Assembly (NCBI RefSeq): GCF_007827465.1
Contig: NZ_VISL01000001.1
Location: forward strand, 501,001 to 565,000
Origin: Dokdonia sp. Hel_I_53
Lineage (GTDB): Bacteria > Bacteroidota > Bacteroidia > Flavobacteriales > Flavobacteriaceae
Direction: 5' to 3'
DNA length: 64,000 nucleotides
The position numbers and the translations under genes are program-made. The notes beneath the pieces are model-generated. The model was not told the DNA's origin, ran no database searches, and saw only the letters and a list, made by a program, of their open reading frames with translations. How positions within the stretch are numbered: position 1 is the stretch's first letter; every line of letters begins with the position of its first letter. This document shows, piece by piece, positions 1 through 64,000 of this stretch.

Positions 1-19
1 GCTTTTTTAATTTGGAATT

Positions 20-37
20 ACGCTTTCGCGAAAGCGT
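20..37. repeat. Palindrome ACGCTTTCGCGAAAGCGT (copy 1)
   Basis: This is a perfect 18-base palindrome lying just downstream of the rsmD stop codon. It is the first of about a dozen perfect or near-perfect copies spread over the first 45.4 kb. The role is unknown; it could be a protein-binding or genome-organising site. Confidence 0.85.
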
Positions 38-41
38 AAAT

Positions 42-602
42 CTACTCTTCTTCATCACTAGATGGAACTTCAAAGAAGCTAAAAGCATTTCCACCATAAT
101 TACGTGTTTCTACGTAATTTATAAACGAGTCCATCTTTGTATACTTCCCATGTTCAATAATAAGTATGCCATCTTCATCTAATAAATTATTATCAAAAAC
201 TAGCTGAACAATTTTTTCGAAGTCTTTGATGTCTATGTCGTAAGGAGGATCTGCAAAAATTACATCATACGTTCCAGTTGCTCTTTCTAGATATTTGAAA
301 ACGTCACTTTTTATAGCATTAATTGAGAAGTCAAATTCATCTGCTATTTTATTTATAAATTGTATACAACTATAATGTCCATCTACAGCGGTTATTTGAT
401 CTGTACCTCTTGATGCAAACTCATAGCTTATATTACCTGTACCAGCAAATAAGTCTAATACTTTTAGGCTGCTTATATGGTAGTTACTTCTAAGAATATT
501 AAAAAGCGCCTCTTTAGCCATATCTGTAGTAGGTCTAACGGGCAATTTTTTTGGAGCAGCTATGCGCCGTCCTTTGTACTTTCCTGATATTATGCGTGTC
601 AT
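42..602 (-). CDS. rsmD: 16S rRNA (guanine(966)-N2)-methyltransferase RsmD
   Basis: The product methylates N2 of G966 in 16S rRNA using SAM, acting on the assembled small subunit in the cytoplasm. The 186-residue protein has the family's N-terminal ISGKYKGR basic strand (about residues 5-12), SAM motif I DLFAGTG (50-56) and the catalytic DPPY motif (118-121). The length is normal for RsmD. It overlaps the following DUF3822 gene by 4 bases (ATGA), and this pair is commonly adjacent in Bacteroidetes. The acidic Asp-Glu-rich C-terminus is a minor local feature. The assignment rests on seen motifs plus family knowledge and is firm. Confidence 0.93.
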   Translation of the reverse strand: MTRIISGKYKGRRIAAPKKLPVRPTTDMAKEALFNILRSNYHISSLKVLDLFAGTGNISYEFASRGTDQITAVDGHYSCIQFINKIADEFDFSINAIKSDVFKYLERATGTYDVIFADPPYDIDIKDFEKIVQLVFDNNLLDEDGILIIEHGKYTKMDSFINYVETRNYGGNAFSFFEVPSSDEEE

Positions 603-1390
603 ATAAGGCTTGCTAGTAAATAGTGTTCTTTAGGTAATACGGTATGTGGACTCTCTAGAATTTGTATATTTCTTATGTATGTATATGCCTTTTCATAGAA
701 TGCATCGCCTTCGTTGATGCTTCCAGAGAGTTTTAATAATATGTCGTCAGGATTAATCGCTAGTTGTTCAAAGCAAAAAAGTAAGTAGTAAATAAAATCT
801 TCTGGAGTTTTAATATCAAAAAAATTAATAAGTAGTATTTTTTTAGATTGAATTATACCGAGATAAAAATGGGATGGAGAAGTAATAACTAGCGCCTCGG
901 GATGTGAACTCCCCTGAGAAATTTTAAATAATTGCTTAATAAATAGGGTAGTACTATGATAGTATGTAAATGAACCAAAGTTCTCAAAGAAATAATTATT
1001 TACATTAGTGTATGGTACGTAGACATTAATAAGATCATGTTGTTCTATTCTATCATGAGCAACAAAATCTGTATTTAAAATTTTAGTATTGAATTTGAGA
1101 TAATCTACGGCCTTAGACTCTTCAAACAGGGCTTGTGGAACAACAGAAAAAAGGTTGTTAGAATACACAACCGTAACCTCTTTGAATGATTTTTGTAAAT
1201 CTTCACAATCATTAAAGCCTTGCTCAATGTGATTTGATAAGTTTTGTATTGAAATATTTCCATTAAAGAAAATATTTTTAAAACTTATGACCTCTTGAGA
1301 TTGGATGTTTTGAATAAAAAAAGAAAATCCATCCAAGCGTACTTGGATGGATAGACTATATAATGAGTTTGTTGAGATTTTATTCGTCAT
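599..1390 (-). CDS. DUF3822 family protein
   Basis: This is a 263-residue protein of the Bacteroidetes-specific DUF3822 family, whose function is not established. It shows no signal peptide or membrane segment. The core has alternating hydrophobic strands, for example VTVVYSNNLFSVVP around residues 72-85 and EALVITSPSHFYLGII around 165-180, consistent with the actin-like fold proposed for such proteins. It is tightly coupled to rsmD (4-base overlap), and its start overlaps the end of the upstream gene by 11 bases, so the three minus-strand genes form one transcription unit. The family name comes from recognition of sequence and context; a function cannot be given. Confidence 0.75.
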   Translation of the reverse strand: MTNKISTNSLYSLSIQVRLDGFSFFIQNIQSQEVISFKNIFFNGNISIQNLSNHIEQGFNDCEDLQKSFKEVTVVYSNNLFSVVPQALFEESKAVDYLKFNTKILNTDFVAHDRIEQHDLINVYVPYTNVNNYFFENFGSFTYYHSTTLFIKQLFKISQGSSHPEALVITSPSHFYLGIIQSKKILLINFFDIKTPEDFIYYLLFCFEQLAINPDDILLKLSGSINEGDAFYEKAYTYIRNIQILESPHTVLPKEHYLLASLI

Positions 1391-2033
1391 TTGCGCCGTA
1401 ACTCTTTGGCCAGTTTCCAGATGTAAAAACTCTATCCATAGATCCTACTCTAAGTGCATTACCATTTACACCATCTACAGAAACAATTTGTTTTTCTTTA
1501 ATAACGTAATCTTTGTTTTGATCGTGTAAGATCACATCCTTAGGTACAGAAATTTCAAAAACTGGATACATTGTACCGTTTTTGTCTACTTGTCCAGCAT
1601 CCATATCAAATTTAGCATCCACGCCTTCTACTGGTACATTGATCATCGATTTATATCTATCTGATGATTTGAATAAAGAGTCCTTAACAGCTCTTGTGCC
1701 CAATGTATCAATAAGAGTGATTTCTTTGTATTCGTCTACACCATAAATTTTAGTTTTTTCCTCATCTAAAATTGTTGTGTCACGACGTTGTGTAATTGTA
1801 AATTCTGCCGTATCTATAAATGTTACTAGATTGTCAAAATCCTTTTGATAGGTTCCAGTAACACTTTTATGAGCAAGCTGTGCTTGTCTAAGATCGCGCA
1901 TGTTTTTAATCACAGCAGCATATCTCTTTTCTTTCACTTCGTTAAATTTTACTTCGCCCCATATAGCGTTAAAAAGTAAATACCCTAATACGGCAATTAT
2001 TACCCAAAGTACAAGTTGTAATACAAGTTTCAT
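1380..2033 (-). CDS. Membrane-anchored protein of unknown function
   Basis: This 217-residue protein has one N-terminal membrane segment (about residues 5-24, LQLVLWVIIAVLGYLLFNAI), which works as an uncleaved anchor. A basic, helical stretch follows (KEKRYAAVIKNMRDLRQAQLAHKS), then a mainly polar domain that probably lies in the periplasm. The shape resembles pilin-like or pseudopilin-like proteins, where a hydrophobic helix precedes a small globular domain, but no prepilin cleavage motif is seen. It is the first gene of the operon with DUF3822 and rsmD and is divergent from the helicase gene. Orthologues beside DUF3822 are usual in Flavobacteriia; I do not know a function. Confidence 0.7.
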   Translation of the reverse strand: MKLVLQLVLWVIIAVLGYLLFNAIWGEVKFNEVKEKRYAAVIKNMRDLRQAQLAHKSVTGTYQKDFDNLVTFIDTAEFTITQRRDTTILDEEKTKIYGVDEYKEITLIDTLGTRAVKDSLFKSSDRYKSMINVPVEGVDAKFDMDAGQVDKNGTMYPVFEISVPKDVILHDQNKDYVIKEKQIVSVDGVNGNALRVGSMDRVFTSGNWPKSYGANDE

Positions 2034-2149
2034 TTAATGAAGTTTAAAATTAGTTACGTTTAACGACAAATCTACAATTTTTTTTTACACCCAAAAATTT
2101 ATTCTTTCATTTTTCCTTTGCTTAATTTAGTGCGCTTCTAAAGAGATTT
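2034..2149. promoter_or_regulatory. Divergent intergenic region between the rsmD operon and the helicase gene
   Basis: This 116-base AT-rich gap must hold promoters in both directions. On the + strand TAATTTAG at 2123-2130 is one base from the Bacteroidetes -7 element TAnnTTTG and sits 20 bases before the helicase start. No clear -33 TTG is visible. Confidence 0.4.
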
Positions 2150-3583
2150 ATGGTTAAAGATGCCCCATCGTTTTACAAACAACTTTACAAGGATTTTGAA
2201 CATACACCTACCTTAAAACAAGACCGATTACTCCAACAGCTAGCTACTTTTTTATTTGACACAAATAAAGATAAACTGTTTGTTCTCAAGGGGTTTGCGG
2301 GTACTGGTAAAACAACTGTTATAGGTACAGTTGTTAAAAATCTTTGGCACGCAAAAATGTCATCTGTTCTTATGGCTCCTACAGGTCGAGCTGCAAAGGT
2401 TGCAAGTAATTATAGTAAAAAGCAGGCATTTACTATTCATAGAAAAATTTATTTTCCAAAAAAAGAACGTGGAGGAGGTGTTTCTTTTAGTTTACAACCT
2501 AACAAACATCGTAACTGTTTATTTATAGTAGATGAAGCTTCTATGATTTCTGACAGAGCAGCAGAGTCTAAATTTTTTGATAATGGATCTTTACTAGATG
2601 ATATGATGCAATATATTTATAGTGGTTATAATTGTAAGCTATTATTGGTGGGGGATGAAGCGCAACTACCTCCTGTAAAATTAGATATCTCTCCTGCCTT
2701 AGATATTAAAAACTTATCCCTTCATTACAATAAGCAGGTAGAGACACTTCAACTAGATGAAGTAATGAGACAAGCAGAAGGTAGTGGGATTTTAATGAAT
2801 GCAACCGCATTAAGAGAACAGCTTTCTGAAGGTTTTTATGAAGATTTCAAATTTGATCTTAATGGTTTTGATGACATTATCCGCTTAGTAGACGGGCATG
2901 AAATAATGGATGCCATTAATGACGGTTATAGTAAGGTAGGTACAGAAGAAACTGCCATTATTGTACGTTCAAATAAAAGAGCAAATTTATATAACCAGCA
3001 AATACGTAGTCGCATTCTTTTCCAAGAAGAAGAAATTTCTGCTGGTGATCACCTCATGGTTGTGAAGAATAACTACTTCTGGCTTGACGCAAAAAGTGAT
3101 GCTGGCTTTATTGCAAATGGAGATATTATTAAGATTTTAGAAATTCTTGCAATCAAAGAGCTGTATGGGTTCCGCTTTGCAGAAATAAAAGCGCAGATGG
3201 TTGATTACCCGCATATGCAACCCATTGAAACGGTAATCATGCTGGATGTTTTAACAATGGAAACACCAGCACTACCTTATGAAATGGGTGATTCGTTGTA
3301 TAAGGAAGTACAAAAAGATTATGTAGATGAAAAGTCTAATTATAAGAGGTTCCAAAAGATTAAGAACAATAAATATTTTAATGCTTTGCAAGTTAAATTC
3401 TCCTATGCTATTACGTGTCATAAGTCACAGGGGGGGCAATGGGAAAACGTTTTTATAGAACAACCGTACTTACCTGATGGTATGAGTAAGGATTATTTGA
3501 GGTGGTTGTATACAGCAATCACAAGATCGAAGAGTAGGTTATATTTGATAGGTTTCAAAGATGAAATGTTTATTGAGAATTAA
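2150..3583 (+). CDS. RecD-like ATP-dependent DNA helicase / AAA-domain exonuclease V subunit-like
   Basis: This is a 477-residue SF1B-type helicase. Walker A GFAGTGKTT lies at residues 48-56, followed by motif Ia APTGRAAK (76-83), Walker B VDEAS (127-131), motif III GDEAQLPPV near 175-183, and the C-terminal UvrD-like motifs with SYAITCHKSQGGQW and YTAITRSK near the end. It is shorter than true RecD and stands alone, with no recB or recC nearby, matching the stand-alone RecD-like helicases common in Bacteroidetes. It presumably unwinds DNA 5'-3' in repair or recombination. The start is an ATG preceded by an A/T-rich leader. Family assignment is firm; the cellular role is inferred. Confidence 0.85.
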   Translation: MVKDAPSFYKQLYKDFEHTPTLKQDRLLQQLATFLFDTNKDKLFVLKGFAGTGKTTVIGTVVKNLWHAKMSSVLMAPTGRAAKVASNYSKKQAFTIHRKIYFPKKERGGGVSFSLQPNKHRNCLFIVDEASMISDRAAESKFFDNGSLLDDMMQYIYSGYNCKLLLVGDEAQLPPVKLDISPALDIKNLSLHYNKQVETLQLDEVMRQAEGSGILMNATALREQLSEGFYEDFKFDLNGFDDIIRLVDGHEIMDAINDGYSKVGTEETAIIVRSNKRANLYNQQIRSRILFQEEEISAGDHLMVVKNNYFWLDAKSDAGFIANGDIIKILEILAIKELYGFRFAEIKAQMVDYPHMQPIETVIMLDVLTMETPALPYEMGDSLYKEVQKDYVDEKSNYKRFQKIKNNKYFNALQVKFSYAITCHKSQGGQWENVFIEQPYLPDGMSKDYLRWLYTAITRSKSRLYLIGFKDEMFIEN

Positions 3584-3645
3584 TAAAATAAGAACATTTA
3601 TTTAATTTAGGTAATTCTAGTGTTTAAGGAAACAGTTGAGATGAT

Positions 3646-4206
3646 ATGAATGCAGAATTAGTTATAAGTATTATTTTGGGTTTTTCTCTAGCGGCTTCGG
3701 CAGGATTTAGAGTCTTTGTGCCATTATTAGTATTAAGCGTATCATCTTATTTTGGATGGTTTGTAGTAAACGACTCTTGGCAGTGGTTAGGAAGTACAGC
3801 GGCACTTGTATTATTAAGTGTAGCCACTATAGTTGAAGTAGGTGCTTATCTAATTCCGTGGGTAGACAATACTCTAGACACCATTTCGGTTCCAATTGCC
3901 GCAATAGCAGGCACACTACTCATGGTGGCCACAATGAGTACGTTAGATCCAGTGATAACCTGGTCACTTGCTATTATTGCAGGGGGAGGTGCGGCAGCAG
4001 CAATTTCAGGATCTACAAGTGTTACAAGATTAGGGAGCACAGCCACAACTGGAGGTCTTGTAAACCCCGTTATTTCAACTACAGAAACGCTGGCAGCAAC
4101 AACTATCTCTACCGTGAGTATATTTTCTCCTATTATAGCGCTCCTTTTGTTATTTGCTACGTTTTGGTTTTTATTTAAATTAATCAATAAAATAAGAAAG
4201 AAGTAA
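3646..4206 (+). CDS. DUF4126 family integral membrane protein
   Basis: This 186-residue protein is almost entirely hydrophobic, with about five or six membrane segments. The N-terminal SIILGFSLAASAGFRVFVPLLVL is the hallmark of DUF4126 proteins. A Gly/Ala/Ser/Thr-rich section (GGGAAAAISGSTSVTRLGSTATTGG, quoted in part) precedes the last membrane helix and a lysine-rich cytoplasmic tail. Other members are of unknown function, and small-molecule transport has been guessed for the family. It lies alone between the helicase gene and kdsB. Long reading frames overlapping it on other frames are composition artefacts. Confidence 0.75.
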   Translation: MNAELVISIILGFSLAASAGFRVFVPLLVLSVSSYFGWFVVNDSWQWLGSTAALVLLSVATIVEVGAYLIPWVDNTLDTISVPIAAIAGTLLMVATMSTLDPVITWSLAIIAGGGAAAAISGSTSVTRLGSTATTGGLVNPVISTTETLAATTISTVSIFSPIIALLLLFATFWFLFKLINKIRKK

Positions 4207-4221
4207 CTGTTTCAATTTAGC

Positions 4222-4229
4222 TAACTTTG
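4222..4229 (+). promoter_or_regulatory. Candidate -7 promoter element for kdsB
   Basis: TAACTTTG matches the Bacteroidetes -7 consensus TAnnTTTG. It lies 55 bases before the kdsB start, so the leader RNA would contain the palindrome at 4249-4266. No good -33 element is visible. Confidence 0.4.
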
Positions 4230-4248
4230 TTTTCAAATTAATGGAAGT

Positions 4249-4266
4249 ACGCTTTCGCGAAAGCGT
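4249..4266. repeat. Palindrome ACGCTTTCGCGAAAGCGT in the kdsB leader
   Basis: This is a perfect copy of the 18-base chromosomal palindrome, located between the probable kdsB promoter and its start codon. If transcribed it would form an 8-bp hairpin, so it might affect expression, although other copies lie inside coding regions. Confidence 0.85.
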
Positions 4267-4284
4267 GCTAAACTCATTTTAGAT

Positions 4285-5031
4285 GTGATTGAGAAATTAA
4301 AAGTTATAGCCATGATTCCTGCGAGATATGCCGCATCTCGTTTTCCTGGTAAAATGATGGCTGACCTTGCGGGTAAACCTGTTATTGTACGTACTTATGA
4401 GAGTACAGTGGCAACTGGTTTATTTGATCAAGTATATGTGGTGACTGATAATGAAGAGATTGCACAAGCTATAAATAATTATGGTGGAAAAGCTATAATG
4501 AGCGTAAATGAGCATGAGTGTGGTAGTGATCGTATTGCAGAAGCTGTACAGCCACTCGATGTGGATATAGTTGTAAATGTTCAAGGAGACGAACCCTTCA
4601 CCACAAAAGAAGATTTATCACCATTACTTGATGTGTTTTACGAGACTGATGCTGACAAAATAGATCTCGCTAGCGTGATGATGCCCATGTCTTCACAAAC
4701 TGATATCGAAGATCCAAATAATGTAAAAGTAATCGTAGATACAAAAGATTTTGCTTTATATTTTTCACGATCTCCTATTCCTTTTATTAGGGACATAGCT
4801 TCAGAAACAGTGACACATAAGCATAAAGGAATTTACGCATTTAGAAAAAAAGCATTATTAGATTTTGCTGAAATGCAAATGACTCCACTTGAACGTGCTG
4901 AAAAAGTAGAATGTATACGCTTTTTAGAATATGGGAAAAAGATAAAAATGGTGCGATCCCCTAGGCTTGCTATTGGTATAGATACGCCAGAGGATTTAAT
5001 AAAAGCAAATAAAATTTATAAAAATAATTAA
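4285..5031 (+). CDS. kdsB: 3-deoxy-manno-octulosonate cytidylyltransferase (CMP-Kdo synthetase)
   Basis: The product activates Kdo with CTP to give CMP-Kdo for lipopolysaccharide inner core synthesis in the cytoplasm. The 248-residue length equals that of well-studied KdsB enzymes. Recognisable motifs are MIPARYAASRFPGK (residues 10-23), the VVTDNEEI strand near 50, the HECGSDRIAEA loop near 77-87 and the VNVQGDEPF metal-binding motif near 97-105. The start used is GTG; an internal ATG at 4312 would lose the first strand and is less likely. The gene is followed after 4 bases by the acyltransferase gene, so the two are probably cotranscribed. Confidence 0.95.
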   Translation: MIEKLKVIAMIPARYAASRFPGKMMADLAGKPVIVRTYESTVATGLFDQVYVVTDNEEIAQAINNYGGKAIMSVNEHECGSDRIAEAVQPLDVDIVVNVQGDEPFTTKEDLSPLLDVFYETDADKIDLASVMMPMSSQTDIEDPNNVKVIVDTKDFALYFSRSPIPFIRDIASETVTHKHKGIYAFRKKALLDFAEMQMTPLERAEKVECIRFLEYGKKIKMVRSPRLAIGIDTPEDLIKANKIYKNN

Positions 5032-5035
5032 CCAT

Positions 5036-5590
5036 ATGGGTATAGCTAAATGGATCTATAAGGATATTTTAGGTTGGAAAATTAATGGAGATTTTTCTCA
5101 AGATACAGTGAAAAAAGCAGTTATTGCCGCTGTGCCTCATACGAGCTGGCATGACTTTTACGTGGGGATACTACTTAGAACTGTACTTGGTGTAAAAATA
5201 GGATTTATAGGTAAAAAGGAACTTTTTAAATGGCCCTTAGGACCTATTTTAAGGATGATGGGTGGAGCATCTCTAGATCGTACTCCAGGACAGGATAAAG
5301 TGAAAGCTATAGCTAAAGTTTTTGATAACAAAGACGAATTTAGAATTACTATTGCTCCAGAAGGTACTCGTAAAAAAGTAGATACACTTAAAACGGGATT
5401 TTACTATATAGCACTCACTGCTGGAGTACCTATTATCATGGTTGCTTTTGATTTTGGTAAGAAAGAACATCGTATCTCTAAGCCTTTATATCCATCTGGA
5501 AATATCCAAGCAGATATGAAAATAATAAATTCTTTTTTCAAAGGAGCAGTAGGTAAAGTGCCAGAATATAGTTATACACCCGAAGTTTAG
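5036..5590 (+). CDS. PlsC-like lysophospholipid acyltransferase family protein
   Basis: This is a 184-residue member of the glycerolipid acyltransferase superfamily. The catalytic HX4D motif is HTSWHD (about residues 37-42), and the acceptor-binding motif is APEGTRKK (about 109-116), followed by KTGFYYIALTAGVPI. It is shorter than PlsC (about 240 residues) and lacks an obvious N-terminal membrane helix, so its acceptor could be a lysophospholipid or another lipid such as an amino-acid lipid, which Bacteroidetes make. It follows kdsB by 4 bases and is closed by a strong terminator. The superfamily is firm; the substrate is not known. Confidence 0.8.
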   Translation: MGIAKWIYKDILGWKINGDFSQDTVKKAVIAAVPHTSWHDFYVGILLRTVLGVKIGFIGKKELFKWPLGPILRMMGGASLDRTPGQDKVKAIAKVFDNKDEFRITIAPEGTRKKVDTLKTGFYYIALTAGVPIIMVAFDFGKKEHRISKPLYPSGNIQADMKIINSFFKGAVGKVPEYSYTPEV

Positions 5591-5606
5591 ATAAAGTACT
5601 AAAGCA

Positions 5607-5643
5607 AAAAAACCTCGAGAGATACATCTCTTGAGGTTTTTTG
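5607..5643. terminator. Bidirectional rho-independent terminator
   Basis: AAACCTC and GAGGTTT (allowing the inner GAGAGAT/ATCTCTT pairing) form a long stem flanked by an A-run on the left and a T-run on the right. It can stop the kdsB-acyltransferase transcript from the left and the dps transcript from the right. Confidence 0.85.
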
Positions 5644-5660
5644 TTAGCTTAATGAGCTGT

Positions 5661-6152
5661 TTAGGCTTTTTCGTAAGTTCCAGCTGTCTTCTTCCTCCAT
5701 GCGTCTAGCATCCAGCTTGTTTTTTCTAATTCTCTTATGTAGGCACCTACTAGATCGATAGTACCTTCATCGCCCGCCTCATCAGCTTTATTTACTACAG
5801 AAGTTAATTGCTTAAGAATTTTCCCATGATCTTCTAAAATGGTATCTACCATATCACGGTCAGATAGATCTGATTTTGACTCTTTAATGCTCGAGTTTTC
5901 TAGATAGTCAGAAAGGTTGCTCACTGGAGCAAAACGCAATGTGAGAATACGTTCTGCTATTTCATCAATTTTTATTTTTGCATCATCGTAGAGTTCCTCA
6001 AACTTAACATGTAAGTCAAAAAAGTTTTCTCCAGAGACATTCCAATGGAAATTTCGTAACTTTTGGTAGTATACGTGATAGTCAGAGAGCAGCGTATTGA
6101 GTTCGTTTACGGTATATTTTGTTTTTTCTATATCTAAATTCAGATAATTCAT
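5661..6152 (-). CDS. dps: Dps-family DNA-protection ferritin
   Basis: The product is a Dps mini-ferritin that oxidises and stores iron, forms 12-mers and protects DNA under oxidative or starvation stress. All inter-subunit ferroxidase ligands are in the expected spacing: H36, H48, E52, D63 and E67, matching the H-x11-H-x3-(D/E)-x10-D-x3-E pattern of the family. The FHWNVSGENFFDLH segment is diagnostic. The length of 163 residues is typical. It is a single-gene unit, divergent from the polysaccharide locus and terminated by the shared hairpin. DNA binding by its termini is not evident, since the N-terminus is short and not strongly basic. Confidence 0.92.
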   Translation of the reverse strand: MNYLNLDIEKTKYTVNELNTLLSDYHVYYQKLRNFHWNVSGENFFDLHVKFEELYDDAKIKIDEIAERILTLRFAPVSNLSDYLENSSIKESKSDLSDRDMVDTILEDHGKILKQLTSVVNKADEAGDEGTIDLVGAYIRELEKTSWMLDAWRKKTAGTYEKA

Positions 6153-6288
6153 ATTATTTGTTTTTTTTTATAAAGTTACAAATACGATCTTTTGTCAATT
6201 ATTTTATCAATGTTATTAGCATATATTTAACCTTAAATACTATTAAAAGCTTAAATAGTTTCTCAACAAAAAAGCTTTTCAAAAGACT

Positions 6289-6296
6289 TATATTTG
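6289..6296 (+). promoter_or_regulatory. Candidate -7 element at the head of the polysaccharide locus
   Basis: TATATTTG fits TAnnTTTG and lies 20 bases before the start of the first locus gene. The surrounding region (6153-6315) is AT-rich and divergent from dps. A -33 TTG at the usual distance is not obvious. Confidence 0.5.
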
Positions 6297-6315
6297 CCGA
6301 AATAAAATTTAAATT

Positions 6316-7311
6316 ATGCAAGAAATACTTACTCAACTTGATGGTAAGAAAGTATTAATTACAGGCGGAGCTGGTTTTATAGGGTCTAATTTATGTGAAG
6401 TCTTAATTGAGAATGGTGCAGAGGTTGCATGTCTTGATAACTTTGCCACAGGCCACAAATATAATTTAGATGCTATCATTAGTCACCCAAATTTCACCCT
6501 TATAGAAGGTGATATCCGTGATATTACAACCTGTCATCAGGCTGTTTCAAATGTGGATTATGTGTTGCATCAAGCTGCATTAGGCTCTGTGCCTAGATCA
6601 ATTAAAGATCCAGCTACCACTAACGAAGTAAACGTGGGGGGATTTTTGAATATGCTGATCGCCTCTAAAGATAAGGGGATAAAGCGTTTTGTGTATGCAG
6701 CGAGTTCATCTACCTATGGTGACTCTGTGGGGCTTCCTAAACAAGAAGATATTATAGGAAAACCGTTATCACCTTATGCCATCACAAAATATGTAAATGA
6801 ATTATATGCAGATGTTTTTCATAAAACCTACGGGATAGATTGTATTGGACTACGCTATTTCAATGTGTTCGGTAGAAAACAAGACCCAAACGGGGCTTAT
6901 GCTGCAGTAATTCCTAAATTTACTAAACTCTTGATGAATCACGAATCACCTGTCATGAATGGTGATGGAACCTATTCTCGTGATTTCACCTATATTGATA
7001 ACGTTATTCAGATGAATATTCGAGCCATGCTTACTCAGGATAAGGAAGCCATGAATACGGTTTATAACGTGGCTTATGGGGAAAGGACAGATTTGAATGA
7101 ATTGGTTGCTGTTCTTAAAACTGAGTTAGGCCAATTTGATGAAGCTATTACAACTGTAGAAGTAAAATACGGATCGAAGAGGGCAGGAGATGTACCTCAT
7201 AGTCTTGCAAGTATCGATAAGGCTAAAAGTCGTTTAGGCTATGATCCCCAATATAGTATTAAAGATGGATTGAAAGAGGCCATGTCTTGGTACTGGAAGA
7301 ATTTAAAATAA
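6316..7311 (+). CDS. UDP-N-acetylglucosamine(uronate) C4-epimerase, WbpP/TviC family
   Basis: This is an extended short-chain dehydrogenase (331 residues) with the NAD motif ITGGAGFIGSNL (about 16-27), a YAASSSTYG strand (about 123-131) and the catalytic YAITK (about 149-153). The LDNFATGHKYNLD segment and the FGRKQDPNGAYAAVIP segment are typical of the WbpP/TviC group that interconverts UDP-GlcNAc and UDP-GalNAc, or their uronic acids. The following gene is the matching 6-dehydrogenase, so together they should produce UDP-GalNAcA for the surface polysaccharide. Which step comes first cannot be told from sequence. It is the first gene of the locus. Confidence 0.88.
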   Translation: MQEILTQLDGKKVLITGGAGFIGSNLCEVLIENGAEVACLDNFATGHKYNLDAIISHPNFTLIEGDIRDITTCHQAVSNVDYVLHQAALGSVPRSIKDPATTNEVNVGGFLNMLIASKDKGIKRFVYAASSSTYGDSVGLPKQEDIIGKPLSPYAITKYVNELYADVFHKTYGIDCIGLRYFNVFGRKQDPNGAYAAVIPKFTKLLMNHESPVMNGDGTYSRDFTYIDNVIQMNIRAMLTQDKEAMNTVYNVAYGERTDLNELVAVLKTELGQFDEAITTVEVKYGSKRAGDVPHSLASIDKAKSRLGYDPQYSIKDGLKEAMSWYWKNLK

Positions 7312-7319
7312 TATTGATT

Positions 7320-7335
7320 CGCTTTCGCGATAGCA
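7320..7335. repeat. Degenerate copy of the chromosomal palindrome
   Basis: CGCTTTCGCGATAGCA keeps the left arm and centre of the palindrome with one change in the right arm. It fills the gap between the two UDP-GalNAcA genes. Confidence 0.6.
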
Positions 7336-7347
7336 AGAAAAAATAAA

Positions 7348-8628
7348 ATGACAAAAATTAAAGTAGGAGTAATAGGTTTAGGTTATGTTGGCCTACCATT
7401 AGCGAGATTGTTTGCAACAAAATATGATACAGTAGGTTTTGATATCAATCAAAACCGTATTAAAGAATTAAATTCTGGTACCGATAGTACACGTGAACTC
7501 TCAGATGAAGTTTTACAGGCGGTTTTAAAAAACGAAGCCAATGATTCTAATGGTCTCTACTGTAGCGCTGATATTTCTGATATTGCAAATTGCAATTACT
7601 ATGTTATTACAGTACCTACGCCAGTAGATAAAAATAATAGACCAGTCCTCACGCCTCTTTATAAAAGTAGCGAGACTGTAGGTAAGGTTCTCAAAAAAGG
7701 AGATATTGTTATATATGAAAGTACCGTTTACCCTGGAGTTACAGAAGATGAATGTGTTCCTGTTTTAGAGCGCGTGAGCGGACTCAAATTTAATGAAGAT
7801 TTTTATGTAGGATATTCTCCAGAAAGAATCAATCCAGGAGATAAAGAGCATACTGTAGAAAAAATTCTTAAAGTTACTTCTGGAAGCACACCGGAAATAG
7901 GTAAGAAGGTAGATGATTTATATGCTTCTGTGATAACCGCTGGGACGCACTTAGCGCCTTCAATCAAAGTGGCCGAGGCTGCAAAAGTTATTGAAAACTC
8001 ACAACGTGATATAAACATTGCGTTTGTAAATGAGCTGGCTAAGATTTTTAATCTTATGGACATCAACACACACGACGTACTTGAAGCTGCTGGTACAAAA
8101 TGGAATTTCCTTCCATTTAAGCCAGGTTTAGTAGGGGGCCACTGTATAGGTGTAGATCCTTACTATCTCGCTCAAAAAGCTCAAGAACTTGGGTATCACC
8201 CTGAGATTATTCTTGCCGGTAGAAGGCTTAATGACAGTATGGGAGCATACGTTGCTTCAGAAGTTGTGAAGCTTATGCTTAAAAATGATATTAAGATTAA
8301 AGGGGCGGATTTATTGCTTTTAGGAATTACATTTAAAGAAAATTGCCCAGATGTAAGAAATACTAAAGTTGTTGATGTTATAAAGCACCTCAAGGAATTT
8401 AGTATCAATGTTACCATTTACGATCCTTGGGTAAATGCTCAGGAGGTGAGAAATGAATATGGATTAGAGGCTGTAACAGAACTTCCGAATCAAAAGTTTG
8501 ATGCCATTGTTCAAGCTGTATCACACAAAGAATTTGAATCATTAGAACTTAATGAGTTAAAGAAGTCGAATTCGGCTGTTTATGATGTTAAAGGGGTGCT
8601 AGGTAGTAGGGCAGATGGTAAGTTATAA
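7348..8628 (+). CDS. UDP-N-acetyl-hexosamine 6-dehydrogenase, TviB/WbpO family
   Basis: This 426-residue enzyme of the UDP-glucose/GDP-mannose dehydrogenase family oxidises the C6 hydroxyl of UDP-GlcNAc or UDP-GalNAc to the uronic acid in two NAD-dependent steps. It starts with the Rossmann motif GVIGLGYVGLPLA (about 8-20); the catalytic cysteine lies in GGHCIGVDPYY (about 258-268), and the C-terminal domain holds LGITFKENCPDVRN. These features place it with TviB/WbpO rather than with UDP-glucose dehydrogenase. It pairs with the preceding epimerase. The start codon is ATG after the degenerate palindrome. Confidence 0.9.
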   Translation: MTKIKVGVIGLGYVGLPLARLFATKYDTVGFDINQNRIKELNSGTDSTRELSDEVLQAVLKNEANDSNGLYCSADISDIANCNYYVITVPTPVDKNNRPVLTPLYKSSETVGKVLKKGDIVIYESTVYPGVTEDECVPVLERVSGLKFNEDFYVGYSPERINPGDKEHTVEKILKVTSGSTPEIGKKVDDLYASVITAGTHLAPSIKVAEAAKVIENSQRDINIAFVNELAKIFNLMDINTHDVLEAAGTKWNFLPFKPGLVGGHCIGVDPYYLAQKAQELGYHPEIILAGRRLNDSMGAYVASEVVKLMLKNDIKIKGADLLLLGITFKENCPDVRNTKVVDVIKHLKEFSINVTIYDPWVNAQEVRNEYGLEAVTELPNQKFDAIVQAVSHKEFESLELNELKKSNSAVYDVKGVLGSRADGKL

Positions 8629-8750
8629 TAAAATTTTAAATCTAGATTAATTACATAGTATATAATGAATTCAACAGATTGAATTATTTTAATGTCTCTG
8701 TGTTGGTTTATCTCTTGTAAACTTTTTAATTTTCAAATTAAGTTTAGATC

Positions 8751-9308
8751 GTGCAATATCAAAAAACAAATTTCAAAGATTTGATAATCTGTTCACCTAC
8801 TGTCCACAGTGATGAACGTGGCTATTTTTATGAGTCTTTTCATCTTAAAAGTTTTCAAGATTTTACGGGTTTATCACCACAATTCGTTCAAGACAATCAA
8901 TCTAGATCGGGATTTGGCGCATTGAGAGGATTGCACTTTCAGACTGGGAAGGATGCACAATCTAAACTGGTACGAGTCTTAGAAGGGGAAGTGCTTGATG
9001 TAGTTGTTGATTTAAGAAAAGAGGAAGCTACTTTTGGGAAGACATTCTCTATTCAGTTGTCTGCTCAAAATAGAAAACAACTTTTTATACCCAAGGGAAT
9101 GGCCCATGGCTTTATTACCCTTACAGAATATGCCACTTTCGCATATAAATGTGATGCGTATTATAATAGCAAGAGTGAAGGTGGTATTGCTTATAATGAT
9201 ACTACACTCTGCATAGATTGGATGTTACCATCTTCTAACTTTATTATTTCTGAAAAAGATCAAAAAAATCATCCATTTAAAGATTTACCAAAGGACTATC
9301 TATTTTAA
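8751..9308 (+). CDS. rfbC: dTDP-4-dehydrorhamnose 3,5-epimerase
   Basis: RfbC epimerises dTDP-4-keto-6-deoxyglucose at C3 and C5 on the way to dTDP-L-rhamnose. The 185-residue cupin has the ERGYFYESF start (about 23-31), the FVQDNQSRS segment (about 45-53), the catalytic-histidine strand LRGLHFQ (about 59-65) and the IPKGMAHGF loop (about 116-124). The start codon is GTG, which gives the normal family N-terminus; no better start exists. It overlaps rfbD by one base (TAATG), so the two are translationally coupled. The 122-base gap upstream holds no evident gene. Confidence 0.95.
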   Translation: MQYQKTNFKDLIICSPTVHSDERGYFYESFHLKSFQDFTGLSPQFVQDNQSRSGFGALRGLHFQTGKDAQSKLVRVLEGEVLDVVVDLRKEEATFGKTFSIQLSAQNRKQLFIPKGMAHGFITLTEYATFAYKCDAYYNSKSEGGIAYNDTTLCIDWMLPSSNFIISEKDQKNHPFKDLPKDYLF

Positions 9309-10198
9309 TGAATCAGACTAGTGAGGATAGCGTAAGGGATAAAATAAAAATTCTCATTACCGGTGCTGCTGGGCAAGTCGCTCAAGCGCTAAGAGAGGAG
9401 GCTCCTAAGTATAATGGTCTTGATTGTGTATTTCTTGATAAAACAATTTTAGATATCACTTCTTCTTCTAGTATAAGAGAAGCTATTAAAAACCACACTC
9501 CTGAATTCATTATAAATACTGCAGGGTACACAGCTGTAGACGCTGCAGAAGAAAATAGAGAGCTGGCATTACAGCTCAATTCTCGGGCTATACGTATATT
9601 AGCTCAAGAGTGCAAATCTAAATGTATTGGGTTGATTCACTTGAGTACAGATTATGTTTTTGATGGCAAGAAAACGAGCGCATATATAGAAGGAGATAGA
9701 ACAAATCCGCAATCGGTTTATGGAGTAAGTAAACGAAGAGGAGAAAAAGCCATTTTAAATGCTAAACTGCCTGTATATGCTATAATTAGAACATCATGGG
9801 TCTATAGCACTTACGGATCTAACTTTGTAAAAACGATGTTGAGATTAGCTAGAGAGCGTACTGAGGTTTCTGTTGTTAATAATCAGATAGGAAGTCCTAC
9901 CTACGCTAATGATTTAGCAAACGCACTATTGACAATTTGTACCAAGGTTACAGAAAAAACATCTGGAATTTATCATTACTCCAATAAAGGTAAAATAAGT
10001 TGGTATCAATTTGCTAAGGCTATTTTCAAGTATACAGCTACTTCTATAATAGTTAATCCTGTAGGAAGTGAGCATTACCCTGTAAAAGCTAAGAGGCCTA
10101 AAAATAGTGTTTTATCAACAGATAAAATAAGTGAATCTTTTAATTTAGAAATTTTAGACTGGAAAGTTTCTCTTCAAAAAATGCTGTCTAGAGGATGA
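9308..10198 (+). CDS. rfbD: dTDP-4-dehydrorhamnose reductase
   Basis: RfbD performs the final NAD(P)H-dependent reduction giving dTDP-L-rhamnose. The 296-residue SDR protein has ILITGAAGQVAQAL (about 15-28), a STDYVFDGKKTSAY strand and the catalytic YGVSKRRGE (about 138-146). The C-terminal W-y-x-F region and GSPTYANDLA are also family-typical. The N-terminus is extended by about 12 residues relative to most RfbD proteins; a later start is possible but no other ATG lies close by. It overlaps both neighbours (1 base with rfbC, 4 bases with the phosphatase gene). Confidence 0.94.
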   Translation: MNQTSEDSVRDKIKILITGAAGQVAQALREEAPKYNGLDCVFLDKTILDITSSSSIREAIKNHTPEFIINTAGYTAVDAAEENRELALQLNSRAIRILAQECKSKCIGLIHLSTDYVFDGKKTSAYIEGDRTNPQSVYGVSKRRGEKAILNAKLPVYAIIRTSWVYSTYGSNFVKTMLRLARERTEVSVVNNQIGSPTYANDLANALLTICTKVTEKTSGIYHYSNKGKISWYQFAKAIFKYTATSIIVNPVGSEHYPVKAKRPKNSVLSTDKISESFNLEILDWKVSLQKMLSRG

Positions 10199-11004
10199 TT
10201 GAAAACTATTGGAAAGACTTTGCGGTAAAAGCTGCAATTAAAGCAGGACAAGCGATTTTAGATTTTTACAGTGATGGATTTTCAGTAAGCCAAAAGATTG
10301 ATACATCGCCAGTAACAGAGGCAGACGTTACTGCACACCAAATTATCGAAAAGATTTTATCAAAAACTAACATTCCAATTTTGAGCGAAGAAGGGAAGAG
10401 TATCTCTTACAAAGAGCGTAAAGATTGGAATCAATTTTGGATGATAGACCCTTTAGACGGTACTAAAGAATTTATAAATCATAATGGGGAATTCACAGTA
10501 AACATTGCGCTTATTTCAAAAAAAAAACCTGTTTTTGGGGTTATTTTTGTTCCAGTAACTAATTCCATATACGTTGGTGGCAATTCCATAAATGATTCTT
10601 TTAAATTAGAGAATTGCAATTTAAAAACTTCTTTTGAAGACGTTTTTGAGAGTGGATATTCGCTTTCGCAAAAGCGTATTATGAATTTAAAAAATAGACC
10701 ACGTACAATTTTAATAAGTAGATCTCACCTAAACGACATGACATTAAGTTATCTGGAGGAAAGAAAATCTTCATTATCTGTTTTGAAATTAAAAAAAATG
10801 GGAAGTTCTTTGAAATTTTGCGTCATAGCGGAAGGACTGGCTGATGAATATACTCGCTTTTCTCCCTGTATGGAATGGGATACAGCCGCTGGAGATGCGA
10901 TTTGTCAAGGAGTGAATATTACAATCCTGCAGCATGGTAAGGAAAAACCATTGTGTTACAACAAGGAATCATTAGTAAACCCTAACTTTGAAGTTCTCTT
11001 ATAG
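10195..11004 (+). CDS. cysQ: 3'(2'),5'-bisphosphate nucleotidase CysQ family
   Basis: This is a 269-residue inositol-monophosphatase-superfamily enzyme that likely hydrolyses 3'-phosphoadenosine 5'-phosphate, the by-product of PAPS-dependent sulfation. Motifs are the PVTEADVTAH metal-binding stretch (about 40-49), EEG near 67, the diagnostic DPLDGTKEF (about 84-92), SRSH and GSSLKFC, and the terminal EWDTAAGDA. It is translationally coupled to rfbD inside the sugar cluster. Its position suggests either a sulfated polymer or metabolic coupling, but no sulfotransferase or PAPS-synthesis gene is seen in the window. A near-perfect copy of the chromosomal palindrome (10661-10676) lies within the coding sequence. 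Confidence 0.9.
   Translation: MIENYWKDFAVKAAIKAGQAILDFYSDGFSVSQKIDTSPVTEADVTAHQIIEKILSKTNIPILSEEGKSISYKERKDWNQFWMIDPLDGTKEFINHNGEFTVNIALISKKKPVFGVIFVPVTNSIYVGGNSINDSFKLENCNLKTSFEDVFESGYSLSQKRIMNLKNRPRTILISRSHLNDMTLSYLEERKSSLSVLKLKKMGSSLKFCVIAEGLADEYTRFSPCMEWDTAAGDAICQGVNITILQHGKEKPLCYNKESLVNPNFEVLL
10661..10676. repeat. Near-perfect palindrome copy inside cysQ
   Basis: CGCTTTCGCAAAAGCG differs by one base from the consensus and encodes the residues LSQKR in the cysQ frame. This shows that the motif is tolerated inside genes. Confidence 0.7.
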
Positions 11005-11009
11005 ATTAT

Positions 11010-12017
11010 ATGAAAATTTTAGTTACTGGGGCTGCAGGCTTTATAGGATATCATTTATGTGAACGGTTACTTAAGGAAGGTCACCAAGTGGTAGGGATTG
11101 ATACTATAAATGATTATTACGATCCACAACTTAAATTTGATCGACTGAAAGAGCTTGGCATCAAGCCAGAAGAAGCCACGATTTGGAAAAAGCAATGCCA
11201 GAGCAACTTATACTCAGAGTTTAAATTTATTAGGTTAGAAATACAAGATCGTAATGAAGTGCCAAAGTTATTTAAACTGCATGGTTTTGACCTTGTATGT
11301 AATCTTGCGGCACAAGCAGGAGTACGATATTCGATAGAAAACCCTGAGACCTATGTGGATACGAATATAACAGGTTTTTTAAATATATTAGAAGCTTGTC
11401 GCCATTATGGAGTCAGAAGATTAGTTTATGCAAGTAGCTCCAGTGTGTACGGTAATAGTGAAGAAGTACCTTTTAAAGAATCCCAATCTGTGGATAAACC
11501 AATAAGTATTTATGCGGCCACGAAGAAGTCTAACGAGTTAATGGCGCATACCTACACCCATTTATTTGGTATTGAGACTATAGGCCTTCGTTTCTTTACG
11601 GTGTATGGACCGTGGGGAAGACCAGATATGGCCATGTTTTTATTTACAGACGCAATATTAAAGGGAAAACCTATTAAAGTATTTAATAATGGAAATTTAT
11701 CACGTGATTTCACCTATATATCCGATATTATAGCGGGTGTCTCAAGTGTAATCAACAACGAATACAACAAACGGAGTGTTATATTTAATATGGGCAATAG
11801 TCGTCCTGTACAGTTAATGAGTTTTATTGCTGCTTTGGAAGAGCAATTAGTCATGCGCGCGCAAAAGGTTATGATGCCTATGCAAGATGGAGATGTAAAT
11901 CAAACTTGGGCAGATGTGTCTGCCTTACATGATGAATTTGGCTATGCTCCAAAGGTCTCTGTTAATAAAGGGATTTCTGCCTTCGTAGATTGGTATAAGT
12001 ATTACTATAAGGTGTAA
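11010..12017 (+). CDS. UDP-glucuronate 4-epimerase-like SDR (CapI/LpsL family)
   Basis: This 335-residue extended SDR probably converts UDP-glucuronate into UDP-galacturonate. It has LVTGAAGFIGYHL (about 4-16), the GIDTINDYYDPQLKFDRL segment that is characteristic of the CapI/LpsL group, the YASSSSVYG strand (about 138-146), the catalytic YAATKKSNE (about 168-176), and YGPWGRPDMA (about 206-215). It is followed by the UDP-glucose dehydrogenase gene that would supply its substrate. An alternative is a UDP-N-acetylglucosamine epimerase of similar sequence, but the DYYDP motif argues for uronic acid. Confidence 0.87.
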   Translation: MKILVTGAAGFIGYHLCERLLKEGHQVVGIDTINDYYDPQLKFDRLKELGIKPEEATIWKKQCQSNLYSEFKFIRLEIQDRNEVPKLFKLHGFDLVCNLAAQAGVRYSIENPETYVDTNITGFLNILEACRHYGVRRLVYASSSSVYGNSEEVPFKESQSVDKPISIYAATKKSNELMAHTYTHLFGIETIGLRFFTVYGPWGRPDMAMFLFTDAILKGKPIKVFNNGNLSRDFTYISDIIAGVSSVINNEYNKRSVIFNMGNSRPVQLMSFIAALEEQLVMRAQKVMMPMQDGDVNQTWADVSALHDEFGYAPKVSVNKGISAFVDWYKYYYKV

Positions 12018-12019
12018 GT

Positions 12020-12037
12020 ACGCTTTCGCGAAAGCGT
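12020..12037. repeat. Palindrome ACGCTTTCGCGAAAGCGT between epimerase gene and ugd
   Basis: This is a perfect copy of the chromosomal palindrome, 3 bases after the epimerase stop codon and upstream of the probable ugd promoter. Confidence 0.85.
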
Positions 12038-12089
12038 AACTCATAAGTGTCTAATTATAATTTTAGTTAGCCAGCACTTTATTTATTTC

Positions 12090-12097
12090 TATATTTG
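12090..12097 (+). promoter_or_regulatory. Candidate -7 element for ugd
   Basis: TATATTTG matches TAnnTTTG, 19 bases before the ugd start, with a TTA (one base from TTG) 20 bases further upstream. This suggests that ugd starts a second transcription unit within the locus. Confidence 0.5.
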
Positions 12098-12115
12098 CAA
12101 TCTTAAAAAAAATGC

Positions 12116-13510
12116 ATGTTAATTAAGAATATTTGCTGTATCGGTGCTGGATATGTAGGAGGGCCTACGATGTCTGTCATTGCTCAAAATTGCCCTGATA
12201 TTAATGTGACAGTAGTAGATCTTAATGAAGGTCGTATTGCTGCTTGGAATGATCAAAATTTAGATAATTTACCAATATATGAGCCAGGACTCTCCGAGGT
12301 AGTTTCCGAAGCGAGAGGAAGGAATTTATTTTTTTCTACTGAAGTAGACAAAGCAATAGATGAGGCTGATATGATTTTTATATCTGTAAACACACCTACT
12401 AAAACCTATGGTGTAGGTAAGGGAATGGCTGCAGATCTTAAGTATATAGAGTTGTGTGCCCGCCAGATAGCTAGGGTATCAACTACAGATAAAATTATTG
12501 TAGAAAAGTCAACGCTACCCGTAAGAACGGCTGAGGCGCTTCAAAATATACTGCATAATACGGGTAATGGGGTTCAGTTTGATATTTTGTCTAATCCAGA
12601 ATTTTTGGCCGAAGGCACCGCTATCAAAGATTTACAGCATGCAGATCGTGTGTTAATAGGTAGAGAAGAAACTCAAAGAGGCAGAGATGCGGCACAAGCA
12701 TTAGTTGATATTTATGCGCACTGGTTACCTAAAAAACGAATATTAACTACTAATGTATGGTCTTCTGAGCTATCTAAGCTTACCGCAAACGCATTTCTAG
12801 CACAGCGTGTAAGTTCTATAAACGCGATGTCAGAATTGTGTGAAGTAACGGGTGCAGATGTGCAAGAGGTTGCTAGGGCAATTGGTGCAGATTCTAGAAT
12901 TGGATCAAAATTTTTAAAGGCCTCTGTAGGTTTTGGAGGTTCTTGTTTTCAAAAAGATATTTTAAATCTCGTTTATATTGCTAAAAGTTATGGACTTCAT
13001 GAGGTAGCAGATTATTGGGAACAAGTGATCATCATGAACGATCATCAAAAAAGAAGATTTGCAGAAAAGATTGTAAAAACACTCTTTAATACCGTTTCTG
13101 GTAAAAAAATAGTGCTGTTAGGGTGGGCCTTTAAAAAGGATACGAATGATACAAGAGAATCTGCCGCGATATCTATAGCAGATTATTTGTTAAATGAGCA
13201 AGCAGAGATTGTAGTATACGATCCAAAGGTGTCTGAAGAGCAAATTCTTGCAGATCTGGATTCTTTGAATACACGATCTGAAGCAAAAAATAGGAAACTA
13301 GTTACAGTAGTACAGAATCCTGAAGAAGCTTTTGAAGATGCTCATGCTGTTGCAATAACGACGGAGTGGGATGAGTTTATTTCTTACAACTGGAAAGAAA
13401 TACACAAGAAGATGTTGAAGCCTGCCTTTGTTTTTGATGGTCGCATGTTATTAAATCAAGACGAGTTAAAAAATATCGGTTTTGATGTATATACTATAGG
13501 AAGAGGTTGA
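12116..13510 (+). CDS. ugd: UDP-glucose 6-dehydrogenase (eukaryote-like UGDH class)
   Basis: This enzyme oxidises UDP-glucose to UDP-glucuronate with NAD. The 464-residue length and the [18 protein letters not shown] start (about 5-22) are those of the animal/plant-type UGDH class also found in many Bacteroidetes, rather than the about 390-residue bacterial Ugd. The catalytic cysteine lies in [13 protein letters not shown] (about 271-283), and the C-terminal domain carries [17 protein letters not shown] and ITTEWDEF. It has a likely promoter of its own. A nearby ATG at 12112 runs into a stop codon after four codons, so 12116 is the real start. Confidence 0.94.
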
Positions 13511-13532
13511 TTTACTTGATAAAAAAAAATAA

Positions 13533-14591
13533 ATGGAAAACAAAAAAACGATACTGATTACTGGTGGAGCGGGTTTTATTGGTTCTCATGTAGTAAGAAG
13601 GTTTGTAACAAATTATCCTGAGGTAGATATTTATAATCTTGATGCTCTTACCTATGCGGGTAATTTAGAAAATCTAAGGGATATTGAGAATAGACCTAAT
13701 TATTTTTTTGTGAAAGGAGATATAACCGACACTGTATTTATAAATAAGTTATTCCAAGAACATAAATTTACAGGAGTTATTCATTTGGCTGCAGAGTCTC
13801 ATGTAGACCGATCTATTAAGGATCCTATTAGTTTTGTTACTACAAATATAGTAGGGACAGTAAATCTTTTAAATGCTTTTAAAGGTGTATGGGAAGGCAA
13901 CTTTAAAGATAAACGTTTTTACCATGTAAGCACTGATGAAGTTTATGGATCATTAGGTGAATCAGGTTTATTTACTGAAACGACAAGTTATGATCCTAAT
14001 TCTCCATATTCAGCTTCTAAAGCTAGCTCAGATCACTTTGTAAGAGCATACGGTGAAACATACGGACTTCCATATGTTATATCAAATTGTTCAAATAACT
14101 ACGGACCTAATCATTTTCCAGAGAAGCTAATACCGCTTTTTATTAATAATATTATTAATTATAAACCATTACCTGTATATGGAGATGGTAATTATACACG
14201 TGATTGGTTATATGTTGTGGATCATGCTATAGCAATAGATCTAGCATTCCATAAAGGAAAAAATCACGAAACTTATAATATAGGTGGTTTTAATGAATGG
14301 AAGAATATTGATCTTGTGCGCTTACTTTGTAAAGTGATGGATGAAAAGTTAGGGAGAGCGATAGGAACTTCTGAAAAACTCATCACATACGTAAAAGATA
14401 GACCAGGCCATGATGTGCGTTATGCTATTGATGCCAGTAAAATAAGTAAAGAATTAAATTGGAAACCTACAGTAACTTTCGAAGAAGGTTTAGAGAAAAC
14501 GGTTGACTGGTTTCTTTCCAATACAGAATGGTTAGCTAATGTAACTTCTGGGGCTTACAGGGAGTACTATACATCAATGTATACTAAATAA
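13533..14591 (+). CDS. rfbB: dTDP-glucose 4,6-dehydratase
   Basis: RfbB converts dTDP-glucose to dTDP-4-keto-6-deoxyglucose, the branch point for dTDP-rhamnose and dTDP-4-amino-4,6-dideoxy sugars. The 352-residue protein has ILITGGAGFIGSHVV (about 6-20), LDALTYAGNLENL, the active-site STDEVYGSLGE (about 133-143) and YSASKASSDH (about 161-170), and NCSNNYGP. It is 3 bases upstream of rfbA. Because rfbC/rfbD lie several genes away and wecE follows, its product is probably shared by two pathways. Confidence 0.96.
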   Translation: MENKKTILITGGAGFIGSHVVRRFVTNYPEVDIYNLDALTYAGNLENLRDIENRPNYFFVKGDITDTVFINKLFQEHKFTGVIHLAAESHVDRSIKDPISFVTTNIVGTVNLLNAFKGVWEGNFKDKRFYHVSTDEVYGSLGESGLFTETTSYDPNSPYSASKASSDHFVRAYGETYGLPYVISNCSNNYGPNHFPEKLIPLFINNIINYKPLPVYGDGNYTRDWLYVVDHAIAIDLAFHKGKNHETYNIGGFNEWKNIDLVRLLCKVMDEKLGRAIGTSEKLITYVKDRPGHDVRYAIDASKISKELNWKPTVTFEEGLEKTVDWFLSNTEWLANVTSGAYREYYTSMYTK

Positions 14592-14594
14592 ATT

Positions 14595-15464
14595 ATGAAA
14601 GGAATCATACTTGCTGGTGGATCTGGCACACGTTTACATCCCTTGACTCTTGCCGTGAGTAAGCAGTTACTGCCTATTTACGATAAACCAATGATATATT
14701 ATCCACTTTCAGTCTTGATGTTATCAGGAATACGTGAAATTCTCATCATCTCTACCCCACACGATCTCCCTAATTTTGAAAGACTATTAGGAGATGGATC
14801 TAGATTTGGAATTAATTTAAGTTATAAGGAGCAGCCTTCCCCTGATGGGCTGGCCCAAGCCTTTATTATAGGTGAAGAATTTATTGGAAATGATGATGTT
14901 TGTTTAGTACTTGGAGACAATATATTCTATGGAGCTGGACTTCAAAAACTATTGGCAGAAGCCGTTCAAACTGTAGCCCAAGAAAATAAAGCTGTTGTTT
15001 TTGGAAATTATGTAAACGATCCAGAACGTTATGGAGTTGCAGAGTTTGACGCAGAAAATAATGTTTTAAGTATTGAAGAAAAACCAGAAAACCCTAAGTC
15101 TAACTTTGCGGTTGTAGGTTTGTATTATTATCCTAATTCTGTAGTTGAGATTGCAAAAAAAGTAAAGCCATCACATAGAGGAGAGCTAGAAATCACTTCA
15201 GTTAATCAAGAGTACCTCAAAAGAGAACAGCTCAAAATGCAAATTTTGAGTCGAGGTTATGCTTGGTTAGATACGGGTACCCATGAAGCGCTTACGGAAG
15301 CCACGGAGTTTGTTAAAGCAGTAGAGAAAAGGACAGGATTAAAGATAGCTTGCTTGGAAGAAATTGCTTATAAAATGAAATTCATAAATGATTATGATCT
15401 AAATAATATATTACAAGAAAAGGTAAAAAGTGCCTATCACAGGTATCTACAAGGAATATCTTAA
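14595..15464 (+). CDS. rfbA: Glucose-1-phosphate thymidylyltransferase
   Basis: RfbA joins glucose-1-phosphate and dTTP to form dTDP-glucose, the first step of the dTDP-sugar pathways. The 289-residue protein has the nucleotide-binding [16 protein letters not shown] at the N-terminus (about 3-18), [27 protein letters not shown] (about 107-116) and the GLYYYP and [11 protein letters not shown] segments. The length is normal. It is coupled closely to rfbB and to the formyltransferase gene 5 bases downstream. Confidence 0.96.
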
Positions 15465-15469
15465 AAAAT

Positions 15470-16348
15470 ATGTCAAAATTTACATTATATCTTTTAACTA
15501 AAAAAGGTTTTGATTGCTTAAAATATTTGGTAGGCAATCTAACATACAAGAATAGTTTGTCTCAAATCGTTATAGCTAGAGACAAAGGGAATAAAGAAGA
15601 TTATTATAACGAAATTAAAACTCTTTGTACTAAAGAAGGTATAAGTGTTTTTGATCGAGTTAGTCATGAAATCAAAGAAACTGACTATGGTGTTGCAATA
15701 GGGTGGAAGTGGCTAATTAATGACTGTAAAAATCTTATTGTAATACATGATTCACTATTGCCTAAATACAGGGGCTTTTCACCACTAGTAAATATGCTAA
15801 TAAATGGAGAAAAAACAATAGGCGCTACAGCTATTTTTGCTTCTAAAATGATGGATGAAGGCGATATAATTACTCAAGAGAAAGAATTAATTGAATATCC
15901 AATTAAAATTAATGATGCCATTGATATAATGTCAAAAATCTATGTTAGAATAATTAAAAAAATTTTTAAAATTCTTCACGAAACAGGATCGTTAGATGCA
16001 ATTCCACAAAATGAAGAACTAGCTACATATAGTCTTTGGAGAGATGAAGATGATTATTTGATTAATTGGAAAACAAATGCGGTTTCAATTGAACGATTTG
16101 TGAATGCTGTTAGTTATCCATATAGTGGAGCAATAACATTTCTAAGTGATGATACTTTATTAAGATTAATTGAAGTAAAAGCATTACCAAAGTACAAATT
16201 TGAACATAACTGCGAAGGAAAGATTTTCATGTATAAGGATGGATTTCCTTTAGTAGCCTGCAAATCTGGTGCGATTGCTATTTTAAAAGCAGTAGACGAT
16301 TCAGGTGAAATATATTCTTTTAAAAGATTAAGACAGAAACTTAAATGA
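15470..16348 (+). CDS. Sugar N-formyltransferase-like protein (methionyl-tRNA formyltransferase fold)
   Basis: This 292-residue protein belongs to the formyl transferase superfamily that moves a formyl group from N10-formyl-tetrahydrofolate to an amino sugar. The core IHDSLLPKYRGFSPLVNMLING (quoted in part; about residues 90-108) and DEGDIITQ (about 130-137) correspond to the cofactor and catalytic segments. The residue two before the catalytic His is Val (VIH), where many characterised members have Asn (NxH). It overlaps wecE by 4 bases. Following rfbA/rfbB and preceding wecE/wecF, its expected substrate is dTDP-4-amino-4,6-dideoxygalactose, giving the N-formyl sugar. This takes the place of the WecD acetyltransferase in enterobacterial common antigen clusters. 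Confidence 0.82.
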   Translation: MSKFTLYLLTKKGFDCLKYLVGNLTYKNSLSQIVIARDKGNKEDYYNEIKTLCTKEGISVFDRVSHEIKETDYGVAIGWKWLINDCKNLIVIHDSLLPKYRGFSPLVNMLINGEKTIGATAIFASKMMDEGDIITQEKELIEYPIKINDAIDIMSKIYVRIIKKIFKILHETGSLDAIPQNEELATYSLWRDEDDYLINWKTNAVSIERFVNAVSYPYSGAITFLSDDTLLRLIEVKALPKYKFEHNCEGKIFMYKDGFPLVACKSGAIAILKAVDDSGEIYSFKRLRQKLK

Positions 16349-17496
16349 AGATACCATTTAACAAACCATATTTCACTGGTAAAGAAACATTATATATCGA
16401 GGAATCTGTAAATTCAGGTAAAATTTCAGGTGACGGTCTTTTTACAAAAAAGTGTCATGCTCTTTTTCAAGAGAATTATGGATTTAAAAAGGCTTTACTT
16501 ACAACTTCTTGTACGGATGCTTTGGAAATGGCTGCTATTCTCATTGATATTCAGCCTGGCGATGAAGTGATCATGCCCTCATATACTTTTGTATCCACTT
16601 CTAACGCGTTTGTGTTGAGAGGTGCAAAAATAATTTTTGCAGATAGTAGAAAGGACCATCCAGGTATTGATGAATCTAGCATTGAAACTCTTATAACAGC
16701 GCGTACAAAAGCAATTGTTCCTGTTCATTATGCGGGAGTAGCTTGTGATATGGATATCATAATGAGAATTGCAAAAAAAAATAATTTGTTTGTAATAGAA
16801 GATGCCGCTCAGGCTATTGATAGCTATTATACAAATTATAAAGGAGAAAAAAAGAGATTAGGGTCGATAGGTCATCTTGCTGCATTTTCTTTTCATGAAA
16901 CTAAAAATATAATTTCTGGTGAAGGTGGCTTACTTGTCATAAATGATAACCGATTTAATAAACGTGCTGAAATTATAAGAGAAAAGGGGACCAATCGTTC
17001 TCAGTTTTTTAGAGGAGAGGTTGATAAATATGGATGGGTAGATATAGGAAGCTCTTTTTTGCCTAGCGACATCATTGCAGCGTTTTTATTTGCGCAATTA
17101 GAAAATATAGATAGTATACAAGATAAGCGTAAGGAAATTTGGAATAGATATGATCAAGCGTTTAGAAGGAATTCTAATATATTAAAAGACGCGAAGCTGC
17201 CATTTATTCCGAATTTTGCAACAAATAATGCACACATGTATTATATAGTCTGTAAGGATAAAAAGCAACGTAAAGACTTCCTTAGCTATTTGAAATCAAA
17301 TGATATTTTGGCTGTTTTTCACTATCTATCATTACATAAAAGTCCATATTTCACAAACCAATATCAAGGTGATAGCCTAACAATGGCAGATCATTATTCA
17401 GATTGTCTTGTGAGATTGCCGCTATTTTATGAATTAAATAAAATACAGCAAACCCTTATCATCGACACGGTTTTGAAATTTTTTAAAGACCTATAG
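16345..17496 (+). CDS. wecE: dTDP-4-amino-4,6-dideoxygalactose transaminase, WecE type
   Basis: This PLP-dependent DegT/DnrJ/EryC1/StrS aminotransferase (383 residues) is very close in motif content to enterobacterial WecE. Shared motifs are IPFNKPYFTGKE, SGDGLFTKKC, LTTSCTDALEMAA, DEVIMPSYTFVSTSNAFVLRGAK, VPVHYAGVACDMD, the PLP lysine in SFHETKN (about 194-200), and REKGTNRSQFFRGEVDKY. It transfers an amino group from glutamate to dTDP-4-keto-6-deoxy-glucose, giving dTDP-Fuc4N. The adjacent wecF homologue supports the assignment. The start overlaps the formyltransferase stop (ATGA). Confidence 0.93.
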   Translation: MKIPFNKPYFTGKETLYIEESVNSGKISGDGLFTKKCHALFQENYGFKKALLTTSCTDALEMAAILIDIQPGDEVIMPSYTFVSTSNAFVLRGAKIIFADSRKDHPGIDESSIETLITARTKAIVPVHYAGVACDMDIIMRIAKKNNLFVIEDAAQAIDSYYTNYKGEKKRLGSIGHLAAFSFHETKNIISGEGGLLVINDNRFNKRAEIIREKGTNRSQFFRGEVDKYGWVDIGSSFLPSDIIAAFLFAQLENIDSIQDKRKEIWNRYDQAFRRNSNILKDAKLPFIPNFATNNAHMYYIVCKDKKQRKDFLSYLKSNDILAVFHYLSLHKSPYFTNQYQGDSLTMADHYSDCLVRLPLFYELNKIQQTLIIDTVLKFFKDL

Positions 17497-17497
17497 T

Positions 17498-18658
17498 TTG
17501 AGTGATATTATACATATAGCTACTGATGAGAAATTCATCAACAATGCAAACTGGTTGTTTGAAGAATCTTTTCCAGGTAAGAATCAGTTCTATATTTTAG
17601 TTCCTGAAAAAGACAGCGTGTTAATTCATGTGAAAGAGGGGAGAAATATTACTAAAATATCACAAGACACAAAATCACTAAAAAAATTATCTAGTACTGT
17701 TACTACTGAGTCTACTTTAGTTATCCATGGCCTTTTCTATCACTCTAGTGTTTTTGTAAATTTTTTGCATAGCGGTATTAGAGTTATATGGATGCTCTTT
17801 GGAAAAGAATATCACGAAAATCCTAAATTTAAGATCCAATCAACATTATATGGAAATAAAACTAAAAGTTATTTTCGATTAAATAGTTTTAGTAAAAATA
17901 TCTCTCGGTTTGTAAAAAACTATTTTAGAGATTTATTTTACTTATACACAAAGTCAACCTTAGGACCATTTAAAGAAATATATAAAGCCTCAAAAAAAGT
18001 AAACTTTATTGGGATCCTTTACAAGGAAGAATTTGATGAAATAGCGGAAGTATTAAAAAATAAAGATGTGAATTTTCTCAAATTTTCTTACTACCCAATA
18101 GAGAAAATGGTAAATAATATAAATGCTAAAGTAAAAGGGCACAATATATTATTAGGAAATTCTTCAAACATGTCTGGTAACCACATAGATGCTTTAGATA
18201 TACTTAAATCCAAAGGTATAGGAGATAGGAAAATTATTTGTCCATTAAGTTATGGAGATCCCAAATGTGCTGTCTTAATTGAGAAATATGGAGTTGAATT
18301 ATTTAACAATAATTTTTTACCATTAATTAATTTTATGCCATTACACGAGTATAATTCTTATTTAGAGCAATGTGGAATTGTAATCATGAATAATTATAGA
18401 CAGCAAGCAGTGGGTAATATTATGACCATGTTGTGGATGGGGGCAAAGGTCTTCTTAGATAAGAGAAATACAACATACAACTACCTTAAGAGAATAAACG
18501 TTCATATCTTCTCTATTAATAGTGATTTGAACAATTCAGACGCTTTTAATTTGTTGACTGAGGAACAAATTACTCATAATAGATCCATTCTAATTTCAGA
18601 AATAGGTCATGAAAAATTGCAGCAAAATCTGGAAAATGCATCTGATATTTTTATTTAA
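17498..18658 (+). CDS. wecF: Fuc4N-type glycosyltransferase, WecF (GT56) family
   Basis: This 386-residue protein resembles WecF, the TDP-Fuc4NAc:lipid II transferase of enterobacterial common antigen synthesis. The N-terminal part has IIHIATDEKFINNANWLFEE; the C-terminal half has ILLGNSSNMSGNHIDAL (about 221-237), ICPLSYGD and EYNSYLEQCG followed by RQQAVGNIMTMLWMGAKVFL (about 302-321), which align in order with conserved GT56 segments. It likely adds the (formylated) Fuc4N residue to the lipid-linked unit at the inner membrane. The start is TTG one base after the wecE stop; no ATG or GTG start gives the family N-terminus. It overlaps the flippase gene by one base. Confidence 0.82.
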   Translation: MSDIIHIATDEKFINNANWLFEESFPGKNQFYILVPEKDSVLIHVKEGRNITKISQDTKSLKKLSSTVTTESTLVIHGLFYHSSVFVNFLHSGIRVIWMLFGKEYHENPKFKIQSTLYGNKTKSYFRLNSFSKNISRFVKNYFRDLFYLYTKSTLGPFKEIYKASKKVNFIGILYKEEFDEIAEVLKNKDVNFLKFSYYPIEKMVNNINAKVKGHNILLGNSSNMSGNHIDALDILKSKGIGDRKIICPLSYGDPKCAVLIEKYGVELFNNNFLPLINFMPLHEYNSYLEQCGIVIMNNYRQQAVGNIMTMLWMGAKVFLDKRNTTYNYLKRINVHIFSINSDLNNSDAFNLLTEEQITHNRSILISEIGHEKLQQNLENASDIFI

Positions 18659-19953
18659 TGAGTTTGAAAAGGCAAATTTTTTCAGGAGCTAAATGGTCAG
18701 GTATAGGGACTTTATCTTTAGCAGTAATTGCTATATTGAAGGTTTCCATTTTAGCACGTTTATTAGAAAAAGAGGAATTTGGCCTAATGGCTCTTGTTAC
18801 TTTTGTAATGGGATTTATGAGTGTATTTAATGAGATGGGGCTATCTGCAGGTATTTTACATAAATCTGAAATCTCAGAGAAAGAGTACAGTACGTTATTC
18901 TGGTTTAATCTATTAGTAGGATTTGTTGTATATGGGCTATTACTTTTAGTTACTCCTTTAATAGCTTTATTTTATGAGGAGAATATCTTAAATTTTTTAA
19001 TCCCACTAGTAGGTGTGAATCTTATAATTTCTAGTCTAGGTCAAATTTTCAGAACACGGGAACAAAAACTTCTTCAATTTCGGCATGTAGCCCTGATTGA
19101 CATTTTTTCTGCGATTTTATCTTTAGGTTTCGCAGTTTACTTAGCATCCAATGGATATGGAATTTATTCACTTATCTATTCATATCTCTTACAGTATACA
19201 ATATCAAATATTTGTGTTTTTATTTTAGGTTTGATTAAGTACGGGCTTCAATTTCATTTCAAAATTTCAGAAACCATTCCTTTTGTAAAGGTAGGTGGGT
19301 ATCAAGTGGGGTCGCAAGTTATTAATTATTTTAACCGTGATTTAGATATTTTAATCATAGGTAAATTTTTTCCTGCAGAGGCACTTGGAGTATATAGTTT
19401 GGCAAAGCAGCTAGTGATGCGCCCCATGCAAATTCTAAACCCGATTGTAATTAAGGTTGCTTCTCCAACGCTCGCTTTATTACAAAACTCCCGAGAGCAA
19501 CTGCAGAAAGGATATTTAAAATTGATTAATCTTGTAGCAACTGTTAATATACCTGTATATATTATATTATTTATATTCTCGCCATTTTTTGTTCAATTGT
19601 TTTATGGATCAGGTTTTGGTGAAGCCATATTATTGGTTCGCATTCTATCTATATTTATGTTAATACGTGCGATCTCATCACCTGTAGGAAGTCTTGTAGT
19701 CGCTACTGGAAGAACAGATCTTGAATTTATTTGGAATATTGCAACATTGGTAATTACACCAATATGTATTATGATAGGAGCAAAGTTTAGCTTATTAGGA
19801 GCAGCTATTGGAATGACAGTATCAACGATATTATTATTTGTGCCAGGGTGGCGTTTTTTGGTTTTTAGAATGACTCAGGTAAGCTTCAAAAATTATTTAG
19901 AAGCGCTTTTTATTCTCAATGTTGATTATATAAAGAAATTTTTAAAAAAATGA
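18658..19953 (+). CDS. wzx: Polysaccharide repeat-unit flippase, Wzx/PST family
   Basis: This 431-residue integral membrane protein of the MOP superfamily has about 12 predicted helices. The N-terminal FSGAKWSGIGTLSLAVIAILKVSILARLLEKEEFG pattern (quoted in part) is the usual start of WzxC/PST exporters. It would move undecaprenyl-linked repeat units across the inner membrane for polymerisation by the EpsG-type protein encoded downstream. It is coupled to wecF by TAATG. It is a little shorter than WzxC (about 490 residues), lacking part of the last helices. The family assignment is firm; the specific substrate is inferred from context. Confidence 0.88.
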   Translation: MSLKRQIFSGAKWSGIGTLSLAVIAILKVSILARLLEKEEFGLMALVTFVMGFMSVFNEMGLSAGILHKSEISEKEYSTLFWFNLLVGFVVYGLLLLVTPLIALFYEENILNFLIPLVGVNLIISSLGQIFRTREQKLLQFRHVALIDIFSAILSLGFAVYLASNGYGIYSLIYSYLLQYTISNICVFILGLIKYGLQFHFKISETIPFVKVGGYQVGSQVINYFNRDLDILIIGKFFPAEALGVYSLAKQLVMRPMQILNPIVIKVASPTLALLQNSREQLQKGYLKLINLVATVNIPVYIILFIFSPFFVQLFYGSGFGEAILLVRILSIFMLIRAISSPVGSLVVATGRTDLEFIWNIATLVITPICIMIGAKFSLLGAAIGMTVSTILLFVPGWRFLVFRMTQVSFKNYLEALFILNVDYIKKFLKK

Positions 19954-20024
19954 GTTATGCTGCTTACACTAAGAACTTTAAAGACAATGATATTTTGTTT
20001 AAGCCTTGAAGTATGTGATTGATC

Positions 20025-21206
20025 ATGAAAAAAAAAACAAAGATATTATATATTCATCATGGTACAGGAATTGGGGGTGCTCCAATAAGCCTTCTCAATT
20101 TGATCAAAAACCTAGATAAGGAGAAGTTTGAAACAAAAATAGCTTGTCTGACAGACGGTAAGCATGTTCAATTATTCAAAGACCAAGGAATAACTACGGA
20201 AGTTATAGGTGCGACCACACATAATTTTTGCCATAATGAAACAGGTAAAAAGCAATGGTATTACTTCCCGTATTATTTATTAGTAGCATTTTTATGGTTC
20301 TACGTCGCTTTTATAAAGGCACCAAAATATCTGAAAACCCAACAATATGACATTCTTCATTTAAACTCTCATGTACTAACCAGTTGGGCTTTTGCTGGTC
20401 GCGCACTGGGGAGTAGGATTGTTTTGCATAATAGGGAGGCCATTACGAAGGGGTATATTGGTTTAAGGTATAGCATACTTAAATATTTAATCGCTAAAAA
20501 TTCTAATCATATTATTAACATAAGCAAGGACAATCAGAGTCGCTTAGGAATTTTTGAAAATTCTAGTGTAGTTTACAATTTTATTAATATCCCACAGACT
20601 TATTCTAATACAATAACTGAGCATAAGAAAAGAAATGTTTTATTTCTTGGGGGTACAGCATATATTAAAGGTTTTGGTACTTTAGCAGATGCAATACCTT
20701 ACATTAATAAGAATATAGAGGTTTTAATAGCTGGAGGAATTTCTAATTTGAGTGTTACGGGGTTTATGCAAAAAATTAAAAATCTTTTTAATAATTCTAC
20801 AGTAATGCGTGAAAAATTTAATAAAATTTCAAGTAGCACTAACGTAACATTTCTCGGTATATTAACAGATCCATATGAATATATAAACGCCTGTGATGTC
20901 TTATTGACTCCATTTACAGTACCACATTTCTCAAGACCAGCAATAGAAGCATTTGCATATGGCAAACCAGTGATTGGAACTTCCATAGAAGGTATGGATG
21001 AAATTATTGATCATAATGTTAATGGGATTTTAGTCGAAAATCATAAACCTAAAGACCTAGCTAATGCTATAAATAATTTATGCAATGATCCTGAGAAGAT
21101 TCAAGAATTGGGTTTGAATGGGAGAAAAAAAGCAATTGAAATGTTTAGTCCAGCTGTAAATATGATGAAAATCGTTTCCATATACGAACACGTCCTAAAT
21201 TCATAA
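20025..21206 (+). CDS. Glycosyltransferase family 4 (GT1-type C-terminal domain)
   Basis: This GT-B fold glycosyltransferase has about 393 residues. The N-terminal ILYIHHGTGIGGAPISLLNLIKNL is the acceptor-domain glycine-rich loop, and the C-terminal VTFLGILTDPYEYINACDVLLTPFTVPHFSRPAIEAFAYGKPVIGT (quoted in part) contains the EX7E-like donor-binding region, here with FSRPAIEAFA. I chose the ATG at 20025, giving MKKKTKILYIHHG, over an in-frame TTG six bases upstream. It sits between the flippase and polymerase genes, so it should add one sugar of the repeat unit at the cytoplasmic face. Donor and acceptor are unknown. Confidence 0.85.
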   Translation: MKKKTKILYIHHGTGIGGAPISLLNLIKNLDKEKFETKIACLTDGKHVQLFKDQGITTEVIGATTHNFCHNETGKKQWYYFPYYLLVAFLWFYVAFIKAPKYLKTQQYDILHLNSHVLTSWAFAGRALGSRIVLHNREAITKGYIGLRYSILKYLIAKNSNHIINISKDNQSRLGIFENSSVVYNFINIPQTYSNTITEHKKRNVLFLGGTAYIKGFGTLADAIPYINKNIEVLIAGGISNLSVTGFMQKIKNLFNNSTVMREKFNKISSSTNVTFLGILTDPYEYINACDVLLTPFTVPHFSRPAIEAFAYGKPVIGTSIEGMDEIIDHNVNGILVENHKPKDLANAINNLCNDPEKIQELGLNGRKKAIEMFSPAVNMMKIVSIYEHVLNS

Positions 21207-21214
21207 AGTAGAAA

Positions 21215-22282
21215 ATGGTCATCTATTACGTTTATATTATCTATTGTCTAATTTTAACCTTTTTATCAAAAGTTAGAGACTCAGGCATAGGGGATAAAAA
21301 ATTAACTTTTTTATTGGGTGGAGGATTATTATTATTGATGGGGCTTCGCCATAGATCCGTGGGAAACGACGTTATTCGATACCTAGAAAGATATAAAGAT
21401 GTGGAAAGATATTTCACTTTAGAAACTAAGACGGAATCTGGTTATATGATTTTCCAAAAGATTCTAAGCTTAATGAATATTTCACCTCAAGGTTTTATTT
21501 TTACAGTGAGTCTAATTATTTTAATTCTATTTTCTTGGTTTTTTTACAAATATTCCAAAAACATAGGGATGTCCTTTTTTCTTCATTTTACTGTTGGCTT
21601 ATTTGCTTTCACAATGACAGGAATTCGACAGAGTATAGCGATAGGTCTAACTCTTATAGCAATACATTTAGCACTACAAAAAAAACTAATTTGGTATATC
21701 TTAATTATACTTTTAGCAACACTCTTTCATCAATCTGCAATAGTTTTTGCTCCAGTATATATTATTTTTCAAATCAGAAAATATAACTTTAAAATCATAT
21801 TTTTGATTTTTTTAGCCATTTTAGTAATAGGAGTATTTAATGAAATTATTTTTAATCAAATATTTTCGCTAAGCGCAAATAAGTACAATACTCAATACCT
21901 AGATACTGCAGATGAAAGTAGGACGAGTTTTATATTTATAGTTTTCTCTTTTTCACTTCCTGCTATAATAATGTTTTTATGGTTTTTAGATAACATAAGA
22001 ATTAGAGAGTTGTCTAAAATAGATATTTCTTTTTTTATAATGAGTTTAATAGGTTGTGTTTTTATACTCTTGTCCAGTCAATTGTCTTTGTTAAGCAGGT
22101 TATCTTATTATTTTATGATAGGAATTATTGTACTTATTCCTAATACCATTAAAAATTTGAAGAACCGGCCGGTTGCAAATATTAGTAGTTTTTTTTTAAC
22201 TCTAATTTCAATTGCTTATTTTATTATAGCTAACGTTGATGGAATTTCAAAAATAGACTCATATTTATTCTTTTGGGAATAA
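21215..22282 (+). CDS. EpsG-family polysaccharide polymerase (Wzy-like)
   Basis: This 355-residue protein has about ten membrane helices. The cytoplasmic/periplasmic loop GLRHRSVGNDVIRYLERY (about 42-59) and the later GIRQSIAIGLTLIAIHLA (about 135-152) plus ATLFHQSAIVFAPVY are the classic signature of EpsG proteins, which replace Wzy as polymerase in many Gram-negative and Gram-positive loci. It lies directly after a glycosyltransferase gene in the locus containing Wzx, Wza and Wzc, so it is the best candidate for the polymerase. Wzy-type proteins are poorly conserved, so details are uncertain. Confidence 0.82.
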   Translation: MVIYYVYIIYCLILTFLSKVRDSGIGDKKLTFLLGGGLLLLMGLRHRSVGNDVIRYLERYKDVERYFTLETKTESGYMIFQKILSLMNISPQGFIFTVSLIILILFSWFFYKYSKNIGMSFFLHFTVGLFAFTMTGIRQSIAIGLTLIAIHLALQKKLIWYILIILLATLFHQSAIVFAPVYIIFQIRKYNFKIIFLIFLAILVIGVFNEIIFNQIFSLSANKYNTQYLDTADESRTSFIFIVFSFSLPAIIMFLWFLDNIRIRELSKIDISFFIMSLIGCVFILLSSQLSLLSRLSYYFMIGIIVLIPNTIKNLKNRPVANISSFFLTLISIAYFIIANVDGISKIDSYLFFWE

Positions 22283-22302
22283 GCATATTAAAAATATAAA
22301 TT

Positions 22303-23337
22303 ATGAAAATTAAAAATAAAACCTTGTTGATTACTGGTGGAACAGGGTCTTTTGGTAACGCTGTGTTACAACGCTTTCTAAATACTGATCATTTCAGTGA
22401 GATTAGAATTTTCTCTCGGGACGAAAAGAAACAAGACGATATGCGTACAACTATCAAAAATAGCAAGCTAAAATTTTATATAGGGGACGTACGAAACTAT
22501 GATAGTATTGAAAGAGCTACACGAGGAGTGGATTATATTTTTCATGCAGCAGCTTTAAAACAAGTACCATCATGCGAGTTTTTTCCATTAGAGGCAACTA
22601 GGACTAACGTATTTGGGACACAGAATGTAATCGATGCAGCAGCATTTAATAAAGTAAAAAAAGTAATTTGCTTAAGCACAGATAAAGCCGCTTACCCTAT
22701 AAATGCTATGGGAATTTCTAAAGCACTTATGGAAAAAGTCGCCGTAGCTGCATCGCGTAATAATCCCGATACTACTGTATGTCTAACACGGTATGGCAAT
22801 GTAATGGCTTCTAGAGGTTCTGTTATTCCATTATTTCTTAAACAAATTCAAGAAGGAAACCCAATCACTATTACAGATCCTAGTATGACACGTTTTCTTA
22901 TGTCTCTAGAAGAGGCTGTAGAGCTTGTTCTTTTTGCTTTTGAGCACGGAAATGCTGGTGATTTATTTGTGAATAAAGCACCAGCAGGAAAGATAGGCGA
23001 TCTTGCTCAAGCCTTAAAGGAACTATGTCAAGCAGATAATGAAATAAATATTATTGGCACCAGACATGGAGAAAAATTATATGAAACCCTTTGTACCAGA
23101 GAAGAGATGCTAAAGGCAGAAGATATGGGAGAGTTTTACCGTATTCCTGCAGACAATAGAGATTTAAATTATGCACAATATTTTTCGGAGGGTGAAGAAG
23201 CTGCATCTGACATAGAAGATTACAATTCTCATAACACAAAGCAGGAAAATGTCGAAGGAATGAAACGTTTACTTTCTAACTTGCCACTTATTAAAAAGCA
23301 AGTATTTAATGAAGATGTTTCTCAATATTTGAATTAA
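22303..23337 (+). CDS. capE: UDP-N-acetylglucosamine 4,6-dehydratase/5-epimerase CapE family
   Basis: This soluble SDR of 344 residues carries out the first step of UDP-L-FucNAc synthesis, removing water from UDP-GlcNAc and inverting C5. Motifs include LLITGGTGSFGNAVLQRFL (about 8-26), FSRDEKKQDDMR, HAAALKQVPSCEFFPLEA (about 85-102), and the catalytic STDKAAYPINAMGISKALMEK in which Met and Lys replace the usual Tyr-xxx-Lys. It has no membrane helices, unlike WbpM/CapD. It is followed by a cupin gene and then capF and capG. Confidence 0.93.
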   Translation: MKIKNKTLLITGGTGSFGNAVLQRFLNTDHFSEIRIFSRDEKKQDDMRTTIKNSKLKFYIGDVRNYDSIERATRGVDYIFHAAALKQVPSCEFFPLEATRTNVFGTQNVIDAAAFNKVKKVICLSTDKAAYPINAMGISKALMEKVAVAASRNNPDTTVCLTRYGNVMASRGSVIPLFLKQIQEGNPITITDPSMTRFLMSLEEAVELVLFAFEHGNAGDLFVNKAPAGKIGDLAQALKELCQADNEINIIGTRHGEKLYETLCTREEMLKAEDMGEFYRIPADNRDLNYAQYFSEGEEAASDIEDYNSHNTKQENVEGMKRLLSNLPLIKKQVFNEDVSQYLN

Positions 23338-23342
23338 TCATT

Positions 23343-23765
23343 ATGAAAGAATTTCCTCATATTATAAAAGGAGGGTCATTCAGAGACTCTCGAGGAGAAT
23401 TAGTTTATAATAATGACTTTGATGCATCGAAAATCAAAAGAATGTACTCAATAACTAATAGTAAAGAAAATCCAGTTCGTGGATGGCAAGGTCATCAAAT
23501 TCAGAAGAGGTGGTTTACTACTTCAGTTGGACGAGCAAAAATTGATGTTATTAAAGTCAACAATTGGAAAGTCCCCAATCCTAGCGCATATATTGAGAGT
23601 TTTCTTATTTTCGCGAAAAGCGGAGATATACTATTTGTACCAGAAGGATATATTACGAGAATTAGTTCTATCACAGAAGATGCAACAATTCTTGTATTCT
23701 CAGATTATTTAATGGGAGAAATAGATGACGAATACAAATATGATCTCAATTATTTTAATAATTAA
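23343..23765 (+). CDS. Cupin-fold sugar epimerase/isomerase-like protein (WxcM/FdtA-like)
   Basis: This small 140-residue protein is rich in beta strands. The segment VRGWQGHQIQKRWFTTSVGRAKIDVIKV (quoted in part; about 44-71) aligns in style with the RG-x-HxH-K cupin motif of dTDP-sugar isomerases and RfbC-type epimerases. It lies between capE and capF, 5 bases after capE. Such genes are frequently found at this position in Bacteroidetes FucNAc clusters and are often labelled sugar epimerase, but their reaction is not established. One possibility is a separate C3 epimerisation, which in the CapF system is usually performed by CapF/CapG. Confidence 0.65.
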   Translation: MKEFPHIIKGGSFRDSRGELVYNNDFDASKIKRMYSITNSKENPVRGWQGHQIQKRWFTTSVGRAKIDVIKVNNWKVPNPSAYIESFLIFAKSGDILFVPEGYITRISSITEDATILVFSDYLMGEIDDEYKYDLNYFNN

Positions 23766-23840
23766 ATTTTCAGATAGTTATCTTCAAATTTTGATATTAG
23801 TGGTCAATAATTCAGCCCTAATATAATAGTAAAAAGTTTT

Positions 23841-24959
23841 ATGAAATTTATAGGAATAACAGGAGAAACTGGTTTTGTAGGTAAACATCTTAAAATGTTG
23901 ATTAATACCAAACCTGAAAATTTTACATTAGTTCCCTTTAACCGTACTTTTTTTGAAGATGGTTCTAAGATGGATGAATTTGTAAGCAGATGTGATGCAA
24001 TTGTGCATCTTGCTGGTATGAATAGGCACGATAATCCTCAAGTTATATATGACACCAATATTACACTTACAGAAAACCTTATATCCTCTTTAGAGAGAAC
24101 CAACTCTAAAGCCCACGTACTTTTTTCTTCGTCATCTCAAGAAGATAGAGAAAATCTTTATGGATCTTCAAAAAAGAAAGCAAGAGAATTACTCAAAAGC
24201 TGGGCTGAACAAGTTGGAGCTGTATTTACAGGAATGATTGTTCCTAATGTTTTTGGCCCTTTTGGTAAACCTTATTACAACTCGGTTGTGGCAACATTTG
24301 CACACCAGATTTCAAGTGGAGAGGAGCCTACTATTCAAGTTGATGGTGAGCTTAAGCTTATCTATGTTTTAGAGCTTGTTCAAGAAGTTTTAGATAAAAT
24401 TAATGATAGTGTACACGAACCTGAGTATGTAATTTCTCATACCGCTGTCGCGAAAGTTTCAGAAGTTTTAAATTACTTTCAAAGCTTTAAGACCACATAT
24501 CAGGATCTTGGAGTGATTCCAGTTATAACCAACACTTTTGAATTACATCTATTTAATACTTATCGATGTTATATGGATATAAAATCACACTTTCCTGTAA
24601 AATTTACGCAACATACCGATCCAAGAGGTAGTTTTGTTGAAATAATTAGATTAGGAATAGGAGGGCAAGTCTCATTTTCGACTACTATGCCTGGTATAAC
24701 AAGAGGAAATCATTATCATACTAGAAAGATAGAGCGTTTTGCAGTTATTAAAGGAAAAGCTTTAATACAATTAAGAAAAATAGGTACTGATGAGGTATTA
24801 GATTTTTATCTCGATGGTGATGAGCCAGCGTTTGTAGATATGCCTATATGGTACACTCATAATATAAAAAATATAGGTAATGACGTTTTGTATACTAATT
24901 TTTGGATTAACGAACCTTATGATGCAGCTGATGCAGATACCTATTATGAAGAAGTTTAA
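23841..24959 (+). CDS. capF: UDP-2-acetamido-2,6-dideoxy-hexulose reductase/epimerase CapF family
   Basis: CapF has two domains: an N-terminal SDR reductase (GITGETGFVGKHLKML at about 4-19, FSSSSQEDRENLYGSSKKKARELL in the catalytic region) and a C-terminal cupin epimerase from about residue 245 (FTQHTDPRGSF, then GNHYHTRKIERFAVIKGKALIQLR with metal-binding histidines). The 372-residue length fits the family (about 369). It epimerises C3 and reduces C4 of the CapE product to give UDP-N-acetyl-L-talosamine-type sugar, the substrate for the next gene product. It is well supported by both sequence and neighbours. Confidence 0.93.
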   Translation: MKFIGITGETGFVGKHLKMLINTKPENFTLVPFNRTFFEDGSKMDEFVSRCDAIVHLAGMNRHDNPQVIYDTNITLTENLISSLERTNSKAHVLFSSSSQEDRENLYGSSKKKARELLKSWAEQVGAVFTGMIVPNVFGPFGKPYYNSVVATFAHQISSGEEPTIQVDGELKLIYVLELVQEVLDKINDSVHEPEYVISHTAVAKVSEVLNYFQSFKTTYQDLGVIPVITNTFELHLFNTYRCYMDIKSHFPVKFTQHTDPRGSFVEIIRLGIGGQVSFSTTMPGITRGNHYHTRKIERFAVIKGKALIQLRKIGTDEVLDFYLDGDEPAFVDMPIWYTHNIKNIGNDVLYTNFWINEPYDAADADTYYEEV

Positions 24960-24968
24960 GTAAAAAAT

Positions 24969-26108
24969 ATGAAGAGATTAAAAGTAATGACCGTCGTAGG
25001 TACGCGTCCAGAGATTATACGTTTATCAAGGGTACTAGATGCACTTGATGCCTCTGAAGCCATTGAGCATATTTTAGTTCATACTGGTCAAAATTATGAT
25101 TATGAACTTAATCAGATATTTTTTGATGACCTTGCTATAAGAAAACCAGATTACTTTCTTGAGGCCGCAGGTAAATCTGCTACTGAAACAATAGGGAATA
25201 TTCTTATAAAAATAGATCCTCTTCTAGAAGAAATTAATCCAGATGCATTCTTAGTTTTAGGAGATACCAATAGCTGTTTATGCGCTATTCCTGCAAAAAA
25301 GCGCCACATACCTATATTTCATATGGAGGCAGGAAATCGTTGCTTTGATCAACGTGTACCAGAAGAGACAAATAGGAAAATAGTTGATCACACAGCAGAT
25401 GTTAACTTGACCTATAGCGATATTGCTAGAGAATACTTACTAAAAGAAGGATTACCAGCAGATAGAATTATAAAAACGGGGAGTCCTATGTTTGAAGTTC
25501 TTAATCACTACTTACCTAAGATTAAAGGAAGTGATGTTCTATCTCGGTTAAACCTTAAAAAAGAGAATTATTTTGTTGTTTCTGCTCACCGTGAGGAAAA
25601 TATAAGTAGTGAGCTCAATTTCAAAAATCTTATGCATGGGTTAAACGATATCGCCGATACCTATAATAAACCTATCATTGTAAGTACCCATCCACGTACT
25701 CGAAATATGATCAATAAGAAAAACATTGAGATGCACAATCATGTACAGTTTTTAAAGCCTCTAGGTTTTCACGATTATAATGCACTGCAAATGTATAGTT
25801 ATGCTGTGTTATCAGATAGTGGTACAATTTCTGAAGAATCCTCTATACTCAACTTTCCTGCTCTTAATATAAGACAGGCACACGAACGTCCCGAAGCTAT
25901 GGAGGAAGCCTCTGTAATGATGGTAGGCTTATCACCAGAAAGAATTTTACAAGGTCTTTTACAACTCAAGAGACAAGAAAGAGGTGCTAGTCGTAATTTT
26001 AGAACTGTTGTAGATTATAGTATGCCTAACGTAAGCGAGAAAGTTGTGCGTATCATACTGAGTTATACGGATTATATAAAACGCACTGTTTGGAGTGAAT
26101 CAATATAA
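24969..26108 (+). CDS. capG: UDP-N-acetylglucosamine 2-epimerase-type enzyme CapG/FnlC
   Basis: This 379-residue non-hydrolysing UDP-HexNAc 2-epimerase family member performs the final C2 epimerisation to UDP-N-acetyl-L-fucosamine. Motifs are VVGTRPEIIRLSRV (about 9-22), HTGQNYDYELNQIFF, the LGDTNS (about 98-103), HMEAGNRCFDQRVPEETNR (about 116-134), SAHREENI (about 207-214) and STHPRTR. The QRVPEETNRK variant is typical of CapG/FnlC rather than of WecB. It completes the capE-capF-capG set. The stop overlaps the next start (TAATG). Confidence 0.92.
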   Translation: MKRLKVMTVVGTRPEIIRLSRVLDALDASEAIEHILVHTGQNYDYELNQIFFDDLAIRKPDYFLEAAGKSATETIGNILIKIDPLLEEINPDAFLVLGDTNSCLCAIPAKKRHIPIFHMEAGNRCFDQRVPEETNRKIVDHTADVNLTYSDIAREYLLKEGLPADRIIKTGSPMFEVLNHYLPKIKGSDVLSRLNLKKENYFVVSAHREENISSELNFKNLMHGLNDIADTYNKPIIVSTHPRTRNMINKKNIEMHNHVQFLKPLGFHDYNALQMYSYAVLSDSGTISEESSILNFPALNIRQAHERPEAMEEASVMMVGLSPERILQGLLQLKRQERGASRNFRTVVDYSMPNVSEKVVRIILSYTDYIKRTVWSESI

Positions 26109-27298
26109 TGGATAAAGGAACTATAATATATATAGGAGGGTTTGAATTACCTGACAGAAATGCCGCAGCTCAAAGGGTAATTGGGAATGCAAAATTATTT
26201 AATTCATTAGGTTATGATGTAAAATTCATCGGGTTAACAAAGATTGACTCTGAAGTTGCTAAAAAGTTGAGATTTTATAATTTTGACAGTTACTCTCAAA
26301 AATATCCAGAAAACCCGCTATCTTGGTTAAGGTATATAACAGCAGTAAAATATTACAAGAAGATTATTAATTCTTCAACGAATGTTAAAGCAGTTGTTGG
26401 GTATAATTTACCTTCTATTTCTTTCTTAATGATTAATCAATTTTGCAAAAGAAGAGATATAGAAGTTTATTCTGATTGTACAGAATGGTATGTCACAACT
26501 AAAGAAAGAAATATATTTAAAAAAATTATAAAAAGTTTTGATGTCAAATTAAGAATGAAGTCTGTCCATAAAAGTATTAACGGAATCATAACAATAAGTA
26601 CATTTTTAACAAATTATTATAAAAATGTGAAAGGGTTGAAAATTACTCAATTACCACCTTTAGTAGATTTGGAAGATGAGAAATGGAAACAAAGGGACCT
26701 ATATGCTGAAAAAAATAGTGAAGTAGTAAAATTTGTGTATGCTGGTTCGCCTGCTTTATCTAAAAAAGTCAATGGTAAAGACAGAATAGATCTCATAGTG
26801 AATTCTTTTTACAGGCTAAGTAAAAGAATCAATTCTTTTGAATTAAAAATAATTGGTATCTCTAAAAATGATTACTTAGCTATTTACCCAGAATCTGCAG
26901 ATATTCTCTCAGAATTAGAAAGTAAAATAAAATTTCTTGGTAGAGTTCCGCATAATGATGCACTAACATACCTTAAAAATGCTGATTTTTCGATCTTTTT
27001 AAGAGATAAAAGTTTAATAACCGAAGCTGGGTTTCCTACTAAATTTGTCGAGTCTATTAGCTGTGGAATTCCTGTTTTAACAAATCCAAGCAGTAATTTA
27101 TCTGATTATTTAAAGGAGGGTGAAAATGGTTATTGGTTAGATACAAACAACATCGATAATATCACGAAACAAATTGAAAATGTTCTTGGAATGCCGAAAG
27201 ATTCTATAGCTCTTATGAAAAGTAAGACATTACAGTCCAGACTTTTTCATTATGAAAATTTTCAATACAATATGAACAAATTTTTAATTAGAAAGTGA
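26108..27298 (+). CDS. Glycosyltransferase family 4 protein
   Basis: This 396-residue GT-B glycosyltransferase starts with IIYIGGFELPDRNAAAQRVIGNAKLFNSLGYDVKFIG (quoted in part), a glycine-poor variant of the usual acceptor loop. The C-terminal domain has FVYAGSPALSKKVNGKDR, FLGRVPHNDALTYLKNADFSIFLRD and TEAGFPTKFVESISCGIPVLTN (E...E motif around 313-332). It is translationally coupled to capG, so it is a natural candidate for the L-FucNAc transferase, although this is inference from position. No membrane segment is seen. Confidence 0.82.
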   Translation: MDKGTIIYIGGFELPDRNAAAQRVIGNAKLFNSLGYDVKFIGLTKIDSEVAKKLRFYNFDSYSQKYPENPLSWLRYITAVKYYKKIINSSTNVKAVVGYNLPSISFLMINQFCKRRDIEVYSDCTEWYVTTKERNIFKKIIKSFDVKLRMKSVHKSINGIITISTFLTNYYKNVKGLKITQLPPLVDLEDEKWKQRDLYAEKNSEVVKFVYAGSPALSKKVNGKDRIDLIVNSFYRLSKRINSFELKIIGISKNDYLAIYPESADILSELESKIKFLGRVPHNDALTYLKNADFSIFLRDKSLITEAGFPTKFVESISCGIPVLTNPSSNLSDYLKEGENGYWLDTNNIDNITKQIENVLGMPKDSIALMKSKTLQSRLFHYENFQYNMNKFLIRK

Positions 27299-27356
27299 TA
27301 ATTAAATAATAAAGCATAATTTTTTTGGATTTTTTGTTTACAAATAACTAGATACA

Positions 27357-28343
27357 ATGCACAATAGTAATGGTACATTCGTAATATCTTTAGATTATGA
27401 ATTAATGTGGGGAGTTAGAGACAAACGAAGTGTCGAAACTTATGGTGATGCTATACTTGGTGGTCGAAATGCAATTGTAAACATGGTTGAGCTTTTTCGT
27501 AAATATAATGTTAGAGCATCATTTGCAACTGTAGGCTTTTTATTTCACAAAGACAAGGATGAGTTTTTCAAATCCTCCTTACATAATAAGCCAGATTATT
27601 CAAATAAAAAATTGTCACCGTTTCAATCAATGGAGGAAGAGTTGGGTGAAGATGAATGTGATGATCCTTATCACTACGGATGGAGTTTAACACAGTTTTT
27701 ACTGAAACAACCCCATATAGAAGTTTCAACACATACGTATTCTCATTATTATTGTTTGGAAGAGGGACAAGATATTTTATCCTTTGAAAATGATATAAAA
27801 ACTGCTCTTGAAACAGCAAAAAAATATAATCTTAATATAGAGACAATTATATTTCCCAGAAATCAAATTCAAAAAGAATATTTAGACCTCTGTTATAATC
27901 TAGGACTATTAGCTTATAGAGGCACAGAAAAGTCTATAATATACAAGAGCAATCCAGATAATAAACAACATATTATTAAAAGAGGTTTTCGACTATTAGA
28001 CGCATATTTTAATATATCAGGGCATAACACATATACAATTGATGATCAGTATAATGATAAAATTTTAAATATTCGCTCAAGCAGCTTTCTCCGTCCTTAT
28101 AGTAAAAGATTATCCTTTCTGGAAAATTTAAAAATTGAACGGATTAAAAAATCTATGTCATATGCGGCAAAAAATGGTGAGGTTTACCATTTATGGTGGC
28201 ATCCACATAATTTTGGACGTAATAAATCTGAGAACCTAAATAATTTGAGAAAAATTTTAGAGCATTACATTCTCTTAAACAATACATATAATTTTGAATC
28301 TTTGACTATGAAAGATCTCGCAAATAGAATCTTAGAAAAATGA
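27357..28343 (+). CDS. Polysaccharide deacetylase (NodB-homology, CE4-like) family protein
   Basis: This is a 328-residue protein with NodB-type motifs: the catalytic/metal motif 1 in VISLDYELMWGVRD (about 9-22), motif 2 in EVSTHTYSHYYC (H-T/S-x3-H, about 122-133), FPRNQ as motif 3 (about 164-168), and a late LWWHPHNFG (about 280-288) that can supply the last histidine. It has no signal peptide, so it probably acts in the cytoplasm on a nucleotide- or lipid-linked sugar. It is coupled to a second formyltransferase gene (ATGA overlap), suggesting the pair deacetylates and then reformylates an amino sugar. Confidence 0.82.
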   Translation: MHNSNGTFVISLDYELMWGVRDKRSVETYGDAILGGRNAIVNMVELFRKYNVRASFATVGFLFHKDKDEFFKSSLHNKPDYSNKKLSPFQSMEEELGEDECDDPYHYGWSLTQFLLKQPHIEVSTHTYSHYYCLEEGQDILSFENDIKTALETAKKYNLNIETIIFPRNQIQKEYLDLCYNLGLLAYRGTEKSIIYKSNPDNKQHIIKRGFRLLDAYFNISGHNTYTIDDQYNDKILNIRSSSFLRPYSKRLSFLENLKIERIKKSMSYAAKNGEVYHLWWHPHNFGRNKSENLNNLRKILEHYILLNNTYNFESLTMKDLANRILEK

Positions 28344-29107
28344 AAATTATAATATTAGGTGGAGCAGGAGAAAGCACAAAATATGTTTATAATTATTTGT
28401 CAAAACAATTTGATATTGAAAGAGTAATTATTGAACAGCCCGTTTCATCCAAAAAGCTACTGAAGGGCAGGGTGAAAAAATTAGGCTATTTTAAAGTTAT
28501 TAATCAACTTTTTTTTCAGGTAATTACTTCTAAAATTTTAAGGTTAATTTCTAAAAAAAAAATACGTTCATTAAAAAAATTGTTGGATCTAGATAGTTCT
28601 CCCATCCCTAAGGAGAAATGTTTTTTATTAGCTTCTATAAACAATAATGTTGCTCTTAACCTAATAAGCCAGTTAGCTCCTGAAATTATTATTGTAAATG
28701 GTACTAGAATAATTAGTGACAGAATACTTAAATCTTGTAATGCTACTTTTATAAATACGCATGTAGGTATTACACCTCAGTATCGCGGCGTCCATGGAGG
28801 ATATTGGGCTCTCGTTAATAACGATAAGGAAAATTGTGGAGTTACAATCCATACAGTAGATAGTGGCGTAGATACAGGAGGCGTTCTCAAACAAGGATTG
28901 ATAAAAGTTGAACCATACGATAACTTCCACACTTATCCACTAAAGCAGTATGCTACCGGTTTACCTTTACTAGCAGAAGTTATTTCCACTAAGATAAATA
29001 AAGAGGCCTTTAATTATATGGATCGTTCTTACTGTAATAGTAATCTTTATTATCATCCATCCTTTTCAGAATATTTGTTTTATCGGTTTTACAGTGGGGT
29101 TAAATAA
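28340..29107 (+). CDS. Second formyltransferase-family protein
   Basis: This is a 255-residue formyl transferase family protein. The active-site region INTHVGITPQYRGVHGGYWALVNN (quoted in part; about 137-160) keeps the classical Asn-x-His, and VDSGVDTGGVLKQ (about 173-185) keeps the catalytic Asp. The N-terminal half contains a lysine-rich helical insert instead of a standard Rossmann beginning, although IIILGGAGESTKYV resembles a nucleotide-binding loop. It immediately follows the deacetylase gene. Expected activity is N-formylation of an amino sugar or of a lipid-linked precursor with N10-formyl-THF; the substrate is not known. Confidence 0.8.
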   Translation: MKIIILGGAGESTKYVYNYLSKQFDIERVIIEQPVSSKKLLKGRVKKLGYFKVINQLFFQVITSKILRLISKKKIRSLKKLLDLDSSPIPKEKCFLLASINNNVALNLISQLAPEIIIVNGTRIISDRILKSCNATFINTHVGITPQYRGVHGGYWALVNNDKENCGVTIHTVDSGVDTGGVLKQGLIKVEPYDNFHTYPLKQYATGLPLLAEVISTKINKEAFNYMDRSYCNSNLYYHPSFSEYLFYRFYSGVK

Positions 29108-29192
29108 TTTATAGTTTCTGATAAATGTTTTTCAATGCTTACCAAAAAAACATAAAATCTAATAATCTGTAAAAAAATATTCATCTTTCAAA

Positions 29193-30332
29193 ATGAAAAA
29201 TAAAGCACTGAAAATATTATTTGTAGTTAATGTAGACTGGTTTTTTATCTCTCATCGTCTCTGTATTGCACAGACGGCTATAGAGAAAGGATGGGATGTT
29301 ACCGTAGCTGCAGAAGATACTGGGCGTTCAGAAGAAATCATTCAATGTGGAGTTAAGTTTATTAATTTTTCATTTTCAAGATCGGGAACTAATCCATTGA
29401 AAGAATTATTTACTCTAAATGAATTTAGGAAATTATATAAAAAAATCACACCTGATATAGTGCATCACATCACTTTAAAACCAGTGATATATGGTTCTCT
29501 AGCAGCCAAATTTGTTAAAATTCCAGCGGTAGTTAATGCTGTAAGCGGCTTAGGCTATAATTTTACTGGTGATAATCAGGGTTTTGTAGCTAAGATTATG
29601 CTTCAACTTATGAAAATAGGTTTTAAGCACAAAAATTTAGGTTTTATTTTTCAGAATAATGATGACTATTCAGAACTTAAAAGCTTAGGGGTTCTAAATG
29701 AAAAAAACAAGATTTTTTTTATAAAAGGCTCTGGTGTAAATTTGAAAAAATTTAATCATAGTCCAATGCCTACTGGAGATAGAATTTTTATTTTATTTCC
29801 TGTGAGAATGCTATGGGATAAAGGAGTTGCTGAGCTTAGAGAAGCTACAAATTTATTGAAAAATAAATACCGTAACAAAATTCAATTTATATTAGCTGGT
29901 CTCGCAGATAATGATAACAAAGCAGGTGTAAGCTCTACTTATCTAAAAGATTGGGAAGATGGCGAATATGTACAATGGATCGGTTATCAAAAGGATATGG
30001 TAGCAGTCTATAGAAGTTGTCATATAGTAGTTTTACCATCTTATAGAGAAGGTATGCCCAGAACCTTGATTGAAGCTTGTGCTATAGGCAGGCCAATTGT
30101 CACTACAAATGCTATAGGTTGTAGAGAATGTGTGAATGAAGGCGTTAATGGGTTTAAAGTTCCTGTAAAATCAACTATTGAGCTAGCAAATGCAATTGAA
30201 GAGTTAATCCTCAATCCAGACGTAATGTTAAAAATGGGTTTTGCTTCAAGAGTTAAGGCCGAGAAAGAATTTGACCAGTTAAGTGTTGTAAGAAAACATT
30301 TTGAAATCTATCAAGAACTCTATGAGCAATAA
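29193..30332 (+). CDS. Glycosyltransferase family 4 (PglA-like)
   Basis: This 379-residue GT-B enzyme has the N-terminal FVVNVDWFFISHRLCIAQTAIEKGWDVTVAAEDTG (quoted in part) common in GT4 enzymes that add HexNAc to an undecaprenyl-linked sugar such as PglA. HHITLKPVIYGSLAAK and NAVSGLGYNFTGD follow near the centre, and the donor site has VLPSYREGMPRTLIEACAIGRPIVTTNAIGCRE (E-x7-E). It overlaps the next gene by 11 bases. Since the neighbouring genes make and attach the first sugar, it is a good candidate for the transferase adding the second residue. That assignment is inference. Confidence 0.85.
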   Translation: MKNKALKILFVVNVDWFFISHRLCIAQTAIEKGWDVTVAAEDTGRSEEIIQCGVKFINFSFSRSGTNPLKELFTLNEFRKLYKKITPDIVHHITLKPVIYGSLAAKFVKIPAVVNAVSGLGYNFTGDNQGFVAKIMLQLMKIGFKHKNLGFIFQNNDDYSELKSLGVLNEKNKIFFIKGSGVNLKKFNHSPMPTGDRIFILFPVRMLWDKGVAELREATNLLKNKYRNKIQFILAGLADNDNKAGVSSTYLKDWEDGEYVQWIGYQKDMVAVYRSCHIVVLPSYREGMPRTLIEACAIGRPIVTTNAIGCRECVNEGVNGFKVPVKSTIELANAIEELILNPDVMLKMGFASRVKAEKEFDQLSVVRKHFEIYQELYEQ

Positions 30333-31251
30333 ATTAATTATTTCTGGGGCAAGTGGATTTGTAGGACAGAATCTATCACCTTTTCTAGAGACTAAAAATT
30401 GGAATGTTATACCGCTTTCGCGAAATCGGGAAAATAGCATTTCTTTAGATTACAATAATCTTACTGTTAATGATTTTAGTAGTGCATATGCATTTATTCA
30501 TTTGGCAGGAAAAGCACACGATTTAAAAAAAACCTCAAATGATAAAGAATACTATGATGTAAATACAGAACTTACAAAACGACTTTTTGATTTATTTCTA
30601 GAGTCTGATGCTAAAGTTTTTATATATTTTAGCTCGGTAAAAGCCGTTGCAGATGAAGTGCAAGGAGTGCTTACAGAAAACCATCCTTATAAACCTCAAA
30701 CGGTTTATGGTAAATCTAAGGCATTAGCTGAGCAATATTTGTTAAGCAAGGAATTACCAGAAAATAAACGTCTTTACATTCTCAGACCATGCATGATTCA
30801 TGGCCCTGGTAATAAAGGCAATCTAAATTTATTATATCAATTCGTTTTGAAAGGAATTCCTTATCCACTTGCGGCCTATAAAAATAAAAGGTCTTTTGTG
30901 TCTATTGATACCGTAAATATGATTATTAAAGAATTGATAGTTCAGTTGCCTGATTCAGGAGTCTTTAATCTTGCTGACGACCAGGCTCTGTCTACAAAAG
31001 AGCTTATAGAAACCATAGCCACTGCAATAGGTCAAAAGCCTATATTACTAACTGTCAACCCTCGGATGATTAACGCGATTGCTGGAATAGGAGGTGTTTT
31101 GCGATTGCCATTAAATAAAGACCGATTGCAAAAGCTGACAGAGTCGTATGAAGTGAGTAATAAAAAGATAAAAAAATCTTTACAACTAACTACCGGTTGG
31201 AGTACTAGGGAAGGCCTCATTAAAACAATTCAATCATTTAAAAAATCCTAA
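30322..31251 (+). CDS. NAD-dependent epimerase/dehydratase, WbpV/WreQ-like 4-keto reductase
   Basis: This SDR of about 309 residues has IISGASGFVGQNLSPFL (about 5-21), the IHLAGKAHD strand, the catalytic YFSSVKAVADE and the YGKSKALAEQYLL (Y-x3-K). Relatives such as WbpV and WreQ reduce UDP-4-keto-6-deoxy-GlcNAc to UDP-FucNAc or UDP-QuiNAc. I use the ATG at 30322, giving MSNKLIISGASG; an earlier in-frame TTG at 30301 would add seven residues overlapping the glycosyltransferase gene. The gene is coupled by TAATG to the initiating transferase, as in WbpV-WbpL arrangements. Substrate and stereochemistry are inferred. Confidence 0.82.
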   Translation: MSNKLIISGASGFVGQNLSPFLETKNWNVIPLSRNRENSISLDYNNLTVNDFSSAYAFIHLAGKAHDLKKTSNDKEYYDVNTELTKRLFDLFLESDAKVFIYFSSVKAVADEVQGVLTENHPYKPQTVYGKSKALAEQYLLSKELPENKRLYILRPCMIHGPGNKGNLNLLYQFVLKGIPYPLAAYKNKRSFVSIDTVNMIIKELIVQLPDSGVFNLADDQALSTKELIETIATAIGQKPILLTVNPRMINAIAGIGGVLRLPLNKDRLQKLTESYEVSNKKIKKSLQLTTGWSTREGLIKTIQSFKKS

Positions 31252-32222
31252 TGCTGTATATTATTGTTTTGGTGTTATTGATTTTATCTTCTATTGGTTA
31301 TTTAAAAATCGCTGATAGGTTTAATATCATAGATAAGCCCAACCACAGGAGTTCACATACACAAATTACGATACGAGGAGGAGGTGTTTTATTTTACATC
31401 GGACTGCTAATTTTCTTTATTAGTAGTGGTTTTGAATATCCATATCTTTTTTTAGGAGTTAGCTTAATTGCCGGATTGAGTTTTGTGGATGATTTAAAAC
31501 CTTTGCCGCCTGGGTTAAGATTACCATTTCAATTTATGGCAGCTGTTTTAGTTCTTGTGGAAATAGGACAAGTGTTTCCGTTACTAGGTATGTCACTTCT
31601 TTTGATAGTAGCGGTAGGTTTTATCAACGCCTTTAACTTTATGGACGGCATTAATGGGATTACAGGTTTTTATACCCTAGCAGTCTTTGGCTTTTTGAGT
31701 TATTTCAATACTTTTATAGAAGAATTTATTCACCCAGATTTACTTTTTTTTATAGTAATCTCCGTTCTGGTTTTTGGTTTTTATAACTTTAGGAAAAAAG
31801 CACTGTTTTTTGCTGGAGATGTAGGTAGTATTTCACTGGCGGTTATTTTTTTATTTGTTGTGCTTCGCTTTTATAATCATTTTAAAGCACCTGTCACAAT
31901 TCTTCTAGTTTCTGTTTATGGAGCAGATAGTGTCATGACCATCATACGACGTATTTTTATGAAAGAAAAAATCACAGAAGCGCATAGGCATCACTTGTAT
32001 CAGTTATTTGTAGATTCTCAAAAGCACAGCCATATGGCAACGTCCTTTTATTATTTTATAATACAACTAACTATGTGTGTGGTCGTATGTTTTTCATATA
32101 AATCAAGTGTGGAACTCCAAATTGTAATTTCAATAGCCTCTTTATTAATTCTTGCGGCAATCTATCTCTTGCTGGTACGTTATTTCCTTAACTTACGCAG
32201 AACCCCAATTACAGATGGTTAA
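31251..32222 (+). CDS. Undecaprenyl-phosphate HexNAc-1-phosphate transferase (WbpL/WecA, MraY superfamily)
   Basis: This polytopic 323-residue enzyme starts repeat-unit assembly by transferring a sugar-1-phosphate from a UDP-sugar to undecaprenyl phosphate. It has about 10-11 membrane helices and the superfamily motifs HRSSHTQITIRGGG (about 29-42), DDLKPLPPGLRLPFQF (about 81-96), FNFMDGINGITG (about 127-138), FAGDVGSI (about 185-192) and the HRHHLYQ near 243-249. Neighbours that make 6-deoxy-amino sugars suggest that D-FucNAc, D-QuiNAc or a bacillosamine derivative is the first sugar. Overlap with the next gene is 8 bases. Confidence 0.9.
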   Translation: MLYIIVLVLLILSSIGYLKIADRFNIIDKPNHRSSHTQITIRGGGVLFYIGLLIFFISSGFEYPYLFLGVSLIAGLSFVDDLKPLPPGLRLPFQFMAAVLVLVEIGQVFPLLGMSLLLIVAVGFINAFNFMDGINGITGFYTLAVFGFLSYFNTFIEEFIHPDLLFFIVISVLVFGFYNFRKKALFFAGDVGSISLAVIFLFVVLRFYNHFKAPVTILLVSVYGADSVMTIIRRIFMKEKITEAHRHHLYQLFVDSQKHSHMATSFYYFIIQLTMCVVVCFSYKSSVELQIVISIASLLILAAIYLLLVRYFLNLRRTPITDG

Positions 32223-33345
32223 GAGAATTTATCTATCACCTCCTACGTATTATTTTAACGACAGCTTTAAATTATCAAAGGGCGAGCTATCTTATTCAGA
32301 TATTTATGAGGATGTGAATTCTTTTGAGAAGAGCGTGAAAGAATACCTAGAAACTGATAAGCTATGTTTGGCTTTAAATTCGGGAACATCTGCGATTCAT
32401 ATTGCTTTAATCTTGGCTGGTGTTACTTCGGGAGATTACGTTTTATGTCAATCACACACGTTTATTGCATGCGCTAACGCTATTAGATACCAAGGAGCAA
32501 TCCCTGTATTTATAGATAGCGAAAAAGTTACGTGGAATATAGATAAGCAGTATCTTGAGAACGCTGTAAAAGATTTAAACTCAAAAAACATTTCTCCAAA
32601 AGTACTTATTGCTACGAGTCTATATGGAATGCCTTTTGAGTTTGATGACGTTTACGCTTTCGCGAAAGATAATGACATAAAAGTTATTGAAGATAGTGCG
32701 GAAGCTTTAGGTAGCTCTTACAAAAATAGAAAATGCGGCACTCTAGCTGATTACGGTATCTTATCTTTTAATTATAATAAAATCATCACTTCTGGAGGTG
32801 GTGGTATTTTAGTTTGTAAAAACGAGGAAGATTATTTTAGAGGATTAAAAATAGCGACTCAAGCAAAAGATGTATCGGAACATTATCACCATTCTGAGAT
32901 AGGTTACAATTATAGAATGGGGCATTTAAATGCAAAAATAGGTGTTGCCCAAATGGATGTTTTAGAACAACATATCAAGTCGAGACGACAACTTAATATT
33001 TGGTATAGAGATTTATTTAAAAACATAGAAGGTGTAGAGCTTCATTCCGAAAAGTCCAATAGTTACATTTCCAATCATTGGCTCAGCGTCATATTAGTTG
33101 ATCCATTAAAGTCGGGTGGAATTACCAAAGAAAACCTAAGAATTGCTTTAGAAAAAAATAATATAGAGTCTAGACCACTTTGGAAACCAATGCACTTACA
33201 GCCTTTATACAATTATTACCCTTACTATGGAGAAGATGTTTCAGAAAATTTATTTCTGAAAGGTCTATGTCTTCCTTCTGGCTCTTTGCTTAAATATGAA
33301 GATAAAAAGAGGATAGAAAATGTTATCTTTAACGTTTTCAATTAA
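32215..33345 (+). CDS. UDP-4-keto-sugar aminotransferase, PglE-like (DegT/DnrJ/EryC1/StrS family)
   Basis: This PLP enzyme has about 376 residues. The internal-aldimine lysine lies in SFNYNKIITSGGGG, the motif of the PglE/bacillosamine subgroup. LALNSGTSAIHIAL forms the phosphate loop and VIEDSAEALGSSY holds the PLP-binding Asp. It would aminate UDP-4-keto-6-deoxy-GlcNAc made by the dehydratase encoded next, giving UDP-QuiNAc4N. The ATG at 32215 gives MVKRIYLSPP and is preferred; an in-frame ATG 63 bases upstream would produce an implausible N-terminus within the previous gene. No dedicated N-acetyltransferase of the PglD type is seen nearby. Confidence 0.88.
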   Translation: MVKRIYLSPPTYYFNDSFKLSKGELSYSDIYEDVNSFEKSVKEYLETDKLCLALNSGTSAIHIALILAGVTSGDYVLCQSHTFIACANAIRYQGAIPVFIDSEKVTWNIDKQYLENAVKDLNSKNISPKVLIATSLYGMPFEFDDVYAFAKDNDIKVIEDSAEALGSSYKNRKCGTLADYGILSFNYNKIITSGGGGILVCKNEEDYFRGLKIATQAKDVSEHYHHSEIGYNYRMGHLNAKIGVAQMDVLEQHIKSRRQLNIWYRDLFKNIEGVELHSEKSNSYISNHWLSVILVDPLKSGGITKENLRIALEKNNIESRPLWKPMHLQPLYNYYPYYGEDVSENLFLKGLCLPSGSLLKYEDKKRIENVIFNVFN

Positions 33346-33351
33346 GTTATA

Positions 33352-35364
33352 ATGCTCAAACGATTACTAGACGCTATAAATAGATTATTTTCTGAGGAAA
33401 ATAAAATTGATATAAGGAATTTACGGTATCTTCCAAGATGGGCAGTACTTTTTATAGATCTGTTACTGGTGGTTGTAGCGTTAGTAATCACATACATACT
33501 ACTAGAAGGGGTAAATATTAAACCCTTAAAAACGCTGAGTCTAATCAAACAAGCAAGTTTAATTATAGGCGTAAACTTTGTTTTTTTATTAGCATTTAAA
33601 ACCTACGCTGGGTTAATAAGGCATTCTTCTTTTATGGACGCTTTAAAGTTGCTATTTGCCACTGGAACTACCTTTATTTCCTTGATAGTTGTTAATGTTA
33701 TTTCACTACAAATAATTGAAAATAAGATTTTTTTAACGACAGGCTTATTTTTATTTTCATTACTCACCTTTAGCGCTCAATTTATTTTTAGACTCGCCAT
33801 TAAACAGCTTTATGAATCTTTTAAGCTCGTTCAAAAAGATGAAGAGCTTATAAGAGCAGTTATTGTGGGAATAGATGATGGCGCTATATCTATAGCTGCT
33901 GCTCTTGACATAGAACATCCTCAAAGGTTTTTAGTACAGGGTTTTGTATCTAAGCGGCAAAATAAAAGCTTACGAATTTTAGGTAAGCCAGTCTTAGAAA
34001 TAGACAATAGCATACATAATATCGTTAAAAAACTCAATGCCAGTGCAATTATATTTGCTGGAAACACCTTGAATGCAGAAGAGAGATTTCATCTTGTAAA
34101 AGATTGCTTAGAGCATGATATAAAAGTTTACAACTCTCCATTAGTTATAAATTGGAGTGAAAATACTACTGTCACTGACCAGCTTAAGTCATTACAAATT
34201 GAGGACCTTTTAAATAGAGATCCTATCAATCTTAATGATAAAAGTAAGTCAAAAAAAATTGAGAATAAAATAGTATTAGTTACAGGTGGTGCAGGTTCTA
34301 TAGGAAGTGAAATTGCTAGACAAGTTGCTAATTATGCGCCTAAAAAACTTATAATACTAGATCAAGCGGAATCACCATTGCACAACTTAAGCTTAGAGCT
34401 TTGCTCAGACTTTCCTGACTTAGACATTGAATTTATGATTTGTGATGTTGCAAATCGTAGTAGATTGAGAAAACTTTTTGAAGTTTTCAAAATTGATCTT
34501 ATATATCACGCAGCTGCTTACAAGCACGTACCTTTAATGGAGAGTAATCCATCTGAAGCGATACTTACAAATATTTATGGCACAAAAAATCTAGCTGACA
34601 TCGCTGTAAAGAATAAAGTAAGTCATTTTGTAATGGTAAGTACAGATAAAGCCGTAAATCCTACAAACGTCATGGGAGCTACTAAAAGAGCGGCAGAGAT
34701 GTATGTACAATCAAAATATTTTGATTCCCTTGAAAATTCAAAGAAAAAAAACACCAAATTTATTACCACAAGGTTTGGAAATGTATTGGGCTCCAATGGC
34801 TCTGTGGTACCTCTCTTCAAAAAACAAATAGAAAATGGGGGACCTCTGACTATCACTCATCCAGATATCATTCGTTATTTTATGACCATTCCAGAAGCTT
34901 GCCAACTTGTCTTGGAGGCTGGTGCTATGGGAAAAGGTGGTGAGATATTTATATTTGATATGGGAGCGCCTGTAAGAATCATGGATTTGGCTGAGAAAAT
35001 GATAAAACTTGCAGGGTATTCTATTAATGATGAGATAGAGATAAAAATCACAGGACTTCGTCCAGGTGAAAAACTCTACGAAGAATTGCTAAGTGATAAA
35101 AGCAAAACCCTACCGACCCATCACGAAAAAATCATGATAAGCGAGGATGTATGTGGTGACTATAATATTATTAATGAGCTGACCACCCAAATAATAAAAG
35201 CATCACTCAAAAATGATAATTCTATCAGCGTTGCCAAGCTGAAAAAATTGGTTCCAGAATTTAGAAGTAATAATTCTGAATTTGAAATATTAGATATTTC
35301 TTCTAATGCGAATATAACAAATGCTGAACTGAGTAATAAAATTGTTCAATCTCTAGAAGAGTAG
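33352..35364 (+). CDS. Membrane nucleotide-sugar 4,6-dehydratase (WbpM/PglF/CapD family)
   Basis: This 670-residue protein has an N-terminal membrane part with about four helices (about residues 28-150), a CoA-binding-like Rossmann section (about 165-285), and a C-terminal SDR dehydratase: IVLVTGGAGSIGSEIARQ (about 305-322), HAAAYKHVPLMESNP and the catalytic STDKAVNPTNVMGATKRAAE (about 428-447) with Met-Lys in place of Tyr-Lys. It converts UDP-GlcNAc to UDP-4-keto-6-deoxy-GlcNAc at the inner membrane. Its product can feed the WbpV-like reductase or the PglE-like aminotransferase encoded just upstream. Confidence 0.93.
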   Translation: MLKRLLDAINRLFSEENKIDIRNLRYLPRWAVLFIDLLLVVVALVITYILLEGVNIKPLKTLSLIKQASLIIGVNFVFLLAFKTYAGLIRHSSFMDALKLLFATGTTFISLIVVNVISLQIIENKIFLTTGLFLFSLLTFSAQFIFRLAIKQLYESFKLVQKDEELIRAVIVGIDDGAISIAAALDIEHPQRFLVQGFVSKRQNKSLRILGKPVLEIDNSIHNIVKKLNASAIIFAGNTLNAEERFHLVKDCLEHDIKVYNSPLVINWSENTTVTDQLKSLQIEDLLNRDPINLNDKSKSKKIENKIVLVTGGAGSIGSEIARQVANYAPKKLIILDQAESPLHNLSLELCSDFPDLDIEFMICDVANRSRLRKLFEVFKIDLIYHAAAYKHVPLMESNPSEAILTNIYGTKNLADIAVKNKVSHFVMVSTDKAVNPTNVMGATKRAAEMYVQSKYFDSLENSKKKNTKFITTRFGNVLGSNGSVVPLFKKQIENGGPLTITHPDIIRYFMTIPEACQLVLEAGAMGKGGEIFIFDMGAPVRIMDLAEKMIKLAGYSINDEIEIKITGLRPGEKLYEELLSDKSKTLPTHHEKIMISEDVCGDYNIINELTTQIIKASLKNDNSISVAKLKKLVPEFRSNNSEFEILDISSNANITNAELSNKIVQSLEE

Positions 35365-35372
35365 TACTTTTG
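35342..35372 (+). promoter_or_regulatory. Candidate Bacteroidetes promoter for the wza-wzc export genes
   Basis: TTG at 35342-35344 and TACTTTTG at 35365-35372 are separated by 20 bases, close to the TTG-N19-TAnnTTTG layout. The wza start follows 17 bases later. The promoter overlaps the end of the preceding dehydratase gene. Confidence 0.6.
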
Positions 35373-35389
35373 CAGACTAATTTATATCT

Positions 35390-36160
35390 ATGTATTTAAG
35401 ATTTTCATATAATTATTTACTAGTAGTTATATTATCATTTTTATTTTCTTCGTGTATTTCAAAAAAAGAGGTGCTTTACTTTCAAGATATAGAACGGTTG
35501 GAGAGTCAATCTCAAAATTTTAATTACAACACTATTATCAGGCCGAATGATCTTCTATCGATTACGGTTTCCTCTCAAGACCCAGAATCTGTCGCAATCT
35601 TTAATCCAGTCGCTGGAGCTAGTGGAGCGTTAAGGACTACAAACGAAAGGTTGGGTACCTATTTAGTAGATAGAAATGGAAACATTGAATTTCCCTATTT
35701 AGGTACTATAAATATTGGTAATAAAACTAGAATAGAGGCGGTATCAAAATTGAGAGAAGGGATAAGTCAGTTTGCAAAAGAAGCGGTTATAAATCTTAGA
35801 ATTTTGAATTTTACTGTATCTGTGTTAGGTGAAGTACAGAGACCAGGTACTTTCACAGTACCTGATGAAAGAATAACTGTTCTTGAAGCTTTAGGATTAG
35901 CAGGAGATATGACAATCTTTGGAGAACGTAAAACTGTAAAAGTGATAAGAGAAGAAAATGGCATTAAAACCTATGGAGAACTAGATTTTACTTCTATAGA
36001 TGTTGTGAATTCTCCTTTTTATTACTTGCAACAAAATGATGTAATTGTGGTTTCTCCTAATAACGCGCAGGTACAGAGTGGTGCTTTTAATCGAAATTCT
36101 ACTATTTTCATTTCTATAGCTGGAATTATAATTTCAGTTTTAACTATTGTCACAAGATAA
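35390..36160 (+). CDS. wza: Polysaccharide export outer-membrane lipoprotein, Wza family
   Basis: This 256-residue protein has a lipoprotein signal peptide (YNYLLVVILSFLFSSC, lipidated Cys at residue 22). A poly_export domain follows (about 45-140, with IRPNDLLSITVSSQDPE and LGTYLVDRNGNIEFPYLGTI), then an SLBB-type domain (about 145-220, VSVLGEVQRPGTFTVPDERITVLEALGLAG), and a C-terminal hydrophobic helix (ISIAGIIISVLTIV). The terminal helix is seen in Bacteroidetes Wza proteins. It forms the outer-membrane translocon for capsule and partners with the following Wzc-like kinase. It is 15 bases upstream of that gene. Confidence 0.92.
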   Translation: MYLRFSYNYLLVVILSFLFSSCISKKEVLYFQDIERLESQSQNFNYNTIIRPNDLLSITVSSQDPESVAIFNPVAGASGALRTTNERLGTYLVDRNGNIEFPYLGTINIGNKTRIEAVSKLREGISQFAKEAVINLRILNFTVSVLGEVQRPGTFTVPDERITVLEALGLAGDMTIFGERKTVKVIREENGIKTYGELDFTSIDVVNSPFYYLQQNDVIVVSPNNAQVQSGAFNRNSTIFISIAGIIISVLTIVTR

Positions 36161-36175
36161 TTTTTTATATAACCT

Positions 36176-38548
36176 ATGAATCAAAAATTAAAAGAAGAAG
36201 AGGGTCTTAACTTAAAGGAAATACTTCGACCTTACTTCAGACATTGGCCTTGGTTTATTTTAAGTGCGTTTATATTTATTCTTGGTGCAATGCTATACTT
36301 ACGTTATAGTAGCTATGTTTATAAAAGTAAGGCAACTATTTTGATAAAGGATGAAGGTAAAGGGGGACTTTCAGAACTTGCTGCATTTGGAGATCTAGGC
36401 CTAGGGGGAGCAGGGTTATCAAAATCTGATTTTGAAAATGAAATAGAAATTATAAAATCTAAAAGACTTGTTTCAAGAGTTGTAAAAGACCACAATCTTA
36501 ATGTGAGATATTTTAAAGAAGGTAATGTAAAGTCTTCTGAAATTTTTAATGATGGACCTTTTAGTTTAAAATTGATAAGCTTTAGTGGTGATTCCATTTC
36601 TAAGTTTTTTCATTCTGTTTCAATTGAACCCTTATCTGCAACTACTTTTAATTTAGTTTCTTTAGAAAGCAATGTAAATAAGACATTTAATTATGGAGAA
36701 ATTATTATTCTTGATTTTGGAAGTATTGTAGTTACTGCCGAACAGGGTAATGAATTTGTTAAAGGTTCACAAGTTATAGTTACAATATCGGATTTTGACA
36801 CTGCAGTTAACAACTTAAAACAAAATTTACGTATCCAACCTGTAAACAAAAATAGTAGTGTTATAGAGCTTGAATATAATTCTTCTGCGCCAAAAAAATC
36901 AGAAACTATTCTAGACGGTTTAGTAGATGCTTATAATAATGATGCGATAGAAGATAAAAATTTAATATCGGCAAACACTGCGAGGTTCATAGATAATCGT
37001 CTAGAAATAATTACTAGAGAATTAGACTCTGTCGAGACCAAAAATGTAAATTTTCGTGAAAATGAAAAAGTTACAGATATTGCGACAGAGGGGCAAATAT
37101 TTTTAGAAAGCGCAAATGAACTTCAGCGAAAACAACTAGAACTTAATACGAAAATTGGTTTAGCACAATCCATACAGGATTATTTGAATTCTGGAAAAAC
37201 AAGCGAATTGCTCCCATCCAACCTAGGAATATCCGATGAGGGAATTAGTAATTCAATTGAAAAGTATAATGAATTGATTTTAGAAAAGCAGCGGCTATTG
37301 AAGAGCGCTACTGTAAATAACCCTGTAGTGATTGCTGTTAATGATCAAATATCTCAACTTGAAGAAAACATTAAACAAAGCCTTGGTAGAGCTACTCGTT
37401 CTCTTGAAATCGAAGCAAATGATTTGATAAAACAGCGTGGTAATCTAGGAGGGAAGATAGCTGCTATACCTAGCTTAACAAAAGCTGCAAGAGATATCAT
37501 GCGCCAGCAAGAAATTAAAGAGGCTTTGTATTTATATCTTCTTCAGAAAAGAGAAGAAACGGCTATTTCACTGGCAGTAACAACGCCAAAAGCTAAAATT
37601 GTTGACAGAGCATATACAGCTATTGAACCAATCTCACCTAAACCTAATATTATATACTTAGCTAGTCTAATATTAGGACTTCTTGTTCCATTTGTTTTTA
37701 TTTATGTGAAAAAATTATTTGACACCAAGATTCATAATCGAGTAGATGTAGAAAAAGAATTGCCTTTAGTACCTATATTGGGAGAAGTTCCTACTATAGA
37801 TAGTAAAGAAAGTGAAACGATCACCTCTAATGATCGATCTGTTCTCGCAGAAGCTTTTCGAATTTTACGCACTAATTTAAGTTATTTCATAAATTCGAAA
37901 CATAAAGAGGGTAAAAATTTAATTTATGTTACCTCTACGATTAAAGGGGAGGGTAAAACATTTGTGTCCTATAATTTAGCACTTACATTAGCAAGTACAG
38001 GGAAATCAGTTTTGTTAGTGGGTGCAGATATAAGGAACCCCCAGTTGCATCGGTATATTGACAAAAATGAATGGACGATAGGACTTTCAGAATATCTGTA
38101 TGATACAGAAGTATCTATTGATTCCATCACGAATGAGGTAATGAATGATAAAGAGAGGTTTGATTTGATTTTATCAGGAAAAATTGCACCCAATCCAGCT
38201 GAATTATTAATGAACGGGCGTTTCGAAAATTTAGTGGATCAAGTAAAAAATAAGTATGACTATGTGATAATAGACACCGCACCTACTTTATTGGTCACAG
38301 ACACTTTGTTAATAAGTCAACAGGCTGATATGACAGTGTATGTGTGTCGTGCAGATCATACAGATAAGAACTTATTACAATATCCTAAAGAACTGATAGA
38401 TGAAGGTAAATTGAAAAATGTAGCCTTTGCTATTAATGGCGTCAAAATGAATAACTTCGGGTATGGAAGTAAGTATGGTTATGGGTATGGTCAAGATGCA
38501 CCAACATTTATTCAAAGAATCAAAAATAAATTGGGGATTGGAAATTAA
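36176..38548 (+). CDS. wzc: Polysaccharide co-polymerase/tyrosine autokinase, Wzc family
   Basis: This 790-residue bacterial tyrosine kinase controls chain length and export. A Wzz domain starts with a membrane helix near residues 22-42 and ends with a second one near 500-520, separated by a long coiled-coil-rich periplasmic region. The cytoplasmic kinase domain has Walker A TSTIKGEGKTF (about 587-597), Walker A' LLVGADIRNPQLHR (about 621-634) and Walker B YVIIDTAP. It ends with a tyrosine cluster (FGYGSKYGYGYGQ, about 763-775) that serves as the autophosphorylation site. The cognate phosphatase is encoded convergently 22 bases further on. Confidence 0.93.
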   Translation: MNQKLKEEEGLNLKEILRPYFRHWPWFILSAFIFILGAMLYLRYSSYVYKSKATILIKDEGKGGLSELAAFGDLGLGGAGLSKSDFENEIEIIKSKRLVSRVVKDHNLNVRYFKEGNVKSSEIFNDGPFSLKLISFSGDSISKFFHSVSIEPLSATTFNLVSLESNVNKTFNYGEIIILDFGSIVVTAEQGNEFVKGSQVIVTISDFDTAVNNLKQNLRIQPVNKNSSVIELEYNSSAPKKSETILDGLVDAYNNDAIEDKNLISANTARFIDNRLEIITRELDSVETKNVNFRENEKVTDIATEGQIFLESANELQRKQLELNTKIGLAQSIQDYLNSGKTSELLPSNLGISDEGISNSIEKYNELILEKQRLLKSATVNNPVVIAVNDQISQLEENIKQSLGRATRSLEIEANDLIKQRGNLGGKIAAIPSLTKAARDIMRQQEIKEALYLYLLQKREETAISLAVTTPKAKIVDRAYTAIEPISPKPNIIYLASLILGLLVPFVFIYVKKLFDTKIHNRVDVEKELPLVPILGEVPTIDSKESETITSNDRSVLAEAFRILRTNLSYFINSKHKEGKNLIYVTSTIKGEGKTFVSYNLALTLASTGKSVLLVGADIRNPQLHRYIDKNEWTIGLSEYLYDTEVSIDSITNEVMNDKERFDLILSGKIAPNPAELLMNGRFENLVDQVKNKYDYVIIDTAPTLLVTDTLLISQQADMTVYVCRADHTDKNLLQYPKELIDEGKLKNVAFAINGVKMNNFGYGSKYGYGYGQDAPTFIQRIKNKLGIGN

Positions 38549-38570
38549 GTCTAATCCCTTTAATTAAATA

Positions 38571-39293
38571 CTAGCTAAAAACTTGTTGTGTTGTGAGGCA
38601 AAGTTTACTAAGAGCTGGCGCATATTTTTTGGGAATGGTAATTTTTTCAATTTTTTCTAAATGTTCTATCTTGTGGGTATCTGTACCTATAAAATCATAC
38701 AGTCCCTCTTCGAGTAGCTTATATGTTGTTTGCTTTACAGATTCTCCATAATGAGATGTAAGAGACAAGACATTAAGTTGTAATTTAATCCCTTTAGCTT
38801 TAAAATCTCGGTATTTTTTAAAGTTCTGATGGTAATAGGCGTATCTCTCAGGGTGTGCCATAATTGAAGTATAGCCTTTAGTGCTAATTTTAAAAAGTTG
38901 CTCAAAGAGATTTTCTGGTGGCTGAAAAAAGGACATTTCTACAAGCAAGTACTTATCCTTCAAAGGAATTATTTTATTTTTTTTAAGTAATTTATCAAAA
39001 TTATCGTCTAGCATATATTCTGATGAACAGGAGAGTTCTATTCCAGAAGTATCTACTATCGATTTGCGAGCGTTCAAAATTGTTTCAGGGGTATTATCGT
39101 AAATACCCCCCATAGTATGTGGGGTTGCGATTATTTTCTTACACCCTAATGACGCGTATTTTTTTAGCAATAATTCGCTAGTCGTTGTATCTTTAGCCCC
39201 ATCGTCTATACCTGGTAACACATGGCAATGTATATCTGGAGTACCACTCCAAATATCAATAAACGACTCCTTTTTATTAAATAATCCAAACAT
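38571..39293 (-). CDS. Tyrosine-protein phosphatase of the PHP class (CpsB/CapC/YwqE family)
   Basis: This 240-residue PHP-family metallo-phosphatase probably removes phosphate from the Wzc tyrosine tail. The metal-binding motif is DIHCHVLPGIDDGAKD (about 20-35); further ligands sit in TPHTMGGIY (about 59-67), MAHPERY (about 146-152) and GTDTHK (about 208-213). It is on the opposite strand, tail-to-tail with wzc and divergent from wzi, so it is expressed separately. On the minus strand TACTTTTG (39306-39299) lies very close to the start and may be its -7 element, which would give a very short leader. Confidence 0.88.
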   Translation of the reverse strand: MFGLFNKKESFIDIWSGTPDIHCHVLPGIDDGAKDTTTSELLLKKYASLGCKKIIATPHTMGGIYDNTPETILNARKSIVDTSGIELSCSSEYMLDDNFDKLLKKNKIIPLKDKYLLVEMSFFQPPENLFEQLFKISTKGYTSIMAHPERYAYYHQNFKKYRDFKAKGIKLQLNVLSLTSHYGESVKQTTYKLLEEGLYDFIGTDTHKIEHLEKIEKITIPKKYAPALSKLCLTTQQVFS

Positions 39294-39350
39294 ATACTCA
39301 AAAGTAAATATTTTACTTAAGAATTACGTAGCATTCAATTTTATACTTAC

Positions 39351-40697
39351 ATGAGAGGACTTTTTTTTATTTTTTTTCTTAGTACATGTTTCATTGTAAA
39401 CGCACAAGAAAAACTTCAAATTAGCTCTGCTTTTCAAGCAAGAAGCTTTCTAACACATAAATCGCTTCCTTATTGGAGTTATGTAAATACAAATGATTTT
39501 TTAGATGAGAATAGTCAAGTAGGGGTATCCGCTTTCGCGAAAGCGAAACATACTTTTTTCACTTCCGATACGCTGGAAATAGGATTAGGTGGGTTTATTC
39601 GTGACGGATTGGCATCAAATATCCAGCGCAGTGACCTCTATGTAGAGTATAAACAAAAATGGTTTACCCTTACAGCTGGAGCTAAAAGTAAAGACTATTC
39701 TAAACAAAACTTATCCACGATTAATGATAATATTTTAGTTACTGGAAATGCAAGAGCCATTCCAGGAATAGTATTAAAAACTACTAAACCCGTAAATATT
39801 GTAAGTAAATTAGATGTACTTGGTGCTATAGGTCATTATAGATTAAATGATGAAAGAAACACACGTAAGACAAATGTCCATTATAAAAGAATAGGTTTTG
39901 GGTGGAATTTTAGAAAAAATAGCCGGCTACAAATAGGCCTTCGTCATTACGTACAATGGGGAGGTATCACATCAGAGGGCGTAGCACTACCTAATGATTT
40001 CACTGCTTTTAAGGAAGTGTTTATTGGTCAAAGTGGAACTGGCATCGATAACCCTAATGAAAATATTAATGCTCTTGGAAATCATTTAGGATCATACGAA
40101 ATTAAGTATTCCCTGAAAAAAGAGAAGTATAATTTTGAAATTTACCATCAGACATTGTTTGAAGATAGATCAGGACGAGAACTGAATAACTTTCCTGATG
40201 GTGTTTGGGGGATATTTGTGACTCCAAAAAAATCATGCTTTTTTAAGGGTATTCTGTACGAATATGCACAAACCATATCTCAAAGTGGCAGCCCTCGACA
40301 AACTGTTGGACTTAGTCAACAAAGTGGGGGAGATAATTATTTTTCTAACACAATATATACTTCTGGATGGACCTACGAAGGAAAAGTAATAGGATTACCG
40401 TTTATAGTACCGTCCTCTACAGATCCTTATCCAAATAATAGAATAATCGCGCACCATATTGGTGTAACTAATAATATAGGTAAAATAATATCTACTCTGA
40501 AATTTACATATCTTCAAAACCTAGGAACCTATTATATACCTTATCCTGAACGTGAGAAAAAGATTTTGAGCTACCTAGAACTTCAATACCCGACAAAGAA
40601 ATACGGAACTTTAAATGGGTATTTGGGTGCAGATATTTCTAATATCAATGCTAACGCTGCTGCAATAGGAGTAGGCTATAGCTACAGGATAAACTAA
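39351..40697 (+). CDS. wzi: Capsule assembly protein, Wzi family
   Basis: This is an outer-membrane beta-barrel lectin-type protein of 448 residues that anchors capsule to the cell surface. It has an N-terminal signal peptide (RGLFFIFFLSTCFIVNAQ, probable cleavage after Ala-Gln). The body alternates aromatic and polar residues in amphipathic strands, for example LEIGLGGFIRDGLASNIQRSDLYVEYKQKWFTLTAGAK (quoted in part), and ends with YLGADISNINANAAAIGVGYSYRIN, a typical barrel end. It carries a perfect core copy of the chromosomal palindrome (39530-39545) within the coding region. It is convergent with cysM, with only 2 bases between stop codons. Confidence 0.85.
   Translation: MRGLFFIFFLSTCFIVNAQEKLQISSAFQARSFLTHKSLPYWSYVNTNDFLDENSQVGVSAFAKAKHTFFTSDTLEIGLGGFIRDGLASNIQRSDLYVEYKQKWFTLTAGAKSKDYSKQNLSTINDNILVTGNARAIPGIVLKTTKPVNIVSKLDVLGAIGHYRLNDERNTRKTNVHYKRIGFGWNFRKNSRLQIGLRHYVQWGGITSEGVALPNDFTAFKEVFIGQSGTGIDNPNENINALGNHLGSYEIKYSLKKEKYNFEIYHQTLFEDRSGRELNNFPDGVWGIFVTPKKSCFFKGILYEYAQTISQSGSPRQTVGLSQQSGGDNYFSNTIYTSGWTYEGKVIGLPFIVPSSTDPYPNNRIIAHHIGVTNNIGKIISTLKFTYLQNLGTYYIPYPEREKKILSYLELQYPTKKYGTLNGYLGADISNINANAAAIGVGYSYRIN
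39530..39545. repeat. Palindrome CGCTTTCGCGAAAGCG inside wzi
   Basis: This is a perfect 16-base core of the chromosomal palindrome, lying in the coding sequence and encoding AFAKAK in part. Other in-gene versions lie at 30413-30428 (WbpV-like gene) and 32654-32669 (PglE-like gene, AFAKD), each with a few changes. Confidence 0.8.
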
Positions 40698-40699
40698 TT

Positions 40700-41587
40700 T
40701 CAAACCCCTAATATTCCAGAAGACAAATATCTATCTCCTCGATCACAAATGATCGAGACTATAACTCCACTTTCAAGCTCGTTAGCTAGTTTAAGAGCAG
40801 CGACAGTAGCACCGCCACTGCTAATACCGCAAAAAATACCCTCTCTAGATGCTAGCAGTTTAGACATATTCTCGGCCTCTTGTTGACTAACGTCTATGAT
40901 ACGATCCACCTTTGAAGGATTAAAGATTTTAGGTAAATATTCTTGGGGCCACCTGCGTATTCCTGGAATACGGGAACCATCTGTAGGTTGTACCCCAACG
41001 ATTTGTATATCTGAGTTCAGCTCTTTTAAAAACGTAGAGGTTCCCATAATTGTCCCTGTAGTTCCCATTGAGGACACAAAATGTGTCACCTCATGATTTG
41101 TATCTTCCCAAATTTCAGGGCCAGTAGATTCATAATGTGCTTGCCAGTTATAGTCATTACTAAACTGATTAAACATAAAGTATCCCTCAGTTTTAACTCT
41201 ACTTTCTGCATAGTCGCGAGCCCCTATAATACCTTTATCTCCGTCTGTCAAAGTGACTTTTGCTCCGTAAGCTCGCATGGTTTGAACACGCTCTTTAGTT
41301 GCATTTTCTGACATTACTAACTCAATATCAAGCCCATAAGCACTCGCTACCATTGCTAGTGCTATTCCAGTATTACCACTTGTAGGTTCAATAATCTTAG
41401 TAGCTTTTGTAAAATCTCCATTTGCAAGACCTTGCTTAATCATATTAAATGCAGCTCTATCCTTTACACTTCCACCTGGATTTTGTCCTTCCAATTTAAA
41501 ATAAAGATTCACATTTGGATTAGTATTTAGACTTTGAGATTTTACAAGTGGTGTGTTACCAATTAAATCAAATAAATTATGAGACAT
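40700..41587 (-). CDS. cysM: Cysteine synthase (O-acetylserine sulfhydrylase), CysM type
   Basis: This PLP enzyme makes cysteine from O-acetylserine and sulfide (or thiosulfate). The 295-residue protein has the PLP lysine K42 in GGSVKDRAA, the substrate loop TSGNTGIALA (about 69-78), the phosphate-binding GTTGTIMG (about 174-181) and the terminal SGGATVAALKL. The short length and PGGSVKDR motif favour CysM over CysK. It overlaps the serine acetyltransferase gene by 11 bases, so the pair forms a cysteine-synthesis operon, convergent with wzi. Confidence 0.93.
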   Translation of the reverse strand: MSHNLFDLIGNTPLVKSQSLNTNPNVNLYFKLEGQNPGGSVKDRAAFNMIKQGLANGDFTKATKIIEPTSGNTGIALAMVASAYGLDIELVMSENATKERVQTMRAYGAKVTLTDGDKGIIGARDYAESRVKTEGYFMFNQFSNDYNWQAHYESTGPEIWEDTNHEVTHFVSSMGTTGTIMGTSTFLKELNSDIQIVGVQPTDGSRIPGIRRWPQEYLPKIFNPSKVDRIIDVSQQEAENMSKLLASREGIFCGISSGGATVAALKLANELESGVIVSIICDRGDRYLSSGILGV

Positions 41588-42371
41588 TAGATGCTGTTTT
41601 AATAGTTACGTCTGGCGATGTATAGACCTTAGAGTTAGGAGGTACCGAATTTGTGACAAAAGTATTACCGCCAATAATACTATTAGCTCCTATCGTGGTG
41701 AGTCCACCTAATATGGTTGCGTTTGCATAAATAGTGACATTACTTTCAATAGTAGGGTGGCGCTTGGTTTTACGTAAGTGTTTTGCAACGTAAAGACCAC
41801 CTAAAGTAACACCTTGATAAATCCGGACATTATTCATGATGATAGAAGCTTCTCCTATAACGACTCCAGTCCCATGATCAATAAAAAAAGAATCTCCTAT
41901 TTGTGCTCCCGGATGGATATCAACACCAGTTTTGCTATGAGCACACTCAGTCATCATTCTTGGCACCAATGGAAATCCAATTTTATGCAATTCGTGTGCA
42001 AATCTATAAATTGAAATCGCATAAAAGCCAGGGTAAGCCATGTAAATCTCTTCAATACAACTAGCGGCAGGATCACTTTCTAAAAATGCCTGAGCATCAA
42101 GGTTTAACCTCTCCAGAAGTGATGGAAAGGTTGTCATGTAATTTTCCCAGATCTTCTTGCAAGGTTTTTCAATTTCCCAACAGGCAAGATCTACTAACTT
42201 TTCAAATGAAACTTCTAAATGATCAAGATTTTCTGCAACTGGAGTCTGTACATCGAAGAGCGTATAAAAAAGCCGTTCTGTAAATGCTACAGTTCGCTCT
42301 TGTAACTCAAAATTTAGGTTAGGTTGCGTTTTGTGAGCAAGTATATTTTCAATAATAAATTTCTTATTCAT
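41577..42371 (-). CDS. cysE: Serine O-acetyltransferase (EpsC/CysE family)
   Basis: This acetylates serine to O-acetylserine, the substrate of the adjacent cysteine synthase. The 264-residue protein has an alpha-helical N-terminal domain and a C-terminal left-handed beta-helix made of hexapeptide repeats, starting at GVDIHPGAQIGDSFFIDHGTGVVIGEASII (quoted in part; catalytic His in DHGTG), and RHPTIESNVTIYANATILGG. The N-terminal domain is longer than in EpsC-type enzymes. It is the first gene of the cys pair, with a chromosomal palindrome about 18 bases upstream of its start. Confidence 0.93.
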   Translation of the reverse strand: MNKKFIIENILAHKTQPNLNFELQERTVAFTERLFYTLFDVQTPVAENLDHLEVSFEKLVDLACWEIEKPCKKIWENYMTTFPSLLERLNLDAQAFLESDPAASCIEEIYMAYPGFYAISIYRFAHELHKIGFPLVPRMMTECAHSKTGVDIHPGAQIGDSFFIDHGTGVVIGEASIIMNNVRIYQGVTLGGLYVAKHLRKTKRHPTIESNVTIYANATILGGLTTIGANSIIGGNTFVTNSVPPNSKVYTSPDVTIKTASNVS

Positions 42372-42388
42372 AATCGTTATGCGATAAT

Positions 42389-42402
42389 GCTTTCGCGAAA
42401 GC
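42389..42402. repeat. Palindrome GCTTTCGCGAAAGC upstream of cysE
   Basis: This is a perfect 14-base core copy in the divergent gap between cysE and the histidine kinase gene. Confidence 0.8.
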
Positions 42403-42502
42403 GTGAACTAAAAACCTTATACATCTTTAGTTATTAAAAAATATTTTTTATTAGCTTTAGAAAAACTAATTGTAAAGTTACCAATCTTTTTAATGTTGAT
42501 GT

Positions 42503-43981
42503 ATGAATATAATAGAAGATAAGGAAATTCAAATACTCATTTTCACAATCATTTTTGGAGTTTTTGGGTTGTATCATATGTTGACATACTTAGTATTAAG
42601 ATATAAAATTCTTCTTTATTATTCGATACTTATTTTTGGGCTCACTGCTCACTGGAGTCTTTATTTTATAGATAAGTCAGTACAATTACAGAGTTCAAGT
42701 ATATCTCAAAAAATTTCCGTACTAACGGCTATGATCACCATCATAGGTATGCTTTTATTTACCAAAAGCTATTTAAATATCAGAAACGAAAAATATAGAA
42801 TATTAAATTCTATCTATATCAATTTTGTTCTTATAGCAGCAACCATCTGTGTATTTCACATTATTAATTGGTTTTTATTTAACAATGTTTTTTTACAAAA
42901 AGCGCTCTCTGTGATAGCAGCTTTATTAGCCTTAGGAGCAATCATTTTAATTCTTTTTTCAGGCGTAGTTTTATTTAAAAAAAATAGATTAAACAAATAT
43001 TATCTATATTCTAGCTGGCCCTTGATTTTTTCTGCCTTATTATATACAGGCGGTTGGTTATTAAAGAATAGTTTTAATATCGATAAAAGTATTCTCATAC
43101 TTGTGACATCTATTCTAGTAGTTTTACAGCTATTATTATTTTCTGTAATTATTGGGTTTAAGTTCAAATTAATAGAAGAAACTAATTTTAAGTTGCAACT
43201 AGATATTAACGAAGATCTGCAAAGTAAAGTTGCAGAAAGAACAGAAGAGCTCGAAGTTGCTAGGCAGTCTCTAGAAAATAAAAATGCTGACCTAGAGGAA
43301 ATAAATTCAATAAAAAATAAATTATTTTCTTTAATTACACATGATGTTAGAACACCTCTACAGAATTTTGGAAGTATTATTGATTTATTAGAATCAGACT
43401 TAGAAAATGATATTAAAATTGAGTTGTCTAATGATCTGAAAATTGAAATATCAGAAAAATTAGAAATGATAAATGGTTTGTTACAATGGTCTTATAAACA
43501 AATGGATGGTGTTCAAGTAAAAAAGGAGTCATCTAAGTTAGTAGAAGTGTTTGAAAATACTAAAGCTGAATTTACCCGAATGGCTAAAGAGAAAAATATA
43601 GAAATTATTATTGATACTGACTCATCCAGTATCAATATTGATAGAAATATGCTCAAAATAATTTTGAGAAATATAGTCTCGAATGCACTAAAATTTAGTC
43701 CCAAGAATTCCACTGTAATCATTTGGTCCTTAACAAGCGATAAAAGTGTTGAAATAGGAGTGCAAGATTCTGGTAGTGGAATGAAATCAGATTGGTTTTT
43801 AGATTTTTTATCAAACAAGAGACCATCTACAACGTTAGGTACTAACGGGGAGAAGGGGACAGGTTTTGGATTAATGATTACTAAAGATTTTGTAGAGATG
43901 AATGGTGGAGAAATTTTCATTGATAGTGATTCTGATAAAGGAACTACTATTAGACTTTTATTTAAGAAAGATGTAATTTAA
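42503..43981 (+). CDS. Membrane-bound sensor histidine kinase
   Basis: This 492-residue protein has an N-terminal membrane region with about seven or eight helices (residues about 8-220, similar to 7TM-sensing modules), a short coiled coil (about 228-275), a HisKA domain with the phospho-acceptor in SLITHDVRTPLQNFG (about 276-290), and a HATPase_c domain with NIVSNALKFSP (N box), DSGSGM (G1) and GTGFGLMITKDF (G2). The signal is unknown. No response-regulator gene is adjacent. It is divergent from cysE and convergent with the GAF-PAS gene. Confidence 0.88.
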   Translation: MNIIEDKEIQILIFTIIFGVFGLYHMLTYLVLRYKILLYYSILIFGLTAHWSLYFIDKSVQLQSSSISQKISVLTAMITIIGMLLFTKSYLNIRNEKYRILNSIYINFVLIAATICVFHIINWFLFNNVFLQKALSVIAALLALGAIILILFSGVVLFKKNRLNKYYLYSSWPLIFSALLYTGGWLLKNSFNIDKSILILVTSILVVLQLLLFSVIIGFKFKLIEETNFKLQLDINEDLQSKVAERTEELEVARQSLENKNADLEEINSIKNKLFSLITHDVRTPLQNFGSIIDLLESDLENDIKIELSNDLKIEISEKLEMINGLLQWSYKQMDGVQVKKESSKLVEVFENTKAEFTRMAKEKNIEIIIDTDSSSINIDRNMLKIILRNIVSNALKFSPKNSTVIIWSLTSDKSVEIGVQDSGSGMKSDWFLDFLSNKRPSTTLGTNGEKGTGFGLMITKDFVEMNGGEIFIDSDSDKGTTIRLLFKKDVI

Positions 43982-43985
43982 GAGC

Positions 43986-44010
43986 TACAAGATTTACTTG
44001 TCAAGTTTTT
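43986..44010 (+). terminator. Probable terminator after the histidine kinase gene
   Basis: ACAAG-ATTTA-CTTGT forms a short 5-bp stem-loop, followed closely by a T-rich run. It lies directly after the kinase stop codon in a gap between convergent genes. Confidence 0.45.
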
Positions 44011-44072
44011 TAAAATTGCACTTTTTTTACTTTCCAAAAACTTTTTTTGAGTGTTGTCTGTTTTTCAAAGAA

Positions 44073-45188
44073 TCACTGCTTATAGGTATTGTTATGGCAA
44101 GAAATTTTTGTTTTCTTTTCTGAATATACTTCGTTTAATTCCTGTGTAAACTCTTCGAGTTCTTTTGAAATAGCTTTAAGATAACCAGAATACTCTATAA
44201 TTTGTTCATGTGATAAATTAGCTTCTGACTCTAATAAATTAGTAATTCCTAACATAGTGGTCACTGGTCTTCTTAGCACATGAGAAATATCAAAAGATAT
44301 TTGCTCTAAAGCAGACTGATACTCAAAGTGATGTGTTACGTCAGAAAACGAACCGTACATAATAGTATTACCATCCTTTTGTCTTATTGGAGTACCATTT
44401 ATAGCATGCCAATGGTATTCATTATTGTGCTTTACACGATATTCATGATAAAGCTTATTTTCTTCGTTAACAGAAGTATTTAATGCCCTTTGAAATCCTT
44501 CTATGTCATCTTGATGTATTACCGAGAAACCAATTGTAGGATCTTTAAGCCAATTTTCTAGGTTTATTTCAGGATGTAATTTTGTAATCCCTTTACTTAG
44601 AAAATTAAAACTTAAGTCTCCTGTACTGGATATTAATAATTCAAATAATCCTATTGGGAGTTTTTCCGTGAGGTTTACAAGTCTCTCAGTGTTGAAGTCA
44701 ATGGTTTTTGTAAGACGATTGATTAGTTTTAACGACTCAATCCTATCCATCGCTTTATTTGCTAGAATTTCTAAAGCTCTTTCTTGTTCTTTTAAAAATT
44801 TTCTTGGCTTTTTATCAATTATACATAAAGTTCCAAGCACGTTATTTTTTTTAGTTACTAAGGGGGCTCCTGCATAAAATCTGATATTAGGATCTCCTAC
44901 AACGAGTTTATTATTTACAAATCGTTCGTCCTCTAAAGCGTTTTCAATTACAAGTACTTCGTCTGGATTGTGCAATGCGTGCTGGCAGAAAGAGTCATCT
45001 ATATTCGTCTCTGTGGCATTGAGACCCACGTTACACTTAAACCATTGCCGTTTGTCATCTAATATGGTGATTAAAGATATGGGGGTGCCACAAATGATTG
45101 AAGCCAATTCTGTAATTTCATCTAATTCTCTTTCTGTTTCGGTGTCAAAGAGATTATAAGATTTTACGTCTTCTAGTCTGTTGTTCAT
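44073..45188 (-). CDS. GAF-PAS protein with HisKA-like domain but no ATPase domain
   Basis: This 371-residue cytoplasmic protein has a GAF domain (about 15-160; SLITILDDKRQWFKCNVGL, FCQHALHN and FYAGAPLVTKKNNVLGTLCIID are the classic GAF strands), a PAS domain (about 170-285; ending YHEYRVKHNNEYHWHAINGTPIR and MYGSFSDVTHH), and a short HisKA-like helix pair with FDISHVLRRPVTTMLGI (about 299-315). The HATPase domain is missing; the gene ends with a polar tail. It might be phosphorylated in trans, act as a scaffold, or be a decayed kinase. It faces the complete histidine kinase gene tail-to-tail. Confidence 0.82.
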   Translation of the reverse strand: MNNRLEDVKSYNLFDTETERELDEITELASIICGTPISLITILDDKRQWFKCNVGLNATETNIDDSFCQHALHNPDEVLVIENALEDERFVNNKLVVGDPNIRFYAGAPLVTKKNNVLGTLCIIDKKPRKFLKEQERALEILANKAMDRIESLKLINRLTKTIDFNTERLVNLTEKLPIGLFELLISSTGDLSFNFLSKGITKLHPEINLENWLKDPTIGFSVIHQDDIEGFQRALNTSVNEENKLYHEYRVKHNNEYHWHAINGTPIRQKDGNTIMYGSFSDVTHHFEYQSALEQISFDISHVLRRPVTTMLGITNLLESEANLSHEQIIEYSGYLKAISKELEEFTQELNEVYSEKKTKISCHNNTYKQ

Positions 45189-45413
45189 TATTCATACTTT
45201 TAATGAGTCACAACTCGGTAATGAAAATCACATCTTTGTTAAGATGTTTATTTCAGTTGTGATAATAATTATTTAAAAGTGGGGAACACTCAAATATATT
45301 GAAAGTTAGCAATTTTTTTAATAACCGCTTAAAACTAGATAGGGTTGGTTTTCTTTTTGAAAAAAGTTAAGGAAGATATTTCCTCAGTTATTAGACTATA
45401 GGTTGCATTGTTA

Positions 45414-45431
45414 CGCTTTCGCGAAAGCATA
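45414..45431. repeat. Last copy of the chromosomal palindrome
   Basis: ACGCTTTCGCGAAAGCAT is perfect over its central 14 bases. No further copy was found in the remaining 18.5 kb, which marks the approximate limit of native chromosome. Confidence 0.8.
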
Positions 45432-45764
45432 TAGAAACGAATTCTACTTGAAAATAAATGTATAAGCGGTGTATAAGAGATTGAGTGAGGAACAATTTTT
45501 ATATGATTTCAAACTTTCATATAACACTAAGAAGTGGTAGTCTAACCTTTGAGCACTTCAAAATATCACGTGAAGTAATACGTGTATAGAAAATATCGAA
45601 ATTAAATTAAACCAGTGTAATTCTGAGTCTACTTCCCAATACAAAATGTAATGCAATACTGATTATCAGGTAATTAACTATAAATAGATACAAATAAGCA
45701 ACAAAAAGTGTTGAATTATAGCTAATTAAGGACTAAAGATAGGAAAATCGGGAGTTGTAAATAT

Positions 45765-45796
45765 AAAAAAACCGCCCCCAAATGAGGACGGTTTTT
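45765..45796. terminator. Bidirectional terminator after the DUF6266 gene
   Basis: AAACCG and CGGTTT, with partly pairing inner C- and G-rich arms, are flanked by an A-run and a T-run. The hairpin lies 20 bases past the DUF6266 stop and can end transcription of that minus-strand gene. Confidence 0.75.
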
Positions 45797-45816
45797 CAAG
45801 AAAACGTCAATCGCTA

Positions 45817-46458
45817 TTAAGCAACTGTTACAGAACCTAAATAAGAGCTATTCGCTACTTTAGAGCCATCTTCTGAGATAAACGCTAAGAATACCTCTAC
45901 ATCTTCACCTGTGTATTCAGAAGGCACGGAAATACTTTCTGTTCCTGCTGACCTTACTGGTCCAGCTGTGGTAAATACACTTTCTCCTCTTGTAGCATTG
46001 AAAAGCAAGATTAATGCTTTATCAGTAGCCATTGCACTTCCACTTCCAGAGTTATCTGTCCAGGTTACATCTACTGTTGCAGCACTTGGAGAAGTAGCCG
46101 CTCCACCAACTGCACCTGTAAGATTTCCACGAGTTACCAAAGAGTTTGCGTAGTCAATAGCAAAACTTGGATAAGCTCCTGTAATTGCATTGTTCAAGTT
46201 ATAAGACATTGCAGCGTTAAACTGTGTCATCTTGTTCGCATACAACTTGAAACCAACTCGCAAAAAGTCTGTCATTGGTTGCAGGAAGCGAAGTACCGTT
46301 GAAAACTTTGAGCGTTGGTCAACTTGTCCTTCGGTTCTTGGGTTCGCTACACTGGAAGGTTTAATTCTTAGGTAATCAATGCCCTTCCAAGTTCCACCGA
46401 TTACATTCCCAACCTGTCCTGAGACACCACCGAGAATACCTTGATTAATTTTTCCCAT
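45817..46458 (-). CDS. DUF6266 family protein
   Basis: This 213-residue protein of a Bacteroidetes family of unknown function begins with the characteristic GKINQGILGGVSGQVGNVIGGTWKGIDYLR and contains RTEGQVDQRSKFSTVLRFLQP and the conserved Tyr-Ala-Asn-Lys-Met-Thr stretch (residues about 75-80). The C-terminal half (about 115-213) is a beta-rich, Gly/Ser/Thr-rich region resembling a fibronectin-like domain with WTDNSGSGSA. There is no signal peptide or membrane segment. It is a single-gene unit with its own terminator. Whether it belongs to the chromosome or to the transferred element is not clear. Confidence 0.75.
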   Translation of the reverse strand: MGKINQGILGGVSGQVGNVIGGTWKGIDYLRIKPSSVANPRTEGQVDQRSKFSTVLRFLQPMTDFLRVGFKLYANKMTQFNAAMSYNLNNAITGAYPSFAIDYANSLVTRGNLTGAVGGAATSPSAATVDVTWTDNSGSGSAMATDKALILLFNATRGESVFTTAGPVRSAGTESISVPSEYTGEDVEVFLAFISEDGSKVANSSYLGSVTVA

Positions 46459-46635
46459 CTTTTCTATATTTTTTGGGGTTCAACAAATGTTCGGACTTGG
46501 CACGGACTTGACTCGGCTTTGTCCCTTTTCAACTAATATACTTCAATAACTATGCATTAGTTTAGTCAGGGTTGTTGTTGCTTTTCTTTGCTCTTTTTTG
46601 CCTATAAGAAATTGATTTTATGACAGATGCAGCGT

Positions 46636-47070
46636 TCAAGCCGCACCTGTTTTATTCATCAACTTATAGAAGATTGCCTTTTTGGCGGTATCAATCATTT
46701 TTAATGAAAGCTTGAGTTTTTCCTCATTAATTTCTAAGAGTTTTAGGTGGTGAATTGACTGGTGAAATAACTGCGGATGTTTACTTGCAATATTTTCACT
46801 ATCTCGAAGGTGCTTTTTAATATCTCCAATCGTTATAAATGGAATTACAGAACCTTTTAGATAGTAATGGAATGATTTAGATTTCCATAATCCGAAGCAA
46901 AGCCAATACATAAAATCCTTATCGGATTGATTGGTCGTGATGCAGACAAAGCAATTCGGACAAGGTTCATTCAGCGGTTTTCCGCTATTCAATCCTTTAT
47001 TCAATATAAAGAAATGAGGTTCGGAATAATTCAGGTTTAATCGGTGGGTTTTGATGCGAAACGTTTTCAT
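46636..47070 (-). CDS. Hypothetical protein, resembles DUF6943 family of conjugative elements
   Basis: The protein of about 144 residues, starting MKTFRIKTHRLNLNYSEPHFF, contains NKGLNSGKPLNEPCPNCFVC with a Cys-x2-Cys pair, then FMYWLCFGLWKSKSFHYYLKGSVIPFITIGDIKKHL. I recognise this arrangement from small proteins carried by Bacteroidetes integrative elements (DUF6943), but I give no function. The reading frame extends further upstream, to 47217, with low-complexity Phe-rich sequence overlapping a structured RNA-like element, so the ATG at 47070 (or the one at 47082) is a better start. The gene is isolated, with 177 bases before DUF6266. Confidence 0.55.
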   Translation of the reverse strand: MKTFRIKTHRLNLNYSEPHFFILNKGLNSGKPLNEPCPNCFVCITTNQSDKDFMYWLCFGLWKSKSFHYYLKGSVIPFITIGDIKKHLRDSENIASKHPQLFHQSIHHLKLLEINEEKLKLSLKMIDTAKKAIFYKLMNKTGAA

Positions 47071-47168
47071 ACAGTGAGCCATTAAATATTTGCTCGCTTC
47101 GCTTCGCACATTCATTTTTAAAAGAGAAAAGAAAAAAGGAAAAAAAATAAAAGAGAAAGCTCTGTTAC

Positions 47169-47296
47169 AGGCGGGTATGGAAGGGTTGTCAAGGTTTTTG
47201 GAAAAAATACTACCCAAAGGGTGGAGATTTTTATCAAAACCCGTAGGGCTTGACCTTGAAAATCCCTTTGAGCGTTGGCATTGAGCGAACCCGCCT
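47169..47296. ncRNA. Candidate structured RNA element, copy A
   Basis: Nested complementary arms are visible: outer AGGCGGG/CCCGCCT (47169-47175 with 47290-47296), then AAGGG/CCCTT (47181-47185 with 47264-47268), TCAAGG/CCTTGA (47189-47194 with 47254-47259), and an apical CTACCC-AAA-GGGTGG hairpin. The core around the apical hairpin, with A-run before and AGATTTTT after, is shared with copy B about 390 bases away. The strand is not determined. No protein-coding signal fits this segment better. Confidence 0.5.
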
Positions 47297-47346
47297 ATAT
47301 TTGCTTTCCTCTGTTATTTATTGACTTATTATATACTTCTAAGGAG

Positions 47347-47378
47347 AAAAAAAAAGAGCCCCCTAAAAGGGAAGCTCT
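47347..47378 (-). terminator. Minus-strand rho-independent terminator
   Basis: AGAGC/GCTCT (47355-47359 with 47374-47378) and CCC/GGG form a stem, next to a long A-run at 47347-47355, which is a U-run on the minus strand. It would end a transcript coming from about 47540. Confidence 0.75.
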
Positions 47379-47540
47379 GATAATGATAACTCTAACCAAA
47401 ATAAGCGAATGGTGTAATCTGTAACACCGCAATGAACAACGCCTAAAAAGAATGGACGACCTGAGTAACGAACACCCGCTAACAACCAGCGGCTACCACA
47501 ACGGACTGAAAAAAGTGACTTATACATAATGAAATAAATT
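47379..47540 (-). ncRNA. Candidate small RNA ending at the 47347-47378 terminator
   Basis: Upstream of the minus-strand terminator are two further hairpins: GGTGT/ACACC (47411-47415 with 47424-47428) and CCGCT/AGCGG (47476-47480 with 47488-47492). A near-consensus -7 element (TATGTTTA) lies on the minus strand around 47551. A short frame of 62 codons (47551-47363) covers the same strand, but it ends within the terminator stem and has an unusual composition (many Arg, Gly, Cys and Phe), so I favour RNA over protein. Confidence 0.4.
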
Positions 47541-47563
47541 AAATTAAACATAGTGCCGTATCA

Positions 47564-47678
47564 CAGGAACGGTGCGATTGGTGCAAGGGCTGTGGGAAAA
47601 AAATACTACCTGAAAGGTGGAGATTTTTTTATCCAACAGGCGAAGCGAACCCTTGTGGCTCTCGCATCCGCACGCCTG
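47564..47678. ncRNA. Candidate structured RNA element, copy B
   Basis: This has the same architecture as copy A with different pairing bases: outer CAGG/CCTG (47564-47567 with 47675-47678) and GTGCG/CGCAC (47572-47576 with 47669-47673), middle CAAGGG/CCCTTG (47584-47589 with 47650-47655), apical CTACCT-GAA-AGGTGG. The shared core reads GGAAAAAAATACTACC before and GGTGGAGATTTTTTT after the loop. Paired changes between copies (C-G to T-A in the apical stem and different outer arms) argue for selection on structure. Confidence 0.55.
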
Positions 47679-47699
47679 TACCTTTGCTCTATGTTTGAG

Positions 47700-48588
47700 T
47701 TTTTTATTTCTCTATAATTGGATTGAGAATTAGACTGACTGTGGCAAACTGTATTAATTGAAGGATTAAATCAAAAGACAGATTTCTAAAAGAAACTAAG
47801 TTCAATTATAAACTGGAATGTGTATTGTTAGTCAAATCGTGCGTAAACGCAGGTAAAAACAGCCTTGAGCTAATCGGCTGGACAATGGCTGCAAGTAGTG
47901 AGGCACGAACGGATTGCGGACTTTGGACAAGCAACGCGAGCCGCCTGCGAGTGGAGCAAGGGTGCTACCAACAGAAGCCCTGATAAGGGCGGTTTGTAGC
48001 TATGTGTGTAGTGGAACGTAGCCTTTTTGTAATTTTTCTTTACACAAAAAGGCGGAGTGAAACGGAACTTACACAAGGCTTACCGCTTTAATAGCCAGAG
48101 CGATAGCGGAGGCAAATCAATCAGCATTAAGCCGCAGCCCGTAGCGACCCGCAGGCGAGCAAAATTATGGGTAGTGGTTGGATTTTTTGCGACTGACTGG
48201 AGGAACGGAAGGAAGTGGCAAAAAAGACAAAGGAACTACCGTGACAACTGACAGAGGAACGCAATAAAAGTGACAAGCTGCGTAGCTTTAGCGAAGCACC
48301 CAAAGGGCATTGCAGCTCTTTTTTTGACCTTTAAAAATTGAAGTATTCCAAAAAATGTGCTGTAATGGCTTGGCGATTTTATTTGCTGACGACCGAAGGC
48401 GGAACACCGCTTTACCTGCGTTTGGATGTGCGTTGGGAAAAGCAAGTGCAGGGCTGAATGAATTGTAGTGCAACGGAAATGAATGAAGGACTTCTCTTGC
48501 TGTGCGTTGCAGGAAGTGGGTGATTGTAGTAAGTGAGGTACGAGCGAACGAAAAGAACCTACTGGAAGCAAATGGCTGTGCGGTGGGA
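47700..48588. other. Gene-poor, comparatively GC-rich element backbone
   Basis: No convincing gene is seen. The stretch is richer in G and C than its surroundings and contains a perfect 10-bp stem-loop GCCTTTTTGT/ACAAAAAGGC (48021-48030 with 48044-48053) and GCCC/GGGC around 47973. Short frames, for example GTG-started 48057-48251 on the + strand, have basic, tryptophan-rich, low-plausibility products. Similar non-coding blocks are usual in Bacteroidetes integrative elements; an origin of transfer or decayed genes are both possible. Confidence 0.4.
48021..48053. repeat. Perfect 10-bp inverted repeat
   Basis: GCCTTTTTGT and ACAAAAAGGC are separated by 13 T-rich bases. It could act as a transcription terminator-like hairpin or a protein site. 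No gene adjoins it directly. Confidence 0.6.
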
Positions 48589-50673
48589 TTATATTGATTC
48601 TACTTGTTCTTCAAATGCTTGTTCAATCAATTCCATTACATAATCCAAATCATTAAGATTCTCTAAACCTACTTCAACATCTCCATTACCCCATCTACCT
48701 AAACCTGATACATCTTTACAAATACCTTTCGGGTCTTTAATACGGTCAAATTCAGTGTTCAATGAAAGACGTAATCTTTTCTTTTGAGGAACAACATCAA
48801 CGAAATTTGTTTGTGCTTTAAATGCTATGTATAGCTTTTTAAATTCTACTCTTACCGAAGCATCTAAATTTAAAACTCGTTTTTCAAGATTCTTGTACAA
48901 TTCCAACATATCACCTTGTAAGTGGTCATAATGTTCAATGTTATAAACCGCTTGTTCTTTAGTGGTTTCAGGCTCTTTGTATAACTCTAATCTATCATTA
49001 GATAATTTAGGCTTTTGCCATACTGTACAGGCTCTTTCAGCTAATTTGGAAGCTCTTTTGAGTATAGCATCTTCATTCCAAGTTGTAGCTTCTCTTACTG
49101 AGGAATTTAAAAACAAAGGACTTGTATCAAAACCACCTTCTATTGATTTCTTATCAGCAAATGGTCTATCTGATAATTCTGAATTATATCCGGTTAACGA
49201 AAGATTACCTAATGAATGTAAATATTTGTCTTTTACTCTTTCCCAATTCTCACCAAGTTCTTGTTGCCATTGTGGAGATACATTCTGATTTTGAGGTAAA
49301 ATGTGTTCTATTGTATAGTTTTCAGCATTAACCAATTCTTTACGTTTCCAGTTTTCAAGAGATTCTAATAAGTAGTTTCTTGACCTAAAACTGTAAACGT
49401 CTTTAACTTGTAATTCCTTTGTGAATTCAGCATCTGAAGGGAAACGTCTATAACCATCCATTAACAAGAATGCAGCTTTAACTGATTCCAAATAGGTTTC
49501 TCTTTTAATTCTTTTGTAAAGGGTTGCAAAGGTTTTATTGAGACTGTTTGTTGGAATACCACAAATGGCTCTTCTGAATACATAATTGGAAACCAAGGAT
49601 ATGATTTCAATAAACTCATCTTTGTTTATTTGTTCTTCCTCAAAATCGCCATATACAGCCAATAAGAAAGGATATGAGGTATCAATTTTAAGTTTTGTTA
49701 TCTCTTTTAATTTCTTAGCTATTTCGGTGTCTTGCTCCTTTAATAGTGCTATACGTACATAGAATTTTGAATATCTGTGTAAACTCTTTATGGCATCTTC
49801 AACGGTTTTAAAGCCGTTTTTAGAATTGAGAAACCTTTTGTAAGTCTCATACACAAGATTTATTTTAGGAATGGAAGCTTCCTTCATTGTGAGATAATCA
49901 CGGATAAACCAAGCAAGAGCACCAATATTTTCACCAAAGCTTTGTTCCATTGGATACCAATATTTTTCATAGAGTACATCTTGAAGTTCTAAAGGCTGAC
50001 CCATTAATATGTAATTTCGTATCAAATCGGCTTGTGATAAGTCTAACCCTGTAGAGTTCAAACTCTCAAATATTAACTGTGGATTGTCTTTGTCTCTTTC
50101 AAGAATTACATCAACTATAATCAACTTCTTAATACCGTGGTAAATGGCTTGAACATTCTCAGAGTGATATTTCCCTTTGAAAAAATTATAGTTATCTAAT
50201 ACCTTTTTAGAATAGTCCCCGTCAATTTCTATTTCATCAATAAGTTTGGTAAAAGTAGATTTGTCTTTACGAGTTAGAAGCAACTTAAATTTAGAGTCAT
50301 CCTTTCTATGCTTATTTACTAAATAGGTTTCTTGTATTTCTTCCCAAGTCTCATCTTCCAATGAAACATCTTCGTGTTCCTGTAGATAGTGAATAAGAGC
50401 AAGAAGCATTAAGGAAACTGTAGTAAGTCTTTGTTGGCCATCAATTACAAGTAATTCGGGAACACTGGTAATTGGAGAGTTACCTGGTTTAAAATAAACT
50501 ATTGAACCTACGAAATGAGAAAGCTCTGTAGCATCATTACCTACTCTTAGAATATCCTCAAACAATTGCTGACATTGCTTAATTTGCCAAGAATAGGTTC
50601 TCTGGTATATTGGAATAGTAAATTGCTTTTTTCCATCTAAGAGGCTTAATAGTTGTGCTTGTGTTGCTTCCAT
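48589..50673 (-). CDS. GmrSD-like DUF262-DUF1524-DUF5655 protein
   Basis: This 694-residue protein has a DUF262 (ParB/GmrS-like nucleotide-hydrolysing) domain with IPIYQRTYSW (20-29), the diagnostic IDGQQRLTT (77-85) and FESLNSTGLDLSQADLIRNYI (202-222). A DUF1524 (GmrD, HNH-like nuclease) domain follows with YTIEHILPQN (453-462) and LGNLSLTGYNSELSD (488-502). A C-terminal DUF5655 domain (about 577-694) completes it. Families with this build cleave modified DNA in type IV restriction. The gene is the last of the defence operon, starting 20 bases after the Argonaute stop. It may be the nuclease effector; that role is inference. Confidence 0.87.
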   Translation of the reverse strand: MEATQAQLLSLLDGKKQFTIPIYQRTYSWQIKQCQQLFEDILRVGNDATELSHFVGSIVYFKPGNSPITSVPELLVIDGQQRLTTVSLMLLALIHYLQEHEDVSLEDETWEEIQETYLVNKHRKDDSKFKLLLTRKDKSTFTKLIDEIEIDGDYSKKVLDNYNFFKGKYHSENVQAIYHGIKKLIIVDVILERDKDNPQLIFESLNSTGLDLSQADLIRNYILMGQPLELQDVLYEKYWYPMEQSFGENIGALAWFIRDYLTMKEASIPKINLVYETYKRFLNSKNGFKTVEDAIKSLHRYSKFYVRIALLKEQDTEIAKKLKEITKLKIDTSYPFLLAVYGDFEEEQINKDEFIEIISLVSNYVFRRAICGIPTNSLNKTFATLYKRIKRETYLESVKAAFLLMDGYRRFPSDAEFTKELQVKDVYSFRSRNYLLESLENWKRKELVNAENYTIEHILPQNQNVSPQWQQELGENWERVKDKYLHSLGNLSLTGYNSELSDRPFADKKSIEGGFDTSPLFLNSSVREATTWNEDAILKRASKLAERACTVWQKPKLSNDRLELYKEPETTKEQAVYNIEHYDHLQGDMLELYKNLEKRVLNLDASVRVEFKKLYIAFKAQTNFVDVVPQKKRLRLSLNTEFDRIKDPKGICKDVSGLGRWGNGDVEVGLENLNDLDYVMELIEQAFEEQVESI

Positions 50674-50693
50674 ATATTTTTAATGCTTTATCA

Positions 50694-52793
50694 TTATAAA
50701 AACCAAAGGTTATCTTTTCCAAATTCGGGTATTTCGTTACCGTCAAAATGTGGGAGCATTTCTGCAACCATTTCAGGGTATTTTATGGTAACTGGTAAGT
50801 TTTGTTGTCTTACCGATTTCCAATACATTCTACTGAATTGATATACTTGGTCAATAAGTTCTCTAACTGTTTTTATGTCGTCTACCAATTCCTTTTGAGT
50901 ACAGTAGATTTTTAGTTTTATCGGAAATGGGAAACCATCATAGAAATTAAACTGATTATTGCTGTATCGGGTATTGTTGAACAACAGGAATTTGTTGTAG
51001 CCAATATTGATGTATGTACCGCTTAGTGGCATTAAGTCTTTCCAACCTAAATCAAATGCTACAATATCTGATGATTCTGTTTTATTAATGGAAACAATGA
51101 ACACTGGTATTCCTAATCCTAATCTTTTCAATCCATCTTCTATGGGTTGTAACTCGTCTTGGCTCATTGTCTTGTAAAAATGAATTACCAAGCGTTTTAT
51201 ATCAGGATTTAGTGCTGCATAATCTTTCACCGATTTTATAATAGAACCCGCCAATTCCCTTGTTTGGTCTTGTTGGAAACATTCAAAACGATTGAACCTA
51301 CCATTATTAGAAAAGCTAAATGCACTTCCTATGTATTGAACATCAAAATCAGGGTTTTTAAATGCACCTACACCAACTACTAATTCTTTCTTTACTGTGT
51401 TGTCCAAACGCCAAGGAATACCGTTTAATTTGGCTAAAATAGCTATGGCAATGTTGGGTAAGCTAAAGTAATATTTGTCGTTAGTCATTACTTTTTCAGC
51501 ATCTATTACCTGAGAGGAAATACCTTTTTTAAGTAGTAGTTCTTTTAGTTTATAATAAATCTTTCTTCTGGACTTATCAGGTGAGTTTTTTGAAAATGGA
51601 CTTATGTAAATGGCTATATATTGAATGTCGGGTTCAAAGTGCTTCTCTGTAACCTTAGTGTAGATTTCAGACCAAGGATTCTCTCTATCCTCAAACATTA
51701 TACTAAAACCTTTTTCTGTGTGGTAAGGCGTATGAATGAACTTTGATAAACCTCCAAAACCTCTTTCAGTACCTCTAAAAAACCTATCCATTTTCATAGC
51801 TACCTTAACATCATCTTTATGAAAAATGAAGAAGAAATGAATTTTTGAAGTATCGCTAAAATCAAAAGGACCGTGATTTTTCATACCGTTCATTGGAACA
51901 ATGTCGGTCTTTCCTTCACCAAATAATAACTGATTACTATTACTCTTTACTCTTCCTGTTTTAATTTCCTCTACTGGAATAAAGCCATTGGAATTGATAG
52001 GAATAAGGTTCTTAAATTCTTCTGTATTTAGATAGGTGCTATAAAAGTAGTCGATAGCATCCTTGAACTTTTTGTACTTGTTTGATTTATTTGGTGCTTC
52101 CGTGGTTTCCCCCAAAGCATCCCGAATATCGAAGTTCCAAACAGGAAATACTTGGTCATAAGCTCTTTTACCTGCACTTGGCAATTCATCAAATTTATAC
52201 AGTCCATTTTCAAATATTACCCAATTAAAAGCCTTTGGTGAAACAGACTCTTGAATTTCTTCAACTGATTGTTTATAGACTTTTGAAGTACCCTCAAAGG
52301 TTACAAGTAGTTCCAGTTGCTTTGATACCGTCTTGAATTGTACTTTAAGCGAATAGCGGTCGAATAGATTAAATTGACCCGTTTTATCGTACTTCTTACT
52401 TTGTAGCCATATTTCTGTATCACTTATAAAATTAGGTTTGACTAAAAAGCCTTTACCCTTGAAATACTCGTGAATTTGTGAGTTGTAGTATCGTTTTAAC
52501 AGAGATACTGATAAACCCGAATTATGAACTCTAAAAGAGCGTTCTTCTCCGTTTTCATCTTCCTTTGTTTCGTAGCTTGGATTAACCGCTTTTGTAACTG
52601 GATAAAAACTTTCTATGCCTTTGGTGTAAGATGTGTAGTAATGCTCTTGTTCCCCAAACTCCTCAATAACCTCATCAGGAACTAAACTATGATACACCCT
52701 TGTAAGTGATTCATTTTCTACATTGGTAAAGTAGAGTGTTAGTTTTTCCTGTGGATGATTAAAAGTTAGTATGTTGAAACAGTGATTTTGCAT
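50694..52793 (-). CDS. Prokaryotic Argonaute (MID-PIWI) with lost catalytic residues
   Basis: This 699-residue protein has a MID domain with YYKLKELLLKKGISSQVI (413-430; Tyr-Lys-Gln 5'-guide-binding pattern) and IAILAKLNGIPWRL (450-463), then a PIWI domain from ELVVGVGAFK (470-479) through RLVIHFYKTMSQDEL (534-548), PVFIVSINKTES and the terminal YWKSVRQQNLPVTIKYPEMVAEM (657-679). The DEDX catalytic site looks dead: the first Asp is Gly476, and the second (HxD-type) is Tyr540 in IHFYK. The N-terminal 350 residues form N/linker regions with no clear PAZ. It probably binds guides and targets and recruits a partner. It is flanked at 19-20 bases by co-directional methylase and DUF262 genes. Confidence 0.83.
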   Translation of the reverse strand: MQNHCFNILTFNHPQEKLTLYFTNVENESLTRVYHSLVPDEVIEEFGEQEHYYTSYTKGIESFYPVTKAVNPSYETKEDENGEERSFRVHNSGLSVSLLKRYYNSQIHEYFKGKGFLVKPNFISDTEIWLQSKKYDKTGQFNLFDRYSLKVQFKTVSKQLELLVTFEGTSKVYKQSVEEIQESVSPKAFNWVIFENGLYKFDELPSAGKRAYDQVFPVWNFDIRDALGETTEAPNKSNKYKKFKDAIDYFYSTYLNTEEFKNLIPINSNGFIPVEEIKTGRVKSNSNQLLFGEGKTDIVPMNGMKNHGPFDFSDTSKIHFFFIFHKDDVKVAMKMDRFFRGTERGFGGLSKFIHTPYHTEKGFSIMFEDRENPWSEIYTKVTEKHFEPDIQYIAIYISPFSKNSPDKSRRKIYYKLKELLLKKGISSQVIDAEKVMTNDKYYFSLPNIAIAILAKLNGIPWRLDNTVKKELVVGVGAFKNPDFDVQYIGSAFSFSNNGRFNRFECFQQDQTRELAGSIIKSVKDYAALNPDIKRLVIHFYKTMSQDELQPIEDGLKRLGLGIPVFIVSINKTESSDIVAFDLGWKDLMPLSGTYINIGYNKFLLFNNTRYSNNQFNFYDGFPFPIKLKIYCTQKELVDDIKTVRELIDQVYQFSRMYWKSVRQQNLPVTIKYPEMVAEMLPHFDGNEIPEFGKDNLWFL

Positions 52794-52812
52794 AATTAAA
52801 AGAGTATTTGAT

Positions 52813-54657
52813 TTAGTTGTCCATTACTACCTCATATTTATCAGATACAAACTCATTAATGCTTCTTTTAGATTTTAAGCTTAAAAGCTCTTGTTTCTCA
52901 CTATCAGATAATTCGCATACCCCAAAATGCTTCACATAGTTTTTAGCATAAGAATAATAGCCTGAAGAATAAGGTTTACTTGTGTTTTTCATATAGTAAT
53001 CGAATACATCAGATTCAAGTATTCTTTTTAGAAGAAGGAGTTCTTCCTCTGATTCAGAAAAAATGGCATAGCCGCAATAAATAAGCATATCCAAATTATT
53101 GGTGAATACGAAATGAGGACTTTTCGCCATATAAGGGAATAAGAGTTTTAATCCCTTATCATTTAAGGCTTGTGTTCTGCCAAAAGCATACCACGCACCA
53201 TAATCCCCATTTCCTTTATCTCTACCATCAAGTTGACTTTTATAATCTAAAAGATACTTATATGCTAAAGGAAATTTTTCTTGGAGCTTTTCTTCCTTTA
53301 TCAAAGAGAGTGGAGCTATACCATTTGTATAAGGATAAATTAATTTTTCTTTTACTTCTTCAATCTCGCTTTCAGTTTTCAGAATATTAGGTTTGATAAT
53401 CTCTCTACAAATGGATTTTTCAACCGAGTATTCTTTCTTATCTTTTATGAAGTAATAATTTGATTCATCTTCCTTTATAGGTTTAAAAATATAAACATCA
53501 TTGCTTAACGTAGCGATTCCATTTTTTATAGTGTATAATTGATCTAAACTTGGCCCTGCATTTTCAATTCTATTAATGTTAGAAACAATTTGTGCATTAT
53601 TTAAAAGCCAACCTCTATGATGGTTTAATGTGCTATATTCAAGAATTGAATATTTGAATTGAGTTTTATTTAAAATATCCTTTGCGGTAGCCTTTGTGTA
53701 AGAAATATTACCATCATTTTGATTATCAATAAAACAGATGCAAGTATAAGTTAGTCGCTTTTCAAATATTTGCTCGTGACCAAAATTGATAATGGTTAAA
53801 GGAAACTCATTATGTGATAAATAATTTCTTAGACCTCTTGCATTAACGCTTTTGAAAAATGAGTTAACAGTAATATATCCAAGAACACCATTAGGGTTTA
53901 ACCAATTCATACCAATTTCAAAAAAGGGAAGGTATAAATCTGGATTACCAGAAGAAGCAACTTTCCAATTTTTAAGTAGCTTCTTTGAAGCACTATCTAT
54001 ATGTTTTGCTCTAACATAAGGAGGGTTCCCTACGACTATATTAAAGCCTTTATTATTTTTTACTGACGAAATTTTATACCAATCAAAATTCAAGGCATTA
54101 CCTTCAAATAGATTAAAACTAAACTCTTTATCATCTTCTCCTTCTCTAATTGCTAAAAGAGATAGCAATATCTTAGCTCTTTTCAAACTGTTAGGACTAA
54201 TGTCAAGACCATACAACTGAGAAAAAATATCGCTATATGCACTATTGGTTTGTTTTTTGAGTTTTTTGGCTGCTGAATAAAGGAACGCACCGCATCCACA
54301 AGAAATATCAGCTATCAATATTTTATTTGGTCTATCTGTGAATTTTATTAGTGTATTGTCTACTATATAATCTTTTATTACATCAGGTGTATATACAGCC
54401 CCATTAGTTTGTTGTTCACTCTTTGGAATGGCTATTTCGAAAAGTTCAATCAATGATTGGGTAGAAAGTTCAGAATTAATTTTAGATAAAAGATTGAGCA
54501 CTAATTCATTGTCTTTTCCAAGAAGATGATCTTTTATCAATTTATTCTTAACGTCATAAATACCTCTTGAATACAGGTAAATAGTTGTGAATAACTGATC
54601 CAAAAAGGTATTGTCTTCTGAATGCTTATTTACTATATTTTCAAATATCTTTTTCAT
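52813..54657 (-). CDS. N6-adenine DNA methyltransferase, Eco57I/TaqI-like
   Basis: This is a 614-residue gamma-class amino-methyltransferase. A YTP motif (89-91) precedes SAM motif I ADISCGCGAFL (116-126), YGLDISPNSLKRAKI (149-163) is motif II/III, and the catalytic motif IV NPPY lies at 211-214 in VVGNPPYVRAKHI. The C-terminal half (about 330-614) is a TaqI/Eco57I-like recognition domain with YGAWYAFGRTQ and KPYSSGYYSYAKNYVKHFGV. No nuclease motif is seen. The start lies 1 base after the stop of the type IIG-like gene, so the two are coupled. It may methylate a second sequence or the other strand of an asymmetric site. Confidence 0.85.
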   Translation of the reverse strand: MKKIFENIVNKHSEDNTFLDQLFTTIYLYSRGIYDVKNKLIKDHLLGKDNELVLNLLSKINSELSTQSLIELFEIAIPKSEQQTNGAVYTPDVIKDYIVDNTLIKFTDRPNKILIADISCGCGAFLYSAAKKLKKQTNSAYSDIFSQLYGLDISPNSLKRAKILLSLLAIREGEDDKEFSFNLFEGNALNFDWYKISSVKNNKGFNIVVGNPPYVRAKHIDSASKKLLKNWKVASSGNPDLYLPFFEIGMNWLNPNGVLGYITVNSFFKSVNARGLRNYLSHNEFPLTIINFGHEQIFEKRLTYTCICFIDNQNDGNISYTKATAKDILNKTQFKYSILEYSTLNHHRGWLLNNAQIVSNINRIENAGPSLDQLYTIKNGIATLSNDVYIFKPIKEDESNYYFIKDKKEYSVEKSICREIIKPNILKTESEIEEVKEKLIYPYTNGIAPLSLIKEEKLQEKFPLAYKYLLDYKSQLDGRDKGNGDYGAWYAFGRTQALNDKGLKLLFPYMAKSPHFVFTNNLDMLIYCGYAIFSESEEELLLLKRILESDVFDYYMKNTSKPYSSGYYSYAKNYVKHFGVCELSDSEKQELLSLKSKRSINEFVSDKYEVVMDN

Positions 54658-54658
54658 T

Positions 54659-57600
54659 TTACATCCAATTATTTAAGAATGTTACCCTATCAATATTTCG
54701 ACCTCTTTCATTAAAAAAGGCTATCTGATCTTCATTTAAATCATATAAAGAATAGACTAAGTTGTCCAATTGATTCCATAATTGTCTTAATACAGGTATT
54801 AAAGTATTTCTGTTGTTTGGGTTTGTACGATATTGATCTTGTCTATTTTTAATATCTCTTGAAACTGTAGCAAGTTGACCTACTAATTCTGGAGAGTTAT
54901 TGAAATTTTCGACAGGAAATGGAATTGGCTCTAAAAACTGCTTGTTAAACTTGAAATATCCATTGGACTGAGGATTTGCAATTGAACGACCTAAAACAGA
55001 AAATACTACTGAGTTAATAATCCCTGATACAGCAAAAAGGCGGTCTTCCGAAACTTCATCAATTTGGATAAAAAACATATTTGCATTGTCACAATAAATT
55101 TTATCAGATAAAGTGACAGTAGCAAAAGTGTCCATTGTAGTCATTGGTACGAGAACTTTTGGATATATGTGCTCTATATTATTAGCTCTGGTGTAAATGT
55201 GCCAAAAATCTTCCGTATATCTTTGTGGGTTTCTGATTGGCATTGTTTGAACACCTCCATTAGCTACAGGCCCTTCTAACCTCTCTCTCTGTCCATCTAA
55301 ATAAGCTCCGGCTAACGGATAACGTTCACAAAATTCAGGATAAGAAATTTCTCTTTTTTCTCCATCAATTATATCATAAGGAAATATTACATAGGTATTT
55401 GTAGTGTCAGGTCTAAAAGGGTAAAATTGGACATTACACATTAAGGGTCTGCAAGCTCCTTCCTCTATTGTAATATTATCTTGCCAATTTGAACGTCCTG
55501 TTATTATACCATCTGTAACATTTGTAGCGGTGATATGATAAGCCTCATTCTTTAAAGCTTGTAAACCTACTTTCACATTTACAACATTACCGAAAGTTCC
55601 TAATCCTGCCAGATCAAGTTTTACGCTTAATAAACTTGGGTCGTCAAAACTCCAAGGATTTGCAGTAATTGATTCACTTGGCAAGTTATAAAATTGTGTT
55701 TCATCAGATTCAGCAATCAATAATTCACGCAGATAAGCGGGTAGTGTTTCAATATTGTCTTCAGTTTTATGATAATAAAATTGTTCTTTAGGAGATTTAT
55801 TTAGAACAAGTGTCGCCACATATGTCATTTTTCCTTTAAAAATACTTTGCGTTGTAAAATCGACTATTGTTGAGAGGTGACTTCCAGATGAAATTAATTC
55901 ACGAATCTTACTACCATAATCTGTTTTAAAAAAACGTTTCTGAACAATAAAACCTAAACGACCATTGTCATTCAATATAGACAATCCTCTTTCTAAAAAA
56001 GGGACTGCAAGATCTATTTTGCCATTATTCCCTGTTGTATATGTATCCTTGATAAAGGAATGCATAAAAGGTAATTCAGTATTAAAATGTTTAACTTCAA
56101 CATAAGGAGGGTTACCCACTATGAAATCAAATCCTCCTTTATTGTCGAAAACATCACGGAAATAATCATCAGTTTGCCAATCAAAAGGTCGAGTTTTGAA
56201 AAGCTCTTCATCATTGTCTAAAATTTCAGGATATTGAGTAAGAACAGATGAATCAACAAGAGAATTACCACACCTTACGTTTAAGCCTATTCCATTTAAT
56301 ATTTGCTCACCAAACAGACCTATTTGTTCTGAAGCTTCAGGGTATTCTTCATTGTCAATAACTTTGAGAGCAAGAGACATTTTTGCAACCTCTACAGCTT
56401 CAGGATCAATATCTACACCATAGATACAGTTCTTTATTATAGCCTGCTTCCCTCTAAGGTTCAATATGAGTTCAGTTTCTGTTTGACTGAACAAATGATT
56501 ATATGCTTCGTTCGGTGAATTACTCTGAATGTCGAGAACAATATCTTCTAAATAATCATAAAGACCTATTAAGAAAACACCACTACCACAAGCAATATCT
56601 AATGCAGATATACTCAATACACCTTCAACACCTGAATCTATTAGATTTTGCTTTATTAGGGTTCTTTTTATTATATCATCTACTAAGAATTGCGGTGTAC
56701 TTACTGCTCCTTTTGATTTGATGTACTCAGTTTTTAGAATATCTGAAACACCCTCCTCAGTTAATATCAACTTTTTAGAAAGAAAGATTTCATAAATATC
56801 ACCAAGAAGTTTAGTCGGGATTACATCAAACCTATAAGGAGAGGGGTAATATAGATATGATAATAGCTCGTCAAAAATTTCATTATTAATTGTGAGATTA
56901 TGAATACTGTCAATACGCTCAAATAAAGGACCATCATAATGTTGATAGAAATCTAAATATGAAGATTCTTTAAATCTCTCCCAAAAACCTTCTTCCTTAA
57001 ATTGTAGCAATAGAGCATTTTCTTCTAATCTCCTTGCTTCACATACTCTAATAAAAAGAATTCTATTTATAATAACCTGAACAACATAGCTTAGCAATGA
57101 TGTGTCATTTGCTACGACTTCATTATTATTTTCAAGAATATTTCCCGCTAATGAAAGTCTAAAACCAGATAAGAAATTCGCAAAAGCAAAATCAGGGCTA
57201 ACTTTTTTAATCCCTTCAACCTCGTTTCCTGAATACAATTCTGCCAATCTACCACCATAAATATTAGGCTTAAACAGGTGATTGTCTAAAAGCTCGAAAT
57301 TATCAATATACTCATCTACAGTTAAGAAAATTCTACCAAACCCAGCTGCTTGTTCTCTATTGGGGATATAACCACAATCATAAATCGCAAACTGTTCAAA
57401 ATTTGAGATAAAGGCACAAGGTGCTAAAATTGACCAGCCATATGATTTAATTTGAAAGGATGCAGAAGTATCTGTATTCAGGTTTACAGTAATATCCTTT
57501 GCATCTAAAAATGTGAGTTTTTCTTTTCCTAATTTAAATGTGTAATCAGGTCGAGTACTGGTAGATCCAATTTCTCTTAATCTATCCCTTTCTGCTTGTG

Positions 57601-57784
57601 TTAGTGTTTTTTCCTGTAGGATTTGAGAAGTGTCTTGTACATCCCAACCAAATATACCCAACATTTCATTTAGCCAAGTACGAATAGTCTCTTCTGAAGT
57701 TAAGTCGAGGCGACCTTCTTCCTTAAATTGGTTATATCGATTAACAAGATTTGTTAATGCTTCACGTCTTTGTTCGATGCTCAT
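54659..57784 (-). CDS. Type IIG-like restriction-modification enzyme (Eco57I family)
   Basis: This 1041-residue fusion has an N-terminal PD-(D/E)XK nuclease domain: RPDYTF (P79, D80), LDAKD (D94, K96) and QIKSY (Q111-x3-Y115), all in place for activity. Helical linkers follow, then an N6-adenine methylase with motif I ALDIACGSGVFL (394-405), GVDIDPEAVEVAKMSL (456-471) and NPPYVEVKHF (558-567). The C-terminal part (about 700-1041) looks like a target-recognition domain. It would cut and methylate DNA as one polypeptide. It overlaps the XRE regulator gene by 4 bases (ATGA). BREX PglX is similar in the methylase region, but no other BREX gene is present. Confidence 0.88.
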   Translation of the reverse strand: MSIEQRREALTNLVNRYNQFKEEGRLDLTSEETIRTWLNEMLGIFGWDVQDTSQILQEKTLTQAERDRLREIGSTSTRPDYTFKLGKEKLTFLDAKDITVNLNTDTSASFQIKSYGWSILAPCAFISNFEQFAIYDCGYIPNREQAAGFGRIFLTVDEYIDNFELLDNHLFKPNIYGGRLAELYSGNEVEGIKKVSPDFAFANFLSGFRLSLAGNILENNNEVVANDTSLLSYVVQVIINRILFIRVCEARRLEENALLLQFKEEGFWERFKESSYLDFYQHYDGPLFERIDSIHNLTINNEIFDELLSYLYYPSPYRFDVIPTKLLGDIYEIFLSKKLILTEEGVSDILKTEYIKSKGAVSTPQFLVDDIIKRTLIKQNLIDSGVEGVLSISALDIACGSGVFLIGLYDYLEDIVLDIQSNSPNEAYNHLFSQTETELILNLRGKQAIIKNCIYGVDIDPEAVEVAKMSLALKVIDNEEYPEASEQIGLFGEQILNGIGLNVRCGNSLVDSSVLTQYPEILDNDEELFKTRPFDWQTDDYFRDVFDNKGGFDFIVGNPPYVEVKHFNTELPFMHSFIKDTYTTGNNGKIDLAVPFLERGLSILNDNGRLGFIVQKRFFKTDYGSKIRELISSGSHLSTIVDFTTQSIFKGKMTYVATLVLNKSPKEQFYYHKTEDNIETLPAYLRELLIAESDETQFYNLPSESITANPWSFDDPSLLSVKLDLAGLGTFGNVVNVKVGLQALKNEAYHITATNVTDGIITGRSNWQDNITIEEGACRPLMCNVQFYPFRPDTTNTYVIFPYDIIDGEKREISYPEFCERYPLAGAYLDGQRERLEGPVANGGVQTMPIRNPQRYTEDFWHIYTRANNIEHIYPKVLVPMTTMDTFATVTLSDKIYCDNANMFFIQIDEVSEDRLFAVSGIINSVVFSVLGRSIANPQSNGYFKFNKQFLEPIPFPVENFNNSPELVGQLATVSRDIKNRQDQYRTNPNNRNTLIPVLRQLWNQLDNLVYSLYDLNEDQIAFFNERGRNIDRVTFLNNWM

Positions 57785-58122
57785 TGTTTGTCAAAATCAA
57801 GTGAGCCTTGTTCCAAGCTCTTGTTCTTTAAATATTTTATTTTCTCCTCTGCTACTTTAAGAATTTCATTTGGATTTTCTTCTGCCAATAAATCATTTGC
57901 TACTTTATCACTCATTAGAATTAAACCAAGAGTATTTTCATCCTCACTAAAAATTTCAGCTAAAATGGGAATCATTTCTTTATTTGCTGATCTTTCACCT
58001 CTTTCGATTTTACTGAGAGTAGATGGGTCAATATCAAGTGATGCAGCTACCTTTCTAAGTGGCAAACCTGATTGCTCCCTTAAACTCCTTATGTATTCTC
58101 CAAATGTTTCGTTTATAGACAT
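57781..58122 (-). CDS. XRE-family transcriptional regulator (restriction-system controller-like)
   Basis: This 113-residue protein has an N-terminal helix-turn-helix of XRE/Cro type, FGEYIRSLREQSGLPLRKVAASLDIDPSTLSKIERGERS (quoted in part; about 7-45), and a C-terminal helical tail with many Lys and Glu (about 75-113). It is the first gene of the defence operon and is translationally coupled to the type IIG-like gene. Controller proteins of restriction systems have this position and size. An inverted repeat overlapping its promoter (58152-58164) suggests self-regulation. Confidence 0.88.
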   Translation of the reverse strand: MSINETFGEYIRSLREQSGLPLRKVAASLDIDPSTLSKIERGERSANKEMIPILAEIFSEDENTLGLILMSDKVANDLLAEENPNEILKVAEEKIKYLKNKSLEQGSLDFDKQ

Positions 58123-58151
58123 TTCTTGTTTTTTCTGGAAAAATTAATTTG

Positions 58152-58171
58152 GACATTAATTGTCAAATATA
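58152..58171 (-). promoter_or_regulatory. Defence-operon promoter with overlapping operator-like inverted repeat
   Basis: On the minus strand TATATTTG (58171-58164) fits TAnnTTTG, with ATG (one base from TTG) 19 bases upstream. GACA-N5-TGTC (58152-58164) overlaps its end and the expected transcription start. A regulator bound there would block transcription, so this is probably the XRE operator. Confidence 0.6.
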
Positions 58172-58255
58172 AGATTGTTTTCTAAAATCTCATTCCCTTA
58201 TTATAAAAACTTATTGGTCTGAGAATTTTAAGGAAATAGAGGAAACCAAGGATAG

Positions 58256-60073
58256 TTAATCCTTAGCTTCCTTAATATCCTCATTTTCCTCAATTGAAAG
58301 ATTTATATAATTGTCCTGTTGTTCACGGTGTATGAGGTTGGACTTTACGAAACCAGTGATATAACCTTCTGCTGTTTTTGCAGGAATGTTTAGTTTTTTG
58401 GCTACTTCCAAATACTTCTGACGGTTAAAGTTTTTTGGTAAAGCGTATAGGAATTTCTCTTTACGGTTCATTCGGCTTGGTTTGGTTTCTTCTTGTGGAA
58501 GCTCTCCAAACACTTTGCTTGAATGTTTTACTAATACTTTAATCATAGCCAAGGAAGCTTGAAAATCTCTTTCCTCACATACAAGTTTGTTAGATGTATC
58601 ACCAGTTTCTAAAATCCTTAATGCTGAAAAAAGCATACAGAAACGGAATGCAATTAAACCTAATCTTCGAATGGTAGCCATATAATCCAATCCTTGAAGA
58701 TTGAGGTATTTTCCTTGTATCTCGCTAAAGAAATGATTGAATTGTTCTTGTTGGTCGGCTGTTAAATAGAATTGAAATTCTCCGTTGCTTTTGAGTAACT
58801 TATACAATTCGTAGAACTGGTTCCCTAAATTCTCAAAGTAATCATCCAGTCCGTTGTCTGTAGTGCTTGCAAATACGTTTTTCCAAACAGGCTTTACATT
58901 CATAAAGTAGAAAATAAAGCGGCTGAATAAGCCGTTTTCTGCACTTGGAATAAGAGCTGAAACTTGTTTTGGCGTACCCGAAAGAACTGTGGAAAGACAA
59001 GGGCTTTCAATATCTACAAATTCACGGTCTGTTCTGCGGTAATAGGAAATAGTTTCGTGGTGGAATGCTTTTCTGAAACCATCACTATAATTTCCGTAAT
59101 CGCTTTTAAAGGCGTGTGCTAAAGTGTCTCCTTCGGTTTCAAAAATTAATCCTTTGCCATCACTATCACCCAACAATTGATATGCACCTGTTGAACTATT
59201 GTTTGCAGGAATAAAGAGCATTTTTTCAGGTGGTCGAGCTGGTTTTTCTACACCTTCAACTTTACCTTTATTAGCGTTGTATTCCGCCATTTCCAATTCA
59301 AAGTGTTGTTTGTGCAATTTGGCTTCCTCACGTAATTCCTTGTGAATAGGGTTTACCAATTGGCGACAATGCACCAAACGTCCTTTTCCTGCGGATGCTT
59401 GAGCTGTGATAAATAGAAAGAGGTTACTAAACACTTTCTTACCGTCATAAATACCAAACAGCTTCGGTAAACAGGCACTAATAGACACCAATGAACCTAA
59501 GAGCAATATATCTCTTTCTTCATCTGATGTAGCTACAGCAATCACTTGTTGCAGGTATTCAGGAAGCTCAGGATATAAGGATTTAGGAAATGTTGGCATA
59601 ACCTCCTTAATCGGTTCTTCTTCCTGGTGTTCTTGAACAGGAGGAGCTTTTGATGATTTGTAATTGCTATTGGTAGCTTTATACTGTTCATTGGTTTGTG
59701 TTACAATAGAAACTCCCGCTTGTTTGGCAAGGAAGAAAAAGGTTTTAAGCGATACACCTTGACCTTTAGACTTTAGGCAATTGTCAAATTGTTTGTCGCA
59801 TTCTTTAGCATTGTAACCCGAATAGTACTGACTAACTCTTTGAAATAAACCTCTTCCAGACTCTCCAAATTCATCAGCAAAAGCGAAACCGATATTTATC
59901 CAATCGTTGTAATTGGGGGCAATATCAATATGATTAGCTTCTATATTCTGAATGACTTTTTCAACTTCTGAATTGTTGTCTGTAACTGGTTGATAATTTT
60001 GTTCTGTATGTTGCTGCTGTTGGTTTGGGTTTTCCATCCACTCCAACGGATTAAACGTTTTCTTTTCCATCAT
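58256..60073 (-). CDS. DUF3987 domain-containing protein
   Basis: This 605-residue protein is often found beside BT4734-type proteins in Bacteroidetes integrative elements. The N-terminal part (about 35-125) resembles a primase C-terminal (PriCT) domain with NYNDWINIGFAFADEFGESGRGLFQRVSQY. The main domain (about 165-560) contains LFITAQASAGKGRL, a Walker-A-like loop (about 224-237), and FSRFIFYFMNVKPVW. The C-terminus has a helical winged-helix-like region (LPKNFNRQKYLEVAKKLNIPAKTAEGYI). It probably works in element replication or in control of excision; exact function is unknown. It starts directly at the stop of the next gene upstream. Confidence 0.8.
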   Translation of the reverse strand: MMEKKTFNPLEWMENPNQQQQHTEQNYQPVTDNNSEVEKVIQNIEANHIDIAPNYNDWINIGFAFADEFGESGRGLFQRVSQYYSGYNAKECDKQFDNCLKSKGQGVSLKTFFFLAKQAGVSIVTQTNEQYKATNSNYKSSKAPPVQEHQEEEPIKEVMPTFPKSLYPELPEYLQQVIAVATSDEERDILLLGSLVSISACLPKLFGIYDGKKVFSNLFLFITAQASAGKGRLVHCRQLVNPIHKELREEAKLHKQHFELEMAEYNANKGKVEGVEKPARPPEKMLFIPANNSSTGAYQLLGDSDGKGLIFETEGDTLAHAFKSDYGNYSDGFRKAFHHETISYYRRTDREFVDIESPCLSTVLSGTPKQVSALIPSAENGLFSRFIFYFMNVKPVWKNVFASTTDNGLDDYFENLGNQFYELYKLLKSNGEFQFYLTADQQEQFNHFFSEIQGKYLNLQGLDYMATIRRLGLIAFRFCMLFSALRILETGDTSNKLVCEERDFQASLAMIKVLVKHSSKVFGELPQEETKPSRMNRKEKFLYALPKNFNRQKYLEVAKKLNIPAKTAEGYITGFVKSNLIHREQQDNYINLSIEENEDIKEAKD

Positions 60074-60994
60074 CTATAAATATTTTGGATTGATAAATAC
60101 ATTGGGGTCGTGAGGTAAAAAACAAGCTCTTGAAATGTCTTTACCTGAACCATCTACCTCAAAGCTGTATGTGTGTTGGATGTAATTGGCAACCGCCTTG
60201 AAATAGTCTTGATGCTTGACCTTGGTTAACTCAATAGAAATAATCCATTTTAATCCATCACCAGAAGGGGATGTAAAAAGAAGTTCAGTTTGAAAGTATT
60301 CATCTTTAAGAAGTTCTTCTTTTAAGGTGGAAATATTACTGATATGGTCAAAGTCAATCGTTAGAAGTCCTGAATGCTTTTTAAGGTGTTTATCATTTCG
60401 CTTTGAAAATGCACCTGAGAATGTGACATAATCGAAATTAAATGCCTTGTATTTTCGGGCTTCCTTTACATCTTGGATATTGCGTAGTGTACTTGTACAC
60501 GTAGCAAATTCATTGCCTTGTATGAGGTTGTAAACCTCTATCAAGGTTATCTCTTTTGTGGGTACTACATTAGTAACAGGCTTTTTGAAATAGCTGAATA
60601 CTGGTGGTATTGGTTTTATAATTTCAGGTTCAGGTTCCGTAAATATTTCATCCTCCTGATTATAAAAACCGTTTTTCTGACCAATACGCAAATGCAATTC
60701 TTCATTTAGCTTATCCAGTAATTCCTGACCAGAAAACTTAAAATGAAGTGCTGCGAAATCAAATACATTACCGTCTGCAATAGCTTCTTCGCTATCAGTA
60801 TGCACCGCACAATTATCTACTACCTTAACCGTCAATGTAGGTTTATCTTCATTGAATGGGTTTTTAGTGAGTTTACAGTCCCTTCCCGAAAGGGAAAGAA
60901 CTGTTTCGCCCGGATAGTACTGTCTTAACACATAGGCATAAATATTTAGGCCGTAATGTGTTTTGCTCAATATGGCTTCCTTATTTATTTCCAT
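60074..60994 (-). CDS. BT4734/BF3469-type protein with VirE N-terminal-like domain
   Basis: This 306-residue protein has an N-terminal toprim/CHC2-primase-like section (about 1-90, including KLTKNPFNEDKPTLTVKV and FDFAALHF) and a BT4734/VirE_N-like domain (about 170-300, with FDYVTFSGAFSKRNDKHLKKHSGLLTIDFDHISN and FTSPSGDGLKWII). Such proteins accompany DUF3987 proteins in Bacteroidetes conjugative and mobilisable elements. It is contiguous with the DUF3987 gene and overlaps the HTH gene by 14 bases. A role in DNA replication of the element is inferred. Confidence 0.8.
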   Translation of the reverse strand: MEINKEAILSKTHYGLNIYAYVLRQYYPGETVLSLSGRDCKLTKNPFNEDKPTLTVKVVDNCAVHTDSEEAIADGNVFDFAALHFKFSGQELLDKLNEELHLRIGQKNGFYNQEDEIFTEPEPEIIKPIPPVFSYFKKPVTNVVPTKEITLIEVYNLIQGNEFATCTSTLRNIQDVKEARKYKAFNFDYVTFSGAFSKRNDKHLKKHSGLLTIDFDHISNISTLKEELLKDEYFQTELLFTSPSGDGLKWIISIELTKVKHQDYFKAVANYIQHTYSFEVDGSGKDISRACFLPHDPNVFINPKYL

Positions 60995-61277
60995 TACCTG
61001 ATGTTTTTTTGTGTGAATAATTCTTTTCCATCAGGCTTTCTAAATCTGAAAGCTTGTAATAAAACTTGCCGTTAATTCGGCTGTACGGTAACGTACCGCT
61101 ATCTCGTAGAGATTGCAGGGTACGTTTACTGATGTGAAGCGTTTGCATTACATCCTGTCCGTCAATCCACTCTTCAGTAAAACTCTCTAACCGTGATTGG
61201 TGGATTTGTTGTAAGTATGCCTTTATCGTCTTTACTTCCTGAGAGAGGTTCAGGATTAAGTCTACTATCTCAATCAT
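60981..61277 (-). CDS. Helix-turn-helix (excisionase-like) DNA-binding protein
   Basis: This 98-residue protein has a MerR/excisionase-type HTH_17 domain: WIDGQDVMQTLHISKRTLQSLRDSGTLPYSRINGKFYYKLSDLESLM (quoted in part; about 37-84), where the wing INGKFYYKLSDLE is diagnostic. It overlaps the next upstream HTH gene by 4 bases. Paired proteins of this kind in integrative elements bind DNA near the attachment site or regulate excision. Its exact target is unknown. Confidence 0.83.
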   Translation of the reverse strand: MIEIVDLILNLSQEVKTIKAYLQQIHQSRLESFTEEWIDGQDVMQTLHISKRTLQSLRDSGTLPYSRINGKFYYKLSDLESLMEKNYSHKKTSGNGNK

Positions 61278-61573
61278 AACTTTACCCTCCCTTTTCTAAT
61301 TAGATAATCAGCTGCTTGCTGCTCGATTTCGTCATTAGTGGCATTGCGGTTACGCAATAGCCATTGGTCTAATTCCTCACGGTTGAAATAAAGCTTCTTA
61401 CCGTTGGGTTTGTAATGTGGAATGCTTCCCGCACTTGTGAGTTTATACAAGTGTGATTGCGATAATTCCAAGTACTTACAAGCTTCATTGAAGTTGAGTA
61501 CATTCTTTAGTATTAGATTTTGGTCTAATACGTGTTTCTCGATAATTTCAAGTCTTTTTAAAATCTCTTCCAT
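61274..61573 (-). CDS. Helix-turn-helix (excisionase-like) DNA-binding protein
   Basis: This protein of about 99 residues starting MEEILKRLEIIEKHV has the excisionase-type HTH_17 domain: NFNEACKYLELSQSHLYKLTSAGSIPHYKPNGKKLYFNREELDQWL (quoted in part). The frame opens at 61621, but the extra 16 residues would be encoded across an 18-bp palindrome that looks like an operator, and the family normally begins at MEEI; I therefore use 61573. It heads the HTH-HTH-BT4734-DUF3987 operon. Confidence 0.82.
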   Translation of the reverse strand: MEEILKRLEIIEKHVLDQNLILKNVLNFNEACKYLELSQSHLYKLTSAGSIPHYKPNGKKLYFNREELDQWLLRNRNATNDEIEQQAADYLIRKGRVKL

Positions 61574-61601
61574 CTTATTATGGGTTTGAAAATTTGTAAA
61601 A

Positions 61602-61619
61602 GACTTCTGGCCAAAAGTC
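61602..61619. promoter_or_regulatory. 18-bp operator-like palindrome before the HTH operon
   Basis: GACTTCTGGCCAAAAGTC is symmetric except for one base pair (C opposite A). It lies 29 bases upstream of the chosen start of the first HTH gene and is a good candidate for binding by one of the two HTH proteins or by the RteC-like protein. Confidence 0.6.
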
Positions 61620-61674
61620 ATATCCGATTCCCGAATACAGTGCTAAAGTAGAATGACTTCAAGGCTGTTTTGGG

Positions 61675-61798
61675 GTGCAGAAATAAGGTGCAGTGTAGAG
61701 TGCAGAGTGCAGAGTGGAAAAACAAAAGAAAAAACCCTTGTCGGTTAAGAACAAGGGCTAAATAAAAACTGAAAAAGAATAGGAAGTGTAAAGTGCAG
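61675..61798. repeat. Cluster of five GTGCAG repeats around the HTH-operon regulatory region
   Basis: GTGCAG occurs at 61675, 61688, 61700, 61707 and 61793. Two of these are within the tandem heptamer AGAGTGC (61697-61710, followed by AGAGTGG). They lie upstream of the HTH operon and around the terminator of the integrase operon. Confidence 0.65.
61722..61757 (-). terminator. Minus-strand terminator of the integrase operon
   Basis: CCCTTGT (61735-61741) and ACAAGGG (61751-61757) form a 7-bp stem; the A-rich run before it is a U-run on the minus strand. It lies 47 bases past the stop of the RteC-like gene. Confidence 0.75.
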
Positions 61799-61804
61799 AG
61801 TAGA

Positions 61805-62821
61805 CTATTTTAATAGGTTTACGGCACTATCTATTTTATCACCTGTGAGGTTTGGTCTTTTTAATGACCTAAATTTTGAACGGTCAAACAATTCTCCGCT
61901 TTCATCTACAAAACAAATGCAGGTTACTTGCCATTGCTTTTGCTTTAAATCTTCAATAAGTTGTAAATCTTTGTGAATGCGTTTTACGAAGTAAAAAAGC
62001 TCACTGATATTACCAGTCCAAGTAATAGGTGTGTTGATTTTTGAACCTGAGAATACTTTTTTAAAAGTCGCTAATGGTGTATCTGCACTTATGAAATTGT
62101 TAAGCTTTAAGCTATCCCATAAATCACCAAGCTTATCAGGACTGGTGTTATACTGTTTGTAAGTGAAAGAATTGAACTGAATGGGTTTGGATGTTTGCTT
62201 TGGCTTAGGTTTCTTGATTGGTTCTGGAGCAACTTCAATAACTTGTAGTTTTCTGATAAGTAGTTTTTCGGGAATTGGCTCGTTTAATAGTTGAGTATAG
62301 AAGTCCTCCACAATCAAATCATCATCTATCCAATCTTTGAAAGCTTCCTGAATTTCCAAGTACAATTGCATATAAGCAAGTTTTAGTAACTGCATTATAT
62401 AGGTATTGGCTTTATGTGCCTGGTCTAATTGATGTGAGGTGTTTTTTGGATTAATGTACACAAGTGCATAATCCTTTTCCTTTAGAAGTTCTCCAAGGTC
62501 CTTCAAGCGTGTTTTTAATCGCTTATTGAGTATGTCATTAAGATAGTAACGGATTAAGTTCTCGTTTCTATCTTCATCAATGGTTTGATACAAAATATCA
62601 AAATCAGATTTAACCGTATTCAGGATAAGCCTTGAATAGTATTTAGTTTTATGGTCAAATGGCCTGTGAAAGTCAATTTGAAACAGCAACTGTTGTTTTG
62701 GAGTGTATTCATTTAAACTGCGAAATTTTGCAGCAAATACATCATCCAAGCTATTTTGAGGAAGCCAAGGTCTTAACTCATAATCAAGGATTTTATCTAA
62801 GGTGTTCTTTTGCTTGCTCAT
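61805..62821 (-). CDS. Hypothetical protein with RteC-like C-terminal section
   Basis: This 338-residue protein has no membrane or signal segments. The N-terminal two thirds is helical and charged; a Pro/Lys-rich linker (PKPKQTSKPI, about 203-212) separates a C-terminal section with LNNFISADTPLATFKKVFSGSKINTPITWTGNISELFYFVKRIH (quoted in part), which resembles the C-terminal part of RteC-type excision regulators. It overlaps the integrase gene by 4 bases, so it is coexpressed with it. A regulatory or recombination-accessory role is inferred; the family name is uncertain. Confidence 0.6.
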   Translation of the reverse strand: MSKQKNTLDKILDYELRPWLPQNSLDDVFAAKFRSLNEYTPKQQLLFQIDFHRPFDHKTKYYSRLILNTVKSDFDILYQTIDEDRNENLIRYYLNDILNKRLKTRLKDLGELLKEKDYALVYINPKNTSHQLDQAHKANTYIMQLLKLAYMQLYLEIQEAFKDWIDDDLIVEDFYTQLLNEPIPEKLLIRKLQVIEVAPEPIKKPKPKQTSKPIQFNSFTYKQYNTSPDKLGDLWDSLKLNNFISADTPLATFKKVFSGSKINTPITWTGNISELFYFVKRIHKDLQLIEDLKQKQWQVTCICFVDESGELFDRSKFRSLKRPNLTGDKIDSAVNLLK

Positions 62822-63912
62822 AAATCCAGTTTAATTCTGTTAGCGGCTTCTTTCTTTTGTTGGTCTATTACCTTAGCATAAATCTGAGTGGTTTTTAATT
62901 CTCTGTGACCAAGCAATTTTGAGACTGTATAAATATCTGTTCCTGCTGAAAGCTGTAAAGTTGCGTAGGTATGTCTTGCACAGTGGAAGGTTATTGTTTT
63001 AGATATTCCTGCTCTCATCATCCATTGTTGCAACTTCAAGTTGTGCCAAGCGGAATACTTTAAACCTTTGAACACTCTTTCGTCTTTATCCTGAGGTTCA
63101 CCGAGTAAGCCATAAGCTTGTTCTGAAATAGGAAGGGTTTCAGCTCCTTTAGTTTTCTTCTGTCTGAAACGGATGTAGTACCCCATATCATTTGAATGCT
63201 GTACCTCTGACCAAAGCAACTTATTTATATCAGACCAACGCAAGCCAGTAAGACAAGAAAAAATGAATGCTGTTTTTATTTGTGGTACTTCGCATTCCTC
63301 TTTTACCGCAGCTTGTAATTCTTCAAGAGTTAGAAACTCTCGCTGAGGTTCTCCTTGTTTAAAACCATCTACACCTTCAGCTGGATTAGTAGGAATAATT
63401 CCATCCTTTACAGCTTGTTTTAATGCAGCTCTTAATTTATTGAAATATGAATACTTTGAGTTTTGAGAAAGACTCTGGTTACTCTTCGTTTTAACATCCT
63501 TATCAAGATGGTCTTTGAAACCCTGGACAAACTTTCTATCTACTTCCGCAAAAGTGATGTCCATAGGAATGTAGGTTTTTAGATGTTTCAGCATACTATC
63601 CCAATTACCATAATTTCCTTTACTGTCTTTCCTCTTTTCAGTAAGGAGTTCTATATAATTAGTAAAGCTGGCCTTTAGTTTCTCATTATCACGGAAGCCA
63701 TAAACACCGTTTTGGATTTCAATTTGTCGCTGTGCTCTGATTGTCTCAGCTAATTGAAGTGTTTTTTTATTGACTTCCTTATCGTCTTTAGTTTTGGCAT
63801 TAGGGTCTAAGTAGAGTTTTAGATACTCTGTCTTACGTTTCCCTTTATGGTAGTAATCCAAGTATAAACTGGTCTTACCTCCCTGATTTCGTTTTCTTAA
63901 TGTAACCTTCAT
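62818..63912 (-). CDS. int: Site-specific tyrosine recombinase (integrase) of the element
   Basis: This 364-residue integrase has an N-terminal arm-binding domain (about 1-75), a SAM-like core-binding domain (about 80-175), and a catalytic domain with all active-site residues: R225 in LTGLRWSDI, K253, H310 and R313 in FHCARHTYAT, H336 in LLGHRELKTT and nucleophile Y345. It belongs to the group found in Bacteroidetes integrative elements and is oriented inward from the right end of the element. The start is ATG, followed upstream by an AT-rich region with direct repeats that may be its binding sites. Confidence 0.93.
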   Translation of the reverse strand: MKVTLRKRNQGGKTSLYLDYYHKGKRKTEYLKLYLDPNAKTKDDKEVNKKTLQLAETIRAQRQIEIQNGVYGFRDNEKLKASFTNYIELLTEKRKDSKGNYGNWDSMLKHLKTYIPMDITFAEVDRKFVQGFKDHLDKDVKTKSNQSLSQNSKYSYFNKLRAALKQAVKDGIIPTNPAEGVDGFKQGEPQREFLTLEELQAAVKEECEVPQIKTAFIFSCLTGLRWSDINKLLWSEVQHSNDMGYYIRFRQKKTKGAETLPISEQAYGLLGEPQDKDERVFKGLKYSAWHNLKLQQWMMRAGISKTITFHCARHTYATLQLSAGTDIYTVSKLLGHRELKTTQIYAKVIDQQKKEAANRIKLDL

Positions 63913-63933
63913 ATCTCAAAAAGTTTTGCGGTT

Positions 63934-63993
63934 GTTTCTGTAACAGCAAACTTGTTGTTAGCAACAAAACTTGTTTCTATAACAACAAATTAG
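63934..63993. repeat. Direct repeats upstream of the integrase gene, candidate attachment-site arms
   Basis: GTTTCTGTAACAGCAAACTTG (63934-63954, quoted in part) and a copy at 63973-63993 agree in 17 of 21 bases, 39 bases apart. Between them is a perfect hairpin TTGTTG-TTAG-CAACAA, and GTTTCT/AGAAAC forms another inverted repeat at the right. These could be integrase arm or core sites at the element end. The partner at the left end was not found. Confidence 0.5.
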
Positions 63994-64000
63994 AAACCAA

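Follow-up and report, generated by a model that had tools for sequence, protein, structure and literature searches.

A 64,000-nucleotide stretch of the Dokdonia sp. Hel_I_53 genome (the window) carries five closely spaced minus-strand genes, one of which encodes an Argonaute without catalytic residues, and the question raised by this locus is what that Argonaute belongs to. The first-pass annotation read the five genes as a single operon and put forward, as a hypothesis, one dedicated defense system that may respond to loss of DNA methylation. The genes, and a hairpin next to them, are listed here with the roles argued for below.

57781..58122, minus strand: XRE regulator, opening the variable cassette (Pfam HTH_3)
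54659..57784, minus strand: type IIG restriction-methylation enzyme, variable cassette (Pfam Eco57I/N6_Mtase; PADLOC REase_MTase_IIG, 564 bits)
52813..54657, minus strand: second N6-adenine methylase, Eco57I family, variable cassette (Pfam Eco57I/N6_Mtase; PADLOC MTase_II, 403 bits)
50694..52793, minus strand: catalytically dead long Argonaute, element core gene (Pfam Piwi; PADLOC pAgo, 957 bits)
48589..50673, minus strand: GmrSD-like DUF262-DUF1524-DUF5655 protein, variable cargo after the Argonaute (Pfam GmrSD_N, GmrSD_C and DUF5655; PADLOC; alignment)
58240..58272, minus strand: terminator-like hairpin at the DUF3987 end, between DUF3987 and the XRE gene (consensus match only)

Pfam and PADLOC agree with the first-pass annotation on the identities of the five genes and on the defensive character of the set, and the tight spacing it described is also present: the IIG and XRE genes overlap by 4 bp, and gaps of 1, 19 and 20 bp separate the methylase from the IIG gene, the Argonaute from the methylase and the DUF262 gene from the Argonaute. 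The IIG enzyme is a methylase by Pfam and is matched over its whole length by the PADLOC IIG model; its PD-(D/E)XK motif (RPDYTF...FLDAK), which completes the type IIG combination of nuclease and N6 methylase in a single chain, was read by eye and has no model match. The DUF262 protein has both the DUF262 and DUF1524 domains of GmrSD type IV enzymes by Pfam. This spacing suggests, as had been proposed, that the five genes form one operon, and a search for the Bacteroidota-type promoter pattern gave no match near them (3 in the window versus 5.25 expected, no excess). Promoter-like sites showed no excess over shuffled sequence either (64 versus 64.0), and terminator-like sites showed a mild one (18 versus 10.8, sd 3.8).

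The five genes do not travel together. We compared the window with 81 related Argonaute loci, comprising the best 80 of 268 genome relatives and one viral contig; they include some near-duplicates and are not independent events. The five-gene combination occurs in none of them. The IIG protein is the best match of no ORF in the 81 loci, the second methylase is the best match in just 4 (24-31% identity over part of its length), and the DUF262 gene follows the Argonaute in 6, which are spread over the Argonaute identity range (39-79%). Three genomes lacking this Argonaute have distant relatives of the IIG protein over its full length (29-30% identity), and the XRE regulator clusters with XRE proteins from 36 of the 81 loci among the nearest genes examined. 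In locus L002, the cassette is unlike that of the window despite a flanking backbone (described below) that is 91% identical. The first-pass annotation had itself named homologous loci regularly lacking the DUF262 gene as evidence against its proposal, and such loci are the rule here. We therefore reject the five genes as a unit; a dedicated methylation-sensing system is extremely improbable, and what speaks for it is the close packing, no overlap or gap exceeding 20 bp.

Upstream of the set, replication genes and an integrase, on which the first-pass annotation is silent, run to the window edge. They are listed here together with the right-end genes and the two end repeats of the mobile element described below.

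62818..63912, minus strand: tyrosine integrase, backbone, adjoining mnmE (Pfam Phage_integrase, SAM_5, Arm-DNA-bind_5)
61805..62821, minus strand: DUF6617 protein, backbone marker (Pfam PF20322, 34 bits, cut-off 27; alignment)
61274..61621, minus strand: small helix-turn-helix-like protein, backbone (ORF, unscanned; label from sequence reading)
60981..61277, minus strand: small helix-turn-helix-like protein, backbone (ORF, unscanned; label from sequence reading)
60074..60994, minus strand: BT4734-like primase-polymerase of VirE_N type, backbone (Pfam PF08800; NCBIfam PrimPol_Db NF040562, 64 bits, below its 200-bit cut-off)
58256..60073, minus strand: DUF3987 and PriCT-2 protein, replication helicase-like, backbone (Pfam)
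46636..47217, minus strand: DUF6943 protein, element right end, start codon uncertain (Pfam PF22105, 173 bits)
45817..46458, minus strand: DUF6266 protein, element right end (Pfam PF19781, 353 bits)
45630..45646, minus strand: attR, element right end, TTTTGTATTGGGAAGTA (16/17 match to the mnmE 3' end)
L083 3100-3116, outside the window (about window 64099-64115): attL, in the 3' end of mnmE (L083 3099-4487)

The order that recurs among the related loci is tyrosine integrase, DUF6617, BT4734-like primase-polymerase (its Pfam family PF08800 was once named VirE_N), DUF3987, a variable and often XRE-led cassette, and the Argonaute. The five-gene set thus lies inside a mobile element of about 18.5 kb (45630 to about 64115) that sits in the 3' end of mnmE. 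It is bounded by two 17-bp repeats, which agree at 16/17 positions and lie 18.5 kb apart. The similarity shared with L002 and L012 breaks off exactly at 45630. Allowing up to two mismatches, the att motif is present 32 times in the 81 loci, always on the mnmE-sense strand and never on the opposite one (each strand 1.46 Mb), with 13 occurrences at mnmE 3' ends, 17 downstream of an Argonaute (16 loci) and 2 elsewhere. With an integrase, att repeats, a recurrent target and variable cargo, it reads as a tyrosine-recombinase integrative element. Pfam scans of 12 element ORFs found none of the relaxase or type IV secretion genes that mark an ICE or IME, with ORFs of 98 and 115 aa outside the scans. 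A tRNA as integration target was rejected, as ARAGORN found none, and a lone sub-threshold Rfam match (Flavo-1) was disregarded. No exact empty site was found among relatives. In two relatives of the window genome whose genomes lay outside the Argonaute search (L133, L136), stretches that match window positions of about 39.1-40.4 kb at 65-70% are found about 2-4 kb after mnmE, a matter of synteny only. The phage records searched gave no match and the plasmid records one distant match; the element's size and primase would fit a phage satellite.

Sequence divergence separates the parts of the element that are inherited together from those that are exchanged. Identities to the window of backbone and Argonaute, respectively, are 90.6% and 90.8% in L002, 88.1% and 87.5% in L003, 71.6% and 71.5% in L007, and 72.0% and 72.0% in L008. 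Between the two, no blastn match of at least 80 bp to 52800-58218 was found among the 13 loci listed (L002-L014), and the left homology to L002 and L003 stops just beyond the hairpin (58222 and 58227). Mantel correlations of Argonaute distances were 0.64 with DUF3987 (n=47), 0.66 with BT4734 (n=26) and 0.69 with DUF6617 (n=24), each at p=0.001, versus -0.09 with HsdM (n=17), 0.03 with HsdR (n=19) and -0.03 with Mod (n=12), while HsdM and HsdR, as a control, correlate at 0.80. On an identical set of 11 loci, the values are 0.78 for DUF3987 versus -0.09 for HsdM. The XRE protein correlates with neither the Argonaute (0.10, p=0.12) nor the restriction genes; weak Argonaute correlations were seen with HsdS (0.23, p=0.031) and host MnmE (0.32, p=0.037), and that between DUF3987 and DUF6617 is just 0.39. 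The mobile-element backbone is the constant partner of the Argonaute, and the cassette is replaced between them.

What occupies the slot between DUF3987 and the Argonaute varies widely and includes many kinds of defense genes. Among the 48 loci with a visible backbone, 25 have restriction genes there, 12 have other genes and 11 have an XRE gene, small ORFs or nothing before the Argonaute, so restriction genes are not obligatory; in 3 loci DUF3987 directly precedes the Argonaute. In L081, opposite-strand genes separate the DUF3987 match from the Argonaute. The backbone is out of view in the remaining 33 loci, 28 of which reach the edge of the fetched DNA. Across 395 genomes of the phylum, PF20322 (DUF6617) scores above cut-off in six, all of which have this Argonaute 9-16 kb away and, between the two, either restriction genes or matches to type II endonuclease models (type I in two, and type III, IIG, II and II-like). 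Conversely, 4 of the 10 sampled genomes with an Argonaute match above 300 bits have no DUF6617 match; in one of these (G286) a nearby ORF weakly resembles DUF6617 (37 bits), and in another (G235) the Argonaute lies on a 3.9-kb contig. Because it was Argonaute-linked loci that led to the element, Argonaute-free relatives with very divergent DUF6617 may be missed. The variety of defense genes in the slot could also reflect a chance pile-up in a plastic region, a defense island in which the element plays no role, yet the att repeats, the recurrent gene order and the matched divergence of backbone and Argonaute contradict this, and we regard it as highly improbable.

The Argonaute itself is preserved. 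Two of the four DEDX tetrad positions were checked by alignment to AfAgo and RsAgo, and both are non-catalytic, in line with the first-pass annotation: all 82 aligned Argonautes have Gly in place of the first catalytic Asp, and 81 of them have H[FY][YF]K as their third motif (one gap). Residues Y413, K417, Q428 and K455, equated with the published 5'-phosphate guide pocket by alignment to the AfAgo pocket residues, are kept in 82/82, and a C-terminal LWFL in 81/82 (one gap). The predicted structure (pLDDT 89.6) aligns as far as residue 699, opposite AfAgo 427 and RsAgo 777, where the aligned ranges end. A full-length N-PAZ-MID-PIWI build, a YK-type 5'-phosphate motif in MID (Y413, K417) and the lack of a catalytic tetrad, as judged from those two positions, suggest that the protein is a long-B-type pAgo. 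RsAgo and AfAgo, with EcAgo its best solved sequence relatives, share the aligned guide pocket and lack the catalytic Asp at the same place; they are 16-19% identical to it in structure alignments. With dN/dS of 0.04-0.08 in five comparisons, the Argonaute is under purifying selection; because this constraint accompanies a conserved 5'-phosphate pocket and LWFL, it probably still binds guides and recognizes targets without cutting them.

Co-inheritance with replication genes would also suit an Argonaute that serves element maintenance, replication, segregation, or copy-number or transfer control rather than defense. Such a role is consistent with the missing nuclease residues, with the 11 of 48 loci where the Argonaute persists with no visible defense cassette and with the 3 where it directly follows DUF3987. 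Elsewhere, however, it is the last gene of the cassette and stands apart from the replication genes, and the slot holds restriction genes in 25 of the 48 loci whose backbone is visible and in 6/6 sampled genomes, which makes this explanation quite unlikely.

The second variable slot, after the Argonaute, bears on another alternative: as in the BPAN system, a guide-led Argonaute would sense invader DNA and activate the adjacent DUF262-DUF1524-DUF5655 nuclease or another neighbor, so that the cell is killed or cleared. A comparable mechanism has been demonstrated for other long-B Argonautes (Song et al. 2023, PMC10620215). Here the DUF262 gene lies within 20 bp after the Argonaute, and it follows directly in 6 of 81 loci; a different GmrSD_N-type protein follows in one more (L039, its cluster identified via L004). 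All seven DUF262 proteins keep a DGQQR and a His-Asn HNH-like stretch. DUF5655 is part of the DUF262 proteins and also of a 303-305-aa protein directly before the Argonaute in five loci, of which the one scanned with Pfam (L030) matched DUF5655 and, below cut-off, HSDR_N_2. Against a constant effector, 75 of 81 loci have no such DUF262 gene after the Argonaute, the position being taken by a Fur-like gene in 12, HMA/AraC in 9, unassigned genes in 43 and the opposite strand in 8, with metal efflux, AbiJ-like and other genes represented. Apparent -13 bp overlaps after the Argonaute are a start-codon artefact of the gene caller, several being ATGA overlaps or nearby starts. The Argonaute-DUF262 correlation is 0.30 (p=0.09, n=7), and DUF262 homologues of 473-910 bits occur in five genomes without this Argonaute, in three of them within type I R-M operons. 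We therefore reject the DUF262 protein as a dedicated effector in general and consider activation of a neighbor unlikely overall, retaining it as a rival for the seven loci (the window and six others). The idea of DUF5655 as an Argonaute adaptor is weighed down by close DUF262-DUF5655 homologues without this Argonaute; no paper naming 'argonaute' together with 'DUF5655' was found in the open-licence literature, preprints excluded.

The locus is thus probably an integrative mobile element that has a dead long-B-type Argonaute as a core gene, swappable cassettes and a guide-directed exclusion role; its anatomy is well supported. The core comprises the integrase, DUF6617, the helix-turn-helix genes, the BT4734-like primase-polymerase, DUF3987 and the Argonaute. 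Between the last two sits an exchangeable, often XRE-led cassette, mostly of some R-M type (here IIG with the second methylase), and after the Argonaute a second exchangeable slot (here DUF262-DUF1524-DUF5655). Expressed as the last gene of whichever cassette is present, the Argonaute would bind 5'-phosphorylated small guides and mark or block nucleic acid complementary to them in competing replicons, leaving it uncut. Destruction would fall to host nucleases or to whichever restriction or nuclease genes the variable slots contain. It may thereby act as the element's own guide-directed exclusion layer, cooperating with restriction systems and dependent on none. This mode of action is our inference. 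A broader proposal, less likely than not, is that an Argonaute of this kind, which binds guides and does not cut, belongs to the core of an element widespread in Bacteroidota. It would serve that element by using small guides to recognize rival replicons, would pair in turn with whichever type I, II, IIG or III cassette has been acquired, and might draw guides from what these systems cleave.

These results suggest that some Argonautes work for mobile elements and are not tied to a single defense operon, and they caution that a gene adjoining an Argonaute is not necessarily its effector. The element ends are now defined for excision tests, and the natural swaps, in which related Argonautes stand beside different restriction systems, make functional coupling directly testable. 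We found no prior description of this Argonaute element in the open-licence literature, preprints excluded. In the association analysis of Makarova 2009, pAgos showed no significant link with mobilome genes (p = 0.63), and a reviewer's comment there proposed pAgo systems as selfish elements; the present family is a case of a dead Argonaute behaving as such a core gene.

Islands of the SGI1 type occupy the same gene end, the trmE (mnmE) 3' end, in Gammaproteobacteria (PMC8409611), and likewise exist in variants. They belong to a different bacterial group, and the likeness concerns target site and variants; unlike them, the element here has no relaxase or transfer gene among its scanned proteins. 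The neighborhood survey of Ryazansky 2018 (PMC6299218) reported near Argonautes HNH nucleases 'with DUF252 and DUF1254' (og_28), which we take for DUF262/DUF1524, a PD-(D/E)XK-methyltransferase group (og_13), HsdS, lambda-repressor-like proteins and RND pumps, and, in its account of operons, no defined composition except for MID-OH Argonautes. A mobile-element backbone would explain such mixed neighbors, RND pumps included. Song et al. 2023 (PMC10620215) describe long-B Argonautes acting with bAgaN, bAgaS or bAgaM. These BPAN, BPAS and BPAM systems share with the window a dead long-B Argonaute and a defense context; in them a single coevolving effector gene always follows the Argonaute at the same place, whereas no constant gene was found there over the 81 loci. 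The same study, in its treatment of associated proteins, lists an og_54 (VirE N-terminal domain) group, usually the second to eighth gene upstream, whose function it leaves to future work. This group resembles the window in its dead PIWI, YK guide motif and full length, and its position matches the BT4734-like primase, the fifth gene upstream of the Argonaute; the CAPP_B primases are described with VirE_N as their catalytic domain (PMC8211822). As judged from these descriptions, og_54 is very probably the element's BT4734-like primase. The element may thus explain the og_54/VirE-N long-B Argonautes left without a function, and offers an answer to what they and those with 'no partner' belong to: unlike the associated-protein account, we read og_54 as the primase of a mobile element with swapped middle genes.

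The first-pass annotation had placed five minus-strand genes in close succession; all five are present as given, with spacings of -4, 1, 19 and 20 bp, and the domains it claimed for them are borne out by domain and defence-model matches:

57781-58122, minus strand, XRE regulator
54659-57784, minus strand, type IIG enzyme
52813-54657, minus strand, second N6-methylase
50694-52793, minus strand, long-B-type Argonaute
48589-50673, minus strand, DUF262-DUF1524-DUF5655 protein

Upstream on the same strand are DUF3987, a BT4734-like primase-polymerase, two small HTH-like ORFs, DUF6617 and a tyrosine integrase. We propose that this backbone and the five genes form one mobile element in the 3′ end of mnmE, with a variable cassette between DUF3987 and the Argonaute and a second variable slot after the Argonaute. 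A stretch at 48402-48590, overlapping an ORF without a Pfam match, is 74-88% identical in six related elements (L005, L006 and L011-L014).

Related Argonaute loci were taken as the best 80 of at least 268 confirmed in a scan of GTDB species genomes, plus one from a viral-contig scan. These 81 loci are not independent, as some have long stretches in common; gene calling simply took the longest ORFs, and annotation used profiles from clusters among the same loci, with Pfam applied to representatives. The recurring order is mnmE, HTH, integrase, DUF6617, HTH, BT4734-like, DUF3987, XRE, cassette, Argonaute and second variable slot. Backbone genes are visible in 48 of these best 81 loci, although in one (L081) opposite-strand genes separate the DUF3987 match from the Argonaute; among the other 33, 28 extend to the end of the retrieved sequence and five meet an opposite-strand gene. 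The cassettes of the 48 are type I (10), type III (9), fused HsdR_N-methylase with HsdS (5), type II (1, L009, assigned by hand from a BsuBI/PstI match), other genes (12), and XRE, small ORFs or nothing (11). Since the Argonaute persists at loci where no cassette is seen, a maintenance role for it is possible.

Cassette exchange is evident in a blastn comparison of the window with 13 of the 81 loci (L002-L014; pieces of at least 80 bp). L002 is 90.6% identical over DUF3987/BT4734, 90.8% over the Argonaute and 96.7% over the right end (45630-48588), while the XRE, type IIG, second methylase and DUF262 genes have no blastn match there; L002 has an XRE of its own alongside a type I system and an AbiJ_NTD3-AAA protein. 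Identities over DUF3987/BT4734 and the Argonaute run in parallel in L003 (88.1/87.5%), L007 (71.6/71.5%) and L008 (72.0/72.0%), and none of the 13 loci has such a match to 52800-58218. Mantel tests on pairwise identities likewise tie the Argonaute to the backbone.

Mantel correlation of the Argonaute with each neighbour family
DUF3987: 0.64 (n = 47, p = 0.001)
BT4734: 0.66 (n = 26, p = 0.001)
DUF6617: 0.69 (n = 24, p = 0.001)
Integrase: 0.445 (n = 20, p = 0.009)
XRE: 0.10 (n = 37, p = 0.12)
HsdM: -0.09 (n = 17)
HsdR: 0.03 (n = 19)
HsdS: 0.23 (n = 24, p = 0.031)
Mod: -0.03 (n = 12)
Res (one group): 0.14 (n = 7)
RhuM: 0.17 (n = 12)
Fused R-M: 0.00 (n = 6)
DUF262: 0.30 (n = 7, p = 0.09)
Host MnmE: 0.32 (n = 14, p = 0.037)

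On matched loci, Argonaute-DUF3987 reaches 0.78 against -0.09 for HsdM, 0.76 against 0.21 for HsdR, 0.67 against -0.18 for Mod, 0.75 against 0.20 for HsdS and 0.64 against 0.32 for MnmE. DUF3987 itself is not significantly correlated with any of four restriction genes (HsdM -0.06, HsdS 0.15, HsdR 0.25, Mod -0.27). Control pairs gave 0.80 (HsdM-HsdR), 0.71 (DUF3987-BT4734), 0.71 (DUF3987-integrase) and just 0.39 (DUF3987-DUF6617). XRE is short and tracks nothing, and can therefore be assigned to neither backbone nor cassette.

In a sample of 395 Bacteroidota genomes, the Argonaute alignment matches 24, 10 of them above 300 bits. DUF6617 is found in six by its own alignment, and an independent Pfam model places the same six above its cut-off and two further genomes, without this Argonaute, below it. 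All six have the Argonaute 9-16 kb away, an overlap with a chance probability of 4e-11 (10 Argonaute genomes) or 3e-8 (24) if genomes were independent, which is not fully true. Four of the 10 strong Argonaute genomes have no DUF6617 match, including one with a weak DUF6617-like ORF near the Argonaute (G286, 37 bits) and one represented by a 3.9-kb contig (G235). Cassettes are IIG in the window genome, type III in G126, type I in G146 and G194, a cytosine methylase with a type II endonuclease model match in G057, and such an endonuclease match with no recognised methylase in G281. mnmE is visible in five of the six DUF6617 genomes, the exception being G126.

The last bases of mnmE are TTTTGTATTGGAAAGTA, and 45646-45630 reads TTTTGTATTGGGAAGTA. 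Likeness to the window ends exactly at 45630 in L002 and L012, and at 45685 in L013 and L014. Across the same best 81 loci, this end motif occurs 32 times with at most two mismatches in the mnmE sense and never on the opposite strand. Thirteen matches are at mnmE 3′ ends (mnmE is visible in 14 loci; in the last, L058, the motif contains an N, lies outside the called ORF and was entered as ‘other’), 17 are downstream of the Argonaute, spread over 16 loci of which two, L069 and L072, seem to be a single sequence, and the remaining ‘other’ match is within the L016 cassette. Both ends are present about 18.6 kb apart in L073, with a second right-end candidate 2 kb further, and about 21 kb apart in G281, with two mismatches in each. 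At the same mnmE 3′ end, two loci from the genus of the window genome (L132 and L137) have different putative integrase ORFs (387 and 377 aa), and mnmE therefore looks like a shared insertion hotspot; one of the two also has a relaxase-like ORF. SGI1-type islands in trmE have this target site in common with the element (PMC8409611).

The second slot is also variable. Among the best 81 loci, the DUF262-DUF1524-DUF5655 protein directly follows the Argonaute in six; 12 have a Fur-like gene after it and nine an HMA/AraC gene, RND efflux genes follow in several, and in L039 the next protein is a GmrSD_N-type one different from that of the window. Fur-like or heavy-metal/AraC regulators stand just after the Argonaute in L008, L009, L010, L012 and L078, and in several of these the regulator's ATG overlaps the Argonaute stop codon. 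RND genes lie downstream in L008, L009, L015, L016, L040 and L078; this arrangement may be the reason for the RND association reported for long-B Argonautes. Directly before the Argonaute, three elements encode a 559-aa protein (L073 8299-9978, L111 12523-14202, L113 17035-18714), the first copy without a Pfam match and the other two without a PADLOC match. Five others (L020, L024, L030, L031 and L032) encode there a 303-305-aa protein whose C-terminal DUF5655-like part is common to the window's DUF262 protein; the L030 copy matches Pfam DUF5655 and the PADLOC candidate PDC-S18. In L045 (10262-13003) the Argonaute gene is in two reading frames and apparently interrupted.

In the minority of loci having DUF262, the Argonaute could activate this nuclease as in BPAN, which is the main rival to our reading. 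In the 395-genome sample, DUF262-DUF1524-DUF5655 homologues occur in genomes without this Argonaute (910, 902, 801, 554 and 473 bits), three of the five within type I operons (L126, L127 and L129). Loci were extracted for the best non-self IIG matches in 11 genomes, and none of these genomes has an Argonaute match; three of the IIG matches are full length, at 29-30% identity. As homologues of both occur without this Argonaute, the DUF262 protein and the IIG enzyme look like ordinary, independent restriction parts.

The Argonaute holds a core position with cassettes swapping around it, and combines a dead catalytic centre with a kept guide pocket under purifying selection. In the reading we prefer, it would recognise targets through a guide without cutting them and would act on the element's behalf against rivals, whose destruction would fall to the cassette or the host.

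No description of the element was found in the open-licence literature searched. In their available text, Makarova 2009 (PMC2743648) found no association with the mobilome and recorded a reviewer's selfish-element idea, and Ryazansky 2018 (PMC6299218) reported neighbour classes matching those here, with no defined composition revealed for most groups. BT4734-like is listed as a primase family and DUF3987 as a predicted replication helicase of mobile elements (PMC5862659). Song 2023 (PMC10620215) described a separate og_54 ‘VirE N-terminal domain’ group, usually 2-8 genes upstream of long-B Argonautes, and in the available text left its function open. The window primase matches BT4734-like_N and, below cut-off, PrimPol_Db, a primase class described as VirE N-terminal domains (PMC8211822); og_54, judged by its description rather than by compared sequences, is thus very probably the BT4734-like primase of the element.
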